Positions 1 to 64,000 of a stretch of 64,000 nucleotides of DNA are shown one piece after another (position 1 is the first letter of the stretch; each line of letters opens with the position of its first letter). The position numbers and the translations under genes are program-made. The stretch spans positions 2,480,001 to 2,544,000 of the forward strand of contig NZ_CP070491.1 of NCBI RefSeq assembly GCF_016925495.1, read 5' to 3'. The DNA comes from Methylococcus sp. EFPC2 (GTDB lineage: Bacteria > Pseudomonadota > Gammaproteobacteria > Methylococcales > Methylococcaceae). The notes beneath the pieces are model-generated. The model did no database searches. It was not told the DNA's origin and saw only the letters and a list, made by a program, of their open reading frames with translations.

Positions 1-1
1 G

Positions 2-697
2 ATCGCCCTAGGCGCCGTGATATTGCTGGGGCCGCGTCGCGGACGCTACCACCGCGACGGTGGCATGTCGGCGCATCCGCCCTCCAGCATCCCCTTCCTG
101 GCTCTGGGAGCCTGGATTTTGACCGTCGGCTGGTTCGGCTTCAACGTGATGTCGGCCCAGACGCTGAACGCCGTCAGCGGCCTGGTGGCCGTGAACTCCC
201 TAATGGCCATGGTGGGCGGCACCCTGGCGGCCTTGATGCTGGGCCGCAACGACCCCGGCTTTCTGCACAACGGCCCGCTGGCCGGACTGGTCGCCGTCTG
301 CGCCGGCTCCGATCTGATGCACCCTATCGGTGCACTGGCGACGGGGGCCATCGCCGGCGCGCTGTTCGTCTATTTCTTCACGCTGACGCAAAACCGCTGG
401 AAGATCGACGACGTGCTGGGCGTATGGCCGTTGCACGGTCTGGGCGGAACCTGGGGCGGCATCGCCGCCGGCATCTTCGGCCAGCAAGCCCTGGGCGGCC
501 TGGGCGGGGTCAGTATTTTCTCGCAGGTCCTGGGCACCCTGACCGGCGTGTTCATTGCCTGTGCCGGGGGATTCCTGGTCTACGGCATGCTGAAATTCAC
601 CCTCGGCATCCGCCTGGATCCGGAGCAGGAATTCGAAGGCGCCGACCTCAGCCTGCACAAGATATCCGCCACCCCGGAAAAAGAAGCCGGCTGGTGA
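2..697 (+). CDS. amt: Ammonium transporter (Amt family), 3' part only
   Basis: This is the C-terminal part of an Amt/Mep/Rh ammonium channel; the frame is open to the window edge, so the start lies outside. Visible family motifs are GWFGFN, the GPLAGLVAVCAGSD helix, and a D-GVWPLHGLGGTWGG segment that matches the conserved HGxxGxWG signature containing a pore histidine. The tail DPEQEFEGADLSLH is the usual cytoplasmic end. Several hydrophobic helices are evident. The protein conducts ammonium across the inner membrane. It converges on recD, and the two stop codons are directly adjacent with no gap. No glnK is visible downstream; it could lie upstream of the window. Confidence 0.93.
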   Translation: MALGAVILLGPRRGRYHRDGGMSAHPPSSIPFLALGAWILTVGWFGFNVMSAQTLNAVSGLVAVNSLMAMVGGTLAALMLGRNDPGFLHNGPLAGLVAVCAGSDLMHPIGALATGAIAGALFVYFFTLTQNRWKIDDVLGVWPLHGLGGTWGGIAAGIFGQQALGGLGGVSIFSQVLGTLTGVFIACAGGFLVYGMLKFTLGIRLDPEQEFEGADLSLHKISATPEKEAGW

Positions 698-2548
698 TCA
701 GCCCCCTCCCAATCGGGCATGCAGCCCCGAGCCGCGCTCCATGCGCCGGGCGATGGCCGCCCCCAGCACGGCCTCCGAGCCGTACAGGTTGAGCCGGGAC
801 TTGGCGCGGGTGACGGCGGTATAGATCAGCTCCCGGCTCAGCAAGGGTACGGGATGGTCGGGCAGAATGAGATGAACGTGCTCGAATTCCGAACCCTGAC
901 TCTTGTGCACGGTCATCGCATAAACCGTTTCGTGCGCGGGCAGCCGGGCCGGAGAAAAGGCCTTGAGAGGCCCCCGCTCATTCGGAAAGAAGACGCGCAG
1001 GGCCTGACCGCTCTCGGGATCGGGCCAAGTGATGCCGATGTCGCCGTTGTTGAGCCCCAAAGCCGGATCGTTACGGGTAATCATGACCGGCCGCCCCCGG
1101 TACCACTCGCCCAAGCCGTACCGGCTGGCCGTCAGCCGGCTCAGAATGCTTTCGACCGCGGGATTGACGGATTCCCCCCCCCTGCCCCCCTGGCGCAAAA
1201 CGCACAAGATGCGAAAGGCGCCGTAGCGCGCCAAGGCCTCGGCTACCGTTACCGCCTGCAGGCAGGGCAGGATGGCGTCGCGCACGATGTCGGCCAACCA
1301 GGGCTCGAATTCGCCGGAAGCGGGCTTATGCCACTGCATGTCCTCGCTCTCCCGCAATACCGCGGCACAGGCCTCCGACTCGCCCCGCTGTATCGCTTCG
1401 GCCATGGCCGCGATGCCACTCCCCGCGGCAAAACGGCGAGGCTTGCGCAACTCCGCGAGACTGTCGCGGATGAGCGGCCCCGTCATGGTCGTTCGCGCCT
1501 CGAAGCCGCGTCCGGTCAGCACCTGCAAGCGCTCACTCAGTTCCGCCGAATAGCCGGCATCGCCGGCCGCCGCGCAGAGATCGCCCAACAAGGCGCCGAC
1601 CTCCACTGGCGGCAGCTGATTGCGGTCGCCCAGCAGGATCAGCCGGCCCGATTCGGGCAAGGCCCGGAGCAACCGCGCCATCATCGGCAAATCGATCATC
1701 GAGGCTTCGTCGACCACCACCACGTCATAAGGCAAAAGATGGCCGGAATGGTAACGGCTGCGACTACGGCCGGGAAACGCCCCCAGCAAGCCATGCAGGG
1801 TACGGGCATTGCGGGCGGCCTCGCGTATGCGGGAGATGACCGGTTCGCTGCACGGCAGTCCTGTCGACAGCGCCGTTTCGATGGAATCGGCCAGCCGGGC
1901 CCGCGCCTTGCCGGTGGGAGCGGCCAGGGCGATGCGTGGCGCTTCGTCGGGCGACTGCTCCATCAACAAGGCCAGGATGCGCGTGACGGTATAGGTCTTG
2001 CCGGTACCCGGCCCCCCGCTGATGAGAGCGAATGATTTGAGCAAGGCCAAGGCGGCGGCGATTTGCTGCCGGTCCGCCTCCGTCCCGGAACTGCTATCGG
2101 CAAACAGACGCCGCAAGCCGTCCCTCAAGAGTTCCTCGTCCACGGCGGGCGATTTCGCCATCAAATCGCTCAGGCGAACGGCTATGTCGGTTTCGTAGCG
2201 CCAATAACGATGCAGATACAAGCGGCCGCCATCCAGTACCAGGGGAGCGTCTTTCCCCGGCTCGGCAACCAAGGCGCTTGCGCGCAACGTGTCCAACCAC
2301 GCATCCAAAAGCGGCGCGCCGGGCAAACCCGGCAGGCTTGCTCGTCCGGCGAATTGGGCGAGTTCCAGACAGGTGTGGCCCTCGTTCAATCGCCGGCTGA
2401 CGAGTATGCCCGCCAAGCGCACCGAGGGTTCCAGCTCCGGATCCAGGCGCCGCAAAAAATCGCCGAAAGCCAGGTCCAGCGCGCGGGGCCCCAAAGATTG
2501 ATCGAGCAGGGTGTCATCGGATGGATACGACAAAGTGGGCGTCGGCAT
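698..2548 (-). CDS. recD: RecBCD exodeoxyribonuclease V alpha subunit RecD
   Basis: A 616-residue protein of normal RecD length. It is the 5'-3' helicase subunit of RecBCD, acting in double-strand break repair and degradation of foreign linear DNA. The Walker A motif GGPGTGKT sits at about residues 178-185, followed by a DEASMID Walker B-like motif, LLGDRNQLPPVEVGALLGD, and the C-terminal UvrD-like MTVHKSQGSEF motif. The ATG at 2548 is the first good start. recB and recC are not in the window; since recD reads leftward and would be the last gene of such an operon, they may lie elsewhere. It diverges from the alaC operon. Confidence 0.96.
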   Translation of the reverse strand: MPTPTLSYPSDDTLLDQSLGPRALDLAFGDFLRRLDPELEPSVRLAGILVSRRLNEGHTCLELAQFAGRASLPGLPGAPLLDAWLDTLRASALVAEPGKDAPLVLDGGRLYLHRYWRYETDIAVRLSDLMAKSPAVDEELLRDGLRRLFADSSSGTEADRQQIAAALALLKSFALISGGPGTGKTYTVTRILALLMEQSPDEAPRIALAAPTGKARARLADSIETALSTGLPCSEPVISRIREAARNARTLHGLLGAFPGRSRSRYHSGHLLPYDVVVVDEASMIDLPMMARLLRALPESGRLILLGDRNQLPPVEVGALLGDLCAAAGDAGYSAELSERLQVLTGRGFEARTTMTGPLIRDSLAELRKPRRFAAGSGIAAMAEAIQRGESEACAAVLRESEDMQWHKPASGEFEPWLADIVRDAILPCLQAVTVAEALARYGAFRILCVLRQGGRGGESVNPAVESILSRLTASRYGLGEWYRGRPVMITRNDPALGLNNGDIGITWPDPESGQALRVFFPNERGPLKAFSPARLPAHETVYAMTVHKSQGSEFEHVHLILPDHPVPLLSRELIYTAVTRAKSRLNLYGSEAVLGAAIARRMERGSGLHARLGGG

Positions 2549-2633
2549 GTCACAAAGGGTTAAGGTTCGCGATGTTTACGTATATTAATAGGTATCCTCT
2601 CGTCCCCGCGCGCCCAAATCTCGGGCGGGTGCG

Positions 2634-2662
2634 TTGACAGTAGCCCGGCACGACAGTACTTT
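2634..2662 (+). promoter_or_regulatory. Sigma-70 type promoter for the alaC-hom-thrC-recJ operon
   Basis: TTGACA (2634-2639) and TACTTT (2657-2662) are separated by exactly 17 bases, within the 283-base divergent gap between recD and alaC. The implied leader is about 165 bases long. I see no obvious threonine attenuator peptide in it. Confidence 0.5.
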
Positions 2663-2831
2663 TATCCCCTTTTTTTGAATTTCGAGCGCGGTGCGGGCTT
2701 ACAATCCGTTTGCAAAACGCTGCGAGCGTCCCATCACAGTCGCGCCGTAGCTTTACGAACACGTTCCCAGGCCCCCGCGGTCCCGGCCACACCCACGACA
2801 CTCCTAAATAAATAATCCGCAAGAGCCCAGG

Positions 2832-4016
2832 ATGGAAGAGTTCCAACGCATCAAACGACTACCGCCTTACGTCTTCAATATCGTCAATGAATTAAAGGCC
2901 AAGGAACGGGCTGCCGGCGTCGACATCATCGATTTCGGCATGGGCAATCCCGATCGGCCCACGCCCCAACACATCGTCGACAAGCTGGTCGAAGTCTCCC
3001 AGAAAGGCACGGCCCATCGATACTCGGTTTCCAAGGGCATACCGCGCTTGCGCCGGGCCATCTGCAACTGGTACCAGACGCGCTACGGCGTGGAACTCGA
3101 CCCGGACACCCAGGCTATCGCCACCATAGGTTCCAAGGAAGGGCTGGCCCATTTGATGTTCGCCACCCTGGGTCCGGGCGACGCGGTGCTGGTGCCCAAT
3201 CCGGCCTACCCCATCCATCCTTACGGCTGCGTGCTGGCCGGGGCCGACGTGCGCCATGTGCCCATGGTGCCGGGCGTGGATTTCTTCGCCGAACTGGAAA
3301 AGGCCATCAAGAACTCCTGGCCCAAGCCGAAGATGCTGATCCTCAACTTCCCGGGCAATCCGACCACCCAATGCGTGGAGTTGGAGTTCTTCGAGAAGGT
3401 CGTCGAGATGGCCCGCGAATACAAGATCTGGGTGGTGCACGATCTGGCTTATGCCGACCTGGTGTTCGACGGCTATGTCGCGCCCTCCATCCTGCAGGTG
3501 CCGGGCGCCACCGACGTCGCGGTGGAATTCTTCACCCTGTCCAAGAGCTACAACATGCCCGGCTGGCGCGTGGGCTTCATGTGCGGCAACCGTGAGCTGG
3601 TGGCCGCCCTGGCCCGCATCAAGTCCTACCTGGATTATGGCACCTTCACGCCCATTCAGGTCGCCGGCATTGCGGCGCTGGAAGGCCCGCAGGATTGCGT
3701 GGCCGAGATCCGCGACACTTACCGCGTGCGCCGCGACGTGTTGTGCAGGGGCTTGAACGACGCCGGCTGGGCGGTGACGCCGCCCAAGGCCACCATGTTC
3801 GTGTGGGCGCCGATCCCCGAACAATACAAGCACTTGGGTTCGCTCGAATTCGCCAAGAAGCTGATGCTGGAAGCCCAAGTCGCGGTGTCGCCCGGCATAG
3901 GGTTCGGCGAATACGGCGACGACCACGTGCGTTTCGGCCTGATCGAAAACGAACACCGCACCCGCCAGGCGATACGCGGCATCCGGGCCATGTTCCGCAA
4001 GGACAGCGCGGCCTAG
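2832..4016 (+). CDS. alaC: Alanine transaminase-type class I/II aminotransferase AlaC
   Basis: A 394-residue PLP-dependent fold type I aminotransferase. It has the PLP-lysine context [15 protein letters not shown], the NFPGNPTT loop, and HDLAYADL with the cofactor-contacting Asp and Tyr. The N-terminus, a short lead-in then IDFGMGNPD, matches the AlaC/YfdZ subgroup. AlaC makes alanine from pyruvate and glutamate. The family also resembles LL-diaminopimelate aminotransferase, so a role in the aspartate pathway cannot be excluded, especially as the gene heads an operon with hom and thrC. The ATG follows a weak purine stretch about 8 bases upstream. Confidence 0.88.
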
Positions 4017-4078
4017 TTTTCACATTCCTGCGGTACGCCGGACGTACCCTACCCTACGAACGACAAGAGGACAGCGCT

Positions 4079-5389
4079 TTGAAGCCCGTTAAAGTTGGTT
4101 TGCTCGGATTAGGCACGGTCGGCGGCGGCACCGTCAACGTATTGCGGCGCAATGCCGGTGAAATCACCCGCCGCGCCGGCCGGGAAATCCTGGTCACCCA
4201 CGCCTCGGCTCGGGATTTGAGCCGTCCCCGAATCTGCGACACCCACGACATCAAGCTGAGCACAGACCCCTACGAAATCGTCAACGATCCGGAAGTCGAG
4301 ATCGTGGTCGAACTGATAGGCGGTGAGCATCCGGCCAAGGAACTGATCCTGACGGCCCTGGAAAACGGCAAACACGTGGTGACCGCCAACAAGGCGCTAA
4401 TCGCCAAGCACGGCAACGAGATCTTCGCCAAGGCCAGCGAAAAAGGCCTGATGGTCGCCTTCGAGCCGGCCGTCGCCGGCGGCATCCCCATCATCAAGGC
4501 ACTGCGCGAAGGCCTCACCGGCAACAAGATCGAATGGCTGGCCGGCATCATCAACGGCACTTGCAACTACATCCTCACGGAGATGCGCGACAAGGGCCGC
4601 GACTTCGCCGACGTGCTGAAGGAGGCGCAGGCCCTAGGCTATGCCGAAGCCGACCCGACCTTCGATGTGGAAGGCGTGGACGCCGCGCACAAGCTGACCA
4701 TCCTGGCCTCGATCGCCTTCGGCATCCCCTTGCAGTTCGACAAGGTCTACATCGAAGGCATTTCCGGCGTCACCCAACTGGATGTCGCCTATGCCGAGAC
4801 CCTGGGTTACCGCATCAAGCTGCTTGGCATCGCCCGCAGGACCGAGAAAGGCATAGAACTGCGCGTCCATCCGACGCTCATCCCGGCACGGCGCCTCATC
4901 GCCAATGTCGACGGCGTGAAGAACGCGGTGCTGGTCGAAGGTGACGCGGTAGGTCCAACGCTTTACTATGGCGCCGGGGCCGGCGCGGATCCCACCGCGT
5001 CCGCCGTGGTGGCCGACATCGTCGACGTGGTGCGGACGCTCACCAGCGATCCGGAAAACCGCGTGCCTCATCTCGCCTTCCAGCCGTCGGCCATCTCCGA
5101 CATTCCGGTGCTGCCCATAGAGGAAGTCGAAACAGCCTACTACCTGCGGCTGTCGGCGGAAGACAAGCCCGGCGTGCTGGCCGACATCACGCGCATCCTG
5201 GCCCAGCATCAGATCAGCATCGAAGCCCTGATCCAGAAGGAGCCGTTGACCGGCGAAACTCACATCCCCATCATCCTGCTCACGCACAAGGTGCAGGAAC
5301 GCGAGCTGAATGCCGCCATCGCCGAAATCGAAGCCCTGGCGAGCATCAACAAGCCGATCAAGCGCATCCGCTTGGAGACTTTGGGTTAG
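4079..5389 (+). CDS. hom: Homoserine dehydrogenase
   Basis: Homoserine dehydrogenase reduces aspartate semialdehyde to homoserine, the branch point to threonine and methionine. The protein has 436 residues, the usual length for the monofunctional enzyme with an ACT domain. The Rossmann motif GLLGLGTVGGG lies at about residues 6-16, the central catalytic region includes NGTCNYILTEM and EADPTFDVEG-DAAHK, and a C-terminal ACT domain begins near YLRLSAEDKPGVLADI and probably senses an amino acid. I chose the TTG at 4079 because AGAGGA lies 6-7 bases upstream and because the protein then begins KPVKVGLLGLG, as in the family. The gap after alaC is 62 bases. Confidence 0.94.
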   Translation: MKPVKVGLLGLGTVGGGTVNVLRRNAGEITRRAGREILVTHASARDLSRPRICDTHDIKLSTDPYEIVNDPEVEIVVELIGGEHPAKELILTALENGKHVVTANKALIAKHGNEIFAKASEKGLMVAFEPAVAGGIPIIKALREGLTGNKIEWLAGIINGTCNYILTEMRDKGRDFADVLKEAQALGYAEADPTFDVEGVDAAHKLTILASIAFGIPLQFDKVYIEGISGVTQLDVAYAETLGYRIKLLGIARRTEKGIELRVHPTLIPARRLIANVDGVKNAVLVEGDAVGPTLYYGAGAGADPTASAVVADIVDVVRTLTSDPENRVPHLAFQPSAISDIPVLPIEEVETAYYLRLSAEDKPGVLADITRILAQHQISIEALIQKEPLTGETHIPIILLTHKVQERELNAAIAEIEALASINKPIKRIRLETLG

Positions 5390-5452
5390 ACCGCATCCCC
5401 CCGGAGACGGGTGTATCGCATCGCCCGTCTCCATCAGCCATCGAACATCGCC

Positions 5453-6904
5453 ATGAAATACATTTCTACCCGCGGCAAGGCCCCGGCCAAGACTTTTACC
5501 GAAATCCTGCTGGGCGGGCTGGCGCCCGACGGCGGCCTGTACTTGCCGGAAGAATATCCGCAAGTCAGCCGCGCCGAACTGGACGCCTGGCGTTCGCTGT
5601 CCTACGCGGACTTGGCGTTCGCGGTGCTGTCCAAGTTCATCACCGATATTCCGGCGGACGACTTAAAGGGCATCGTCGACAAGACCTACACGCCCGAGGT
5701 CTACCGCAACGCCCGTGCCGGCAGCGATACGGCCCAGATCACGCCCCTGCGGACGCTGGAGCCGGGCCTGCATCTTTTGGAGTTGTCCAACGGACCGACC
5801 CTGGCCTTCAAGGACATGGCCATGCAGTTGCTCGGCAACCTGTTCGAATACGTACTGGACAAGCAGCACGCGGAACTCAACATCCTCGGCGCCACCTCGG
5901 GTGACACCGGTTCGGCGGCGGAATACGCCATGCGGGGCAAGCGGGGCATCCGCGTGTTCATGCTGTCCCCGCACGGCAAGATGAGCGCCTTCCAGCGCGC
6001 ACAGATGTATTCCCTGCAGGATGCGAACATCTACAACATCGCCGTCCGCGGGATGTTCGACGACGCGCAGGATCTGGTGAAGGCCGTGTCCAACGATCAT
6101 GCCTTCAAGTCGCGCCACAAGATAGGCACGGTCAACTCCATCAACTGGGCCCGGGTTTCGGCGCAGATCGTCTATTACTTCAAAGGCTATTTCGCCGCGA
6201 CGACCTCCAACGACCAGGACGTCGCCTTCTCGGTGCCCTCCGGCAATTTCGGCAATATCTGCGCCGGCCACATCGCCCGCATGATGGGCCTGCCCATCGC
6301 CCAGCTGATCCTGGCCACCAACGAGAACGACGTGCTGGACGAATTCTTCCGCACCGGCGTCTATCGTCCGCGCGGCACGGAAAATACTTATCAGACCAGT
6401 TCGCCTTCGATGGACATATCCAAGGCCTCGAATTTCGAGCGCTTCGTGTTCGATCTGGTCGGACGCGACGCCGCCCGGGTCTCGCGCTTCTGGAGCCGGG
6501 TGGACGCGGGTGGGGAATTCGACATCAAATCCACGGAATACTGGGATAGCCTGCCTGAGTTCCGCTTCGCCTCCGGCAGCAGCACGCACGCCGACCGCCT
6601 GACCACAATACGGGCAACCTGGGAAAAATACGGCGTGATGATAGACACGCATACCGCCGACGGTCTGAAAGTGGGGCTGGAGCGGCGCCGTCCCGGCCTG
6701 CCGCTCATCTGCCTGGAAACCGCGCTGCCCGCCAAGTTCGAGGAAACGATCGTCGAGGCCCTGGGGCGCAAGCCGGAACGTCCCGTGGGTCTGGAGAGCA
6801 TAGAAAACCTACCGCAGCGCTTCGAGGTCATGGATAAGGACGTGGATCAGTTGAAGGCCTATATCGCCGCCCACGCGACGAGCGAACACACCGCCGGATC
6901 GTAA
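5453..6904 (+). CDS. thrC: Threonine synthase
   Basis: This PLP enzyme converts O-phosphohomoserine to threonine, directly after the homoserine made by hom. It has 483 residues and fits the long Pseudomonas-type ThrC. The N-terminus MKYISTRGKAPAKTF is the family signature, so I start at ATG 5453; a GTG at 5411 with a GGAGA-like sequence upstream is an alternative adding 14 residues. The PLP lysine lies in NGPTLAFKDMAMQLLG, and the cofactor phosphate loop is near LGATSGDTGSAAEYA. No kinase gene (thrB) is in the window. Confidence 0.94.
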   Translation: MKYISTRGKAPAKTFTEILLGGLAPDGGLYLPEEYPQVSRAELDAWRSLSYADLAFAVLSKFITDIPADDLKGIVDKTYTPEVYRNARAGSDTAQITPLRTLEPGLHLLELSNGPTLAFKDMAMQLLGNLFEYVLDKQHAELNILGATSGDTGSAAEYAMRGKRGIRVFMLSPHGKMSAFQRAQMYSLQDANIYNIAVRGMFDDAQDLVKAVSNDHAFKSRHKIGTVNSINWARVSAQIVYYFKGYFAATTSNDQDVAFSVPSGNFGNICAGHIARMMGLPIAQLILATNENDVLDEFFRTGVYRPRGTENTYQTSSPSMDISKASNFERFVFDLVGRDAARVSRFWSRVDAGGEFDIKSTEYWDSLPEFRFASGSSTHADRLTTIRATWEKYGVMIDTHTADGLKVGLERRRPGLPLICLETALPAKFEETIVEALGRKPERPVGLESIENLPQRFEVMDKDVDQLKAYIAAHATSEHTAGS

Positions 6905-6914
6905 GCTGTCTCGC

Positions 6915-8669
6915 ATGCTCCACCACCCCGTACCGAAAAAGATACTTCGCCGACCGCTCGCCCCCGAAATCGCCCCGTTTTCCCAGCTACCGTCGATTTT
7001 GCAGCGCGTCTACCGGGCACGGGACCTGACCAAGCCCGAAGAGCTCGATCGCACACTCGCCAGACTGCCCTCGCCACGGCTGCTGTCCGGTATGGACGAC
7101 ATGGTCGAACAGTTGGCGTGTGCCTTACGAGACAAGCTGCATATCCTCGTCGTCGCCGATTTCGACGCCGATGGCGCCACTAGCTGCGCGGTCGCCCTGT
7201 TGGGCCTGCAGGCACTGGGAGCGACACAGGTTTCCTACCTGGTGCCCAACCGGTTCGAGTTCGGCTACGGCCTGACGCCTGAAATCGTCGACGTCGCCGT
7301 TGCGCGACAACCCGACATTCTCCTGACCGTGGACAACGGAATCTCCAGCCTGGAAGGCGTGCGTACCGCGAAAAGCCAGGGGCTGCGCGTGCTGATCACC
7401 GATCATCACCTGCCCGGCGCCGAATTGCCGGAAGCCGATGCCATCGTCAATCCCAATATGCCGGGCGACTCATTTCCCAGCAAAAGCCTGGCAGGCGTAG
7501 GCGTGATGTTCTATGTGCTGATGGCCCTGCGGGCCCGCCTACGAGATGATGGCTGGTTTGCGCTGTCGGGCATAAGCGAACCCAATCTCGGACAATTGCT
7601 CGATCTGGTCGCCTTGGGCACGGTGGCCGACGTCGTGAACCTGGATCATGTCAACCGTATCCTGGTGCATCAAGGATTACGACGGATACGCTCGGGCGGC
7701 GCACGCCCCGGCATCAACGCCCTACTGGAAGTCGCCGGGCGCAAACCGGAGGCGATCAGCGCCGCCGACCTGGGTTTCGCCGCCGCGCCCCGACTCAACG
7801 CCGCCGGCCGCCTGGAAGACATGGGCCTGGGCATCGAATGCCTGCTGTCTGGATATCCCGACAAGGCACGCGAACTCGCCGTCCGACTCGACACACTGAA
7901 CAAGGAACGCCGCGAAATCGAGGACCAGATGAAACGGGATGCTTTTGCGCTGCTCGACAATCAGCAACTCGCGTGCAGCCCCGAAGCACTGTCGGGTATC
8001 TGCTTGTTCGACCCGTCCTGGCATCAGGGCGTCATCGGCATACTCGCCGCCCGCCTGAAGGATCGCCTCAACCGTCCCGTCATCGCCTTCGCTCCGGCCG
8101 GAGAAGGCAGCATCAAGGGTTCGGCGCGCTCGATACCGGGCGTGCACATCCGCGACGTGCTGAGCGACATCGCCGCGCGCCACCCGGCATTGCTCAGCCG
8201 TTTCGGCGGCCACGCCATGGCGGCGGGACTCAGCTTAAGAAAAACGGACTACGAAGATTTCGCCGCGGTCTTCGACGAAGAAGTCGGCCGCCACCTGCAA
8301 GGCCTGGACCTCGCCCATGCCCTACACAGCGACGGCGAACTCGGAAACGAGGAATTACGCCTGGAAGCCGCCGAGCTGCTGCAAAACGCCGGCCCCTGGG
8401 GCCAAGGCTTTCCCGAGCCTCTCTTCGACGGTGAGTTCGACGTGGTTCAGGCCCGCGTGATCGGGGAAAAACACCTCAAGCTGGTGTTGCAAACCCCGGA
8501 TCGGCAACGGTCGATAGACGGCATCGCCTTCTTCGTCGAACACCCGGAAAACTGGCTGGGCTGCCGGCGCCTCAAGGCCGCCTATCGGCTGGACGTCAAC
8601 GAATTCCGCGACCAACGCAGCGTGCAGCTGCGAATCGAGTACATGGAAAGCTGCGGGGCGGACGCCTAG
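6915..8669 (+). CDS. recJ: Single-stranded-DNA-specific exonuclease RecJ
   Basis: RecJ degrades single-stranded DNA 5' to 3' in recombination and mismatch repair. The protein is 584 residues, close to the E. coli length. DHH-phosphoesterase motifs are present: VVADFDADGATS (motif I), LTVDNGISS (motif II), and ITDHHLPG (the DHH motif), followed by the DHHA1 part with GHAMAAGLS. It starts 10 bases after the thrC stop, so it is probably the last gene of the alaC-hom-thrC-recJ operon. Its TAG stop overlaps the thiD stop on the opposite strand within one CTAG. Confidence 0.95.
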   Translation: MLHHPVPKKILRRPLAPEIAPFSQLPSILQRVYRARDLTKPEELDRTLARLPSPRLLSGMDDMVEQLACALRDKLHILVVADFDADGATSCAVALLGLQALGATQVSYLVPNRFEFGYGLTPEIVDVAVARQPDILLTVDNGISSLEGVRTAKSQGLRVLITDHHLPGAELPEADAIVNPNMPGDSFPSKSLAGVGVMFYVLMALRARLRDDGWFALSGISEPNLGQLLDLVALGTVADVVNLDHVNRILVHQGLRRIRSGGARPGINALLEVAGRKPEAISAADLGFAAAPRLNAAGRLEDMGLGIECLLSGYPDKARELAVRLDTLNKERREIEDQMKRDAFALLDNQQLACSPEALSGICLFDPSWHQGVIGILAARLKDRLNRPVIAFAPAGEGSIKGSARSIPGVHIRDVLSDIAARHPALLSRFGGHAMAAGLSLRKTDYEDFAAVFDEEVGRHLQGLDLAHALHSDGELGNEELRLEAAELLQNAGPWGQGFPEPLFDGEFDVVQARVIGEKHLKLVLQTPDRQRSIDGIAFFVEHPENWLGCRRLKAAYRLDVNEFRDQRSVQLRIEYMESCGADA

Positions 8670-9466
8670 CCCGCGTCGTGCTCCCACAGCTCGGGACGCG
8701 GCGCGGCGCGATTCGGCATGTACTGCCCCCGGCCCAATGGGTAGCCCGCCTGCAAGGCCTCGAAGGTAAAGCGCTGAGCCGAGTAGGCTGCCGTTTCCAA
8801 TGGCTGGCCCAACGCCAAAAAGCCTGCCAAAGCGGACGCCAAGGTGCATCCGGAACCGTGATAAGTATGCGGCAAGCGCGGCCAGGACCACTCCCGCGCC
8901 GTGTGGCCGTAAAGCCGGTTGATCACCACCTCTCCGGTGTCGTGCGTACCCGTAATCAGCACATTCTTACAACCGAGCCGTCTCAACTCTTCGGCGCATT
9001 CGTCAAGGGATTTGCGCCCCACCAATGCGCGGGCTTCTATCGTGTTGGGAGTGAGTACCGTCACCCGGGGAAACAGTTCGGCCCGCATAACATCCATCAG
9101 CTCGGCACGGGCCAAGGGCTTGCCGCCGCCCGCCGCCAGGATCGGGTCCAAAACGACGCAAGCATGCGGCAGACGACGAAGAATCTCGGCGACAGCTCTG
9201 GCGATGTCGGCGCTACCCAACAAGCCGATTTTTACCGAGACCGGTTGAATGTCGTTCAACAAACATTCTGCCTGGGCCATGAAGTCGCACTCGCGTTGCG
9301 GCCAAACGGCCTCGACGTTAACGGTGTCCTGGGAAGTCAAGGCCGTCACCACGGTCAACGGATGGCATCCGAGCGCCTTCAACGTTTCAATATCAGCCTG
9401 AAGACCAGCCCCCCCCGTGGCGTCGTGCCCGGATAAACAGAAAACGGTCCGTGTAGTCGCACTCAT
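8666..9466 (-). CDS. thiD: Hydroxymethylpyrimidine/phosphomethylpyrimidine kinase
   Basis: ThiD phosphorylates HMP and HMP-P in thiamine biosynthesis. Ribokinase-fold motifs are present: SGHDATGGAGLQADI at the N-terminus, LDPILAAGGGKPL, VLTPNTIEA, and the anion-hole/catalytic GSGCTLASALAGFLA near the C-terminus. The ATG at 9466 gives 266 residues and is preceded by GAGGG about 9 bases upstream; an upstream in-frame start would add an unconserved 27-residue tail. No TPP riboswitch is visible upstream. It is the last core gene before the AT-rich accessory region. Confidence 0.93.
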   Translation of the reverse strand: MSATTRTVFCLSGHDATGGAGLQADIETLKALGCHPLTVVTALTSQDTVNVEAVWPQRECDFMAQAECLLNDIQPVSVKIGLLGSADIARAVAEILRRLPHACVVLDPILAAGGGKPLARAELMDVMRAELFPRVTVLTPNTIEARALVGRKSLDECAEELRRLGCKNVLITGTHDTGEVVINRLYGHTAREWSWPRLPHTYHGSGCTLASALAGFLALGQPLETAAYSAQRFTFEALQAGYPLGRGQYMPNRAAPRPELWEHDAG

Positions 9467-10250
9467 ATAATCATTACCCTCGAACATCGTACTCACACCC
9501 CAAACAGCCGGCCTACAACATCTAACAGCTGATTGATGCACACCCACACTTCTCCAACATCTTGCGGCGGGAACCTGTCAAAATCTGAGATGGCCAAAGA
9601 TTCGCCGACGCACACTGTCACTCATGAACGACAGACTTATCCGAAGCTATGTTCAATCTGCCACGTCTCACGCCATCGACTTGCTCACGGCCCAAATGTC
9701 TCACTTCCACATCGCTTCGAGACTCGACAGCAATCGTCGACCTTGTCGGCCAGCTATCGCGCCCTGCGACCCCGGGGTATCCGGTTGCAACGACATAAAA
9801 GCCCTCCCACTTTGGTACCACACGGCCAACCGACAAAATATGGCCTATTTATTGCTTTTATTTAAGACAGCCAGCGGTACTGCTAACGGGAATTTTTAAG
9901 CCAATGAAACGGACCCTCACTTGTAAACTTGGATTTCGCGGCATATGTTCTACCAAGCAGAGGCTTGTCAGGGAATACCTTATAATGCATCAAAAGCAGC
10001 TCCTGCGTTATACGTCGTCCAACTGGTTCATAAGAGGTCATCTGATCGCTGCAATAACACACAGATGATTTGGCCGCCTAACCACCCCAACGCAATCGCA
10101 TGCAGCCATAGCGGCGCTAGCACATTGATAGGCCAGCTACCCGAATTTTCGCATCGCACAGCAAGACATTAATTCGAGCAAACCTGAATTCAGGGCTTCC
10201 GAGACCCCGTTAGGTTTTTCACCTCTGTAACCAACTGAGAGAAAGAGCGC
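9467..10250. other. 784-base stretch without a recognisable gene
   Basis: This is the left edge of the accessory region. Open frames here are short and have no recognisable motifs. Composition shifts from the GC-rich core to a more AT-rich character along the stretch. No tRNA or attachment-site duplication could be identified by eye. Confidence 0.5.
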
Positions 10251-10931
10251 ATGAACTCTCATGAGAATGGATACGACATTGTTTTGGCAGATACACCCGA
10301 AAGCAAGAGGATACACTTTAAGCTTCGGTATGACGTCTACTGCCTTGAAAAAGGGTACGAAGAAGCGAAAAAATTCGTCGATCAATTAGAAGTTGACGAG
10401 TATGACGATACATCGGCCCATTTCCTGATTCGCTGCAGGGCTACGCAGTCATGGATTGGCACATATAGGATAGTTTTCAATCGCTTCAATGAACTACCGC
10501 TCAGCAAACATGCTTCAATATATCCCGAGCATATTCCAACGCACGGAGGAATAAGCGCCGAATTTTCTCGTCTAGCAATTCTGCGTCGATTCCAAGTCCC
10601 CAAGAATGGAGCAATCACCGATGCACAGTTTGAGTGCCACATCTTAATGAAAGCCATCCACAGCGGTATTAGCTATTCGAGACAGAAGGGGGCGATGGAC
10701 GTTGTTTTCTTCTGCCAACGATCGCTGGGCAGAGTGGTCGATAAGCTAGGGCTGGTAGTAAAGCAAATTGGCCCGAAGTCTCAATATCGAGGATCCCGTT
10801 ATCCATATCTAGGGCGGCTTAACGACTTTCAAAACGGCTTCACCTCCGAGATTGCTTTGCAATGCTTCAAGCAGCACGGAACTTACTACCACTACTCAGA
10901 TTACTTCCATCCTCGGGTCATGGCCGCATAG
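10251..10931 (+). CDS. PEP-CTERM/exosortase-associated N-acyl amino acid synthase-like acyltransferase (copy 1)
   Basis: A 226-residue protein resembling the FeeM/NasR-like acyltransferases linked to PEP-CTERM/exosortase systems. These share the GNAT/LuxI-type fold and transfer a fatty acyl group, probably from acyl-ACP, to an amino acid. Diagnostic stretches are LRYDVYCLEKGYEE near residue 25, EVDEYDDTSAHFLI near residue 45, a G-YRIVFN segment, then LPLSK and AEFSRLAI. A purine-rich GAGAGAAAGAG precedes the ATG. The acyl chain and amino acid cannot be read from the sequence. A second, divergent copy lies at 12257-13036, so two substrates are possible. Confidence 0.82.
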   Translation: MNSHENGYDIVLADTPESKRIHFKLRYDVYCLEKGYEEAKKFVDQLEVDEYDDTSAHFLIRCRATQSWIGTYRIVFNRFNELPLSKHASIYPEHIPTHGGISAEFSRLAILRRFQVPKNGAITDAQFECHILMKAIHSGISYSRQKGAMDVVFFCQRSLGRVVDKLGLVVKQIGPKSQYRGSRYPYLGRLNDFQNGFTSEIALQCFKQHGTYYHYSDYFHPRVMAA

Positions 10932-11299
10932 TTCTTATGCACGAAACATTTACACATTTCGTCGCTTGCTGCGGACCCAAACGACCAATACCGTGAAAAA
11001 ATTTGAAACGTGGGTTATAGAATCTACAGCAGCCCCGGCGACAATAGCCAGCAATTCGTCTATTTCTGATAGACACCGCCCAGCAACTCACCTTTCAACC
11101 TCCATTTACCGTGCCTCGAAACGCAATCCGGCAAGCCCACATTTTTTTCAAAAAGCCGGTTTTTCGCGACATTGACACACGACGTGGCACAGTTCCCGCT
11201 TGAAATGCCCCGAGCCCTGTTGACAGCCCCACTTAGCGCATCATCATTCAACCGCTCCTCGACTTCCGGGAACATAAGCGAGAGCACGTGCAGAACATC
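10932..11299. other. Non-coding stretch between acyltransferase 1 and the IS3 relic
   Basis: No gene is recognised. The only notable element is a sigma-54-like sequence at 11185-11200, listed separately. Confidence 0.45.
11185..11200 (+). promoter_or_regulatory. Possible sigma-54 promoter-like site
   Basis: TGGCAC at 11185-11190 is followed by CGCT, with GG and GC separated by the required 10 bases. The -12 element (CCGCT) is poorer than the consensus TTGCT, and no gene starts close downstream. It may be a remnant of a lost PEP-CTERM gene or chance. Confidence 0.25.
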
Positions 11300-11976
11300 G
11301 CATCCGCTTCGACCGGACGGCAAAATGGGATCCCCCCAAATCCTGCGCGAACCGCGACGACATAGGGACCATACCATCAACCGAAAACGGATCAACCGGC
11401 TGAATGGGCGTCATGACCCTTGCCTCAGCGGAACTAAGCCCGATACATACCACCCACCCTCATCCGCACAGCACCCCAAAAAACCGCACCTACTGCAAGG
11501 CAAGATCCTTGAGCGCCTTAACCAGGTCGGGTCGACTGACATCACCCCTATGTGCCCATGGCCAAGGGAGATGTGTATCTGGCCGCAATCCTGAACGGGT
11601 ATTCCCGGCGCGCGCTGAATTGGCTTGGATCAACACTCTGGAGACCGCAGTCCGTGTGTCGGCGCTCCAAGAGCGCCTTGGCAAGCTGTGGCCACCCCGA
11701 GTTTTCAACATGGGCCAAAAGGCGCCCAATTTACCGGGGAAGCCTTCACAAACACGCTCAAGGCCCACGGCATCGCCATTAGTACTTGACCGGCAAAGGC
11801 CAGACGTTGGATAACGTCTTCGTCGAACTCCTAATGGCGAACGCTGAAGTACGAGCACATTTACCTGAATCCAGCGGAGAACGGTACCGACCTCAAGCCC
11901 AGACTGGCAACCTATATCACTTGGTACAACGGGAAACGACTACATTCCCGCATCGACGAGAAAACGCCTGATTGCT
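11300..11976 (+). pseudogene. Decayed IS3-family transposase (OrfB) remnant
   Basis: The remnant is read by joining frames. INRKRINRL is followed by a frameshift, then HPKKPHLL, NQVGSTDIT (IS3 consensus NQVWSTDIT), MAKGDVYLAAILNGYSRRALNW, AQFTGEAFTNTLKAHGIAIS, GKGQTLDNVFVE, LKYEHIYLNP and finally WYNGKRLHSRIDEKTP. The order and spacing match the DDE integrase half of an IS3-family OrfB, but at least three frameshifts or stops interrupt it. The 5' boundary is approximate, no OrfA is visible and no terminal repeats were identified, so the copy is dead. Confidence 0.8.
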
Positions 11977-12065
11977 GAACAACAACCCCGTTCAGAGCTT
12001 ACAACCCCATTAGACTGTCTGAACGATGGGGACAACCTCATCCATAACGTGCGCACCATCGTCGG

Positions 12066-12183
12066 GGCGCCTCGAAAAACCTGTTCGCTCATGCTTCGAC
12101 AGGCTCAGCACGAACGGAACAAATTGATTTTCATAGGTCCGTTCGCACTGAGCTTGTCGAAGTGCGAGGTTTTTCGAGGTGCC
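12066..12183. repeat. Long imperfect inverted repeat (REP/MITE-like)
   Basis: The left arm, beginning ggcgcctcgaaaaacctg, pairs with the right arm, whose reverse complement begins ggcacctcgaaaaacctc. Both arms continue through a GCTTCGACAGGCTCAGCACGAACGG-type segment, leaving a central spacer of about 15-20 bases. The whole unit can fold into one long hairpin. Its outer bases resemble the ends of the IS5-type element at 37695-38689, so it could be a miniature derivative or an independent intergenic repeat. Confidence 0.75.
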
Positions 12184-12256
12184 CGTCGGTTGACAAATCG
12201 GAAAAAGCACGCTTTTCTCAACACAACCAGACATGAAGAGGACCCGGAGAATGCTC

Positions 12257-13036
12257 ATGCCTTCGATACGCGAAAGCTTTAACAAATACTTTGAAATCGT
12301 ACCGGCGATTACAGAAGACCTACGGAAGCTCGGATTTCAGATACGCTATCAGGTGTATTGCGAGGAGCTCGGCTTCGAAAATAAAGCCGATTTTCCGGAT
12401 GGCTATGAAATAGATGAATACGACCACCGCTCTTACCTTTGTCTTCTACGGCATAAGGAAAGTCAAAAGTACGTGGGGACCGTAAGACTGGTTACCAGCA
12501 ACTTATCATCCCATCGTCACGAATTGCCTTTCGAGCGATATTGTACTGTCGATCGCAACATTGTCGACATGGACAGCCTTCCTCCCCGCAGCTATGGCGA
12601 AATTTCCCGCTTGGCAGTAATTTCCGCGTTTCGCCGCCGCGCGGGCGAAAGCACCACCCCCTATCCTACTGTCCCAGAAAGTATCGAATCACAACCCTCA
12701 TCACAGCTTGATCGACGAAGCATTCCGCATATTGCTCTTGGACTCTATCTCGCTGCCGCCGCAGTAGGTTTAAATCTTGGCATGGAGCGGGCATTCGCCA
12801 TGATGGAGCCTAGCCTCGCACGACGACTTAAGGCTTTCGGTATTCATTTTGAACAAATTGGAGCCGCGGTAGAACACCGCGGGTTACGCGGCCCTTTCCA
12901 GATCACCCGGGAAAGCCTGGAGAAACACCTTTCCTCCGAAATCCACGAACTATTAACCGATATAACAAAGGGAGTGGAAGAATTCACCCATATCTCCCCG
13001 GAACTGGATCAAAACGAGAAGCGCAGCTCACTGTAA
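12257..13036 (+). CDS. PEP-CTERM/exosortase-associated N-acyl amino acid synthase-like acyltransferase (copy 2)
   Basis: A 259-residue relative of the protein at 10251-10931, with the same signature order: IRYQVYCEELGFEN, then EIDEYDHRSYLCLLRH, VGTVRLVTSN, LPFERYC and YGEISRLAVISAFRR. It has an extra low-complexity insert after the RLAVI motif (a Pro/Ser/Thr-rich stretch), a frequent variable region in this family. I start at ATG 12257, with GGAG 8 bases upstream, rather than at the ATGs at 12233 or 12251. A TTGACA at 12190-12195 may be part of its promoter. The last 28 bases overlap the end of the convergent DUF1302 gene. Likely product: an N-acyl amino acid, substrate unknown. Confidence 0.83.
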   Translation: MPSIRESFNKYFEIVPAITEDLRKLGFQIRYQVYCEELGFENKADFPDGYEIDEYDHRSYLCLLRHKESQKYVGTVRLVTSNLSSHRHELPFERYCTVDRNIVDMDSLPPRSYGEISRLAVISAFRRRAGESTTPYPTVPESIESQPSSQLDRRSIPHIALGLYLAAAAVGLNLGMERAFAMMEPSLARRLKAFGIHFEQIGAAVEHRGLRGPFQITRESLEKHLSSEIHELLTDITKGVEEFTHISPELDQNEKRSSL

Positions 13037-14412
13037 ATCCGGTCCTTTTCATTATATTGACCAAAAACGCCTTGCCGACCACCACCGAAAGCGTCTATCC
13101 CGTTAACCCACCGCCAATTCGTCGTAAACTCCCAAGTGAGCTTAGTTTGCAACATCCAATCGTTATGATTGAAGCCGTGCACATAAAGCACCTCCGGCTC
13201 TAGCTTAGGATGTAGTGCTCGCGTACTGAATAAAAATGAGACTCCCGAATCAACCCTGTCCGCAACGACGTCTCTATGCCAGTCCGTAATTACGCTCTGA
13301 AAGAACTGAATATTAAAGCGAGTATTTTCCAACTCCTCAAGCGTATAATCAATACCAGCAATATAATCTAGGATATCCTGACCAACTAAACCATCACTAT
13401 CCCGCTGATCGGTAACAGATAGTGGCCTACCCATAGAATAAACAGCTTCCGCCTTAAAAACCGCGGTACGCGAAATGTCCTTCGCCATGGTTACGCCGAA
13501 TTGCTGTATGCGCTTGTGGATCGGAGTAAAGGTAATCACTGCTTCCGACTCCCTTACAGTTCTGCGAAACGAAGGAGAAAGTTCCGGTGTGCTATAGTAA
13601 AAAAGTGAGGCATCCCAGCCATTCTTCAAATACGAAGTACGCACCCCATAAGCAGAGTTGCCCAAGGTTTGCGATGGCGCTTTGTCGTCGTAAGTAATCG
13701 TACGAAATCCCGAAATATCAGGGGTAGTAAACGGATAAAACTCGGAACCTACCTTGCCGATATCATTAACCGTTGGCACAGGCACCCAAACAAACTCGGC
13801 ATGCAAGTCTGCATGGAAGTATTCACTCCTAATGGCCCATTGAGGTATTCGCAGGAGATCAAAATCGGGGAGAATAAACTGGCGAAGATCTTTGGCAGAT
13901 ACCACATCAGCAACAAACAGACCAACCATCTCTCCCCAAATTATATGTTGGCGGCCAACGCGAAAATCCCAATCACCCGCCGAAAAATCCAAGTAAGTTT
14001 CTCGTATCGAGAAATCAAAGCGCTGATCATTGCGGACCGAGGAAGAGTAATAATTGGTAAGATCATAAATTGGGTCATATGTAAACCGAATATTCGCAAC
14101 CCAATTTACACTTTTACCCACTTCCCCCTTACTGCCGACTTCAAATATGTTCCTGAATTTCGACCAATGACCGGGACCTGGCCACGTATAGGCCAACTCG
14201 CTTTGGAGGAAACCCTTGATCGGCGGCAAGGTGAAGTCATCTTCTCGAACAGAAGAGGAATTTTTCCCGCCGACCGACGACTCGCTTTTCTCTTTTTCGA
14301 TCTCGAACAGATCACCAAAACTTTTCGGTTCTTCGGCGGCGGCAATCGAAGCAAAGCTAATTGCAATCAAGAGTAAGTGCTTCACATGAAATTTGCTGGC
14401 GATGATCATCAT
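13009..14412 (-). CDS. DUF1302-family outer-membrane beta-barrel protein
   Basis: A 467-residue exported protein. The N-terminal signal peptide (basic start, HLLLIAISFASIAAA core, cleavage near A-E-E) is followed by alternating-hydrophobic strands and a terminal Phe (RFSF), the C-terminal signature of outer-membrane barrels. The stretch GRQHIIWGEMVGLFVADVVSAKDL is characteristic of DUF1302. Members of this family often accompany LolA-like proteins or RND/ABC exporters and are presumed to move hydrophobic compounds at the outer membrane. It is somewhat short for the family. It is followed upstream on the same strand by a LolD-like ATPase after 219 bases, suggesting one transport unit. Confidence 0.85.
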   Translation of the reverse strand: MMIIASKFHVKHLLLIAISFASIAAAEEPKSFGDLFEIEKEKSESSVGGKNSSSVREDDFTLPPIKGFLQSELAYTWPGPGHWSKFRNIFEVGSKGEVGKSVNWVANIRFTYDPIYDLTNYYSSSVRNDQRFDFSIRETYLDFSAGDWDFRVGRQHIIWGEMVGLFVADVVSAKDLRQFILPDFDLLRIPQWAIRSEYFHADLHAEFVWVPVPTVNDIGKVGSEFYPFTTPDISGFRTITYDDKAPSQTLGNSAYGVRTSYLKNGWDASLFYYSTPELSPSFRRTVRESEAVITFTPIHKRIQQFGVTMAKDISRTAVFKAEAVYSMGRPLSVTDQRDSDGLVGQDILDYIAGIDYTLEELENTRFNIQFFQSVITDWHRDVVADRVDSGVSFLFSTRALHPKLEPEVLYVHGFNHNDWMLQTKLTWEFTTNWRWVNGIDAFGGGRQGVFGQYNEKDRIYSELRFSF

Positions 14413-14631
14413 GCGAATCGATAGCTTACGATACTGTTAGAGTACAACCGAACTTCTCAAAAAGCACTTACTTAGTAGAACTAATTTACCTTCCGGACAG
14501 GGGTTTTACCGGAGTACCCGAGCGACCCTCCTCGCCAGATCACCGACCATTTCCGCTGGATAACGCCTGAATCGTATTTGCGGGCATAAACGTATGTTAA
14601 GAACATCTGAAATTCGATTTCATCCATACGC

Positions 14632-15369
14632 TTAGTGCTCAACATCACCCAAAAACGGGCTGTATATGCCCCGTATGGTATCCGCGGCTTGATCACTCGC
14701 AACAAGGCGCCCGTCCGAAATTTTCACAATTCGGTGAGCCATACCCATAACACGTGGGTCGTGGGTTGAAAAAATAAATGTGGTCTGTTCGGCTTCATTG
14801 ATTTGTTTCATTAGCTCCAGCACCTCCTGACCCGTTTTGGAATCAAGGTTCGCAGTCGGTTCGTCCGCGAGCACAATTCGCGGATTACCAGCTAAAGCCC
14901 TAGCTATAGCAACACGCTGCCGCTGCCCTCCACTTAGCTCATTCGGCCTATGCCCGGCGTAAACGCTCAATCCAACCATATCGAGATAATATTTCACTCG
15001 TTCGGATCGGAGCTTGCGGCTCATATCCTTTCGAAATAGCAGGGGATATTCGACGTTTTCCCAAGCCGATAAAACAGGCAAAAGATTGAAAGTCTGAAAT
15101 ATGAAACCAATGGTATGCAATCGAATATCAGCAAGTTGGTTGGCCCCACAACGACTAACCTCCATGCCACCGATAAATATCTGGCCACTCGACGCCTTAT
15201 CGATACATCCTATCAAGTTAAGTAGCGTAGACTTGCCGCTACCGGAAGGGCCTGCGATTGCAAGAAACTCACCAGCCTCAATGGATAACGACACGTCGAC
15301 CAGCGCATCAACCCGTTGCTTACCTAGCAAATAGCTTTTGGAGGCATGAAAAACCCTAACGACTTCCAT
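14632..15369 (-). CDS. LolD/MacB-type ABC transporter ATPase
   Basis: A 245-residue ATPase with Walker A GPSGSGKST (residues 40-48), Q-loop near residue 92, signature LSGGQ (145-149), Walker B IVLADE and D-loop with NLDSKTG, then the H-loop STHD. The VxKSY.......AL-DVSLSI start is typical of the LolD/MacB/FtsE group that pairs with FtsX-like permeases. AGG lies 6 bases before the ATG. The two permeases at 17519-20103 on the same strand are the obvious partners, although an IS630 relic and a reversed LolA-like gene now separate them. Likely role: energising extraction of a lipid or lipoprotein from the inner membrane. Confidence 0.9.
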   Translation of the reverse strand: MEVVRVFHASKSYLLGKQRVDALVDVSLSIEAGEFLAIAGPSGSGKSTLLNLIGCIDKASSGQIFIGGMEVSRCGANQLADIRLHTIGFIFQTFNLLPVLSAWENVEYPLLFRKDMSRKLRSERVKYYLDMVGLSVYAGHRPNELSGGQRQRVAIARALAGNPRIVLADEPTANLDSKTGQEVLELMKQINEAEQTTFIFSTHDPRVMGMAHRIVKISDGRLVASDQAADTIRGIYSPFLGDVEH

Positions 15370-15782
15370 ATTAACCTAGTTACTGAACAACATTTGCTTG
15401 AACATAGCATAAATTCTGTCAGAAAGCAGTCCGATACCAATTTCCCCACGGAAAAAACGATGGATTCCGGCAACTTCCCGTCATTACTTGCCCTTTCCAC
15501 GCTGGTCACGACAAACTAACGTGCTAGACTTACCGTTAATCTACATACACATTCACGAAAAATCCCTACGCAAAGAGCCGTAACAAGTTGATTCATTAGC
15601 TACCAAAAGAACTGATGGAGCATGCCAATGGCGAAACTATTAATCTGCCCCCCCTAAATAGCGTACATACTGAGGGAGCATGTATCCCGATTCTAGGTAC
15701 GTTTTTGTACGGAAAATAGTGGCTAGTTATGTGCTTCGCGTCAAGTTGATTTGCCGTAAACTCGCGACCTGCTCGGCCAAGA
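15370..15782. other. Non-coding stretch upstream of the IS630 relic
   Basis: No gene is recognised. It contains the ribosome-binding region of the ATPase gene at its left edge and probably the decayed left end of the IS630 relic, whose terminal repeat could not be located. Confidence 0.45.
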
Positions 15783-16468
15783 ATGATCGAGCGAGCAGTG
15801 GCACGGATTGCACTGCTTGCGCTGAAAGACGACGGGCGTGAATGCATGTTCGGGATCATCAAAAGGGCGAAGATTGGCACTAGCGTGATCAGGGCGGAGA
15901 CGATTGTGTTGTGCTGGCCGCCCAGGCACAGCGTCCAATTCGCGGGGCAGCAGCAGGTCCTGCACCGTGAAGCGACGCGGATTCGGCGGCGCAAGTAGCT
16001 GAAATCCGGTATGGTAAGCGTGCCGGACCGGCCAGGAATCGGGGCGCCGAGCAAACTAATGGACGACCAATGCCAGCAATTTAGCAATTTGGTAGAGAAT
16101 GAAGCGCTGTTAACGCGTCTGGAGCGTGACTACTTGGTGGTCATAGTTCGGACCACGTTGTCGAGCGGATTAGCAAGCCGATGGTGGCGATTCTGAACAA
16201 TGCCTTGATCTGGACAGCGAAAGCGCAGGAACCGAATTTGAAACCATTGATGTATAAAGGTATGACGTTTTGCTTCCCGCCGCAGTACAACCCGAAGTTG
16301 AACCGGATCGAAATTCTATGGAAAAAGATAAAACTCGAATGACTGCCACCCTAATCCTTCACGCCGAAAGAACTAGAACAGGCGATATACAAGATCGGGA
16401 CCGTTTTCGGCTCAGACACCAACTGGCTGTCTGCTAGGAACTTAATAGTGCGGCATTTAGTTAGCTAA
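15783..16468 (+). pseudogene. Decayed IS630-family transposase, internally deleted
   Basis: The N-terminal helix-turn-helix part is recognisable as SVIRAETIVLC....HSV....VLHREATRIRRRK and SGM-SVPDRPGIGAPSKLMDDQCQQF. After a deletion, the C-terminal DDE part reads KPMVAILNNALIWTAKA, MTFCFPPQYNPKLNRIEILWKKIKLE, then FTPKELEQAIYKIGTVFG. Premature stops (for example TGA where EW is expected after KLE) and frame changes show that it is dead. It is unrelated in detail to the second IS630 element at 20350-21430. The relic sits between the ABC ATPase and the LolA-like gene. Confidence 0.78.
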
Positions 16469-16547
16469 CCGTAGGCACAAAGAACAGAAGCGTTACGACG
16501 AACAGCTTGCTTCAACACATTAAAATCCAACTTTTCAAAGGCTTTTC

Positions 16548-17327
16548 ATGATTATCAGGCATTCACAAAAAAACGTACCGCACCGATTCGTCAGGTTATC
16601 TTTTGGAATCGCCGTGGCGCTGATGCTAGGTGCTATTTTTATACACCCTGCCGCAGCTGAAGATCCCGTCGAATTAGTTACAAAAGCAGATCACATTCGT
16701 TTTCCTGCCACCGACTTTCAGGTAAAAGTGGTAATAACCACGACCTCGGCCGACTCCCAGCCAGATGTCCACGAATATCAAGTCCTCTCAAAAGGCAACG
16801 AAAATACGATTGTCCACACAACTGAACCGGCGAGCGACCGGGGACAGATTTTGCTGATGAAGGGTCGCGATCTCTGGGTCTTCATGCCCTCTGTGTCTCA
16901 GCCAGTACGCCTACCGCTTTCACAGAGACTAACCGGACAAGTGGCAAATGGTGATATGGCGCGCGCCAATTTTACCGGCGACTACACTCCTACGCTGTTA
17001 CGCACTGATACGATCAATAACACATCGTATCATGTCCTTGAACTTAATGCCGTTGATCGAACCGTAACCTATCACCGAGTACTTTACTGGATTGATAAAA
17101 CCAGCTATCGGCCGTTTAAAGCCGAGTTCTACTCGCTTTCAAATCACCTTATAAAGACCGCCCATTACCGCAATTTTAAACAGATGGAGGGCGAAATACG
17201 GCCTACAGAGCTTCTCTTGATTGATGCTTTAAGCAACGAACAGTCGTTGTTGGTATACTCTGATATGAAACGCCGCGAATTACCTGATAAAATCTTCACC
17301 AAAGACTACCTAAAAAAACTGGAATAG
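16548..17327 (+). CDS. LolA-like outer-membrane lipoprotein-sorting protein
   Basis: A 259-residue exported protein with a signal peptide (RFVRLSFGIAVALMLGAIF, cleavage near PAAA-ED). It resembles the LolA_like group of periplasmic carriers. Features are the early helix and strands with DFQVKVVI, a VLSKGNENTIVHTTEPASDRGQILL region, LWVFMPSVSQPVRLPLSQRL (highly typical) and YRPFKAEFYSLS. AAAGG lies 7 bases before the ATG. It probably shields an acyl chain while crossing the periplasm between the LolC-like permeases and the DUF1302 barrel. It is oddly on the plus strand, whereas all other genes of the transport set are on the minus strand. Confidence 0.86.
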   Translation: MIIRHSQKNVPHRFVRLSFGIAVALMLGAIFIHPAAAEDPVELVTKADHIRFPATDFQVKVVITTTSADSQPDVHEYQVLSKGNENTIVHTTEPASDRGQILLMKGRDLWVFMPSVSQPVRLPLSQRLTGQVANGDMARANFTGDYTPTLLRTDTINNTSYHVLELNAVDRTVTYHRVLYWIDKTSYRPFKAEFYSLSNHLIKTAHYRNFKQMEGEIRPTELLLIDALSNEQSLLVYSDMKRRELPDKIFTKDYLKKLE

Positions 17328-17518
17328 TTGTGAGAGTGAATGGATTAGAATACCCCACCTCTTCTGCCACGACAGCTTACTGGCCCCAAGCGCTATTATT
17401 TGCTGTAATATTGGCGCTTAATCGGAAAAATCTTTTCCCATTCCGTTAAGTATGAGCATGCTATATTTATGATTTAGGTCTGCGGCAACTGAGTTGAGAT
17501 AACATGACACTGCCCCAG

Positions 17519-18730
17519 CTAAATGTTATTACGCAAAGCGTCAACAACGGGCAGCCGGGACGCTCTAATGGCAGGAATTACTGCCGCAGCGCTGGTCGCG
17601 GCAAATCCGACCAACGCAGCAATCACGATAACTTCCGGCACGATGCGAATATAGGCTGAATACCCCAACTCCGAATTCGGGGGGGGAGGCATGGGAATGC
17701 CAATTTCCGAGATCGCCCAAGCGGCGCCAATACCCACGACAACGCCAAGACCCGCACCTATAAGGCCTAATAGCGTGTACTCACTTACGATCAATCGAAA
17801 CACATAGCTACGACGGTTTCCGAGTGCCATTAATGTACCTATTTCTCCGACTCGTTCATAGATCGCCATATTTACGCCGTTGGCGACACTCAGCAAAACC
17901 ATGATAAGTATGATCAGTTGCAGAACGCCAAATTGGCTTTTATACAAGTCAACGACCTTGCTATAGAAATCGGCCAGCTCGTACCATGCCTTAGCCTCGT
18001 ACCCCATCCCAGGAAGATACGTTTTCATCTCCGCAAGTACTGCATCGGTGCGAACAGAGTCATTTAGCAAAACCACCACGCTGTGCACTCCCGTCGTAGC
18101 CAACAGGTCCTGTGCCGCCTGCAACGAAATCCGGACCGCTCGGTCATCAAACTCTTTCGAAAAACTTTGGAAAATACCTACCACTTCAAATTCGAGACTA
18201 TTCAGTGCCCCTTCAGGCGTATTCACGAGCAACGTAAGAAAATTTCCTGGCCTTAAATTTAAAGACTTGGCTACACCTTTCCCTAGTAAAATCCCCGTAG
18301 CGTCCGAGTCCACCAATTGGCGTCCTTCCACGATGGACAAAAACGTACCAAGGCGGTTTTCTTTATTAGCCTCAATTCCTTCCCCAATAATAGGAAGATC
18401 CGCCTTGCGATTATTGGCTAAACCGGAAAAATTAAGACGCGTCATCACATCGTTAACGTCATGAGTCCCTTTCAACCGATCCAGCAATATACCGGGCGAC
18501 TCCATGAGATATTTGAATGGGTCGCGCTGGCCGACCTCGTAATACCCTGAGTGATAAATCTGAATATGACCCAACTGCGAATGAATGGTAGCTTCGCGCA
18601 ATTGGATGAATATGTCCTCCACAAAACCACCGGTTAGAATAATGCCGGCCACGCCAAGAGCAATGGCTGTCAGAGTCAGCAGGGTACGGCCCGCATGCCT
18701 GAAAATGTTACGGAAAGCGAGTCGAAACAA
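17519..18730 (-). CDS. LolC/MacB-type ABC transporter permease (FtsX superfamily), second of two
   Basis: A 403-residue permease with one N-terminal membrane helix (TLLTLTAIALGVAGIILTGG), a large periplasmic MacB-PCD domain (about residues 40-260) and three C-terminal helices with the FtsX pattern (LIILIMVLLSVANGVNMAIYERVGEIGTLMALG). PMPPPP follows the third helix, as in its partner. The start appears to be a TTG at 18730 with GAGG 9 bases upstream. It lies 146 bases downstream of the paralogous permease, so the two probably form a LolC/LolE-like heterodimer driven by the ATPase at 14632-15369. Confidence 0.9.
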   Translation of the reverse strand: MFRLAFRNIFRHAGRTLLTLTAIALGVAGIILTGGFVEDIFIQLREATIHSQLGHIQIYHSGYYEVGQRDPFKYLMESPGILLDRLKGTHDVNDVMTRLNFSGLANNRKADLPIIGEGIEANKENRLGTFLSIVEGRQLVDSDATGILLGKGVAKSLNLRPGNFLTLLVNTPEGALNSLEFEVVGIFQSFSKEFDDRAVRISLQAAQDLLATTGVHSVVVLLNDSVRTDAVLAEMKTYLPGMGYEAKAWYELADFYSKVVDLYKSQFGVLQLIILIMVLLSVANGVNMAIYERVGEIGTLMALGNRRSYVFRLIVSEYTLLGLIGAGLGVVVGIGAAWAISEIGIPMPPPPNSELGYSAYIRIVPEVIVIAALVGFAATSAAAVIPAIRASRLPVVDALRNNI

Positions 18731-18876
18731 ATCGTTATACCTCGTATTTTGGACCGTGAGAACGATAACAAACGTGACTCTCCGCCTTCAATTATGTCCT
18801 CTCCATAAAGCGGAATATTCGTCATGCCACTCTAGTTTAATGGCATTTCACTCCCTCGGCTAACTCTTAACTTAAA

Positions 18877-20103
18877 TTACCGGCCATGGCGCAAAGCGTC
18901 CACAATTTGAAGATTAGCGGCTTTCCATGCAGGATAAATGCTTGCAACCACCGTCGTCCCTAAAGCTAAGACCAGCGAACCGACGACCAACTCGGTCGTT
19001 ACGCGAATCTCAGCCGTGTAACCAACCGTCATTCCTGGCGGAGGAGGCATAGGAATACCTATTTTCGAGATGATCTCCGCTAGAGAAACCCCGACAACCG
19101 CACCGACCACACCCCCGAATAAGCCCAGAACAGTTCCTTCCGCTACAAATAAATGCATCACATTTCTATGCTTTAATCCCAGAGCCATAACGGTTCCAAT
19201 TTCTCGCGTACGCTCGAATACGCTCATAATTAGAACATTTGAAATCGTTAAAACGATGATAACGCCGATAATAACGCGTACAATCGACATTTGTCGGGTA
19301 AAAAGACGAGCGGTTTTGTTGTAAAAATCGGCACGCTCATTCCAAGGAACAACTTCGAGGTCCGTTATCCTTAACTCAGCAATCAATCGTTTCAACGACT
19401 CGGTAAAGTGTCCTGTATGCTCCGTTTTATCAAGGAGAATAACCCAAACTTGGTTCCCTGATATGCGCAACAATTTTCTAGCCAATCCAATAGGTATCCT
19501 CGCAACAGAATCATCGTAAGACTTATCTGCCGTCAGAAAAATCCCGTCGACCGGCGTTTCGATAGCATTAAACCCCTTGTCTCCCGCGTTAGTCATTAAT
19601 ACAACGGGGTCGCCAACTTCTACACCTAAACTTTTCGCGAGGCCTGTTCCTATCAATATGCCTGCAGTTTCTTCGCTCGAAAATCCAGCGCCCTTAATAA
19701 TATGAAGTTCGTGGCTTACATTCGCTTCTAATTTCGGGTCTACCCCTTCGCCCAAAAATGAAATTGAGGTATCGCCATGACTTATCAAGCCACCAAATGA
19801 TAACCGTGGGGCCATGGCCTTAAAATTCGCACTTTGTCGAATTGTGTTTAGTATTGGCAAATCCACCGGGAGCAAATACTCAAACGGAGCCGCAGCTCCT
19901 TTGTCAAAGTAACCGCGCTTGGTAAGCTGAACATGACCGGACTGGGACTCGATATATGACTCGCGTGTCGACCAGAGTATCCATTCGATAAACCCGCCTG
20001 ATAACAGCAAGGCCATCACTCCAAAGGCAATCGCTATGATGGCGACCCCGCTGCGGCGCTTGTGGCGAATCACATTACGTATTGCCAGCTTGAATTGAGT
20101 CAT
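18877..20103 (-). CDS. LolC/MacB-type ABC transporter permease (FtsX superfamily), first of two
   Basis: A 408-residue paralogue of the permease at 17519-18730. An N-terminal KLAIRNVIRHKRRSG cytoplasmic stretch and helix are followed by a periplasmic domain and three C-terminal helices. The FERTREIGTVMALG motif and the PMPPPP segment are shared. I start at ATG 20103 (TQFKLAIRN follows), because the longer TTG version only adds an unconserved tail. A weak promoter-like pair (TTGCTT / TATAAT on the minus strand, 15-base spacer) lies at 20321-20347, hard against the end of an IS630 element. Predicted to work with its partner permease and the LolD-like ATPase. Confidence 0.9.
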   Translation of the reverse strand: MTQFKLAIRNVIRHKRRSGVAIIAIAFGVMALLLSGGFIEWILWSTRESYIESQSGHVQLTKRGYFDKGAAAPFEYLLPVDLPILNTIRQSANFKAMAPRLSFGGLISHGDTSISFLGEGVDPKLEANVSHELHIIKGAGFSSEETAGILIGTGLAKSLGVEVGDPVVLMTNAGDKGFNAIETPVDGIFLTADKSYDDSVARIPIGLARKLLRISGNQVWVILLDKTEHTGHFTESLKRLIAELRITDLEVVPWNERADFYNKTARLFTRQMSIVRVIIGVIIVLTISNVLIMSVFERTREIGTVMALGLKHRNVMHLFVAEGTVLGLFGGVVGAVVGVSLAEIISKIGIPMPPPPGMTVGYTAEIRVTTELVVGSLVLALGTTVVASIYPAWKAANLQIVDALRHGR

Positions 20104-20349
20104 TACCAAACCCGGAGCACAATGGAGCTGCAATTACCAACGGAACGAGGGTGAATATTGAAAGCGAATCGTAATACATCGACAGCTGGTCGCAAAATAC
20201 GATACCGCAAGTAAAAGTTAGCATACATCATCCGGCGCGAAAAGCCGTGCATACCGCGCATCCGGCACGAGAAACACAGAGCCATGTCGTGTATGGGCTT
20301 TACTGCTGATTTGTCATGAGATTATATGTACGCCAGCAGGAAAGCAAGA

Positions 20350-21430
20350 TATTAACCCGGCCATAAAATATCGTATGCACTAAACGGCATACTTGATAGG
20401 AGGCACTTGAAATAAGCGCGGATGCGGGCGGGCCGTTTTTGGATCGAGCGCAAGTGCGAAGTCACCTTGCGCTTCAAGTGAGCCCCGTCGCGCACGGATT
20501 CGGCGGCACTCATCCGCGTGTTGATGTCGGCGTTGAGGTATTCATCCGGATTGAGCTCGGGGGAATAGCTGGGCAAGAAAAACAGCTCTATCTGGTCCAT
20601 CTTGCCGGCCAGCCGTTCTTTGACCGCCTGGCTGTGATGAACCCGCAGGTTATCGAGGACTAGAATCACCTTCCGCCCCGCTTCACGGACCAGCCGCTGA
20701 AGAAATTGGATGAAGACGTCGGCCGTGAGCGTTTCTCGGTACATCATGAAGCGCATCTTGACCTGGTTGGTAATGGCCGAGTGAGATTGATACGTTCCCG
20801 CTTGGACTGGGGCAGCCCCAGCACCGGCGTTTTCCCCCGCGGCGCGTAACCGCGCGGATAATGCTCGACCGAACTGACCGCCGTTTCATCGCCCCGACAG
20901 ACTTCCGCCCGCTGAGCCACTTTTGTACCACCGCCGGTCGTTGCTCGAAGGCGCGTTTGAGCGGGCGCTGCGGCGTGAATCCCCAGCTCTTCAGATAGTT
21001 TCTGACCGAGCGCACTGGGAGATTCGCGCCAAAACAGGCCTGTATATGCGCCAGCACCGCCTGCGCACTCCATAAGGCAAAGTGCAGTTTCACTTGATCC
21101 GGCGTTTTGTCCACCAGGTCTTTCTGGAGAATGCTTCCATGAGCGGGCGTGAGGCGGCGACCGTTGCCTTTGGGCCGACCTCGCTTGGCCTCTTGCACGC
21201 CATACCCCGTTTCGGCTTTTAGCAACCAGTCTTGTTACCGCGGGGCGGCGTAACCCGAGTTCCTTCGCGATCGCCGTCTGACTATGCCCGCGCCGGTGCG
21301 AGCGGATGACCGTACGACGTCATTGCTACCGTGCCGCAGGATCCAGTTTTCGAGCATCGATTCGTTCTGCTTCCATGCCCAAATTTTACAAGACTACGTA
21401 CGGTATCGGTATTATTTGGCCGGGCTAATA
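20350..21430. mobile_element. IS630-family insertion sequence with matching ends, inactive
   Basis: The left end (tattaacccggcca) and the right end (tggccgggctaata) are inverted copies with one mismatch in 14. They bound about 1.08 kb and end in TA as expected for this family. The only gene is a frameshifted transposase on the minus strand, whose stop codon lies inside the left repeat. Confidence 0.82.
20352..21376 (-). pseudogene. Frameshifted IS630-family transposase
   Basis: Reading from ATG 21376, the protein starts MEAERIDARKLDPAAR. Helix-turn-helix motifs SHRRGHSQTAIAKELGLRRPAVTRLV and KRGRPKGNGRRLT follow, then the winged segment VRSVRNYLKSWGFTPQRPLKRA. A later frame carries the DDE core KVILVLDNLRVHHSQAVKERL and FFLPSYSPELNPDEYLNADI. 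Frame breaks lie near 21320, near 21225-21260 and between about 20760 and 20900. All major domains survive, so inactivation is relatively recent compared with the other relics. Confidence 0.85.
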
Positions 21431-21721
21431 GCCTGGCCGATGACGCTGACGCATGCGCGTCTGCAATCAATGCTTCCTCTGCGAGAGATGATGACAACCG
21501 AATCACGCTAGCTACTAAGGGTCGTGTCAGGGACTCTTGACGCCCCTAGGGATGAACATACCTTTCGTGTGGAGACGCCCCCCCCAAGATCGTAACCGGA
21601 TTGGTGTCTCAATGCCGCGATTAACATGGCCTGATCCCCCCCTGACTGCGGTACTCAGCGCGTATGGCAACCTGCTAAGTGCGAGACAAAACTCTCAAGC
21701 ACCAGAGGGAATCAACCCATC

Positions 21722-22240
21722 GTTCGGCTAGCTTGAGCAGACAGTGGCGTAGGAAGTCGAGTCCGTGGCGGAAAATGGACTTGAGCGGTCGCTGAAGGTT
21801 TTTTTAAAAGAATGGGCGACTGCTCGCGGTGCAATTCGCCGGCATGATAAGACTAGGCGAAGGCCAAGGTGAGCATTTTGCTGAGGCGTTCGGTACGGAC
21901 GAGGCGGGTATCCTCGACGTTGAAGCCCCGGAATTTCAGGCAGCCGAACAGGGTTTCGATCTCCCAACGGCGGACATAGACCCCAATGTCTGGGGCTGCG
22001 GCGCGAGCGAGTTGGTGATGATAAGAAAGTCGCCGTTAGGCAGACGCAGCGCGGACACGGAGACGAAGCCTCCCAGACGAGACGCTATCCGATCAGGTCC
22101 ATGGCTTGGCCGAGTTGGAGGGTGGTAAACAGCCGGTCCGCACGAATAAGCTTGTTCCAGGACGGGGGTGAGGGTATTGCGCTAGAGGCGCTGATGAAAT
22201 GGAAAGCGTTGCTGCTGAAGCCAGGTCAACTAATCTTCGC
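21722..22240 (-). pseudogene. IS4-family transposase C-terminal remnant
   Basis: Joined minus-strand frames give VSALRLPNGDFLIITNSL, then RWEIETLFGCLKFRGFNVEDT (the Y-R-E-K region typical of IS4), RTERLSKMLTLAF, and after another shift KSIFRHGLDFLRHCLLKLAER. This matches the last third of IS4/IS10-like transposases. The N-terminal half with the first Asp residues is missing or too decayed, and no terminal repeats are visible. Confidence 0.75.
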
Positions 22241-23098
22241 TGACGAATTCGCGGCCAGCCAACAAGGCAACGATTTTTCGACGCCGAAGACCGCTAGAAC
22301 GCGTTGTAGCAGGTACTGTCACCCACGGAAACGTCAAGTGCCTATGATATAAGCATTAATAGGGATAAAAACACCGCTGGTGAGCATCCCTTCGCGAAGA
22401 ATCGCTCAGTAGCGTGGTGGCATGCTTCTCTCCTGCACCGAGAACTGAAATCTGGCCGTTTCGGCACGGCTTCGGTTATGAGATTTTCGGAAGAGATTGT
22501 AAGCAGTCGTTGAGTTAGCCCACAATGAGCGCTTCCGGGGCGGCTAAGGTGAGTATGCGTCGGCAGAATATGCTGCTTCTTCGCATGATTCGCTATGACG
22601 CTATTTGAGCACAGATCGTTAACCCGATATTGGTGCACCAGCGGCGTCGCATCAAAAGAGCCCAGGCCTTCCCTTTTTGCAGAAAAAATCCAAACTATGC
22701 TTGAGCACGAAACCACTGAAGGAGCGGGCCTCGTTTCTCCCCCATATTCAAACCGGACTTCGCCAGATTATCTGCTCAAAGAAAAATCCCCATTTACCGT
22801 TTTACGCTCTAATGAGGAATTTGGCTTATTTATACAACTTTCTATCGCTTTTTTATAGAAGGAGAAGGGCAATCTTCCGAAACAGCTTTGATGATCACCC
22901 TATTAAATTTCTTATTTAAAAATTCCCGATTATTGCACTAATACATCGCGCACTTGAGTTTAGTTTAGTCCAATAACGGAATTCAAATAGCCTGAATCTT
23001 AGATTCATCTGATTTTAGTGCGCTACGCTACTCTTTTAATTAAAACTAACACTGACTGATATTTACCTACAATAGCAGTCATTTTTTGGAGTGCTCGA
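22241..23098. other. Non-coding stretch upstream of prsT
   Basis: No gene is recognised. It becomes strongly AT-rich towards prsT and presumably holds its promoter; no sigma-54 consensus was found here. GGAG lies 7 bases before the prsT ATG. Confidence 0.45.
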
Positions 23099-25894
23099 AT
23101 GCAGAAAAAACTGTTTCGGAAATATAACTCGGCCGCCGCCATCGCTTGTTTTATCGGAATAACAATCACCAGTTGTGATAAATATTTGACGGATACTGAG
23201 CATCTCGCCAAAGCAAAAGAGTCTCTCGACGCCGGCGACCTTCGCACGGGAGTTATCGAATTAAAGGGAGCATTACAAAAAAATCCCGACAACGCTGAAG
23301 CACGGCGACTATTAGGAGAAATCGATGTAACGCTTGGTAATGGCGGGGATGCGGAAAAAGAACTGCGACGAGCACTGGAGCTGGGCGTAGCGAAGGAAGC
23401 GATTCTGGTCCCTTTAGCTGAAGCCCTCCAACTTGAAAACAAGCATCAACAAATACTGGATGAAATCACTATTCCTCCTACTTTTTCAGCAACCGACGGC
23501 GCAAAGCTTACGGCGTATCGTGGTGACGCGTGGCTGGCTCTCGGCAAACCGCAACAAGCCAGTACCGAATATCACCAGGCATTATCCATCGACGCTAATT
23601 CTGCGTTCGCTAAGCTTGGGTTGTCCCGTATAGCTCTAGCCGAGAATAGAATCGACGATGCTCTAAAATTGGCAACAGAAGCCGTGGAATCGGCACCCAA
23701 CGAAGCCAGGGCATGGAGTTTACAGGCAGAATTGTATCGAGCGAAAAGTGATTTTCCAAAAGCAGAGGACAGTTATACAAAAGCCATCGAGAGGCGGACC
23801 TTAAATCAACTTGATCGTGCCAATCGCGCCATAGTCCGAGTTGACTTGAAGAAACTCGACTTAGCAAAGGAGGATATTGAAATACTAAAAAAACAAGCCC
23901 AAAATTTGTTTTTGACTCATTTTGCCGACGGCGCCCTGGCATATGCTCAAAATAAATTTGCGGAAGCTCAAGGGGCTTTCGAGCAGTCGCTCAAACTGAA
24001 TGACAAATACGCACAAACACACTATTTCTTGAGCCTTTCTCATCTAATGCAAAACCATTTGGCACAAGCAGAGGATGAAATAAATAGATACCTGTCTATT
24101 ATTCCACGATCGGTAAATGGCTATAAACTATTGGCAACGATCAAATATCGCCTAAATGACCCAGAAGGAGCAAAGAGAACCCTGCAACCGGTACTGGCAC
24201 AATTTCCGGATGATATTGCAACCCTTAGGTTAATAGGCAATATCGAGCTGGCCCAGGGAAACGAAACGAAGGGAATCGAGTATTTGGAAAAAGCCGTCAA
24301 TTTGAACCCGAATACTGCCGACTCCCATATCGACTTAGGGATGGGATTGATGCGTAGCGGTAATCAGGAAAAAAGCTCAAAGGAGTTCGAGGCGGCCATT
24401 CAAATTGATCCTCAGTCTCCCCAACCCGCTATTTTGCTGGCCTTATCTCAGATTAGCGCAAAAGAATACGCCAAGGCTGGGGAAACTATTCAGGCCCTCA
24501 AGGAACGTTTGCCGAAGAGCCCAGGCCCTTGGAACCTGGAGGGTTTATCGCATTTAGGCCAAGGTCAGCAGACACATGCCGAGCAAGCCTTTAAACAAGC
24601 ATTGACCCTTGAACCGGGTAACTCCATGGCGTCGGACAGACTCGCGCAACTAGCTTTAAAAGATAAAAGATTCGATGTGGCCCGTAACTATTACCAAGAG
24701 GCGTTGCACGCGCACCCAAACGATCTCGATATTCAACTCAGGCTGGCCCAATTGGACAGCTTGGAAGGCAAGCCGTCGGATATGGAGGCCAAGTTAACGC
24801 AAATCGTGCAAGATCATCCGGATGTCTTGCCGCCTCGGATATTACTTGCCCGTCACTACTTGCGATTCGGGCAGCCTCGTCGCAGCCAAACCCTGCTGGT
24901 GGAAGTGCGCCCGAGATATCCGGATAGTCAGGATCTGTTGGCCACCCTGACCGAGGCGCAGCTGGAAGATAACCTCGCAACCCAAGCGCTGGAAACGGCT
25001 AAAGCATTGGCCAAAGAGGCGCCCCAGTCTGCTGCTGCACACCTGTTGCTGGCTGCTGCATATGAGAATAACCGTGATGCCAAAGGCATGCGAACAGCGC
25101 TGATGCGTTCATTAACTCTCGACCCCAAGCTTTTCCGGTCCCGGATAGCAATGGTCAGACTATTGGTTCAGGAGCAGAAAAACGCAGAAGCGGAAAAACA
25201 ACTGACTGCCCTAGTCAACGATGAACCCGAAAATGCCGATGTGTTGAGTCTGCAAGGATGGTATCTCACTGTGCTACAAAATCGCCCCAAGGATGCGATC
25301 ACCCCGTATCAAAAAGCGTTCGAGAAAGCGCCTAGTACCTCGGCGGTCACCAAACTCGCTCAAACACAATGGTTGGCTGGAGACCGGGATCGTGCTTTGG
25401 CAACCTTGGAACAATGGAACAAACAACATCCCAACGATGCATTCATTCACTATGCGCGGTCTAATTTGTATACACAGCTCGGCAAGGATAAAGCGGCCAT
25501 TGAACAATTGGAGCAAACCATAAAGATCGATCCTAATTATATCCTCGCCCTGAACGACCTGGCTTGGCTCCTGAGGAAGTCGGAGCCAACCAAAGCCCTG
25601 GAGTATGCCGAAGAGGCCGTCGCCAAAGCACCGAAATCTCCGCGTCTGATGGATACCCTGGCCATGGTGTTGATTGAAAAATCGCAGGCCGATCGCGCCT
25701 TGAGCGTCATCCAGGAGGCCGCTGCGCTCGCACCGAGCAATCCCTTGATCCGCTATCACTTAGCAATCGCTCAGGAAAAGAAGGGCGCCAAGGAGGATGC
25801 GCTGAACACCTTGAACGATTTATTGAGCAGAAAGGACGACTTTGACGAGCGGAAAGAAGCGGAGGCACTGCTCACCAAGCTCAAAAAAAGGTAA
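23099..25894 (+). CDS. prsT: PEP-CTERM system TPR-repeat lipoprotein PrsT
   Basis: A 931-residue exported lipoprotein. The signal sequence ends in a lipobox I-T-S-C with the lipidated Cys at about residue 26. The rest is an almost uninterrupted series of TPR-type helical hairpins, for example KESLDAGDLRTGVIELKGAL, NPDNAEARRLLGEI and NPNTADSHIDLGMGLM. Length and repeat layout match PrsT, a marker of exosortase/PEP-CTERM exopolysaccharide loci. It is thought to act as an assembly scaffold at the membrane; the exact role is not established. No exosortase or prsK/prsR gene is nearby. A PEP-CTERM substrate gene follows 333 bases downstream under its own promoter. Confidence 0.92.
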   Translation: MQKKLFRKYNSAAAIACFIGITITSCDKYLTDTEHLAKAKESLDAGDLRTGVIELKGALQKNPDNAEARRLLGEIDVTLGNGGDAEKELRRALELGVAKEAILVPLAEALQLENKHQQILDEITIPPTFSATDGAKLTAYRGDAWLALGKPQQASTEYHQALSIDANSAFAKLGLSRIALAENRIDDALKLATEAVESAPNEARAWSLQAELYRAKSDFPKAEDSYTKAIERRTLNQLDRANRAIVRVDLKKLDLAKEDIEILKKQAQNLFLTHFADGALAYAQNKFAEAQGAFEQSLKLNDKYAQTHYFLSLSHLMQNHLAQAEDEINRYLSIIPRSVNGYKLLATIKYRLNDPEGAKRTLQPVLAQFPDDIATLRLIGNIELAQGNETKGIEYLEKAVNLNPNTADSHIDLGMGLMRSGNQEKSSKEFEAAIQIDPQSPQPAILLALSQISAKEYAKAGETIQALKERLPKSPGPWNLEGLSHLGQGQQTHAEQAFKQALTLEPGNSMASDRLAQLALKDKRFDVARNYYQEALHAHPNDLDIQLRLAQLDSLEGKPSDMEAKLTQIVQDHPDVLPPRILLARHYLRFGQPRRSQTLLVEVRPRYPDSQDLLATLTEAQLEDNLATQALETAKALAKEAPQSAAAHLLLAAAYENNRDAKGMRTALMRSLTLDPKLFRSRIAMVRLLVQEQKNAEAEKQLTALVNDEPENADVLSLQGWYLTVLQNRPKDAITPYQKAFEKAPSTSAVTKLAQTQWLAGDRDRALATLEQWNKQHPNDAFIHYARSNLYTQLGKDKAAIEQLEQTIKIDPNYILALNDLAWLLRKSEPTKALEYAEEAVAKAPKSPRLMDTLAMVLIEKSQADRALSVIQEAAALAPSNPLIRYHLAIAQEKKGAKEDALNTLNDLLSRKDDFDERKEAEALLTKLKKR

Positions 25895-26053
25895 CGCTTT
25901 AGAAGTCAGCATGCCATACCAATCGGCGTCGAGTACATAGCGTGGCGAGGTCGCTTGAGAGTGTCAGTTTTTTTTACAAAACGCCGTTCTGGGCACTAAG
26001 GCTCACGAGAATAATCAATTAACTAATTGATATAATTAGAAAAATTTAGCCAT

Positions 26054-26070
26054 GGCACAACTCGTGCTTC
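26054..26070 (+). promoter_or_regulatory. Sigma-54 (-24/-12) promoter of the PEP-CTERM gene
   Basis: TGGCAC at 26054-26059 followed by GTGCTT at 26065-26070; the invariant GG (26055-26056) and GC (26067-26068) are separated by exactly 10 bases. It lies about 160 bases upstream of the PEP-CTERM coding start. Sigma-54 promoters upstream of PEP-CTERM genes are known to fit control by the PrsK/PrsR two-component pair. Confidence 0.75.
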
Positions 26071-26227
26071 ATATAGATCGCTAAGACTAAGGCTTCGAAT
26101 TGGTTTCAAGCATCCCGAGCGATGGATGATGAGCCGGTTCTAAATCTTCTGGATTTATAAACGCAAGACGCAGCGAACGCTTGTCGCTTGACTTGCACCA
26201 GAATCTAACCACTTTAGGAGTACTATT

Positions 26228-27034
26228 ATGAACAAGAAACCCCTTCTCCTGGGCACGGCCTTTGCTATGGCAATGGCTGTGTCTGTAAACGCAAGCGCGG
26301 ACAGGGTCATCGATCTGTTTTCCGTCACTCAAGCCAAGTTCTTTGACGTCACCACAAATGGTGTGGCCGAAAGCCGTACGGTCAATGACCCGAATCCCTA
26401 TCCGAGCCCCTTGAACTCGATCATTGGCGATAATCGTGACATCTCGGTAAACCTGATCAACTCTCCGGATCCGGCCAATGTTAACGCGAGCGCCAGCGTC
26501 ACCGCCGGCGTATACAACTTCAGCCAGGATACGCAAGCCGGCGCCGAGGCCCAGATTCAGTGGGACGGCAGTAACGTTGGTGTTGAAGGCGCGGACGGCG
26601 GCATCTTGAACCCCACCGGTTTGGGCGGTATCAATCTGTGGGACACCGGCAGCCTGTTCAGCTTCGATGTGATTTTCGCCGATCAAGGCTTTACGGCTGA
26701 CGTGATTGTATACACGGATGCGACTCACTTCTCGAGAATCAGGATCGATACGGTGGTCCCGGTCAGCAACCAGACCTTCTCTCTCGCCTTCGCGGCTTTC
26801 GAGAATGCCGCATTTGTTGCCGCCAACGGTGGGGCTGGCTCGGCTGGCTTGGCTGACCTGAACAACGTCGGCGCCCTGCAAGTCATACTGAACCCGCTGG
26901 GTACCGGCCTGTCCATCGACCTGACGATCGACAACATCACCACCGTCCCGGAACCCGCCACCCTGTCCCTGCTCGGCATGGGCCTGCTGGGCATGGGGGC
27001 TAGCGCTCGCAGAAGGAAGCTAGCCAACGCCTAA
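26228..27034 (+). CDS. PEP-CTERM sorting-domain protein
   Basis: A 268-residue exported protein. The signal peptide (NKKPLLLGTAFAMAMAVSVNASA) precedes a Gly/Asn/Asp-rich beta-type body, and the C-terminus is a canonical PEP-CTERM signal: VPEPATLSLLG at residues 240-250, a hydrophobic helix, then a basic RRRK cluster. An exosortase would cut near the PEP motif and release or anchor the protein outside the inner membrane. AGGAG precedes the ATG by 8 bases. The gene is monocistronic, with a sigma-54 promoter upstream and a strong terminator downstream. The body domain was not recognised. Confidence 0.93.
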   Translation: MNKKPLLLGTAFAMAMAVSVNASADRVIDLFSVTQAKFFDVTTNGVAESRTVNDPNPYPSPLNSIIGDNRDISVNLINSPDPANVNASASVTAGVYNFSQDTQAGAEAQIQWDGSNVGVEGADGGILNPTGLGGINLWDTGSLFSFDVIFADQGFTADVIVYTDATHFSRIRIDTVVPVSNQTFSLAFAAFENAAFVAANGGAGSAGLADLNNVGALQVILNPLGTGLSIDLTIDNITTVPEPATLSLLGMGLLGMGASARRRKLANA

Positions 27035-27065
27035 ACTGCCTGCTGGTTAGTCTGGCGATGCGAAG

Positions 27066-27096
27066 AAAGGAGGGGGCTAAAACCCCCTCCTTTTTT
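27066..27096 (+). terminator. Rho-independent terminator after the PEP-CTERM gene
   Basis: An AGGAGGGGG stem pairs perfectly with CCCCCTCCT around a CTAAAA loop and is followed by a run of T. It starts about 30 bases after the PEP-CTERM stop codon. Confidence 0.93.
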
Positions 27097-27104
27097 GTTG
27101 TCTA

Positions 27105-27600
27105 GGGTACCCCGAAAAACCTTAGTTTCCTGCCGTGCATCCGTTAAAATCGTCTCCATCGTCAATCAATCGGTAGGACTCGGCGCCATGAGAGGGCCCA
27201 AACCGTCGAAGCCCTCGAACAGCGAGATTAAGACCGATTTGTTTGCGGCGGATTTGCGTTAGGAGAATATCGACCAGATGGGCGAACCTCTCTTGGCATT
27301 CGAAGCGGATATTGACTCCGCCGCCTAAGCGGCAGAAGTGGATCGGGTGGTGCCCCGTCCGGGGAGCCCGCAGCGCAGTAGTCTGCCATTTCCCACCAAG
27401 ACGATGGTGCGCGCCTCCTGCTTCTCAAGCGGGTGAACAATCCCTCCAACGCGCGGATGAAATATCCAGGGCGGGATCGGATGAGTTACCCGCGTTTCTG
27501 CGGATTGCCCGATTCGGCCAGCATTCCGGGCCGTACCACGGTGTGGACCTGCGAGCTCCGTATCGGGGAGAAAGAAAATACCTACTCACTGCTCTACCAC
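27105..27600 (+). pseudogene. 5' fragment of an IS5-type transposase
   Basis: The fragment starts with an end-like gggtaccccgaaaaacc and a leader resembling that of the element at 37695-38689 read from its right end. The coding relic gives KTDLFAADLR-stop, DQMGEPLLAFEADIDSAA-stop, AAEVDRVVPRPG and, in other frames, a degraded RFCGL...TTVW. These match the N-terminal region of IS5-group transposases. In-frame TAG and TAA plus frameshifts make it inactive, and the catalytic C-terminal part is absent. Confidence 0.75.
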
Positions 27601-27782
27601 AGACAACTCGTAGTTACCATGGAGAAGCGCTTATTATCCCGTATATTGAATAATAGCCAGGGTACAGTGCCTGCAAAACAGGACCTAGATCATCCCTAAG
27701 TCTGCCTATCGCTCTCACCAGATCTAATATAATCGTCTCGGAATAAACAAATTATTCCTCTTACTTATATCTAATTCCAGTT

Positions 27783-28328
27783 ATGCCACTTGACCATCGC
27801 TTCGTTTGGGATACTCGGTACCTGAAAACCAAGTTAGCGCGAAAGCAGCTATCGGAAACCGGCGTATTTTTCTACTTCTTGGCTATTACGGGATTCGACT
27901 ATTTCCAGGTTACGGCGATTCGCCTTTGGCCACCGATCGGACCTCTAACAAGCTGGGATTTTGCGGATACGATATTCACGCTTGCGCTCACATTCCTTGG
28001 CCTGTTATTCACGTTCTATTGCAACGGCGGCGGACGGGGACGGGATTTTCTATACCGCTATTTCCCTTTGTCCTTCGCAGTTGGGTGGAAGTTTGTGGCA
28101 AGTGCCATTGTCGGCCAATCGTTGGTTAGCGTACTACTGAAGGACGCCCCTTTACACATCGTTGGTTGGATTTCGACGATAGTGTTTTGGTTGGTTTATA
28201 CGGGTATGTTTTTGCGCATCGGCCACCATATGAGAGAGCTTGCACACGCAGGCGTTGGCAAGGCCACCAGCCTAAAAAAGCAACTGCCTCACAATACCGC
28301 GCGCCACGTCCGTACTGGACGCTCCTAA
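27783..28328 (+). CDS. Unrecognised multi-pass membrane protein
   Basis: A 181-residue protein that I cannot assign to a family. It has about four hydrophobic segments (near residues 25-45, 63-80, 98-118 and 124-146), a Gly-rich cytoplasmic or periplasmic loop CNGGGRGRDFLYRYFP, and a basic C-terminal tail. There is no strong Shine-Dalgarno sequence before ATG 27783. It converges on the GT4 gene with a gap of 24 bases. Codon use and the regular membrane pattern favour a real gene. It may belong functionally to the PEP-CTERM or NRPS neighbourhood, but nothing proves that. Confidence 0.6.
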   Translation: MPLDHRFVWDTRYLKTKLARKQLSETGVFFYFLAITGFDYFQVTAIRLWPPIGPLTSWDFADTIFTLALTFLGLLFTFYCNGGGRGRDFLYRYFPLSFAVGWKFVASAIVGQSLVSVLLKDAPLHIVGWISTIVFWLVYTGMFLRIGHHMRELAHAGVGKATSLKKQLPHNTARHVRTGRS

Positions 28329-28352
28329 CGCAGGCCCATTACTCGGGGATAG

Positions 28353-29537
28353 TTAAAACAGCCCCAAATAAAACTGCTCCAACGCTTCGACGACCCTAGA
28401 AGCTCCATAATGCTCGGACCTGCGAAAGCCAAGCTCACCCATGGCATTACGCAGCTCCGGATCTTCCTTGAGCCGTATGAGTTTATCCGCCAAATCTTCG
28501 ATATTACCTGGATCAACTATAAAACCGTTGCCACCGTCATCTACCAGCTCGCGCGCGCCTACAATGGCATTCGTTACAATTACTGGCTTGGCAAAAAGCA
28601 TGGCCTCCATCGCCACAATCCCTTGCGTTTCCACCAACGACGGCAAGACAAAAACATCCGCTGTCGCATAATACTGTGCTAAGTCATCATGTTGTACGAA
28701 GCCCAAGAATTTTACCTGCGCCGCAATGCCGAGTTCTTCGGAAATCTTGCGCAACTGCCCCTCTCTATCGCCTTCTCCGATAATCCAAAGCTCGCAATTT
28801 CCATGTATTTTCTGCAACAAAGAAAAGCCTTTCACGAGATATGGAATGTTCTTTTCTGGGCTCAACCGGCCGACATATAGCACTACAAACTTGTCCTTAT
28901 TCGGCGCCACGGTCGATTCATTGGGAAGACCGAGCATGACGGGGTTGCTAAGAAAGTGAACTGGTGTCGTGATCCCACTTTCCCTGATCTGCTTAATCAA
29001 GCCCAGCGAAGGCACTAAAATTAGATCGAATTTGTTACAGTAATCCACATGCAATTTGAAAATCAAGCCGCGAAAAGGCCTAGTCAGAAATTGCTGCGTA
29101 ATAATGTCAACCGGCATATGGTACGTATAGATGTGCTTGACCTGTAAGTTTTTGGCCGCCTTGTAAGCTTGTGTTAGAAGCAAGCTCAAATAATGATAAT
29201 GAACAATATCGACCGCATTTTCCTTCAGGATGCCATGCACTTGCGACACGCTGGGTAATGCCTGATACATTCCATATATGCATACGGAAAATACACGGTA
29301 AATCCTGATACCGTTCCAAACCTCGAAAGCCGGCTGCTCCCCTCGGCGTGTCGTGATTACACTTATCCTATGCCCCCGCCGAATCAACTCCTTAGCGATA
29401 GACTGCACGTGCACACCAACACCCGTCTTGCCCGGCAAAAAATCATCGGCGACCATGCAAATGCTCAGTGAGCTTTTATCCTGGCGCCCGAGCTGACTCG
29501 CATCTGTCATAGATTCGTCCAATAGATTTTTCGTCAT
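28353..29537 (-). CDS. Family 4 glycosyltransferase (GT-B fold)
   Basis: A 394-residue retaining glycosyltransferase. The N-terminal half has VADDFLPGKTGVGVHVQSIAKELIRRGH, a typical acceptor-side loop, and HYHYLSLLLTQAYKA. The C-terminal half carries VVLYVGRLSPEKN, GEGDREGQL and the GT4 E-x7-E motif in PSLVETQGIVAMEAM, with both Glu residues present. It resembles the diacylglycerol/lipid glycosyltransferase branch, so glycosylation of a lipid or lipid-linked product is plausible. AGAG lies 6 bases before the ATG. It is the last gene of the six-gene minus-strand operon that starts at 37485. Confidence 0.88.
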   Translation of the reverse strand: MTKNLLDESMTDASQLGRQDKSSLSICMVADDFLPGKTGVGVHVQSIAKELIRRGHRISVITTRRGEQPAFEVWNGIRIYRVFSVCIYGMYQALPSVSQVHGILKENAVDIVHYHYLSLLLTQAYKAAKNLQVKHIYTYHMPVDIITQQFLTRPFRGLIFKLHVDYCNKFDLILVPSLGLIKQIRESGITTPVHFLSNPVMLGLPNESTVAPNKDKFVVLYVGRLSPEKNIPYLVKGFSLLQKIHGNCELWIIGEGDREGQLRKISEELGIAAQVKFLGFVQHDDLAQYYATADVFVLPSLVETQGIVAMEAMLFAKPVIVTNAIVGARELVDDGGNGFIVDPGNIEDLADKLIRLKEDPELRNAMGELGFRRSEHYGASRVVEALEQFYLGLF

Positions 29538-29577
29538 TCTGCTCTTTTGGAGTTAACGCAGTTCGCGCCCACGATTT

Positions 29578-29823
29578 TTATCGATTGCGCCTGGCAAATC
29601 GACTGATGTCACCGTGTTGAGGCTGGGTGGACTTTATATCTTTATATACAACGAATACGCCTATAGCATAGGCGATCACGGCGCTAATCCATCCGGATAA
29701 AAAACCTAGACTCAATGATTGGGTCGTTTCTACGCAGGTGCCTGGGATCACGAATCCGTACCCGATAATGAGCGTCGGGATCAGATAGCAGAACAATAAT
29801 GGAAAAAAGTATTTAATTTTCAT
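29578..29823 (-). CDS. Small two-helix membrane protein
   Basis: An 81-residue protein of unknown family. It has two hydrophobic segments (YFFPLLFCYLIPTLIIGYGFV and FLSGWISAVIAYAIGVFVVY) joined by a short loop with one Cys, and a polar, basic C-terminal tail. I place the start at ATG 29823 because AAGG lies 6 bases upstream; the frame extends further but without a ribosome site. It sits 40 bases before the GT4 gene and 161 bases after the NRPS gene, on the same strand, so it is probably part of the operon. Confidence 0.6.
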   Translation of the reverse strand: MKIKYFFPLLFCYLIPTLIIGYGFVIPGTCVETTQSLSLGFLSGWISAVIAYAIGVFVVYKDIKSTQPQHGDISRFARRNR

Positions 29824-29984
29824 GGTATGCCTTGTTCGCGAATTACTGAGTAATTGAGCTGACCTATGTTGGCGCGAGACTAACACGTGTATTTCGCTTT
29901 ATCCTTCCCGGCTAGAGCATAGCACCGTTCGGTCCACTGCTTGAAGGCGAGTAATCCTATTAACGTGCGCTAGGATGACATCCT

Positions 29985-32900
29985 TCACGTAGCGAATGAG
30001 AGTGCCGATAAGGGGATGGATGAAGACTCCGGCAGCGCTGACAGCACAGCGACAAAATCTCGGAGTAGATGATCCACTTCGACCGTCTCGTAGAGATCGG
30101 GAGAATGTTTTACATGAATACTTAGAGACTGTCCTTCCTGGACAGCAATGAATTGCAGTAACCAACTGCCTCCAGGGTCCGGGATGTATACCTCCTCGAA
30201 ACTAAGTCCAGGAACCATCTCTTGTGCCGGACGAAGCGCATAAAAGTCGAAGAGAACCTGAGGAGCCAGTAACGGATTGCGCGGAAACTGCGCGTCATTA
30301 ATCTCGGCCATCATCTGCGAGCGTAGCGAAGGCCAGGGGATGGCCTGGGATTCCACCCCAAAAGCGACGGCCCTCTTTACTTGTTGAATCACGTCGCTCA
30401 GCGTTTTTCCACTACATTCAGCCACTACTGGGAAAATATTGGCGATCAACCCTATCATTTCCCGAGCATGGGCATTGTTCCGATTCGCCACGTTCGTCAT
30501 GACCGAGACGGTTGACGCACCTGCCCTACGGCTCAAAGCGGCGACGAATATCGACATCATCAATACGAACACGGTCACCCCGTGATCCGCCGCAAACTTG
30601 CGCACGCGTGCAAATTCGTCCCCCGCAAGAACCTCCCGCTGTTGATGCCAGCGCTCGCGAAACCCGCGGGGAGGCCAGACACTGTGATGAAAAGGCAGGG
30701 TAACCGAGGTAACCGGCCCGACCCGACGATAAACCGTGCGCCAATGTTCCAAAGCCTTGACGCTTAATTTGGGTGCCTCCATAAGGCTTTGTGCGACCCA
30801 ATCAAAATATTGCATAGCCAGCGCGGGCGGAGCCGCCTCCGCCAACACTCGCGAACGATAAAATGCCGTCAGATCATTGATGAGAACCTGAACGGAATAC
30901 CCGTCGAAGACCATATGATCCACGGCAATGAACAGGACATGATCGTGCTCGCCCAGACCAACCAGACGTGCGCGAAATGATGCTCCCGGCATACGGGAGT
31001 AACACGGCCAGAAATCGCGATCCGCCGCCGCCAAGGCATCACTCAGCCGTACATACGTCTGTACCTCAAGACACACCGGCATCTCGGCCATAATTTTCAC
31101 CGCAGGCGCCGATCTCAACCAGTCGCGCCGGAGAAACTGACGGGCACCAATACGTATCATCCAACGGCTGATGCTCGGTTGATCGAAAAGTCGACGGACA
31201 ACCCAAGATATCGGCCAAAAACCTGGGCGTGGCGTTCTGGGCAATATCGCCCGCAACACCTCGTGCCGCTGCACAATATCGTTGAGCACCGCCGTAAGTG
31301 CGGCCACATCCAGAGGACCACGGAGCCTCAGACAAACGGGAGCGACGAAGGGATTCACACCGAGGCCCAGTAGCGCCTGCAATGCCTCGTATTGCATGAA
31401 ATCCGTCTGCAATAGGGACAAACGCCGTATCGGTGCAGAAGCTGCCGGGGCCGTGCGAGGCAACTCCGGGCTTGGACTCGACAGGAATTCGGCGATGACG
31501 GAAGCAAGTCCGGCCAGCGTTTTGTGCGTTAGCACCGCTTCGAGCTCGAGATTTGCGCGCAAACGCCGATCGACCAAGGTCAGCATTTGTACGGCCAAGA
31601 GCGAATGCCCCCCCAAATCGTCGAAGAAATCGTCTTCGCGATAGATTTGCGGCACGTGAAGCAACTCTGCCCAAATGGCCGCGAGCTTTTGCTCGATTTC
31701 GCCTTTAGGTGGTGTTCCCCGCGAACGAAGTTCCCCCCAGTTGGGCGGCGGCAGCTTATGACGATCGACCTTGCCGTTGGGCGTAATCGGCAAACGGTCC
31801 ATCGGAGTAAGCACTGCCGGCACCATGTGCGCCGGCAATTCATGGCGGATGGCCTGCATCAGTGATTGGACATTAAACGCGCGCTCCGCAAATGACACGA
31901 CATACCCCACCAATTGCAATTCACCGATCGTGTCGCGATGTCCAACAATCACAGCGTCCTTAATGTCGGGCTGCTTACGTAGAACGGCCTCTATTTCTCC
32001 GGGCTCTATGCGGTAACCACGGATTTTCAACTGGTCGTCGATGCGCCCTAAACACCGAAGCATGCCGTCATCGCGCCATACCGCTCGATCACCCGTCCGG
32101 TAAAGGCGTGTACTTGGTCGTTCACCGTTGAGTGTGACAAATGCCTTCTCGGTAGCTTCGACCCGTTGGTGATAGCCACGCGCAAGTTGAACCCCGCCAA
32201 GATAGAGTTCGCCCGCTACATTCACGGGACACTCGCGGCCGGCCTCGTCGAAAACGTGCGCTTCGACGGTGCGTAGCGGGACGCCGATCGGAGCCTCAGA
32301 CAAACCGCCGTGACCGCGTAACCACTCGCTGGCGTCCCAGGCGGTAGCACCAATTGTCACTTCAGTGGGTCCGTAGACGTTGACAAGCTTCACTCGATCA
32401 CCAAACTTCTCCCGCCAGCGAATAAGACGTTCGGGATCCGCCCGTTCCCCGCCAAAGTAAATCAAGCGAAGCTCGGCAGGCAGTGATAGCTCGAACGATT
32501 CATCCAGCGCGTCTACCAGGCCGTGCCAAAAAGCGGTCGGCAGACTCGCCATGGTCACGCGACTCTGCCTCAATCCATCGAGAAAGCGGGAGAAGGAGTC
32601 GGCCATGCGTGGAGAGCGGAGGACTAACGTTGCTCCCGATACCAAGGTAAGCGCAACATCCATCACGCTAGGATCGAAGTTGGGTGAGACAAACTGCAAA
32701 AGCCGATCCCTCCCCTGCATACCTAGGATCTCGTTAATCGCCGGTACGAAACTCACGAGCGAACGATGCTCCACCAAAACGCCCTTGGGCGTACCCGTCG
32801 AGCCGGACGTGTATATGAGATAGGCAACGTCGTTCCCATGCGGCAGCTCATCCACCGAGGATTCGGAAGGCGACAAAAGTTCGTCAACGGCGATACTGAT

Positions 32901-33263
32901 TTTTACTGACTCAGGGACTTGACCGACCAGAGCCTTGCAGGTCAATACCACGTCAAGAGCGGCATCGTGTGCGAGAAAGTTCAGCCGCTCAGCCGGATAG
33001 GAAGGGTCCATAGGAACATAGACCCCACCGGCCCACCAAACACCAAGCATGGATACTATCCACGCCACACTACGTTCGCACAGGACGCCAACACCCTTAC
33101 CCGTCCCGATACCCGCGTCGCGGAGGTGGGCAGCTAAGACCTCTACACGTGCCAGAAGCTCCCCGTACGTTACGGTGCCGTCGTCGCCGATGACCGCAAC
33201 GGCAGTTGGCGCCTCGGCGGCGGCGGCGCGGATGGCATGCAAAACGGTATCCCACTGATTCAT
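29985..33263 (-). CDS. Single-module NRPS with domain order adenylation-carrier-condensation
   Basis: A 1092-residue enzyme. The adenylation domain covers about 1-510: A3 YTSGSTGTPKGV (151-162), A4 FDPSVMD (196-202) with the Asp that binds an amino acid amino group, A5 NVYGPTE (295-301), A7 YRTGD (388-392), A8 GYRIEPGEIE (416-425) and A10 PNGKVDR with Lys498. The carrier domain covers about 525-595, with the phosphopantetheine Ser554 in GGHSL. The condensation-like domain covers about 610-1060, with DHMVFDG (782-788) in place of HHxxxDG; the catalytic second His is kept. There is no thioesterase. I start at ATG 33263 with AAAGAG 6 bases upstream. It probably activates one amino acid and joins it to a partner substrate; product unknown. 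Confidence 0.9.
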   Translation of the reverse strand: MNQWDTVLHAIRAAAAEAPTAVAVIGDDGTVTYGELLARVEVLAAHLRDAGIGTGKGVGVLCERSVAWIVSMLGVWWAGGVYVPMDPSYPAERLNFLAHDAALDVVLTCKALVGQVPESVKISIAVDELLSPSESSVDELPHGNDVAYLIYTSGSTGTPKGVLVEHRSLVSFVPAINEILGMQGRDRLLQFVSPNFDPSVMDVALTLVSGATLVLRSPRMADSFSRFLDGLRQSRVTMASLPTAFWHGLVDALDESFELSLPAELRLIYFGGERADPERLIRWREKFGDRVKLVNVYGPTEVTIGATAWDASEWLRGHGGLSEAPIGVPLRTVEAHVFDEAGRECPVNVAGELYLGGVQLARGYHQRVEATEKAFVTLNGERPSTRLYRTGDRAVWRDDGMLRCLGRIDDQLKIRGYRIEPGEIEAVLRKQPDIKDAVIVGHRDTIGELQLVGYVVSFAERAFNVQSLMQAIRHELPAHMVPAVLTPMDRLPITPNGKVDRHKLPPPNWGELRSRGTPPKGEIEQKLAAIWAELLHVPQIYREDDFFDDLGGHSLLAVQMLTLVDRRLRANLELEAVLTHKTLAGLASVIAEFLSSPSPELPRTAPAASAPIRRLSLLQTDFMQYEALQALLGLGVNPFVAPVCLRLRGPLDVAALTAVLNDIVQRHEVLRAILPRTPRPGFWPISWVVRRLFDQPSISRWMIRIGARQFLRRDWLRSAPAVKIMAEMPVCLEVQTYVRLSDALAAADRDFWPCYSRMPGASFRARLVGLGEHDHVLFIAVDHMVFDGYSVQVLINDLTAFYRSRVLAEAAPPALAMQYFDWVAQSLMEAPKLSVKALEHWRTVYRRVGPVTSVTLPFHHSVWPPRGFRERWHQQREVLAGDEFARVRKFAADHGVTVFVLMMSIFVAALSRRAGASTVSVMTNVANRNNAHAREMIGLIANIFPVVAECSGKTLSDVIQQVKRAVAFGVESQAIPWPSLRSQMMAEINDAQFPRNPLLAPQVLFDFYALRPAQEMVPGLSFEEVYIPDPGGSWLLQFIAVQEGQSLSIHVKHSPDLYETVEVDHLLRDFVAVLSALPESSSIPLSALSFAT

Positions 33264-33358
33264 GTCGATCTCTTTCACAGGAAAGATCCCTATCGTCAGG
33301 AACGCGTCCCCTGTTAGGAAAAGGAAACGGAACGCCGATCGCGGTTCCGAGTCAACTC

Positions 33359-34507
33359 CTAACCCGTGTGAGCACCTGAGGCAGGACGGCGGTTAGACAG
33401 ATAAAACGAAAGCATCTTATCGAGGTAACTATTTATAGCCGGAATCTCTATCCCTGCGCCGCTTAGCAATGCCTTGCTGTTTTCGTTCTCGAATTGCTGA
33501 CTTTCTGCCAGATAATCCAAGAATATGGGCAGTGCGTTTAGCGCGCGCTTCATCTTGTCCGAAGCCAGCATGCGCAATATTGGGAGCGATGCCCGAAATA
33601 CGCCGGTTGGCAAGCCAAGAGAAAGGAACGGAAGTGTCTCGCCATATTCCTGAAAAGCAGCCCTGACCTGAGTTCTTAAATCCGTGAGCCTGATCGAGCC
33701 TGTTGGCCCTGAACACAAATGCAAAATTCGACCTGAAGTTTCCTCGCATTTGCTCGCCCAGGCGATCGCTCTGGCAACGATGTCTGCCGGGATCACATCC
33801 AGGCATGACTCGCCTAGGTGCGGAAAAACGCCGAACGTGCGCTTGCCCGACAGGAACTCGCAAAGGTGATAAAAAACTTGGAAATGAATGATTTCACCTG
33901 TTACCGAATTACCCACAACCATGCTCGGACGGTGAACTGTGACCCGTAATCCTCGATCCGCCTGATCCTGAATATAAAGCTCGGCTTCCGCCTTCGCCTG
34001 CTCATACGAATTATGAAAACGGCGCGGTTTGGTAATCCACGTTTCCGGAACAAGCCCTCCCATCCGCCCGCTCACGCCTATGGTGCTAACAAATTCAACC
34101 TTGTTAAATTGGCCGTTCACCATGGACGCCCTAGCCAGATCGACCACATTCCGCGCAGAATCGATCGCCGACGCCCGGGCCTCCTCAAGCGGCAGATTCA
34201 TCTGCACTTTGCCGGCACAATGCACGATGTGCGTACACGCGCGCGCAAGTTCAGCATAATTATCCGGAGAAATGCCGAAACGTGGCAGACAAACGTCACC
34301 AGCGATCGGATGAACTCTGGCGCGGAGATCATGTTTATCGTGCCCCCAATTCCAGTATGCGAACAAATCGTCCAGCCGCTGGTGCAGCCGCGCCGAGGAC
34401 TCCGCACGAATCAACAGTGATACGGAATGGCCGGGATTCTCCAGCAGCACCGGAACCAAAGCACTGCCGACGACGCCTGTTGCACCTGTGATGAAGTACG
34501 TACTCAT
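33359..34507 (-). CDS. Thioester-reductase-like SDR (NAD-binding 4 / Lys2-type reductase domain)
   Basis: A 382-residue extended short-chain dehydrogenase. The Rossmann motif TGATGVVG lies at residues 7-14, a Thr/Ser catalytic position in FVSTIGVSG near 139-147, and YxxxK at Tyr168/Lys172 in NSYEQAKAEAE. The fold matches the Male-sterility/thioester reductase group that releases carrier-bound acyl or peptidyl chains as aldehydes or alcohols. It is a free-standing protein rather than fused to an NRPS. The ATG at 34507 overlaps the stop of the acyl-ligase gene (ATGA), so translation is coupled. NADPH preference cannot be settled from the sequence. Confidence 0.82.
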   Translation of the reverse strand: MSTYFITGATGVVGSALVPVLLENPGHSVSLLIRAESSARLHQRLDDLFAYWNWGHDKHDLRARVHPIAGDVCLPRFGISPDNYAELARACTHIVHCAGKVQMNLPLEEARASAIDSARNVVDLARASMVNGQFNKVEFVSTIGVSGRMGGLVPETWITKPRRFHNSYEQAKAEAELYIQDQADRGLRVTVHRPSMVVGNSVTGEIIHFQVFYHLCEFLSGKRTFGVFPHLGESCLDVIPADIVARAIAWASKCEETSGRILHLCSGPTGSIRLTDLRTQVRAAFQEYGETLPFLSLGLPTGVFRASLPILRMLASDKMKRALNALPIFLDYLAESQQFENENSKALLSGAGIEIPAINSYLDKMLSFYLSNRRPASGAHTG

Positions 34508-36354
34508 AACGAACAAAGTGCGATAGCGGAAGACTCAATCATGACTGTTTCCATGGATTCAGGGTGCTCCAAACGCGCATAAAGCCCGTCGATATAGGAC
34601 TTGTAGTTGCCTTCGATCGTTTTCCTGCGCATCTTAAGATTTGCGGTCAGTTCGCCTCCAGTGATCGTCAACGGGTTTCCACTGAGAATGATACCGGCAG
34701 GCCGCTGATGTTTGGCCAGCGGCTCCACGGCACATGCAACATCGCGAACGACCATCCTTACAATCTCGCCGGAGAACATATCGGCATCGCCGGGCACTTG
34801 AATTCCGAATGACTTTGCCCGGCTTTCGAGGACAGCGCGCGATAAACACAGGAGTGCCACAAGGAATTTTCGACCGGCGCCAAATACTGTTGCGGTTTCC
34901 ACATAAGGTATGCTCAACAACAAAGCCTCGATTTGGGCCGGTGCTACGCGACGTCCCGTAGATGTTTTAAATATGTCCGATTTCCTGCCTGTAAGCCGAA
35001 CGTATCCCTCGCTATCGATCTCCGCATAGTCACCGCTTGCGAGGTACCCGTTGGAGAACATGGCGCGCGATGGGTCATCGAGATATCCAGCGAATACGCC
35101 AGGACCTCTAACCAATAACTCACCATCTTCGGATAGTATGACTTCATTACCATCCATTACTTTGCCTACGGTGCCGAACTTAAATGCGTCGAGCCTATTG
35201 GCCGAGATTGGAATGACATTCTCACTTAGGCCATAGGCCTCTAAAATCAACAGCCCCATTCCATGAAAACGTTCGAGTAGCCATGGCGGCATGGGTGCAG
35301 AACCACTAATCAGGTAACGCAGGTTATTACCCAGAATACCTCGAAACCGGCTCAGCACAAGTTTATCGACAAGTGGGTGGACAAGCCTGGCAAAAATGGA
35401 AAGCCCTCTCCCTTCTCGACTGGTGCGCGCGCAATGCTCGCCGAAAGACAGGCTCCATTCAACTACAGCACGCCGCCAGCGCGGATTCCGCGCCACATTT
35501 TCCAACATAGCCGTGTACAATTTTTCGAAAAATCGCGGGACGCCTATAAAAAGGCAGGGATTTATTTCTCCGAGGTAATTCATCACCTGATGGGGGTCTT
35601 CGACGAAAAAACTGGATGCCCCCCGCACGATCGCAGAAAAGTTGATCATTCTCTGAAACAAATTGGACAAAGGCAGCCAACATACCAAGTGGCTACCTTC
35701 ACCGATATCATGGAAGGCTGCGGTAATAGATCGGCAAGCCAAACAAATTTGGCGATGCGTATACAGAATCCCTTTGGGCGCCCCAGTGGTTCCGGATGTA
35801 AATACGATGACCGCTGGATCGTCGGATTCTGCCAAATTCCATTGATCCAGTTGACCCGCCGACACCGTACTCAACAAGTCTTGAATAAAGTGCAGTTTGT
35901 CAGCCTTAGTATGCGTTTCGCCAGCACTCTCCATGCTGAGCAAAAGCCGAGGTTCATATTGTAGACATCCCTCCCACTTGGCACACATGCCAGGATCCTT
36001 AACGATCAGCGCGCAGATGTGGTTGTTAGCCAGGATGTCCGCGACCGCTTCTGCGGATTCGTGGGGATCGACTCCAACCACGACCGCACCACATGCCAGA
36101 ACGGCCAGCTGCGCGACATCCCAGGCTGGACAAGGCGGGGCCATGATCGCAACTCTGTCGCCCCGTTCAATGCCGAGACGTCTCAGCGCCAAAGCTAGAC
36201 GTGCCGCCTTACTGCGATACTCGGCCCATGTCGTAGCACGCCACACCCCCTGGTGATCCGTACCCCAATGCGCGACCCCATTGGGTGTTTCCGAAGCCCT
36301 GTCTTCCAAAAGACCAGGAAGGGTGCCTGAAAAATTCGGGGTGATGAAACTCAT
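34504..36354 (-). CDS. AMP-dependent acyl-CoA/acyl-ACP ligase (long-chain FACL-like)
   Basis: A 616-residue ANL-superfamily ligase. The P-loop FTSGTTGAPKGI lies at about 185-196, followed by LISGSAPMPPW, EAYGLSE, the hinge GRKSDIFKTSTGRRVAP and the C-terminal LTANLKMRRKTI with the likely catalytic Lys. The architecture is that of long-chain fatty acyl-CoA synthetases (no carrier domain). It could load an acyl chain on CoA or a carrier for use by the NRPS condensation domain or the acyltransferases. It overlaps the reductase gene by four bases and lies 54 bases after the amidotransferase gene. Confidence 0.87.
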   Translation of the reverse strand: MSFITPNFSGTLPGLLEDRASETPNGVAHWGTDHQGVWRATTWAEYRSKAARLALALRRLGIERGDRVAIMAPPCPAWDVAQLAVLACGAVVVGVDPHESAEAVADILANNHICALIVKDPGMCAKWEGCLQYEPRLLLSMESAGETHTKADKLHFIQDLLSTVSAGQLDQWNLAESDDPAVIVFTSGTTGAPKGILYTHRQICLACRSITAAFHDIGEGSHLVCWLPLSNLFQRMINFSAIVRGASSFFVEDPHQVMNYLGEINPCLFIGVPRFFEKLYTAMLENVARNPRWRRAVVEWSLSFGEHCARTSREGRGLSIFARLVHPLVDKLVLSRFRGILGNNLRYLISGSAPMPPWLLERFHGMGLLILEAYGLSENVIPISANRLDAFKFGTVGKVMDGNEVILSEDGELLVRGPGVFAGYLDDPSRAMFSNGYLASGDYAEIDSEGYVRLTGRKSDIFKTSTGRRVAPAQIEALLLSIPYVETATVFGAGRKFLVALLCLSRAVLESRAKSFGIQVPGDADMFSGEIVRMVVRDVACAVEPLAKHQRPAGIILSGNPLTITGGELTANLKMRRKTIEGNYKSYIDGLYARLEHPESMETVMIESSAIALCSL

Positions 36355-36408
36355 ATGAGTTTACTCTGACAAAAACGTAGGAAACACATACAGGATGGGT
36401 ATTCAAGC

Positions 36409-37485
36409 TTATAAGATAACAGGATCATACGCGCCCCGCGGGAGGGTAATGTGTAACTGATCCGCTGACAAACCCAGCCACTTTAAGCTATGACTCACAT
36501 TTCTCCCTAGAAGGACTTTGTTGCGAATCATAAAGTCGACAAACGGAGCCATTATTTTCCAGTACGTGAGACTTGCCTTACCCTCCCGGATCAACGCAGA
36601 AAACTCCGGAGCATAGGGATTGTAGCCAAAGTTTTTGAGATCCGAATACATTAGCAACCAATTGATCGGATAATTACTGAATATGGGACTAGCGTGCGCA
36701 CTGGTAGCGACGAGACCTAACTCGACCACCTGCTTCATGATTTGATCTTGGTCGTAGCTCCAGGCGTGAAAAGGAGCGAGATAGCGCGGAAAATCCGTGC
36801 CGCGCGGGTACTTGAGTGGATTGAAAAAATATTCCAACTGGGCGTCATTGAAGCTGCCACATTTTTTGAGTTCGGGCGGCGTCCAATCGGTTTGAGTGAT
36901 AAGCTTTCGTGAAAACTCGTACAACATGCGATCGGGCTCCGGCTGTCCCGGAGAATATCCCGCCAACACCAAAGGGATATTTTTCTGTAAGGCAATTTTT
37001 ATCGCCTCACCCTCGAACAATGGAGCATACACGTACGAAACGGTATAGACGGCACCTCGCTCCTCCTGATTTTGTAGCAGGTGTCGAAAAAGCGCCTTCA
37101 AAAAGGAAGGCGACGGCGAATAGGACACATGATCTATGTCCAGCTTCTCGAGCGTTCGCTTTATGTTTTTATAAGCAATGCCGGGCAAGTTTATATTGAC
37201 GGTGAAAGCCAACACTTTCAGCCCATACTCAACCTTCAGCTTGTAAAGCAACAAGCAACTATCCTTCCCTCCACTGAAGGGCACCAGACAATGATAATCG
37301 CGATCAAGCGAACGGCAGTTCCTTAGGGTTTCTTCGAGATCCGCTTCGAATGCTCGGCGTTGGCGCGCTTGATTTTCGACATCGGCATGCTGGGTGCCTG
37401 ACGCGCAATAATTGCATATCCCCGCGGCATCAAGCACTACCTCGGGGACCTGATCCGGTATTAAGCACTTTTTGCAATGACGCAT
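36409..37485 (-). CDS. PP-loop ATPase, N-acetyl sugar amidotransferase-like
   Basis: A 358-residue protein of the WbpG/PseA-like N-acetyl sugar amidotransferase group. Two CxxC pairs near the N-terminus (Cys4/Cys7 and Cys24/Cys27) probably bind zinc, and the PP-loop SGGKDS lies at 71-76. Family members adenylate an oxygen on a sugar and replace it with nitrogen, using ammonia from a HisH/HisF-like partner. No such partner is present here, so the substrate could differ. AGGA lies 6 bases before ATG 37485; an ATG four codons earlier lacks a site. It is the first gene of the operon running to 28353. Confidence 0.85.
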   Translation of the reverse strand: MRHCKKCLIPDQVPEVVLDAAGICNYCASGTQHADVENQARQRRAFEADLEETLRNCRSLDRDYHCLVPFSGGKDSCLLLYKLKVEYGLKVLAFTVNINLPGIAYKNIKRTLEKLDIDHVSYSPSPSFLKALFRHLLQNQEERGAVYTVSYVYAPLFEGEAIKIALQKNIPLVLAGYSPGQPEPDRMLYEFSRKLITQTDWTPPELKKCGSFNDAQLEYFFNPLKYPRGTDFPRYLAPFHAWSYDQDQIMKQVVELGLVATSAHASPIFSNYPINWLLMYSDLKNFGYNPYAPEFSALIREGKASLTYWKIMAPFVDFMIRNKVLLGRNVSHSLKWLGLSADQLHITLPRGAYDPVIL

Positions 37486-37694
37486 ATTTTTCCTCATAAC
37501 TTAGCCGCAACTGCCGAGATCTCGACGGATTATCGGCGCCGCGCCCAACAGAACCATGCCGTTATATTAAGGTTCTTGGCACCATTTCCCCTCATGGAAA
37601 AAGGCATAGCGTAACGACATTACCCAGCGGAAAGATGGAGTGAATCCATGTTCGGCTTCGTTCATCTTAGGAGCCAGATAACGCAACCACAATC

Positions 37695-38689
37695 GGGCAC
37701 CTCGAAAAACTCCAATTTTCATGAAAATCGGGCTTAAATTGCGTAAGCATACCGGTGCTCGCTCCGCTTTAATGCCCTTCGGGGCGATTCCGTCGTCTTG
37801 TCAGCCCCCCGACTTCCCGCGTTGGGAGTTTCCCGGGCGAGACTGGGCCTCAAAAGGCCACGACGCCCTGCCGGCTTCAGGTAATCCAGCCGCTTTTCGA
37901 AATGTTAGCTGTTGTGGGCGACGGCGGTACCGGCCTCGATCTTGCGGATGAGCCTGTAGCGCTTGTCGATGTAGATGGGGGGTCGTAGCCGTGGTGGCTC
38001 TTGCCGTGTTTCTGGGTCCAGGCGGCGTCCAGGTTTTTTTGCCACCGCTTCGCCGGCTTCCAATCGGCCGACCGGCGTTCTGCCGAAGCTGCGCCTTGTC
38101 CTCCCCGGCTGTAATTCTGCTGCGGTGCGGGCACCAGGGTAGCGTCGGTGACATGACCGTCGCGGGCGATGTAGCCGTGTTTGAGCAAATGCCGCTCGAT
38201 CTCCTCGAGCGTCGCCTGAGTCCCGACCTTCCTGATGCGGTTCTCGAAGATCACACCGTGGTACGCTCCGGAATGCCGGCCGTATCGCTCGAGCCGCAGA
38301 AACGCGGGAATTCATCCGGACCAGCCCTTGGTATTCCATCTGTTCGCCCGAGAGATGTTCACCTGCTTGAGAAACAGGGGCGTAACAGGACCTTGATGGG
38401 AAACGGCAAACGACCTGCCAGCGTGCTCGACGGACGGGGCTCCACTCGTCCACTTCCGCCGCCAAGGCGGCAAAGTCAATGTGCGTTTCGAATGCCAGCA
38501 GCGGATCGCCCATCCGGTCGCTCTTCTCCGTGCGCAAATCCGCCGCAAACACATCGGTCTTGATCGCCGGTCCTCGGGGACTTGGACGTCTTTAGGCGTG
38601 GTTCATAACGGTAACGCAGTACAACTTGTAGGCGATGGTTCGGACTTTACCGGGTGCATGGCGGGCAACCGAGGTTTTTCGAGCTCCCC
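37695..38689. mobile_element. IS5-type insertion sequence, decayed
   Basis: The left end gggcacctcgaaaaac (37695-37710) and the right end gtttttcgagctcccc (38674-38689) form an imperfect inverted pair bounding about 1.0 kb. The transposase inside is broken. No clear target duplication was seen. It sits between the amidotransferase operon and the truncated pyrX. Confidence 0.7.
37877..38560 (-). pseudogene. Broken IS5-type transposase
   Basis: Joined minus-strand frames give DVFAADLRTEKSDRMGDPLLAFETHIDFAALAAEVDEW, then FLKQVNISRANRWNTK (normally FLKQVYNLSDEQMEYQ), followed by LEEIERHLLKHGYIARDGHVTDATLVPAPQQNYS and KNLDAAWTQKHGKSHHGYDPP. These match the N-terminal and first DDE parts of IS5-group transposases. 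Several frameshifts are present, and the C-terminal catalytic part is missing or reduced. Confidence 0.78.
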
Positions 38690-38780
38690 TTAAGATGAGA
38701 AAACTTCCTTATCAAGGGGTACCTTATGTGACACAAACAATGGAAAGGCGTTTGCCCTGTCGGTGCAGTGTACGCTAACA

Positions 38781-39962
38781 CTAGCCAGACAAAACGAATG
38801 TTTGAGCGTGAAACCCCACGCTGGGATCAAACAAACATAGGTCGGCATGACTTCCGGATGTGAGTGCTCCTCCGGCTTTAGCCAGCACTTGAATCGGACC
38901 ATGGCTCAAACAGCCGAGGGCTGTTTGCAAGTCGAGCACGCCTATATCCACCAAACCGAAAGTTAAGGGTAGCAGCAGCTCCAGCGCCGGCAAACCGGGA
39001 GCGATGGACTGAAACGAATCCAACTTCGCATCAAGTCCATGCGGCTGATGATCCGAACAAATGGCGCTGATGACGCCAGTTTTCACTCCGGCACGCAGGG
39101 CATCCCGGTCGGCTTCTGTGCGATAGGGAGGAATGACGTGAGCTTGCGCATTGAAGCCGTCGAGCGACTCTTCGGTGTAATGCAGATGGTGTATACCGAC
39201 GTCAGCGGTGACGGACAACCCACGCGCTTGCGCCTCGGCAATCAACTCCACAGAACGGGCGGTACTCAACTGGCCGAAGTGAACGCGGCCACGCACTTCC
39301 TCGACCAAGGCCAGGGTCTGGGCGATGGCGACCGTTTCCGCCGAAGCCGGAATGCCTGGAAGTCCCAGGCGGGTGGCGACGGCACCTTCGTGCGCGCAGC
39401 CGCCGGCACTGAGCCAGGGATCGTTGGGCCGGATGATGACGACCAGACCGCAATCTGCCGCGTATTCCAGCGCGCGGCGCATGACCAGGGTGTTGGCCAT
39501 GGGGGCCTCGCCGTTGCTGACCGCCAGGCAACCGGCCTCCTTGAGCGCGCGCATTTCGCTGAGATCTTTGCCGTTCAGCCCTCTGGTCAGCGCTCCTATC
39601 GGATGCACCCGGCAATAGCCGGCTTCTTCGGCTTTTTCGCGGATCAGATTGACCACGGCGGACGTGTCGATGATGGGGTCCATGTCGGGAGGACAGAACA
39701 AGTCGGTTATCCCGGCCGAGGCGGCGGACTTGATTTCCTCGGCGATCCGCGAGGGATTGCGCAACCGAGCACACAGGTCCACGAAACCCGGACAAACTAT
39801 CTTGCCGCTAGCGTCGACGACCTTCTCAACGAGAAAACCGTCCGGCCGATGGCCAACCGCGACGATAGTGCCGTCGGCAATATAGACGTCGGCGATGGCG
39901 TCGAAATTGGCGGCCGGATCGATGACCCGACCGCCCTGGATGATCAGACGCTGGTCGCTCAT
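38781..39962 (-). CDS. pyrX: Dihydroorotase-like PyrX (non-catalytic type), C-terminally truncated
   Basis: A 393-residue amidohydrolase-fold protein next to pyrB. The metal-binding HxH expected after PGF-D is replaced by LCARLRNP, so the zinc site is lost. This is the known non-catalytic PyrC'/PyrX type that, in Pseudomonas, is needed for assembly or stability of aspartate transcarbamoylase. The family normally continues about 30 residues past the ADLCLFDP motif; here the frame ends 14 residues later in an unrelated [10 protein letters not shown] tail, at the border of the accessory island. Its ATG overlaps the pyrB stop. Whether the shortened protein still folds is unknown. Confidence 0.87.
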
Positions 39963-40939
39963 GCTGCTTCTGCCCTGGCGAGGTCATCCTGGCCGCGCAG
40001 CACCATGGACATCACCGCCATGCGGACGGCGATGCCGTTGCTGACTTGCTGCAGTATGACCGATTGCGGGCCGTCGGCGACCCGCGAGTCGATTTCGATG
40101 CCGCGGTTGATGGGGCCGGGATGCATTACGATGGCATCGGGCTTTGCCTTGGCCAATCGGGCTTCGGTCAATCCGTAACTGGCGAAATATTCGTTCACGC
40201 TGGGAAGGAAAGCGCCGCTCATGCGTTCTTTTTGCAAACGCAGCATGATCACCACGTCCACATCGTCCAGGCCGGCATCCAGGTCGTTGAAGACGGTCAC
40301 ACCCAGTTTTTCGATACCGACCGGCATCAGCGTACGAGGACCGACCACGCGCACCTCGGCAGCTCCCAAGATATTGAGTGCATGGATTTCCGAGCGGGCC
40401 ACACGCGAATGCAAGATATCGCCGACGATGGCTACTTTCAGGGGCGCAATGTCGCCTTTGATCTTGCGGATCGTAAACATGTCCAGCATGGCTTGGGTCG
40501 GGTGCGCATGTCGGCCGTCGCCGGCATTGACCACGCTGATGTGCGGGGCAACATGGCGGGCGATGAAGTGTGCCGCGCCGCTTTCGGCATGGCGTACCAC
40601 GAACATATCGACGTGCATGGCCTCAAGATTGCGTATGGTGTCGAGCAGGCTTTCGCCTTTGGAAGTCGCCGATGTCGCAATGTTGAGATTAAGAACGTCG
40701 GCCGAGAGCCGCTTGGCGGCCAGTTCGAAGGTCGTGCGGGTCCGTGTGCTATTTTCGAAAAACAGATTGACGACCGTCTTGCCTCGTAACAACGGGACTT
40801 TTTTGACCTGCTGCTCGGTAACGCTGGCGAAGGATTCTGCGGTATCCATGATACGGATCAGCAACTCCCGGCTGAGTCCTTCGATGGTCAGGAAATGGCG
40901 CAGCCGGCCGGTTTCGTCGAACTGTAGGTTCTGGCTCAT
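39959..40939 (-). CDS. pyrB: Aspartate transcarbamoylase catalytic subunit
   Basis: PyrB condenses aspartate and carbamoyl phosphate in the second step of pyrimidine synthesis. It has 326 residues with the carbamoyl-phosphate motif [24 protein letters not shown], and [11 protein letters not shown]. The start ATG 40939 is set by GGAGG 8 bases upstream; an upstream in-frame start would overlap pyrR and add a low-complexity tail. The N-terminal extension fits the Pseudomonas-type ATCase, which associates with the PyrX partner encoded next. Confidence 0.96.
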
Positions 40940-41469
40940 GCCAACGCCCTCCTGTCCGGCCCGGCCTGCTGGATGTTCAAGGCCATGGGTTCGGGCCCGG
41001 TCAGCTTGATGCGCCGCCCTCCGGACAATTCGATCCGCTGCCCGACGCAATCCGGCTGTAGGGGTATCTGCCGGCCATTGCGTTCGATCAACACGCCCAG
41101 CAGCACCTGTGCCGGTCTGCCGTAATCGAAGATTTCGTTGAGCGCCGCCCGTACGGTGCGCCCGGTATAGAAAACATCGTCGATCAGGATGACATCCCTG
41201 CCCTCGACGCGAAACGGCAATTTGCTGGACTGCACCTGGGGATGCATGCCGATCTGGGAGAAATCGTCGCGGTAAAACGAAATATCGAGCAAGCCCAGAG
41301 GGTCTCTCAAACCCAGGCGCTCGTGCAGTATGCGAGCAACCCAGGCACCGCCGGTGTGGATGCCTATCATGACCGGGTCGGTCAGGCCGCGCACGGCGAT
41401 CTGCCGCCGCAGTTCGGACTCCAGGCTGTCCAGCAGAACGGAGATGTTCAGACTCGCATCAGGCAGCAT
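40936..41469 (-). CDS. pyrR: PyrR bifunctional uracil phosphoribosyltransferase/regulator homologue
   Basis: A 177-residue type I phosphoribosyltransferase. The PRPP loop is [18 protein letters not shown] near residues 92-109. In Gram-positives PyrR binds pyr mRNA; in Pseudomonas-type operons its regulatory function is less clear. I start at ATG 41469, overlapping ruvX by 11 bases; the four-base overlap with pyrB suggests coupled translation. I see no PyrR attenuation hairpin in the leader of pyrB, which is only the coding overlap. Confidence 0.92.
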
Positions 41470-41947
41470 CGCCGGCCTCCCGATGGGCTGCCACGCGCAG
41501 CCAGGTCTGCAATATGAGCTGAGCGGCGATGGCATCTTTGAACTTGACGAAAGTAGACGATTGTTTCATGCGATTGTCATAGAACACGTCGCGCGATTCC
41601 AAGGTGGTGTAGGTTTCATCGATCGTATACACGGGCAGGCGGTAGCGGCCTTCCAACTGCCGGCAAAAACGCAGGGTGGGCTGAGTGATCGGGTTTTCCG
41701 TGCCGTCCAGCTGATAGGCCAGACCCACCACGAAACCACACGGCCGCCACGTCTCGACCAGTCGGCCTATGGCCTGCCATTTGATCTCCTGGCTCTGTAC
41801 CCGGATGGTTTCGAGCGCGGTGGCACCGCCGGTGACACGCTGGCCCACGGCCACGCCTATGCTCTTGTTGCCGAAGTCGAAGCCCAAATAGGTTTGCCCG
41901 GCAACCACGGGCGCGAATGGATCGTGCCGCTGGGTCGTTTCAGCCAT
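41459..41947 (-). CDS. ruvX: Putative Holliday junction resolvase RuvX/YqgF
   Basis: A 162-residue RNase H-fold protein with GFDFGNKSIGVAVG at the N-terminus (first catalytic Asp), VVGLAYQLDGTE, and DETYTTLES with the second Asp/Glu set. RuvX/YqgF is implicated in 16S rRNA 5'-end maturation in several bacteria, besides its proposed junction-resolving activity. It overlaps algH by 8 bases upstream and pyrR by 11 bases downstream, so the set is one transcription unit. Confidence 0.94.
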   Translation of the reverse strand: MAETTQRHDPFAPVVAGQTYLGFDFGNKSIGVAVGQRVTGGATALETIRVQSQEIKWQAIGRLVETWRPCGFVVGLAYQLDGTENPITQPTLRFCRQLEGRYRLPVYTIDETYTTLESRDVFYDNRMKQSSTFVKFKDAIAAQLILQTWLRVAAHREAGDAA

Positions 41948-42506
41948 GGCCGGCTTGCGTGGTGAGCAGGGAAATGTCTATCCCCACCGACTCGGCCGCG
42001 GCTCTCCAGCGCTGGGCGGAGGGGTGCTCGAATATGATGTTTTTGTCGGCCGGGGCATTCAGCCACGCGTTTTCGACGATTTCACGCTCGAGTTGCCCCT
42101 TGCTCCAACCGGCATAACCCAAGGCCACCAGGACCTTTTTCGGGCCTTCGCCACGCGCCATGGCTTCGAGTATGTCGCGCGACGTCGTCAGGGAAATTCC
42201 CTCGGTAACCTGCAAGGTGGTATCCCACTGGCCGGGCGCATCGTGCAGCACAAAACCGCGCTCGGGTTGCACCGGCCCGCCGAAATAAACCGGCGTGTTA
42301 CCCATTTCCGGCTCGCGTACCTCGATATTCATTTGCTGCATGATATCGCTCAGCGTCAGATCGGAGGGACGATTGACGATGATGCCCAAAGCCCCCTCCT
42401 CGCTGTGCTGGCAGAGATAAGTCACGGTTTTGGCGAAAAAGGGGTCGGCCATGCCGGGCATGGCGATGAGAAAATGATTGGTCAGATTGACGTCGACTTC
42501 GATCAT
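41940..42506 (-). CDS. algH: YqgE/AlgH family protein
   Basis: A 188-residue conserved protein of the YqgE/AlgH family. Typical motifs are LTNHFLIAMPGMADPFFAKTV at the N-terminus, GALGIIVNRPSDLTLSDI, YFGGPVQPERGFVLH, and LGYAGWSKGQLEREI near the C-terminus. In Pseudomonas AlgH is linked to alginate regulation; the biochemical function is unknown. It sits between tonB and ruvX in the usual order. Confidence 0.94.
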   Translation of the reverse strand: MIEVDVNLTNHFLIAMPGMADPFFAKTVTYLCQHSEEGALGIIVNRPSDLTLSDIMQQMNIEVREPEMGNTPVYFGGPVQPERGFVLHDAPGQWDTTLQVTEGISLTTSRDILEAMARGEGPKKVLVALGYAGWSKGQLEREIVENAWLNAPADKNIIFEHPSAQRWRAAAESVGIDISLLTTQAGHG

Positions 42507-42551
42507 GAACGTAGTATGGGCCAGAAAATCGGCCTAGCAAGGCGGTAATGG

Positions 42552-43424
42552 TTACGGAGCGGTTTCGACACGATTATCGCCGAGAAACTTCCAGGTTCGG
42601 GTGACGATCAGCACGTCGGCGTCGTCTTTCAGTTCGGGCGGAAACGCCGCGAATGGCGAGGCCAGACGCACGATACGCACGGCCGCATCATCGAGCACGG
42701 GATAACCGGACGACCGCCGCACCTGAACGCTGTGCAGGCTGCCATCGGCCTTAATGCCCACGCTCAAGAGCAGGCTGCCGGACAAATTCTGCCGGCGCGC
42801 CTCGTCGGGGTAATTGAGATTGCCGATGCGCTCCACCTTGTCCTGCCAGGCCTGTTCATAGGCGGCCGCCTTGTATTTGTGGGCATTGACCGAATTGATA
42901 TATACCGTGCGCGGATGGCGGGCCTGCGCCGTCTGCGACTTGCTGAATTCGGCACTGAATTCCGAAATTTGTTGGCTTAGCATGTCGGCGGTGATATGCG
43001 GGCGCTCGACGTCGGTCCGCACTTCGCTGCCGCTATCCTCCGCCACTTTTTTTTCGGACTTAGCTTGCCCGAGCACCGGCCTAGGGCGCGCTTCGGGGGC
43101 CCGCGCCAGATTCGGCGCGGGCGCGATGTTGCGTCCCTTGCCGGTCTTGGGGACGGGCTCCGCCTTGGGTATGGCCTTGTGCTCCGCTTCTCCGCTGCCA
43201 AACTGATGTTCCGGCGCGAGATAATCCGCCTTCTCGGGCGCGACCGGCGAAGGGGTATGCACCAAGGCGATCTCGAGGGACTTGCGTATCTTCTCAGGCT
43301 TCGGCAGATCAAAGCCCACGCCCAGAATCAAAACGGCATGCAAAATCGCCGCGGCCACCAGCATGACCAGTAAACGGTCGGTCGATTTCCAGCTGGCGCC
43401 ATTCACGATAAGCGCTGCCGTCAA
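42552..43424 (-). CDS. tonB: Energy transducer TonB-like protein
   Basis: A 290-residue protein with an N-terminal membrane anchor (LLVMLVAAAILHAVLILGVGF), a Pro/Lys/Glu-rich periplasmic linker (about residues 60-140), and a C-terminal TonB domain with NLNYPDEARRQNLSGSLLLSVGI and VRRSSGYPVLDDAAVRIV. It couples the proton-motive force to outer-membrane receptors. The gene order gshB-tonB-algH matches Pseudomonas. It overlaps the gshB stop by an ATGA. No exbBD is present here. Confidence 0.92.
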   Translation of the reverse strand: MTAALIVNGASWKSTDRLLVMLVAAAILHAVLILGVGFDLPKPEKIRKSLEIALVHTPSPVAPEKADYLAPEHQFGSGEAEHKAIPKAEPVPKTGKGRNIAPAPNLARAPEARPRPVLGQAKSEKKVAEDSGSEVRTDVERPHITADMLSQQISEFSAEFSKSQTAQARHPRTVYINSVNAHKYKAAAYEQAWQDKVERIGNLNYPDEARRQNLSGSLLLSVGIKADGSLHSVQVRRSSGYPVLDDAAVRIVRLASPFAAFPPELKDDADVLIVTRTWKFLGDNRVETAP

Positions 43425-44371
43425 GTCCGCACCGTGGTCTCGATATAATCCATCAGCAAACCGGCGATATTAAGCCCGAACCGTTGATCCAACTCCTGCA
43501 CGCAGGTCGGACTGGTCACGTTGACCTCGGTCAGATAATCGCCGATGACATCCAGGCCGACGAACACCAGGCCTCGCTCACGCAGGGTCGGGCCGACTTG
43601 TTCGACGATCCAGCGATCGCGGGCCGTCAGTTCTCGCCCCTCGGCCCGCCCGCCGGCCGCCAGGTTGCCGCGGCTCTCGCCTTCCGCCGGTATGCGCGCC
43701 AGCGCATAGGGCACCGCCTCGCCGTTGATCACGAGTATGCGTTTATCGCCATCGACGATCTCGGGCAGGTAACGTTGCGCCATCACGAAACGGCGATTGT
43801 GCTGGGTCATGGTCTCCAGTATCACGCTCAGATTGGGATCGCGCCTGTGGACCCGGAAGATGGACGCCCCTCCCATGCCGTCCAGTGGTTTCAACACGAT
43901 CTCTCCCTGCTCATCGAGAAACGCCCGGATACGCGCAGACTCCCTGGCCACCAGGGTTTCCGCGCAGCAATGGGAAAACCAGGCGGTAAACAGCTTCTCG
44001 TTGGCATCACGCAGGGAGCGCGGCTTGTTCACCACCCGCACGCCCCGGTTTTCCGCCGCCTCCAACAGATAGGTGGCGTAGATATACTCCTGGTCGAACG
44101 GAGGGTCTTTCCGCATCAGAACGACATCCAAGGCATCCAGGGGCACATCCTGCTCGCCGGCGAAGGAAAACCAGCCGGATGCGTCCCGCTGCACCGCCAA
44201 CCGGCGCATGCGGGCATGGGTACGGCCGTCGCGCAGATAGAGGTCGTTCACCTCCATGTAGTACAGCTCGAATCCCCTGGCCTGGGCTTCCAGCAATAAG
44301 GCGAAGCTGGTGTCTTTCTTGATGTTGATGGCGCCGATGGGATCCATGACGATCCCCAGTTTGATGCTCAT
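43421..44371 (-). CDS. gshB: Glutathione synthetase
   Basis: A 316-residue ATP-grasp enzyme that adds glycine to gamma-glutamylcysteine. The N-terminus KLGIVMDPIGAINIKKDTSFALLLEAQ is diagnostic for GshB. The ATP-binding PLDGMGGASIFRV and the C-terminal GLDVIGDYLTEVNVTSPT are present. It heads the gshB-tonB-algH-ruvX-pyrR-pyrB-pyrX operon. It diverges from rpmB across a 119-base gap. Confidence 0.97.
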   Translation of the reverse strand: MSIKLGIVMDPIGAINIKKDTSFALLLEAQARGFELYYMEVNDLYLRDGRTHARMRRLAVQRDASGWFSFAGEQDVPLDALDVVLMRKDPPFDQEYIYATYLLEAAENRGVRVVNKPRSLRDANEKLFTAWFSHCCAETLVARESARIRAFLDEQGEIVLKPLDGMGGASIFRVHRRDPNLSVILETMTQHNRRFVMAQRYLPEIVDGDKRILVINGEAVPYALARIPAEGESRGNLAAGGRAEGRELTARDRWIVEQVGPTLRERGLVFVGLDVIGDYLTEVNVTSPTCVQELDQRFGLNIAGLLMDYIETTVRT

Positions 44372-44411
44372 GCGGATGTGTTTTCGTGGTTTGGTCGCGG
44401 ACTAGGCAAAC

Positions 44412-44440
44412 TTGACTTCATCGCCGCCCTTCATTATAAA
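44412..44440 (+). promoter_or_regulatory. Sigma-70 promoter of rpmB-rpmG
   Basis: TTGACT (44412-44417) and TATAAA (44435-44440) are separated by exactly 17 bases and lie about 50 bases before the rpmB start, as expected for a strong ribosomal-protein promoter. Confidence 0.78.
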
Positions 44441-44490
44441 GCTGCGTTTCAATGAATCCCCGCTAGACGACTCTGATCAGAGGTTAACCC

Positions 44491-44727
44491 ATGTCTAAAA
44501 TCTGCCAGGTAACAGGCAAGCGACGTATTGTAGGCCATAACGTCTCGCACGCTAACAACAAGACCAAAAGAATCTTCAACCCCAATTTGCACGACCGCCG
44601 CTTCTGGGTCGAAAGCGAGAGCCGCTGGGTGCGGTTGCGCGTATCCAATCAAGGCCTCAGGATCATCGACAAGAACGGCATCGACAGCGTGTTGGCCGAT
44701 ATCCGCAAGCGCGGCGAGAGTGTTTAA
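44491..44727 (+). CDS. rpmB: 50S ribosomal protein L28
   Basis: A 78-residue large-subunit protein starting [26 protein letters not shown], the standard L28 N-terminus. GAGG lies 7-8 bases before the ATG. It is followed by rpmG after 11 bases, the usual gene pair. Confidence 0.98.
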
Positions 44728-44738
44728 GGAGTTCAACC

Positions 44739-44894
44739 ATGCGTGACAAAATCAAGCTCATTTCCAGCGCCGGTACCGGGCACTTTTACACCACCACGAA
44801 AAACAAGCGCACCACGCCCGAAAAGCTCGAGATCAAGAAATTCGATCCCGTCGTGCGGCAGCATGTGATCTACAAGGAAGGCAAGATCAAGTAA
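44739..44894 (+). CDS. rpmG: 50S ribosomal protein L33
   Basis: A 51-residue protein beginning [20 protein letters not shown] and ending YKEGKIK, standard for L33. The zinc-binding cysteines are absent, so it is the Cys-minus form. AAGGAG lies 8-9 bases upstream, directly after the rpmB stop. Confidence 0.98.
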
Positions 44895-44991
44895 GTCTTA
44901 GCCTGCGGAACGCTGAGGCTCCGAATCTGGGGGCCTCCGACGCAGTCTCCAATCAAACGGTAATCCTGGGTACTCTCGCGGAGATACCCCG

Positions 44992-47121
44992 CTATTGCGG
45001 AACTCCGAACTCCGTCAACAATTGGCGGGTCAGTTCTCGTCCGTATCCCGTGCCAACGGCCAGAGCTGACAGCAAGGCCGCGCCGAACACGATTCCGATG
45101 AGGGCAAATAAGGCTTTCGCCCCCCAGCCGGCACTCGCTGTCTTTCCCGGTCCGACCTGCCCCCCTTCAACCTGGCCCAAGCGCTCGACCTCCCACGACA
45201 GCAAGCGCTGCTGGGCGGCATCCAGCTCTCCTTTCAGGCGAGACACCTCTTTCTCGGAGCTGCGCAGCTTGGCGTGCATGGCCATCACGTCCGTGGTCGC
45301 CTGTTCCCTCACGGTTTCCAGTTCGGCGCGCAAGGATAGCGTTTCCTCGCTCTCATCTTCCCCACCCTGCTGCCGCTCGACGAACTCGCGCACCACGGCA
45401 CTCAACTCGGCCACCTGAGCCTCCAACTCCTGTCGACGTGCTGAGGCATCCAGCTTTTCCCGCTCCAAGACGGCAAGCTGTTCCCTTAAGCCCTCGAGAT
45501 CCGGATGAGCCGACGGGCCACCCGATTTCTGTGCGATGACGATTTCCCGCTGCGCCCGCAAAGCTTGTTCGAGCGCTTCCTTTTCGGCGATCAAGGCCCG
45601 CCGCTCGGTCTCGTAATCATGCTGTGCCGTCCGGGCTTCCGCCAATTCGCCTTCCAGCCCCTCACGCTTGGCCTCCTCCGCGGCCAAGCGATCGCGCCAT
45701 TCAGTCAATTCGGTCGCGCCTGGCTGGGCATCCGCACGCTGTTTCAACTCATGTTCCAGAGCCGCGGCACGGGAGCCGGCTTCTTCCGTTTCACGTTTCA
45801 GGAGAGCGATCTGCTCGTTCAACGCCCGCTCCGCCTCGCGCCCTTCAGTCCCGGCGCGCTGTAGGTCTGCCAACGCGCCCTTGACGGAATCCAACTCGCC
45901 CAGCAGCCTGTGGTTCTCCTGACTCAAGGACTCCACATCCTTCAGGCGTCTGCTCTCCCCGGGAGCACTGGGCTGAACGGGCTCGCTGAACGCCGGCCGC
46001 GACGGAGCGATTTCATGGGCGGCAGGCGGCGCCGCGGCGGCGCCGGTTTCCAGGTCTTGAACACCAATGCCGCTCATGCCGCCCTTCAAGACCAGCGCAT
46101 CGAAATGGTTGCGGATGAGCAGGAATGCCGCCGCCTCGCTCAAACGGCCGGTTTCGCATACGAGTACGTAGGGCCGATCACGTCCGAGGGCGCCCAGATC
46201 GACCCGCAAGCGGAAAAATGGAATGTTGCTGGCCCCCGGCAGGTGGCCTTCCTCGTACAAGTCCGGTGAACGGACATCCAGCAGATGCGCTCCCTCGCTC
46301 ACCATATGGCGTGCCTTGGCCAAATCAACCATCGTGATGACCGGATCCTTCACCAGCTTGAGAAAATCGGTCTTGTTCAACCGCAGTAAGGCCCCCTTGC
46401 TGGTCATGGTCACGGTCACATTGCGCGGCTGCTCGGAGATCAGCGCGTCTTCGCCGAAGGTGTCGCACGTCCTGAGTTCCGCCAGCTTCACCTCGCGCGC
46501 CAACCGTGACGGTTTGCGCGTCAGCTGGCATCGGCCTTTCTTGATGATGTAGTAATAATCGCCCGGCTCGTCCTGATGAATGATTTCCTGACCAGCCTGC
46601 ACCGGCACTTCCTCTAGCTTGCTGAGTATCTGTTGCAAATTGGCCGGCGGAAGCCGTTGGAAAATGGGGGATTTTAGCAAGGTGGTGACCCAGTCCCCCG
46701 TCGACTCTTCGGGCAGATCGCTGACCTCGTAAGTCGCAACCCCGCCCACCCGGTGATTGGGCTGGTTGACGTAATCCGAATCGACCCGCACATAGCGCAC
46801 CTTGTCCCTGGCTATGGCGGATACCTTGCGCGGAATTTGGTGCGCCAGGGCGAATTTCGCCGATTCGCTGCCGCCACTGATGGTTTCCATCTCCATGCCT
46901 CCCGCCTGCAGGGAAACGGTTCCGCTCAGTACGTAAACGAACTCGTTTTTCGCGTCGCCTTGGCTGAATAATACGGTACCGCGCGGAGCCTCTTCGATAC
47001 CGATGTCAGCGCACAATTTTTCGAAGCGATCGGCCGAAAGTATGTTGAGCGGAATCAATCGGCGCAAATCCTGCGCATCTTGAGCGGTGACGGCGAAAGA
47101 CATAGCGATGGAAGCCCCCAT
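44992..47121 (-). CDS. Tail-anchored protein with two cNMP-binding domains, a rhodanese domain and a long coiled coil
   Basis: A 709-residue multidomain protein. Two cyclic-nucleotide-binding folds occupy about residues 15-120 (VLFSQGDAKNEFVYVLSGTVSL) and 150-265. Only the second has a phosphate-binding cassette-like FGEDALISEQPRNVTV, so only it is likely to bind cAMP or cGMP. A rhodanese domain follows (about 270-360), with the active-site Cys in VLVCETGRLSEAA. A long charged coiled coil (about 400-660) precedes a C-terminal membrane helix (ALFALIGIVFGAALLSALAVG). The combination suggests a membrane-attached sensor or scaffold; no enzyme output domain is present. It diverges from degQ. The start is uncertain by six residues (47121 or 47103). 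Confidence 0.85.
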   Translation of the reverse strand: MGASIAMSFAVTAQDAQDLRRLIPLNILSADRFEKLCADIGIEEAPRGTVLFSQGDAKNEFVYVLSGTVSLQAGGMEMETISGGSESAKFALAHQIPRKVSAIARDKVRYVRVDSDYVNQPNHRVGGVATYEVSDLPEESTGDWVTTLLKSPIFQRLPPANLQQILSKLEEVPVQAGQEIIHQDEPGDYYYIIKKGRCQLTRKPSRLAREVKLAELRTCDTFGEDALISEQPRNVTVTMTSKGALLRLNKTDFLKLVKDPVITMVDLAKARHMVSEGAHLLDVRSPDLYEEGHLPGASNIPFFRLRVDLGALGRDRPYVLVCETGRLSEAAAFLLIRNHFDALVLKGGMSGIGVQDLETGAAAAPPAAHEIAPSRPAFSEPVQPSAPGESRRLKDVESLSQENHRLLGELDSVKGALADLQRAGTEGREAERALNEQIALLKRETEEAGSRAAALEHELKQRADAQPGATELTEWRDRLAAEEAKREGLEGELAEARTAQHDYETERRALIAEKEALEQALRAQREIVIAQKSGGPSAHPDLEGLREQLAVLEREKLDASARRQELEAQVAELSAVVREFVERQQGGEDESEETLSLRAELETVREQATTDVMAMHAKLRSSEKEVSRLKGELDAAQQRLLSWEVERLGQVEGGQVGPGKTASAGWGAKALFALIGIVFGAALLSALAVGTGYGRELTRQLLTEFGVPQ

Positions 47122-47330
47122 GCTGACAGAAGCGAGTGAAAACGAAGTCCCTGAGGCGGCCTTTACCCGGTATGCGCAGGCGGCCGCCCGTGTGCGGTGA
47201 ACCGGGCTTACTTATAATAGTCGAAAGCGTGTCAGCGATAGCAGCCGGCTTTGGCGGCCTTGCCACAAACCCTTGCGCATAGAGCGACAACCTTAGACCC
47301 ACTCATGACATCGCCCCGAGGTATTCATAA

Positions 47331-48689
47331 ATGCGTCATCTTTCCGCCCGTTTGATCGTTCCCGCTCTCTGCGCCTTCCTATCCGTCAGTTCGCCCGTCT
47401 CTGCCGCCTTGCCGCTGGGCGTGGATGGCCAAAACCTGCCCAGCCTAGCCCCCATGCTCAAGAAGGCCACGCCCGCGGTGGTCAATATATCCACCAAGAC
47501 CAAAATACAGGTGGAAGACAACCCGCTGATGCGCGATCCCTTCTTTCGTCATTTCTTCGAGATCCCCAACGCGCCACGCGAGCGCGAAACCTCCAGCCTG
47601 GGCTCGGGCGTGATCGTCGACGCGCGCAACGGCTACATCCTCACCAACAACCACGTCATCGACAAGGCAGACGAAATCCTGGTGACCCTGCATGACGGGC
47701 GCCAGTTGAGCGCCAAACTGGTGGGCACAGACCCGGAATCCGACGTGGCGGTAATCAAGGTGGAGCCGAAAAACCTCGAAGAATTGCCGATCGCCGACTC
47801 CAGCCAATTGCAGGTCGGCGATTTCGTCGTCGCCATCGGCAACCCCTTCGGCCTGGGCCAGACGGTCACCTCGGGCATCGTCAGCGCGCTGGGGCGCTCG
47901 GGGCTGGGTATCGAAGGCTACGAAGACTTCATCCAGACCGACGCGTCCATCAACCCGGGCAATTCCGGTGGTGCCCTGGTCAATCTGAAAGGCGAGCTGA
48001 TCGGCATCAACACGGCCATCCTCGCCCCCAACGGAGGCAACGTCGGCATCGGCTTCGCCATACCGTCCAACATGGCGGCCAACATCAAGACCACCCTGAT
48101 CGAACACGGCGTCATCCGGCGCGGCCTGCTCGGCGTCAACATCCAGGACCTCAGCCCGGATCTGGCCCAGGCCTTCGGGTTAAACCAAACTCAGGGCGCG
48201 GTGATTACCGCCATACAGCCCGGCTCGCCGGCGGCCAAGGCGGGCATCGAGCCGGGCGACATCGTCCTTGCCGTCAATGACCGCAAGATCAAGAGCGGCG
48301 CGGAAGTCCGCAATATCGTGGGGCTGCTGCAAATCGGCGACAAGGTGCATCTGGACGTGCTGCGTCGGGGCGAAACCGCATCGCTCACCGCCGAGATCGC
48401 GGCTCCCAAGCTCACGCAGGAAGACGGCAAGAAAATCCATCCCAAGCTGACCGGAACCATACTCGGCAATGCGCCGCCGAACGCACCCACTGAGGGCGTG
48501 ATTGTGGAGAAGATCCATAGTGCGTCGTATGCATTCCGCGCGGGTTTGCGCCCCGGCGACCTCCTCACCATGGCCAATCGCCAGCCGGTCAGAACCCTGG
48601 AAGATTTGCGCACGGCCGCTCACGGCCGCAACGAATTGCTGCTCAACATACAGCGCGGCGACGGAGCATTCTTCGTCATGCTCCGATAG
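47331..48689 (+). CDS. degQ: Periplasmic serine endoprotease DegQ/DegP-like
   Basis: A 452-residue HtrA-family protease/chaperone for envelope quality control. The signal peptide (RLIVPALCAFLSVSSPVSA) is followed by a trypsin-like domain with triad His108 (TNNHVID), Asp138 (ESDVAV) and Ser212 (NPGNSGGAL), then two PDZ domains (about 255-350 and 370-445). The linker is short, as in DegQ rather than DegP. A TATAAT at 47213-47218 may be the -10 of its promoter, without an obvious -35. It converges with ligA. Confidence 0.95.
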   Translation: MRHLSARLIVPALCAFLSVSSPVSAALPLGVDGQNLPSLAPMLKKATPAVVNISTKTKIQVEDNPLMRDPFFRHFFEIPNAPRERETSSLGSGVIVDARNGYILTNNHVIDKADEILVTLHDGRQLSAKLVGTDPESDVAVIKVEPKNLEELPIADSSQLQVGDFVVAIGNPFGLGQTVTSGIVSALGRSGLGIEGYEDFIQTDASINPGNSGGALVNLKGELIGINTAILAPNGGNVGIGFAIPSNMAANIKTTLIEHGVIRRGLLGVNIQDLSPDLAQAFGLNQTQGAVITAIQPGSPAAKAGIEPGDIVLAVNDRKIKSGAEVRNIVGLLQIGDKVHLDVLRRGETASLTAEIAAPKLTQEDGKKIHPKLTGTILGNAPPNAPTEGVIVEKIHSASYAFRAGLRPGDLLTMANRQPVRTLEDLRTAAHGRNELLLNIQRGDGAFFVMLR

Positions 48690-48754
48690 CCACGAAAACG
48701 CGGGGGCCGACTGCTTCCGCACACTTCACGGATTAAGCCCTGAGAGGCGCCCCG

Positions 48755-48786
48755 CCATCCGGTCGTGCAGACGCACGACCGGATGG
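48755..48786. terminator. Perfect inverted repeat between degQ and ligA, probable terminator
   Basis: Arms of 14 bases (CCATCCGGTCGTGC and its exact complement) flank an AGAC loop in the convergent gap. There is no T-run on either side, so it could act as a bidirectional hairpin for transcript ends or stability rather than as a classical intrinsic terminator. Confidence 0.6.
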
Positions 48787-48801
48787 TGGACTGGGCTCTC
48801 C

Positions 48802-50862
<2,061 letters not shown>

Positions 50863-51237
50863 CTATTCCGGCCCGGCGTCGCCGAAGGGAAGGCCCAGCC
50901 AGTCCGGACCGCCGTTGTCCGGCTTCACCCCTACGGCTTTTTCCAGGATGCCCAGGCGATCCTTCACCACGGTGGACTCGTGCGATTTGCGCAGCAGGTC
51001 GAGCACATAGGCCAGCCGGGTACCGTCGTTGCAATCGATGCGGCCGGATCGCATGTCGCGGTATACGGCCGCCATCTCCTTGCGGATGACCTCGACGGAA
51101 GCGTCCACCGCGGGCTCCTTGCCCAGCTTGGCGTACAGCGCTTCCACTTCGTCGTAAGCCGCATCGCCCTCCTCCGCCTGCTTAGCGGACGAACCGTAGG
51201 TTTCCTCCCACCACTCAGCCAGCGTCTTCTTGGTCAT
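50863..51237 (-). CDS. Small conserved hypothetical between zipA and ligA
   Basis: A 124-residue acidic, soluble protein with no family that I recognise. It starts TKKTLAEWWEETYG and has mostly helical character, with a central EEMAAVYRDMRSGRIDCNDGTRLAYVLDLLRK-type region (here split for description). GGAGGT lies 9 bases before the ATG, a strong site. It sits 30 bases upstream of ligA and 97 bases after zipA, so it probably belongs to the smc-zipA-ligA transcription unit. The strong ribosome site and regular codon use support a real gene. Confidence 0.75.
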   Translation of the reverse strand: MTKKTLAEWWEETYGSSAKQAEEGDAAYDEVEALYAKLGKEPAVDASVEVIRKEMAAVYRDMRSGRIDCNDGTRLAYVLDLLRKSHESTVVKDRLGILEKAVGVKPDNGGPDWLGLPFGDAGPE

Positions 51238-51334
51238 AAATCGTCCACCTCCGGTCGTTAATCGGGTTTCCGGGCATCGAGCGCAGCCCAGCTCGCGTCC
51301 ACGTCTATCGGGTCCAGCATCGACAAAACCGCGC

Positions 51335-52078
51335 TCAATAGGCCAGTTCCAAACGCTGCCGCATGCGCTCGACTTTTTCTACGGTCAGCGGCTGACGGTT
51401 TTCGTCCCACTGGACACCGCCGAGCTTGAGCGCCAGCGAATGACAGGTTTGGACCAGGTCATCGAACACTTCCAGGGCGTCGCTCACTTGGGGAGGCTGA
51501 AAGAACAAGACCACGCCGGGGCATTCGAAATTTTCCATGTCGTCGATGGGGAAAGTGCCCGGCTCGACCAGACTGGCCACGCTGAACAAGGGTTCGCGAT
51601 ACTCGCGGTCGTAGCGGTGGTAAATGCCCATGTCGCCATAAATCAAATCCAGCTCGACCAGGGCGTCGCGCAATTCCGCGCCGTCGAAATATCCGTCGTC
51701 GCCGGCGACCACGCTGAGCTGGATGAGGAAGGGCGCTCCCAGGGAGGCGGTGCGCCCATGGCCGTGCGCCACCTGCCGGGACGGCTCGGACTCCGGCGCG
51801 AATTCGCTCTCGTCCTCGTCAGCGTCGCCGGGGGCCATGGCGGGGCGATCGGGCTCGGCCGGCAAACCATCGAAGCGGATGGGCTCGTAGGACGACTCGG
51901 CTTCGGACTCCGCATCGTCCTGCGTGTCTTCGTCCAGGTCGTAGCCCAACTCGTCGAACTCTCCCCGTCTGTGCAGGAAATCGAGCAGCTTGTCTTTGTA
52001 CCGGCCCCAGACGTACACGCCCGCGATGGCCAGGACACCCAAAATCAGCAGGATGATGCGCACCGTATCTCTGTCCAT
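51335..52078 (-). CDS. zipA: Cell division protein ZipA
   Basis: A 247-residue divisome protein that tethers FtsZ to the membrane. An N-terminal membrane helix (TVRIILLILGVLAIAGVYVWG) is followed by an acidic/charged linker (about 45-110, rich in Asp and Glu) and the C-terminal ZipA domain (about 113-245), which begins LGAPFLIQLSVVAGDDGYFDG and has PGVVLFFQPPQVSD. GAGGA lies about 6 bases upstream of the ATG, and the gap to smc is 8 bases. Confidence 0.93.
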   Translation of the reverse strand: MDRDTVRIILLILGVLAIAGVYVWGRYKDKLLDFLHRRGEFDELGYDLDEDTQDDAESEAESSYEPIRFDGLPAEPDRPAMAPGDADEDESEFAPESEPSRQVAHGHGRTASLGAPFLIQLSVVAGDDGYFDGAELRDALVELDLIYGDMGIYHRYDREYREPLFSVASLVEPGTFPIDDMENFECPGVVLFFQPPQVSDALEVFDDLVQTCHSLALKLGGVQWDENRQPLTVEKVERMRQRLELAY

Positions 52079-52086
52079 TGTTGTCC

Positions 52087-55000
52087 TCAGACTCCCGCCA
52101 GTTCCACCGCAGCATCGATGTCGACCGCGACGATGCGGGAAACGCCGGGTTCTTTCATGGTCACGCCGGCGAGATGCTGGGCGATCTCCATGGTTGCCTT
52201 GTTATGCGAAATGAAGAGGAATTGTACCTTCTCGGACATTTCCTTGACCAATTGGCTGAAGCGCCCGACATTGGCGTCGTCGAGCGGCGCGTCCACCTCG
52301 TCGAGCAGGCAGAAGGGCGCCGGGTTGAGCTCGAAGATGGAGAATACCAGCGCCGCCGCGGTCAACGCCTTTTCGCCGCCCGACAACAAATGGATGGAAC
52401 TGTTGCGCTTGCCGGGCGGCCGGGCCATGACGCTGACCCCGCTTTCCAGCAGATCGCGCTCGGTCAGTTCGAGATAGGCCTGGCCACCGCCGAACAGCTT
52501 GGGGAACATGCGCTGGATGCCGGCGTTGACCTTGTCGAAGGTATCCTTGAAGCGCGCGCGGCATTCGCGGTCTATCTTCTCGATCGCCTGCTGCAGGGTG
52601 GCCAGCGATTCGCTCAGATCCTGATGTTGCTGTTCGAGGAATTGCGCGCGCTCCGACTGCTCCTGGAACTCCTCCATCGCGGTCAGGTTGATGGCGCCCA
52701 GCCGGTTGATTTCATCGACCAGCTCGTTGACCCGCTGTTGCCAGGCCTTGTCCTCGGCTTCTTCCGGCAGTTCGGGCAAGACCTGCTCGGGCGCCACGCC
52801 CAATTCGTCGAACTGCTCCTGCACGGTCTGCCGGCGCACGTCGTTGGCCTGGTAATCCAGCTTGATCTGCTCCAAGCGTTGCTTGAGTGCGTCGCGCTCC
52901 CGCTCCAGGCGCATGCGCTGCTCGTCCAGCTTGCGCACCTCGGCCTCGGTTTCGCTGGCGCGCTTGCGCAACTCGGCCAACTCGCGCTCGACCACGGCGC
53001 GCTTTTCGATCAACTCTTCCAGAATCTGCTCCTCTTCGTCCATGGGCGCGCCGGCCGTTTCCAGGCGGCGGTCGATCTCGGCCAGTCGCTCGGCGGTCTG
53101 GCGTTGATGTCCCTGTACCCGCTCCAGATGCTTGAGGGTCAAAGTCTCGGTGGACCGCAGGTTTTCGATGCGGTTCTTGATCGCCTGCAAGCCGTCTCGC
53201 GCGGTGCGCAGGGCGGCTTCCGCCTCGCCGGCCAGATTCTCCAGCTCCCCCTGCCGTCCGCCGCCGGCTTCGGCCTGGCGCTCGCATCCGGTGAGTTCAA
53301 GCTCCTGTTCGCGTTGGCTGGTCCGGGTTTCCGCCAGGTCTTCGGCGTTCTGCACCAGGCTCTCCTGGATATCGTCCAGCTCGAATTCCAGCTGCTGCAA
53401 GCGCCTTCGGGTCTGCTCGGCGCGCGCGCTGGCGGCGCTCAGGGCCGATTTGACGCGAGTGATCTCGCCGCCCAGGCGGTTGGACTCGGATTGGCGTTGC
53501 TCGCGCTCGAACTCCGCCTGACGCTGGGCTTCATCGGCCAGGCTCAGAGCCTGTTCGAGTTGGCCCACCCGCGCATGCAAATCGTCGCGCTGCTGCTTGA
53601 GTTCGCGCAGCTCCCGCTCACGCTTGAGCATGCCGGCCTTGCCATCGTCCGGCTTGCTCAGCAATAGCCAGCCCGGACCCAGCCAAACGCCGTCCGGGGT
53701 CACCACCGATTCGTGATCCGCCAGTCCGGCGCTAAGCGCCTGGGCCTGTTGCAGATCATCGGCCCGATAGACGCCCGCCAACAGCGAGGACAAGCTCCAG
53801 GGCGCGCGTACGCAATCCGCCAGACTCGGGGCTACGGCGGAATTCGCCGCTTTCGGCTCCCGTCCCGTCTCGAACAAGGCCAGGGAGTCCGGCAGCGTCG
53901 CCTCGTCGCGGGTCGTGAATGCCGCCGCGCTGTCGCTGACGCAGACCGCCTCCAGATGAGCGCCCAGCACGGTTTCCAGGGCCGTCTCCCAGCCGGGACT
54001 GACCTCCAGGTGTTCGGCGAGCCGGCGGGCCTCCGCCAATCCTGCTCCAGCCAACCATTGCTTGAGCGCGCCGCGATCCTTGCCCATGGCGTGTTGCTGC
54101 AATAGCTCCAGCGAGCTGATCTTGCCCTGAACCGCATGCAGTTCGGCGCGTACCGCGTTGAGCTGCTGCTGGCTGTCCTTGGCCTGTTCGCGCGCCTCGC
54201 GGGCATCCTGGGCCAGCCGTTCGAGCCGGCTGCGCAGCTCGGCCTGTTCTGCTTCGGCCTCGGCCAGTTCCACTTTCAGCTGTTCCAATTCCTCCTCGAC
54301 CAGCGCGCCGTCCAGTTCGTCAAACTCCTGCTGCATGCGCTCGCGGCGAACCTCCAGTTGACGGCGTTGATCCTCCAGTTGCTGAGCCCTGGATTTTTGC
54401 ATCTCGACCTGGGCACGCAGCCGGGCCAGTTCGGCGCGCAGGCTATCCCACTCGCTGCGCCAGTCTCTCAGCGCCTGATCCGCCGCCTGGCGTGCCTGGG
54501 TGGCCGATTCGACAGCCTCGGCCGCCTCGTCCAGGGCCGCCTCCAGCCCGAGTTTTTCTTCGCGCGCCTCGTCCAGGTGCTCCCTGTCCTGCTCCAGTTC
54601 CGCCATGGCCTGGGCCTGCTCGCCGCCCAGCCGCTCACGCTCGCGTATCAGCTCGGTGCGCGTTTGCCGGGCATGGCGGATGGCCTGGTCCAGCCGGCCG
54701 ATTTCGCCGCCCAGCTCGTAAAATTCGCCTTGGCTGGCGTGGAGTTGTTTTTGTTGGGCCTCTTGTCGCTCGCGGGCCAAAGCGAGCATTTCCGCCAAAC
54801 GGTTTTCCTCGCCGACCTGCTCGCGAAATTGCTGCTCGCAAACCTGCAAAGCCTCGCGGTGGCCCTCCATCACCCGGTCGTGATGGCGCCAGCGTATGGC
54901 CAGCAACTGCAGGCGGTAGAGGCGCTCTTCCGCCTTCAACTCGGTATATTTCTCCGCTTTCTTGGCCTGGCGCTGAAGATTCGCCAACTGCTTGGTCACC

Positions 55001-55599
55001 TCGTCGCGCACGTCCTGCAAACGCTCCAGATTTTCCTGGGTGTGGCGCATGCGGGTTTCCGTTTCGTGGCGACGCTCCTTGTACTTGGAGATTCCAGCGG
55101 CTTCCTCGATCACCTCGCGCAGGTCGTCGGGCTTGGCCTCGATCAACCGGGAGATGGTGCCCTGCTCGATGATGGCGTAGCTGCGCGCACCCAGACCGGT
55201 GCCCAGGAACAGGTCGGTGATGTCCTTGCGCCGGCAGCGCGCGCCGTTGAGGAAATAGCTGGACTGCCCGTCGCGGCTGACCTGCCGCTTGATGGAAATC
55301 TCGCGGTATTGCGCGTATTCGCCCGGCGCCGTGCCGTCCGCGTTGTCGAACACCAACTCCACCGAGGCCACGCTGACCGGCTTGCGGCCAGACGAACCGT
55401 TGAAAATGACGTCCGCCATGGACTCGCCGCGCAGATGCTTGGCCGAGCTCTCGCCCATGACCCAGCGCACCGCGTCGATGATGTTGGACTTGCCGCAGCC
55501 GTTGGGGCCCACGATGGCAACCAGGTTGCCGGGCAGCGGAATGGTGGTGGGATCGACGAAAGACTTGAAACCCGCCAGCCTGATCTTATCGAGGCGCAT
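52087..55599 (-). CDS. smc: Chromosome segregation protein SMC
   Basis: A 1170-residue SMC ATPase that compacts and segregates the chromosome. The Walker A GPNGCGKSN lies at residues 31-39. Two long coiled coils flank a hinge near 500-660, and the C-terminal signature LLSGGEKALTAAALVF and Walker B CLLDEVDAPLDDANV complete the ATPase head. I start at ATG 55599 (RLDKIRLAGFKSF follows), because the longer frame adds a low-confidence 10-residue tail. Unlike MukB loci, no scpA/scpB gene is in the window. Confidence 0.97.
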   Translation of the reverse strand: MRLDKIRLAGFKSFVDPTTIPLPGNLVAIVGPNGCGKSNIIDAVRWVMGESSAKHLRGESMADVIFNGSSGRKPVSVASVELVFDNADGTAPGEYAQYREISIKRQVSRDGQSSYFLNGARCRRKDITDLFLGTGLGARSYAIIEQGTISRLIEAKPDDLREVIEEAAGISKYKERRHETETRMRHTQENLERLQDVRDEVTKQLANLQRQAKKAEKYTELKAEERLYRLQLLAIRWRHHDRVMEGHREALQVCEQQFREQVGEENRLAEMLALARERQEAQQKQLHASQGEFYELGGEIGRLDQAIRHARQTRTELIRERERLGGEQAQAMAELEQDREHLDEAREEKLGLEAALDEAAEAVESATQARQAADQALRDWRSEWDSLRAELARLRAQVEMQKSRAQQLEDQRRQLEVRRERMQQEFDELDGALVEEELEQLKVELAEAEAEQAELRSRLERLAQDAREAREQAKDSQQQLNAVRAELHAVQGKISSLELLQQHAMGKDRGALKQWLAGAGLAEARRLAEHLEVSPGWETALETVLGAHLEAVCVSDSAAAFTTRDEATLPDSLALFETGREPKAANSAVAPSLADCVRAPWSLSSLLAGVYRADDLQQAQALSAGLADHESVVTPDGVWLGPGWLLLSKPDDGKAGMLKRERELRELKQQRDDLHARVGQLEQALSLADEAQRQAEFEREQRQSESNRLGGEITRVKSALSAASARAEQTRRRLQQLEFELDDIQESLVQNAEDLAETRTSQREQELELTGCERQAEAGGGRQGELENLAGEAEAALRTARDGLQAIKNRIENLRSTETLTLKHLERVQGHQRQTAERLAEIDRRLETAGAPMDEEEQILEELIEKRAVVERELAELRKRASETEAEVRKLDEQRMRLERERDALKQRLEQIKLDYQANDVRRQTVQEQFDELGVAPEQVLPELPEEAEDKAWQQRVNELVDEINRLGAINLTAMEEFQEQSERAQFLEQQHQDLSESLATLQQAIEKIDRECRARFKDTFDKVNAGIQRMFPKLFGGGQAYLELTERDLLESGVSVMARPPGKRNSSIHLLSGGEKALTAAALVFSIFELNPAPFCLLDEVDAPLDDANVGRFSQLVKEMSEKVQFLFISHNKATMEIAQHLAGVTMKEPGVSRIVAVDIDAAVELAGV

Positions 55600-55730
55600 C
55601 AGGACAAGCGCAGGGCAGCGCCACGGCACGAGGCAGGGCGGCGAAAAGTGTAAGTTTTAGGAGATAACAAGCGCTTGTCTGGCTGGAGCGGGAACGAACC
55701 GGTATTATATCGAACTAAGCCAACACGTTG

Positions 55731-55758
55731 AAAAACAAACGCCCCTCGCGGGGCGTTT
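55731..55758 (-). terminator. Rho-independent terminator on the minus strand in the smc/queF gap
   Basis: The stem AAACGCCCC/GGGGCGTTT with a four-base loop is followed on the minus strand by GTTTTT. On the plus strand the downstream bases are a poorer T-run. It would stop minus-strand transcription coming from the 56255-60049 gene before smc. It lies 132 bases before the smc start, so an attenuator role is possible. Confidence 0.72.
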
Positions 55759-55799
55759 GGCGTTTCAGATGTGCTTAAACCTTTTGTTACAGGAAACCT

Positions 55800-56189
55800 A
55801 TGTCTACCCAACCCAGCAAAGAACTGGAAACCTTCGACAACCCGCAGCCCGGTCGCGACTACACCATACGCATCGACGTGCCGGAGTTCACCTGTTTATG
55901 CCCCAAGACCGGCCAGCCGGACTTCGCCACCCTGCACCTGGAATACGTGCCGGAAGCCAAGTGCGTGGAACTGAAGGCGTTGAAACTCTACGTCTGGTCC
56001 TTCCGGGACGAGGGCGCCTTCCACGAAGCCGTCACCAACCGCATCCTCGACGACCTGGTCGCCGCTACCCAGCCCCGCTTCATGCGCCTCACCGCAAAAT
56101 TCAACGTCCGCGGCGGTATCTACACCACGGTCGTGGCCGAACATCGCCGCGCCGACTGGCAACCACCGGTGGCGGTGAACCTGCCCTGA
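55800..56189 (+). CDS. queF: NADPH-dependent 7-cyano-7-deazaguanine reductase QueF (short type)
   Basis: A 129-residue type I (unimodular) QueF, which reduces preQ0 to preQ1 in queuosine biosynthesis. The nucleophilic Cys34 and Asp41 lie in the motif [10 protein letters not shown], and [17 protein letters not shown] with the conserved Glu follows. AGGA lies 6-7 bases before the ATG. No preQ1 riboswitch is evident in the 60 bases upstream. It is a single gene, flanked on both sides by minus-strand genes. Confidence 0.96.
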
Positions 56190-56254
56190 GCCATTTTGCA
56201 AATAGACGGGCAAACCTCGTCCACCCGAATCCTCGCGCAATGAAGAGGGAGCTG

Positions 56255-59200
56255 TCACTCAAAGCGTTCGTCTATGGCCCGATCCCGTAATCGGTCGTCA
56301 TCGGCCCACCGCTTAAGTTTGCGATCGCATTCTTTGACCCAATTTACTACGACAGGGTCCTGGTGAGTGGCAAGTGGTTGAAGCGCAGACCGGCGAGCCT
56401 CAAAAATATCGGCCAGCGATCCGGACCAGTTCGAGGGATACAAGCGCTCTTCATAACCGGATAGGATAGCCGCCTTATCCGGAGCAAGGTCAAGCAATGC
56501 AATCGCTTGTGGAGCCAATGAGGCCTCACGATTACTATCACCCCCTGTGAATAGCCGGATTGCGGAGGCCAATGCGGGATAGCGCTCTGAGGGGGCCACA
56601 TTGGCCCATGAGAACAAGATGTCCTCTGGTACTTCATCGAGGATATACCCCCGTGCCGCCCCTATATCGCCCAAACGCCAACAGATGCTCTGATCACCTA
56701 CGAATATTGTCATAGCAATATTCGGCTGCGCCCGGAATAAGATCTTGAGAAGATCGACATAGTTGTAAAACGAGATTACATGGGATGAAAATACCTGCAC
56801 CATAGTTTTGCAAATCGTAGTCGCGCATTCTTTAGCGTCTACTCCCTCCAAACATGAGTTAGCGATACCGGCTAGTTTATAGTCGTCCATATCGGTTAGC
56901 TCCGAGTAGTCGCGCCGCAATAGTAAGTGCCTTCCACATTCGATTAATTCGGGATCCGCAGTTATTCCTGGCTCACTCGGCGTATGCAATTTCCTGAAAA
57001 GGATATCGAGCGCTACTTCCAAACCGCCTGGCGAAGCGGAGATTGCCATGAGTAACCGTCTAAGGTCATAAGCAGCGATGGGGTCAGAAACTCGGCCATC
57101 CGCTAAGAAGATGAACCCCGAGGCAGAAGCCAGACCAAGTTGGGCCGAAACCAGCAGTCTATTAATTCCAGCCTCATCGATAGGCACCGCACATTGGAGA
57201 ATTGGGAAGAGTGGGCCGAGTGCGGGATCGGTAACCGTGGCGTCTAACCATTCGGCAACTCGGGCAGGGGCTAAATTGACCGCCCCGGAAAGGAAACCGA
57301 GCAGCACTTGGATATTTCGTTCGCCAAGGGAGATCGACATCAAATTTTTGACCAGAGTTTGCCACATCTCGTCGATATCATCCGCGCCTTCCGCTAGCCC
57401 CATTCCAAAAGCCCACCGCCGGTCAACCTTGTGGCATGTAAAAAGATCGGGGAGCAATGCATCGAGTATATCGTGACGGGTAGCAACTCGACGTCCTATC
57501 GATCGCGTACGCTCCTCCACTTTCTGATAGGCCTTGTCGGGCTCATCCTCTGCTTCTTCCTCGCCGTCGGCGACATCAAGCTCTCCCCAGGCACCGGAAA
57601 AAACATAAGCGCGGGCCTCGTACAACAATCCAGTAGGCCTTAAGGTTTCCTCGATAGCAAGCAGCCGCTTGAAAACCTCTTCCGGCATCTCATTGGAATC
57701 GAAACGCAAGGTATTTCTGACGCTTATCCATCCCTCAAGCCAAAATCCACGAACCGCCATAACATCGACGAATTCTTGCAATTCGTCAGCCGTGTTGGCT
57801 GTAAGCCACAGGCTCTGAAACTTTCTTGCAATTATTGAGGATATTGGGCCGATTAAAGAAATGTTCGAAACCACTATATCTAATACGAAACGTAGTACGG
57901 AACGATACCAATCCCAGATTTCCTCGAAAGTCTGCGGATGCCAGCCGTAATCCCGCGAGCGTGCTCCAAAATCAAACCCATGAAACGATGAAAATCCCTC
58001 TGTTTTCAACATTTCACCGAGCGCCATCAGACCACAGTTTTGGTTATCAACGGCTTCCGAATTCAGTAGTTTCTCGACAACTTGCAAACGTAGAGTCACA
58101 GGCGCATGGGTGCCGGACAGGTAGAGGTGAAAAAGCTCTTGGAACAGGCCTTTTGTCGAGTTGTAATTATTGTTCGGTGGTCCCGCGATCACGAAACGGG
58201 CCAGGAGTTCGCACGCGCGCTCGAAAAATTGTGGCTCGTAAGCAAGCGACCTTAATAATACTGCAATCGGATAACGATCCAGGTTTTTCAGGTCATCAAG
58301 CAACTTAGCGGAATGCCCATTCAATGCCCGCTCAAGCGCATCGATGGTTTTTTCAGGAGCCACCGGGGCCACGTTATGGAACATGGCTAATTGCGTGGGT
58401 CCCAGCGTATTGATATCCGACAGAAATCCGCCATCGGATAACCACGAGCCCACTATTTTTTGAGCGGTTTGATTGTCATGCAAATACCCCAAGCGACGGG
58501 AAAATGACTGCTTGAGCCTATCGGGGGCCTTGGAAATCAAGACATCGCAAATTCGCTCTGGCATTAATCGATCTAGCGCGTGCGATGCCAGTTTGTTCGC
58601 CAGCGCATGTGGCAGTACCGCTCTCCACTTGCTTCTTTGTTGCAGAAGGTCTCGAGCTTTCAGTTCGGCGATATGTCGGTAGAGCTCATCGAGCGATAAT
58701 CCTGCCAAATCTGCGAGTATCGGCAATTCCGCATCGACTCCCGTCGACGTTTCGCCATCGAACGAATAAACCAAGGAACACGCTTCGGCCGCCCGCAGCA
58801 AGCTCCTGTCCTCGGAATGACGCTGGTGAAAAAGGCGCTTGAACAGCTCTTCGTCGGTGAAGCTCGCGATACTATCGCCGCGCCGGACGGTCCGGCCCAA
58901 TGCGAGAGCAACTTTAGCGTTTCCACCAGAGAAATCGGCTATACGCTTGCGATCGACTTGAGAGACTTGTGGCGCACGTTGAGCGACCAGTTGCTCGATG
59001 AGTCCGTCTGAGGCTGCCTCAAGCCGGAAGACGTCCGTATCCTCAGGATCATCTTCGCCCACATCGTATTCCACAGTCAGCAAACTGACCCTACTTTCGG
59101 TAACCGAACATGCCGATGCAAGTGCCCGATGCGTCGTTGGCAGGCAATTGTCGACTATGACGACGGTCCGTAGGCGAGATTGCACCAGTTGCTGGATCAA

Positions 59201-60049
59201 GTCTCGCGGGGAAGGTGTGGGAGCGTCCGCAAGGTCGGTATAAATCGCAACGGAAGGATCGACGGGATTGTCGCCTACTGTTGCGTCAAAGAGAGCTTGT
59301 ACAAGGCGAGTCTTACCGACGCCGGACAAGCCGATCAGCCGAACCGTCCCAGTCGGACGTGACAAGGCGTCGCGTAGGCGAGAGAGTCCCTGCTCGATAG
59401 TCAAAGACCCATCTTTGCTAGTCCGACCATCGTAGATGCGGCATTTTCCATCGCGTAGATACTCGCTACCTGGCGACTCCCTGGGTGCCGACCAATTTCC
59501 GTATGCCTGCCATCCCTTCAGCGGCTTACCCAGGCGTTCTCGTACCCAGAATGCGACGCCGGGATATAGGCTGACCCAGGATGCAATGCGGTCCCGGTCA
59601 TAAAAGTCCAAAACCAGGTTATCTGAGTTCGGTACGTCACGAACAGCCTTGCGCATTGCAGCTTGCCTGTTCCGGAGTGCGCGATCAGCGGTCGAGCCCT
59701 TGGAGCTAACGATGATATAGGCGCCACCATCACGTGCCAGTTCTTGTATGACCGGACGGACATGTCCTTTTGGACACATCTCTTTCGATATTTCTGCCGA
59801 TCCCATATCAGGCACTTTCACCTGAAAACCGGTGCCTGGACGGGGAATGAAATCCGTAGGCTTAACGCCGGATTCAAGCACTACCCGCACATCTATTCCA
59901 CCATCCGGCGCATTCTGATCGCCACCCGCTGTTACGCCCGCGATGGGAAGACCATATTCTCGAAGCTCTGCCGTGCACAATCGAGCAACCAGCGTTCGAA
60001 GGTCTGTATCGTCGAGTTCAGCAATGTCCTTGCCGGTGATATCAAGCAT
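56255..60049 (-). CDS. Nuclease-STAND NTPase (candidate anti-phage protein)
   Basis: A 1264-residue protein with no single known name. An N-terminal PD-(D/E)xK-like nuclease region (about 1-150) has Glu28, the DGGID motif (49-53) and Gln76-x-Lys78 in FQVKV. A central P-loop NTPase follows, with Walker A GLSGVGKT (240-247), a Walker B-like TVVIVD (295-300), and winged-helix/NB-ARC-like sequence to about 480. The long C-terminal half is helical and repeat-like, without catalytic motifs. This is the layout of STAND/Avs-type defence sensors with a nuclease effector. ATG 60049 is chosen (LDITGKDIAELDD follows); a GTG at 60106 would add 19 residues. Two toxin-antitoxin pairs lie directly upstream. 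Confidence 0.72.
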   Translation of the reverse strand: MLDITGKDIAELDDTDLRTLVARLCTAELREYGLPIAGVTAGGDQNAPDGGIDVRVVLESGVKPTDFIPRPGTGFQVKVPDMGSAEISKEMCPKGHVRPVIQELARDGGAYIIVSSKGSTADRALRNRQAAMRKAVRDVPNSDNLVLDFYDRDRIASWVSLYPGVAFWVRERLGKPLKGWQAYGNWSAPRESPGSEYLRDGKCRIYDGRTSKDGSLTIEQGLSRLRDALSRPTGTVRLIGLSGVGKTRLVQALFDATVGDNPVDPSVAIYTDLADAPTPSPRDLIQQLVQSRLRTVVIVDNCLPTTHRALASACSVTESRVSLLTVEYDVGEDDPEDTDVFRLEAASDGLIEQLVAQRAPQVSQVDRKRIADFSGGNAKVALALGRTVRRGDSIASFTDEELFKRLFHQRHSEDRSLLRAAEACSLVYSFDGETSTGVDAELPILADLAGLSLDELYRHIAELKARDLLQQRSKWRAVLPHALANKLASHALDRLMPERICDVLISKAPDRLKQSFSRRLGYLHDNQTAQKIVGSWLSDGGFLSDINTLGPTQLAMFHNVAPVAPEKTIDALERALNGHSAKLLDDLKNLDRYPIAVLLRSLAYEPQFFERACELLARFVIAGPPNNNYNSTKGLFQELFHLYLSGTHAPVTLRLQVVEKLLNSEAVDNQNCGLMALGEMLKTEGFSSFHGFDFGARSRDYGWHPQTFEEIWDWYRSVLRFVLDIVVSNISLIGPISSIIARKFQSLWLTANTADELQEFVDVMAVRGFWLEGWISVRNTLRFDSNEMPEEVFKRLLAIEETLRPTGLLYEARAYVFSGAWGELDVADGEEEAEDEPDKAYQKVEERTRSIGRRVATRHDILDALLPDLFTCHKVDRRWAFGMGLAEGADDIDEMWQTLVKNLMSISLGERNIQVLLGFLSGAVNLAPARVAEWLDATVTDPALGPLFPILQCAVPIDEAGINRLLVSAQLGLASASGFIFLADGRVSDPIAAYDLRRLLMAISASPGGLEVALDILFRKLHTPSEPGITADPELIECGRHLLLRRDYSELTDMDDYKLAGIANSCLEGVDAKECATTICKTMVQVFSSHVISFYNYVDLLKILFRAQPNIAMTIFVGDQSICWRLGDIGAARGYILDEVPEDILFSWANVAPSERYPALASAIRLFTGGDSNREASLAPQAIALLDLAPDKAAILSGYEERLYPSNWSGSLADIFEARRSALQPLATHQDPVVVNWVKECDRKLKRWADDDRLRDRAIDERFE

Positions 60050-60166
60050 GATGGTGAGAGTCAGTGGATGGAAATCGGCCCGACTATCGTTACTGCCAAT
60101 AACCACCTCAGGCCGGCAGAACCTACCGTGAGTGAGTAAATACAGCGCCCTTGTACGTTGAATATT

Positions 60167-60451
60167 TCATAATGACTCCGGCCACTGCCGAGAGGCATGG
60201 AATACCCGCAATACTTCCACACTGCCGTTCCGAATCCGATAAGGAATAACGTAGGGATAATGGGCCATCACGAGCTCGCGGGTTCCCGGTACTCGGCCGG
60301 GTCTTCCCAGGTCGGGATTATCGGCCAGCAAGCCGGTCAACCGGAACGCTTCGGCCACCATGGCTTGCGCCGCCATGCGGTTATTTTGTGCGATGTACTC
60401 CGCCGCGGAATCCAGGTTAAAAAGCGCTTTGCGCAGCCATTTAACCCGCAT
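60167..60451 (-). CDS. ParE/RelE-type toxin
   Basis: A 94-residue type II toxin, second gene of its operon. The family pattern is clear: VKWLRKALFNLDSAAEYIAQNN helices, then NPDLGRPGRVPGTRELVM and the C-terminal strand VEVLRVFHASRQWP. ParE members poison gyrase and RelE members cut ribosome-bound mRNA; sequence alone favours the ParE-like branch weakly. I start at ATG 60451, overlapping the antitoxin by 11 bases; the longer frame has an unrelated basic tail. Confidence 0.88.
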   Translation of the reverse strand: MRVKWLRKALFNLDSAAEYIAQNNRMAAQAMVAEAFRLTGLLADNPDLGRPGRVPGTRELVMAHYPYVIPYRIRNGSVEVLRVFHASRQWPESL

Positions 60452-60680
60452 CTCTCTGCCATTTGTCGCGGACTCCCTGCACCTCTTCTTCTTCCGCAAA
60501 ATCACCCTGGTCGGCTTCGGCAATCGCTCGTCGAATTTCGGCTACTTGCCACTCCTCCGTTTTTAGATAAGCGCGGATCGCTTCGACAGCGAGGAAGGAT
60601 TTAGTGCGTCCGGTCGCCTGAGCCAAGACTTCCAATTGTCGCTTGATGTCTTCGCTGATTCTGAGCGTTAAGGAACTCAT
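60441..60680 (-). CDS. Ribbon-helix-helix antitoxin (CopG/ParD-like)
   Basis: A 79-residue antitoxin. The N-terminal strand and helices SLTLRISEDIKRQLEVLAQATGRTKSFLA form a ribbon-helix-helix DNA-binding fold. The acidic C-terminal tail (DFAEEEEVQG) should wrap the toxin. It overlaps the toxin gene, so translation is coupled. An inverted repeat about 40 bases upstream is the likely autorepression operator. Confidence 0.88.
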   Translation of the reverse strand: MSSLTLRISEDIKRQLEVLAQATGRTKSFLAVEAIRAYLKTEEWQVAEIRRAIAEADQGDFAEEEEVQGVRDKWQRDAG

Positions 60681-60717
60681 GGTGGGTTACCTCGATACCG
60701 TGTTTTGCAGTGCAAGG

Positions 60718-60742
60718 CAGTGTAACACGCTGTCTCACACTG
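60718..60742 (-). promoter_or_regulatory. Possible operator of the ParDE-like pair
   Basis: CAGTGT and ACACTG form a perfect 6-base inverted repeat with a 13-base spacer, upstream of the antitoxin start. The placement fits autorepression by the ribbon-helix-helix antitoxin. Confidence 0.4.
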
Positions 60743-60789
60743 ACTTGGGGGCTGCGGGATGCGATGCGTTCAAGTGCCGCGATCGGCCC

Positions 60790-61545
60790 CTAGCCAGCCG
60801 GTATCGGCAACTTGCCGTCGACCAGGAAAATGGATAGCTCGAAACCGTGGAAAGCCGCCTGTTCTGGGCTGTAGAAACTGACATGGTCGCCGATGGTTTC
60901 GGCCTGCCAGTTCTGCGTCGATTCCGGACGGCGGCTGGCCAGGGCCGACGGCGTGAACAGGGCGACATTGACCCCGCCTTCGGGATGGCGGGCGGAGGTA
61001 AATTCGAAAGCTTCCACACCGGCGGCCCGCATCTCGCTGCCCAACGCCTGGGTCGCGACATAGCTGGCGGGATGGACCAGCTCGGCTCGCCAGGCGTCGA
61101 AAGGGGGCTGGTGGAGCCTCACCCCTCGCCTGCAGGCATAACGAGCTTCGAACATGGTGTGCTGGGTGGCCAGCGGGGCTTTGGGCGCTACCTCCATGCC
61201 TTGCCAGAACACTAAGCGGTAATAAGCCGCCTCGGCGAGGACCGTATCGACCGCCAACGAGCCGTAGAACAGGCTGGGCTCGTGACGCCGGCCGAAGCGT
61301 GAGCCGTGGCGCAACGGCGGGTAGCGGAATGGCGTGGCCAAGAGGTAATGGAGAGACGCGGTACCCGCGGCCAGCGGGGGCTTGGCCGTTTCCAGCAGCT
61401 CTTCCAGCAGGGCCTGCTCTTCCAGGGTTGAAACCAGGCGATGGGTGGCGATTTGGACCTGGCTTTCCACGATGCGGAACAATGAACCTTCGAGTGGGAC
61501 ACAGGAATCGGCCCCGGCGCAGGCAGACCAGATTCCGGCGCTCAA
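60790..61545 (-). CDS. RES-domain toxin (NAD-degrading type)
   Basis: A 251-residue protein of the RES family, the toxin of MbcT/ParT-type toxin-antitoxin pairs that consumes NAD. Typical elements are LFRIVES near the start, PPLRHGSRFGRRHEPSLFYGS with the conserved Arg and Tyr, LAEAAYYR with the conserved Glu, and a C-terminal part with Ser/Thr residues near SFYSPEQAAF. It overlaps the antitoxin gene by four bases (ATGA). Confidence 0.87.
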   Translation of the reverse strand: MSAGIWSACAGADSCVPLEGSLFRIVESQVQIATHRLVSTLEEQALLEELLETAKPPLAAGTASLHYLLATPFRYPPLRHGSRFGRRHEPSLFYGSLAVDTVLAEAAYYRLVFWQGMEVAPKAPLATQHTMFEARYACRRGVRLHQPPFDAWRAELVHPASYVATQALGSEMRAAGVEAFEFTSARHPEGGVNVALFTPSALASRRPESTQNWQAETIGDHVSFYSPEQAAFHGFELSIFLVDGKLPIPAG

Positions 61546-61901
61546 ATCTTGCCCCGCATCGCATCCAGGTATTCGACCACGCCCACCAGACCCTGCACGC
61601 TGCGCACCTGCTCTGCCGGCACACCGCCGGTGTGGCGGTTGGCGGTGTGCATCCAGTGCTTCATTTGCCCGACATCGCCGCCTACCAACGCGAACAGCGA
61701 GCGGTAGGCGCGGATGAACAGCAGCGCCAACTCGCCCGACTTGGTTTGCGGGTCTATCCCGTTACGGCTGATGGAACTGCGGTTCCGGTCGATGATTTCT
61801 TCCAACGCCGCCTGGCTCAAACCCAGTTCCTTGCCCGCCCTGAGAAATGCGGTCGCCAGCACCTGCGAGGACTGGGCCTTGATCTTGAGTACCGTGTTCA
61901 T
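61542..61901 (-). CDS. MbcA/ParS/Xre-type antitoxin (DUF2384)
   Basis: A 119-residue antitoxin pairing with the RES toxin. The N-terminal half has a helix-turn-helix-like LGLSQAALEEIIDRNRSSISR segment, and the C-terminal DUF2384 part has MKHWMHTANRHTGGVPAEQVRSVQGL and ends VVEYLDAMRGKI, very typical. The gene precedes its toxin, as usual for this class. Confidence 0.9.
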   Translation of the reverse strand: MNTVLKIKAQSSQVLATAFLRAGKELGLSQAALEEIIDRNRSSISRNGIDPQTKSGELALLFIRAYRSLFALVGGDVGQMKHWMHTANRHTGGVPAEQVRSVQGLVGVVEYLDAMRGKI

Positions 61902-61934
61902 GGTCGACTCTCCGGCGTTTCACGCGCAACAGAT

Positions 61935-61965
61935 TTTGCAATTATTATAGCAACTTTATTGCAAA
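61935..61965 (-). promoter_or_regulatory. Operator/promoter of the MbcA-RES pair
   Basis: TTTGCAAT and ATTGCAAA form a perfect 8-base inverted repeat with a 15-base spacer that encloses a TATAAT (minus strand), about 35-65 bases upstream of the antitoxin. This fits autorepression by antitoxin binding across the -10 region. Confidence 0.62.
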
Positions 61966-62019
61966 TGCAGCACGGCACCGCTCGGATTCATCAGAGATGC
62001 GCCAGTTGAACTGGAGCCC

Positions 62020-62655
62020 TCACCGCTTGCGCCGCTTCTCCAGGCTGTGCCGCCAAGACTGGGACAAGGCCGGAATGCTCAACGCTTGCTCGATGATTTC
62101 TTGCTGGCGGGGATGCTGACCCAAGGCCAGCATGGCGTCGCGGATGCTCAGACCCACGGGGTCGACACCGACGCGCTCGATGGGATCGCCCACACCCACT
62201 TGGCCTTCCCGGAGTATGCGCAGATAGAATCCGACCCGGCCGGAATGGTGAAAGCGGGCGACGAAGCCGGGATCGCTCATGACGATGCCCAGCTTGTAAC
62301 AGGGCACGCGCGGCTGGGTGACCTGGGCCTCTATCGGCCCGATGCGGAACGTGTCGCCGATGTGGACCTCGTCGTCCGTCAAGCCGCTGACCGTGAGGTT
62401 TTCCCCGAACAATCCGTTGGCCAGCGGCCGGCTCAACTCGCCTTCCCACCAGCGGTAGTTGACGGCGCTGTAGACGTAAACCGCCTTGTCCGCGCCGCCG
62501 TGGTTTTCGAGATCGACCTGCACGTCGCCGGCTATGCCCGTCGCCGTGACCATTACAGGTCCGGTCACCGGGATCTTGTAGATGCCCGTGCGGACCGGCT
62601 TACCCCGGTACTCGACGGTCTTTTCGGTCGCCAGACTGATCGCCAGTATCTGCAT
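62020..62655 (-). CDS. MOSC domain protein, YiiM-like
   Basis: A 211-residue MOSC-domain protein resembling YiiM. The N-terminus has EYRGKPVRTGIYKIPV, followed by LENHGGADKAVYVYS and the Cys-containing TQPRVPCYKLG loop likely to bind molybdopterin-sulfur. A short C-terminal helical domain (SIRDAMLALGQ) completes the YiiM architecture. These proteins detoxify N-hydroxylated bases in E. coli. It is 30 bases downstream of rnhB on the same strand. Confidence 0.9.
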   Translation of the reverse strand: MQILAISLATEKTVEYRGKPVRTGIYKIPVTGPVMVTATGIAGDVQVDLENHGGADKAVYVYSAVNYRWWEGELSRPLANGLFGENLTVSGLTDDEVHIGDTFRIGPIEAQVTQPRVPCYKLGIVMSDPGFVARFHHSGRVGFYLRILREGQVGVGDPIERVGVDPVGLSIRDAMLALGQHPRQQEIIEQALSIPALSQSWRHSLEKRRKR

Positions 62656-62685
62656 GGTGCTTGCCTGCCGTGGGTTGAGGGGAGT

Positions 62686-63267
62686 TCAGAACAGGGTTCG
62701 CTGAGCCACCGGCGCGAAGCTGAGACGATGCACCGGGCTGGGGCCCAAGGCCGTGAGCCTAGACTTGTGGGCGGGAGTCGGATAGCCCTTGTGCTCGGCA
62801 AAACCGTAACCGGGGTAGAGCGCATCCAGTGTTTGCATCTCGGCGTCGCGGGCCACCTTGGCGAGTATGGACGCGGCGGAGATCTCGGCCACGCTGCCGT
62901 CACCGCCGACGATAGCCTCGCCCGGGCAAGGCGGGTCCGGGTAACGGTTGCCGTCGACCATGACCCAGTCGGGCTTGATCGGCAATGCCAGGTAGGCGCG
63001 GCGCATGGCCAGCATGGACGCCTGCAGGATGTTGATGCGATCGATTTCGGACGGTTCGGCACGGCCCAATGCCCAAGCCACGGATCGCTCGCGTATCAGC
63101 TCTGCGAGTGCTTCGCGCCGCTTGGCGCTGAGTTTCTTGGAGTCGTCCAGGCCGATGATCGGCTCTCCCACCGGGAGAATGACGATGGCGGCAACCACGG
63201 CACCGGCTATGCAGCCGCGACCGACCTCATCCGTTCCCGCGCACAGGCTTGCGCCGTCAGGCCTCAT
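62686..63267 (-). CDS. rnhB: Ribonuclease HII
   Basis: A 193-residue RNase HII that nicks RNA in RNA-DNA hybrids. The catalytic set begins with Asp-Glu in [14 protein letters not shown] at the N-terminus, followed by [13 protein letters not shown] and a [12 protein letters not shown] motif. The C-terminal [13 protein letters not shown] is conserved. The start is four bases after the lpxA stop, so the two are cotranscribed. lpxB, often located between them, is absent here. Confidence 0.95.
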
Positions 63268-63270
63268 CGC

Positions 63271-64000
63271 TCAGCGTATGATGCTGCGCCCGGTGGTTTT
63301 GAGAAACTCGGCCAGACAAGCTACTTCGTCCGTTTCCTGGGCCATTTCTTCCAGCGCCTTGATGGCGTCGTCCAGTTTGAGACCGGATTTGTAGATGATC
63401 TTGTAGGCCTTGCGGATCTGGCGGATGGCTTCGCTGCCGAACCCCTGCCGCTCGAGTCCCACGCTATTGATGCCGTGCGGCTCGGTGGGACGTCCACCCA
63501 CCATGACATAGGGGGGAATGTCGCGGGAGATGACGCTGCCCATGGCCGAGAAGCTGTACCGACCGATCTTGCAGAACTGGTGCACCAGGGAGAAACCGCC
63601 GAGTATGGCGTGGTCCTCTATCGCCACATGCCCGGCGAGCGAGGCGGCGTTGGCCATGATGACATGATCGCCGACCACGCAATCGTGGGCGACATGGGTG
63701 TACGCCATCAGCAGGTTGTCGTTCCCGATGCTGGTCAAGCCCCGGTCCTGAGCCGTACCGCGGTGCAGCGTGCAGTATTCGCGGATGATGTTGCGATCGC
63801 CTATTTCGAGACGGGTGACCTCACCATGGTATTTCTTGTCCTGGGGATCTTCGCCTATCGAGCAAAACTGAAAGATCCGATTTTCGTTCCCTATACGGGT
63901 CGGCCCCCGTATCACCACATGCGGCCCGATCGTCGTCCCCGATCCGATGCGCACCCCGGCGCCGATGATACTGTAAGGTCCAATACTGACGTCGACCGCC
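63271..64000 (-). CDS. lpxA: UDP-N-acetylglucosamine acyltransferase LpxA, 3' part
   Basis: The enzyme makes the first acyl transfer of lipid A synthesis. The window holds about 243 residues; the 5' end is beyond the edge, and the frame is open to base 64000. Left-handed beta-helix hexapeptide repeats are clear. The catalytic His lies in AYTHVAHDCVVGDHVIMAN, and GGFSLVHQFCKIGRYSFSAMGSVISRDIPPYVMV is typical (quoted in parts). The C-terminal helical part ends TTGRSIIR. The likely lpxA start lies outside. Confidence 0.95.
   Translation of the reverse strand, partial: AVDVSIGPYSIIGAGVRIGSGTTIGPHVVIRGPTRIGNENRIFQFCSIGEDPQDKKYHGEVTRLEIGDRNIIREYCTLHRGTAQDRGLTSIGNDNLLMAYTHVAHDCVVGDHVIMANAASLAGHVAIEDHAILGGFSLVHQFCKIGRYSFSAMGSVISRDIPPYVMVGGRPTEPHGINSVGLERQGFGSEAIRQIRKAYKIIYKSGLKLDDAIKALEEMAQETDEVACLAEFLKTTGRSIIR

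Follow-up and report, generated by a model that had tools for sequence, protein, structure and literature searches.

The locus analysed here raises the question of how N-acyl amino acids leave the cytoplasm, as two N-acyltransferase genes lie beside genes for a transport apparatus that resembles the Lol system. A sequence-only reading proposed that this apparatus may carry the products of the two enzymes to the surface. All seven genes of that proposal were found in place in the window (the whole 64-kb stretch of DNA from Methylococcus sp. EFPC2), and two genes further along give context:

10251..10931, + strand: N-acyltransferase 1 (226 aa), TIGR03694, 125.5 bits (cut-off 111.95); PF13444; Glu104 in E-x-S-R-L-A
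12233..13036, + strand: N-acyltransferase 2 (267 aa), TIGR03694, 245.5 bits (cut-off 111.95); Glu123 in E-x-S-R-L-A
13009..14412, - strand: DUF1302 outer-membrane beta-barrel (predicted), PF06980; signal-peptide-like N-terminus by eye
14632..15369, - strand: ABC ATPase of LolD/MacB/DevA type, PF00005; 214-218 bits to the MacB, DevA and LolD models, all below cut-off
16548..17327, + strand: LolA-fold carrier, relative of Nitrosomonas europaea NE2245 (PDB 3BUU), PF17131; signal-peptide-like N-terminus by eye
17519..18730, - strand: FtsX/MacB-type permease 1 (LolC/E-like), PF12704 and PF02687; best NCBIfam model lolCE, 87 bits
18877..20103, - strand: FtsX/MacB-type permease 2 (LolC/E-like), PF02687 and PF12704; lolCE 115 bits; nearest solved chain LolE 7arh
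23099..25894, + strand: PrsT, TPR protein of the XrtA/PEP-CTERM system (context), TIGR02917, 696.5 bits (cut-off 312.2)
26228..27034, + strand: PEP-CTERM protein (context), PF07589 and TIGR02595, both above cut-off

The acyltransferase and carrier genes lie on the forward strand, and those of the barrel, the ATPase and both permeases on the reverse, so the seven genes do not form one operon or transcription unit. Transposase-like remnants of insertion sequences are found at about 11.5-12.0, 15.7-16.45 and 20.35-21.2 kb of the window. The end given earlier for permease 2, 20103, is an in-frame ATG, while the longest open reading frame starts at a TTG at 20133.

The genes were followed in three samples. 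The named sample holds 50 genomes chosen for carrying the carrier gene, hand-picked from 80 kept loci so as to favour isolates and longer contigs. The order sample includes 39 set-bearing genomes, 30 of which were used for neighbourhood analysis; G385, G387, G389, G394 and G400, already among the named 50, were left out of it, as were G508, G666, G679 and G738, and 2 of the 30 are close relatives of earlier loci (at least 90% identity across more than 1.5 kb). The third is a class sample. The DUF1302, ATPase and carrier genes occur together in the same stretch at 12/13 class, 77/80 named and 29/30 order-sample loci, and this recurrence argues that the transport set is not a chance array. It is a genuine unit, orthologues of which occur in many Betaproteobacteria.

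Its proteins are Lol-like, yet they are not LolCDE. Both permeases have MacB_PCD and FtsX domains (Pfam), and their 87 and 115 bits to the lolCE model are far under its cut-off of 362.45; the ATPase scores 217.6 bits to MacB, 216.2 to DevA and 214 to LolD, reaching none of the cut-offs (LolD 307.75; NCBIfam). The carrier matches LolA_like PF17131 with 160 bits (cut-off 30; Pfam), and its profile matches 3buu at E 7.8e-113. The carrier model superimposes on 3buu with a TM score of 0.96 of the target, at 63% identity, but on the canonical LolA 2w7q with only 0.43 of the query and 0.55 of the target. The barrel is placed in PF06980 by 48.1 bits (cut-off 23.2; Pfam), and its model (mean pLDDT 81.4) has porins, OccAB4 and AlgE as structural neighbours; by sequence, only two chance-level matches (E 0.57) were obtained in the PDB. 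The labels LolD-like, LolA-like and LolC/E-like therefore hold for general likeness and for the LolA fold, and do not extend to LolCDE membership by the model cut-offs. The components of a Lol-like set are there, but calling it complete was too strong, as no LolB is among the genes identified. The DUF1302 barrel is, to our knowledge, no part of Lol.

By the curated cut-off, both acyltransferases belong to TIGR03694, the "PEP-CTERM/exosortase system-associated acyltransferase" family. Their description as FeeM-like is correct for the superfamily and not for the family, as they reach 25.4 and 22.8 bits to PF21926 against a gathering score of 27. The pattern E-x-[ST]-[RK]-L-A occurs once in each enzyme, at Glu104 and Glu123. 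These are the predicted catalytic glutamates, matched to FeeM Glu95 through the motif and not through structure. With a looser pattern, the glutamate is present in 47/48 TIGR03694-type seeds, versus only 12/18 FeeM-type seeds. The exchange of the corresponding Glu103 of Nas354 for alanine is reported to have removed both the haemolytic and the surface-active phenotype (PMC4897644).

At the genome level, exosortase A is a tighter partner of the transport set than TIGR03694. Among the 50 named set-bearing genomes, 26 have TIGR03694 above cut-off anywhere and 24 do not, and we rejected the set and TIGR03694 as an obligate pair. Regular occurrence of the set without the acyltransferases is what the sequence-only reading had itself named as a refutation of its proposal, and for the TIGR03694 family the proposed tie falls. 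Weak TIGR03694 matches, at least one of which was found in each of the 50 genomes, were not counted as hidden synthases. For 22 of the 24 genomes the best weak match has only 24-40 bits to the TIGR03694-type HMM (21 proteins of 254-279 aa and one of 316 aa), and the other two are proteins of 468-493 aa that score 56 bits against the FeeM HMM. Of the 47 class-sample genomes in which TIGR03694 exceeds its cut-off, 36 are without an orthologous set, so most genomes that carry the acyltransferase manage without it.

XrtA, over the TIGR03109 cut-off, is present in 38/39 set-bearing genomes of the order sample and in 48/50 named ones. All 14 set-bearing class-sample genomes have an exosortase, counted as XrtA-like by a 230-bit limit on TIGR02602 that was set post hoc from the lowest set-bearing genome. 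With the same limit, the class genomes with TIGR03694 bear the set in 11/24 cases with an exosortase versus 0/23 without (Fisher test, 1.4e-4). In the genome studied here, XrtA is present (350 bits, cut-off 208) about 1.5 Mb from the transport set. A further sample, from the order of G310, has only four genomes, all with carrier, XrtA and TIGR03694; it has no negatives and carries no weight as a test.

Gene neighbourhoods point to the synthases. Synthases were counted with our own HMMs at a threshold of at least 50 bits; the training data included genes from around the transport set, and the FeeM-type family was chosen post hoc, having first been noticed among the neighbours of the set. A match to the ThiF/nitroreductase HMM, which was built from matches to a fused protein, may be either part. 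TIGR03694 lies near the carrier (flanks up to 10 kb) in 22 of the 26 named genomes that have it. The named genomes without TIGR03694 have a FeeM-type synthase and/or ThiF/nitroreductase near the carrier in 17/24 cases, three of which rest only on weak FeeM matches (56, 61 and 72 bits), giving a firm count of 14/24; in the other seven (10 when weak FeeM matches are set aside) neither a synthase nor ThiF/nitroreductase was found near the set. In the order sample, 22/30 genomes have at least one of the two synthase families represented within 10 kb of the carrier gene, and 24/30 within 20 kb (TIGR03694-type 12, FeeM-type 15, ThiF/nitroreductase 17). The remaining six have none up to 20 kb away, one of them on a contig that ends about 1.4 kb past the carrier gene. 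The idea that the set may serve N-acyl amino acids draws some support from the frequent presence of a synthase of either family, though not as an obligate link to TIGR03694.

Around XrtA the picture is different, with a synthase within 10 kb in 2/20 set-bearing and 1/20 set-lacking XrtA genomes (carrier versus XrtA neighbourhoods, Fisher test, 9.5e-6 and 1.1e-6, respectively, by statistics that ignore kinship). Clustering with XrtA as the sole cause of the synthase neighbourhood is therefore unsupported by the XrtA-centred regions. By a hand count over the 30 order genomes, 20 have XrtA at a distance of more than 50 kb, have it on a different contig (at whatever distance) or, in one case, lack it; a synthase occurs no more than 20 kb from the carrier in 16 of these 20 and in 8/10 of the rest. 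On a tree of 44 carriers, the labels TIGR03694, FeeM, both or none, assigned to the 30 genomes, need at least 11 changes, and strong branches force four changes for TIGR03694 and three for FeeM, which indicates that the neighbourhood is not one frozen gene order.

In the relatives, the FeeM-type synthase (159.2 bits to PF21926, cut-off 27, for the one protein scored) is mostly accompanied by ThiF/nitroreductase genes. Synthase, ThiF and nitroreductase are a described pathway to acyl-oxazolones and are implicated in N-acyl dehydrotyrosines (PMC10404671, PMC12479983). The relatives in this respect resemble the tyzABC/oxzAB acyl-oxazolone and the stieleriacine/kyonggic acid clusters, unlike the window, whose 64 kb gave no ThiF, nitroreductase or FeeM match and lack the trio. 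In PMC12479983, the words "transporter" and "export" do not occur; mmpL9 is discussed as a neighbour in M. tuberculosis (PMC10404671).

Our preferred reading, to which we give about even chances, is that the set is a dedicated ABC-driven, Lol-like envelope route for lipids derived from N-acyl amino acids in exosortase-A bacteria. We infer the cargo from gene neighbourhood only, and the direction and the joint working of the five proteins would be as follows. A cytoplasmic synthase, of TIGR03694 type here and of FeeM type in many relatives, would link an amino acid to a long-chain acyl group. ThiF and nitroreductase, which many relatives have but this window lacks, may then desaturate or cyclise the acyl amino acid to dehydro or oxazolone forms. 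The amphipath would reside in the inner membrane, from which the ATPase and the two FtsX-type permeases would extract it by a LolCDE/MacB-like mechanism. It would cross the periplasm on the LolA-fold carrier, and the DUF1302 barrel would be its outer-membrane recipient. Against this reading count the set-bearing genomes with no synthase nearby, the many TIGR03694 genomes without the set, the lack of ThiF, nitroreductase and FeeM matches in the window, and genes that share neither a transcription unit nor a PrsR/sigma-54 site. The set is a defined gene group, one member of which has a solved close relative (3BUU), and it is directly testable in culturable ammonia oxidisers and Rhodocyclales.

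The genome-level tie to XrtA, tighter than any other and echoed by the confinement of the set to exosortase-bearing genomes among the TIGR03694 carriers of the class sample, is also what one would see if the set belonged to exosortase A. It would then supply the outer membrane with PEP-CTERM/XrtA products (processed proteins, perhaps lipid-anchored, or a lipid linked to exopolysaccharide), and the synthases would adjoin it because they, too, are parts of the PEP-CTERM/XrtA system. Such a role fits with the 17/30 order-sample genomes that have a PrsT-like match no more than about 20 kb from the set, and with the proposal of Haft 2006, in which an unknown nucleophile of the periplasm accepts the transfer and the outer membrane is reached or crossed (PMC1569441), a paper in which FtsX, LolA and ABC transporter have no occurrences. 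However, in this genome XrtA is about 1.5 Mb off and the synthases are close, few XrtA genes have a synthase within 10 kb, and 51 of the 89 XrtA genomes in the order sample are without the set. On balance, we regard this role as rather unlikely. A more specific version, that XrtA joins PEP-CTERM proteins to a lipid built on an N-acyl amino acid, plain or modified, and that the set ferries the anchored proteins to the outer membrane, has in our view a very slim chance. If true, it would explain the synthase-exosortase link, the unknown nucleophile of 2006 and the missing surface path. Such a link would need a side-chain amine or a modified head, because the amine of a plain N-acyl amino acid is not free.

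Several known systems share parts with the set. AmeABCD of Castellaniella defragrans, compared here by the text of the paper, not by sequence, combines a DUF1302 outer-membrane protein and a periplasmic protein of the LolA superfamily (DUF1329), where the window has PF06980 and PF17131, with an RND pump, and its deletion is reported to lower monoterpene tolerance (PMC6394551). The set could likewise serve efflux of, or tolerance to, hydrophobic compounds by means of an ABC engine, moving various apolar molecules, and the ATPase does score as high to MacB as to LolD. AmeABCD differs in its HAE3 RND engine, the extra AmeC and its monoterpene substrates (PMC6394551), and no RND protein is among the seven Pfam-scanned proteins at 10.2-20.1 kb, where the engine genes are those of the ABC ATPase and the FtsX permeases. 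Moreover, no degradation pathway was recognised among the commonest neighbour clusters named or tested, only some of which are annotated, while synthases, ThiF/nitroreductase and PrsT recur; we consider efflux improbable. Loci L050-L056 were excluded from this clustering, and its counts are below those of the per-locus gene tally, because the clusters lump both permeases and miss members. The Type VII ABC systems MacAB-TolC and YbbAP-TesA share an FtsX/MacB-type permease and a LolD-like ATPase with the set, and neither a LolA-fold carrier nor a DUF1302 barrel is known from them. LolABCDE itself has two FtsX-type permeases, a LolD-like ATPase and a LolA-fold carrier, with LolE the nearest solved chain to permease 2. 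The set differs from it in a carrier of the PF17131 branch and in neighbours that make acyl amino acids. The likeness would suit a second sorting pathway for some of the ordinary lipoproteins, for example PrsT, the frequent neighbour (17/30) that is said to bear a lipoprotein signal (PMC1569441). Yet every Lol model stays under its cut-off, and the barrel is foreign to Lol, as far as we know; lipoprotein sorting is, in a provisional estimate, a highly improbable function.

No shared regulatory site, finally, was found to join the set to the PEP-CTERM genes. The PEP-CTERM gene of the window has TTTACA at -255 and a sigma-54-like site, TGGCACAACTCGTGCT, at -175, and the joint site was found in 2/2 PEP-CTERM-like genes examined as a control. 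Upstream of the seven set and acyltransferase gene classes (1 to 93 loci per class) it was found at 0 loci in each; L050-L056 and open reading frames with a late alignment start or less than 200 bases upstream were excluded from these counts. Shared PrsR/sigma-54 regulation of the set was consequently rejected. This speaks against the set as a part of exosortase A, although prsT is reported to be likewise not RpoN1-dependent (PMC9850573). At the loosest threshold, permease 1 has 16 sites versus 8.3 expected and the carrier 12 versus 7.2, all without TTTACA, numbers to which we give no weight.

The putative transport set (a DUF1302 barrel, an ABC ATPase of the LolD/MacB/DevA type, a LolA-fold carrier and two permeases) spans, together with the acyltransferases, positions 10,251-20,103 of the window. 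The gene row and its surroundings are:

Left neighbour of 10,251-20,103: phosphomethylpyrimidine kinase
First in the row, + strand: two TIGR03694 acyltransferases (putative N-acyl amino acid synthases)
After the acyltransferases, - strand: DUF1302 gene, then the ABC ATPase
Between ATPase and permeases, + strand: LolA-fold carrier gene
Last in the row, - strand: two FtsX/MacB-type permeases
Right side of 10,251-20,103: PrsT (TPR protein of the XrtA/PEP-CTERM system), then a PEP-CTERM protein
11500-12000: broken transposase-like remnant, IS3-like by eye
15700-16450: broken transposase-like remnant, IS630-like by eye
20352-21225: broken transposase-like remnant, HTH_33 and DDE_3 pieces

Such remnants occupy gaps in the gene row, and G+C drops from 0.59-0.67 to 0.47-0.51 over roughly 10-20 kb of the window. 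An inverted repeat with a TTCGACAGGCTCAGCACGAACGG-like unit was seen by eye at 12090-12190, immediately 5' of the second acyltransferase gene.

The set is a unit. Of 121 named loci the 80 top-ranking were taken: DUF1302, ATPase and carrier occur together in 77 of them, and all five genes in 37 within the fetched stretches, which reach at most 10 kb per side and often lie on short contigs. The complete set was found at 12 of 13 class loci and 27 of 30 order-sample loci. The titles of the named loci give groups that we take to be betaproteobacterial, or merely Proteobacteria/Pseudomonadota. The carrier orthologues are sharply bounded: among 369 class genomes, 13 others carry one at 54-61% identity (at least 270 bits), whereas the next match has 34%. 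At four remoter LolA/ABC loci (29-34% identity), single-sequence searches of the stretch read gave no DUF1302 or acyltransferase match.

The set is tied to exosortase A (XrtA), and the tie runs one way. Among 379 genomes of the order of Nitrosomonas europaea, evenly drawn with 90% completeness requested, 39 hold a carrier orthologue (38 of them scoring at least 230 bits, the other divided between two pieces), 89 hold XrtA above cut-off, and 38 hold both (Fisher 2.5e-26, kinship of genomes ignored); 51 XrtA genomes lack the set. XrtA was likewise present in 48 of 50 named set-bearing genomes. The sole carrier genome of the order sample without XrtA above cut-off is G424, in which a TIGR03694-type gene adjoins the carrier on a 6.5-kb contig (L149, L150).

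The partnership with the acyltransferase is looser. With ACYLTRANSFERASES as set partner, TIGR03694 scored above cut-off in 47 of 369 class genomes and in 11 of the 14 that bear the set; the other three are 99%, 78% and 64% complete. This association gives a Fisher value of 1.3e-8 overall, but 0.024 when restricted to the 45 genomes whose exosortase counts as XrtA-like by our own score limit. The sequence-only reading named regular occurrence of the set without the acyltransferases as what would refute it. Taking TIGR03694 alone, such occurrence is seen, since the family is present in just 26 of the 50 named genomes; 22 of the remaining 24 hold weak TIGR03694-type scorers of 254-316 aa (L241-L260, L263, L264).

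Clustering of neighbour genes without a prior list revealed ThiF/nitroreductase proteins and a FeeM-family synthase beside the set of a relative (PF21926, 159 bits). Within about 20 kb on each side of the carrier, where contigs allow, and at a synthase HMM threshold of 50 bits, a TIGR03694-type gene was found in 12 of 30 order-sample genomes, a FeeM-type gene in 15, one or the other in 24, and ThiF/nitroreductase in 17; two of the 30 genomes are closely related to loci that had served earlier. ThiF/nitroreductase accompanies FeeM in 12 of the 15, side by side and in the same direction in 10 of them. Among the named genomes lacking TIGR03694, 17 have FeeM and/or ThiF/nitroreductase nearby, three of them on weak FeeM matches. 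Four order-sample loci have a tandem of two or three FeeM-type genes, in G432 (L179/L180), G583 (L185/L186; three genes), G533 (L187/L188) and G447 (L189/L190). Synthase, ThiF and nitroreductase are the enzymes described as making acyl-oxazolones in M. tuberculosis and P. rubra; they are also implicated in the N-acyl dehydrotyrosines of M. kyonggiensis, Thalassotalea and Stieleria (PMC10404671, PMC12479983).

Could this neighbourhood merely reflect clustering around exosortase A? As sole cause, this would predict synthases equally often around XrtA. A synthase lies within 10 kb of the carrier in 22 of 30 genomes, but within 10 kb of XrtA in only 2 of 20 set-bearing genomes (19 of the 30 plus N. 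europaea) and 1 of 20 without the set, a comparison in which some XrtA stretches are below 20 kb (shortest 11.0 kb) and the HMMs, partly trained on set-near genes, may favour the carrier side; synthase scores on the carrier side are 150-412 bits, where the threshold was 50. Nor is the neighbourhood one frozen gene order. A tree of 44 carriers, in which 16 of the 41 inner branches are strong and the position of the window is unsure, requires 11 changes of the labels TIGR03694, FeeM, both or none across the 30 genomes where 3 is the minimum, and strong branches force four changes for TIGR03694 and three for FeeM. Shuffled labels need 15.2 on average and as few as 11 in 1 of 200 cases. The synthase neighbourhood has thus been inherited in part and assembled anew in part, and the two families stand in for each other near the carrier.

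An N-acyl amino acid lipid would be a fitting cargo of the set, as two lines agree: the repeated two-family synthase neighbourhood, and a lipid-carrier fold joined to a lipid-extracting type of ABC engine. We remain evenly divided on this candidate cargo, because at 8 of the 30 loci the nearest 10 kb contains no synthase and the case is built on gene neighbourhood and protein fold. A study of a Methylomonas sp., whose growth in a gradient system also failed, supports a synthase-exopolysaccharide tie (PMC11072679). The known AmeABCD system pairs DUF1302 and a LolA-superfamily protein with an RND pump, whereas the window's set uses an ABC engine. Since the pairing is known but no report of an ABC/LolA/DUF1302 set with synthases or exosortase was among the matches listed in the open-licence literature (subscription papers fall mostly outside it), only the latter combination is apparently new.

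The carrier closely resembles NE2245 of N. europaea, whose structure is 3BUU ("LolA superfamily protein"); in the open-licence literature, this code or any of the NE numbers tried turns up in one paper, as a passing citation. The DUF1302 protein is predicted to fold as a barrel (mean pLDDT 81.4; residues 1-25, 48-56 and 161-183 poorly predicted) with porins as neighbours, AlgE (0.54 of query) and OccAB4 (0.52) having the higher TM-scores. For permease 2, the closest solved structures are those of LolE, LolF, LolC and MacB.

The stretch upstream of the window's PEP-CTERM gene (25973-26228) carries TTTACA at -255 and, at -175, a site resembling that of sigma-54, an arrangement described for PEP-CTERM genes in 2006 (PMC1569441). 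This pair of sites was not found upstream of the set and acyltransferase genes at the loci examined, which neither backs nor rules out a role of the set in the PEP-CTERM system.

In the 4.56 Mb genome (window at G000:C1:2,480,001-2,544,000), exosortase A (TIGR03109, 350 bits, cut-off 208) lies about 1.5 Mb from the window. The genome has one more TIGR03694 gene, its third, at 3.704 Mb (L054:9612-10373); it is the best scorer of the three (282.7 bits) and lies away from both set and exosortase A, and the 20 kb read around it held no set, ThiF or FeeM match. Within the window, 29985-37497 encodes in a row an A-PCP-C NRPS, a thioester-reductase-like protein, an AMP-ligase and a WbuX-like protein, which may form another pathway for a lipid or peptide; 5 of 30 order-sample genomes have homologues of ligase and reductase in the neighbourhood of the set, and 3 have one of the WbuX-like gene.
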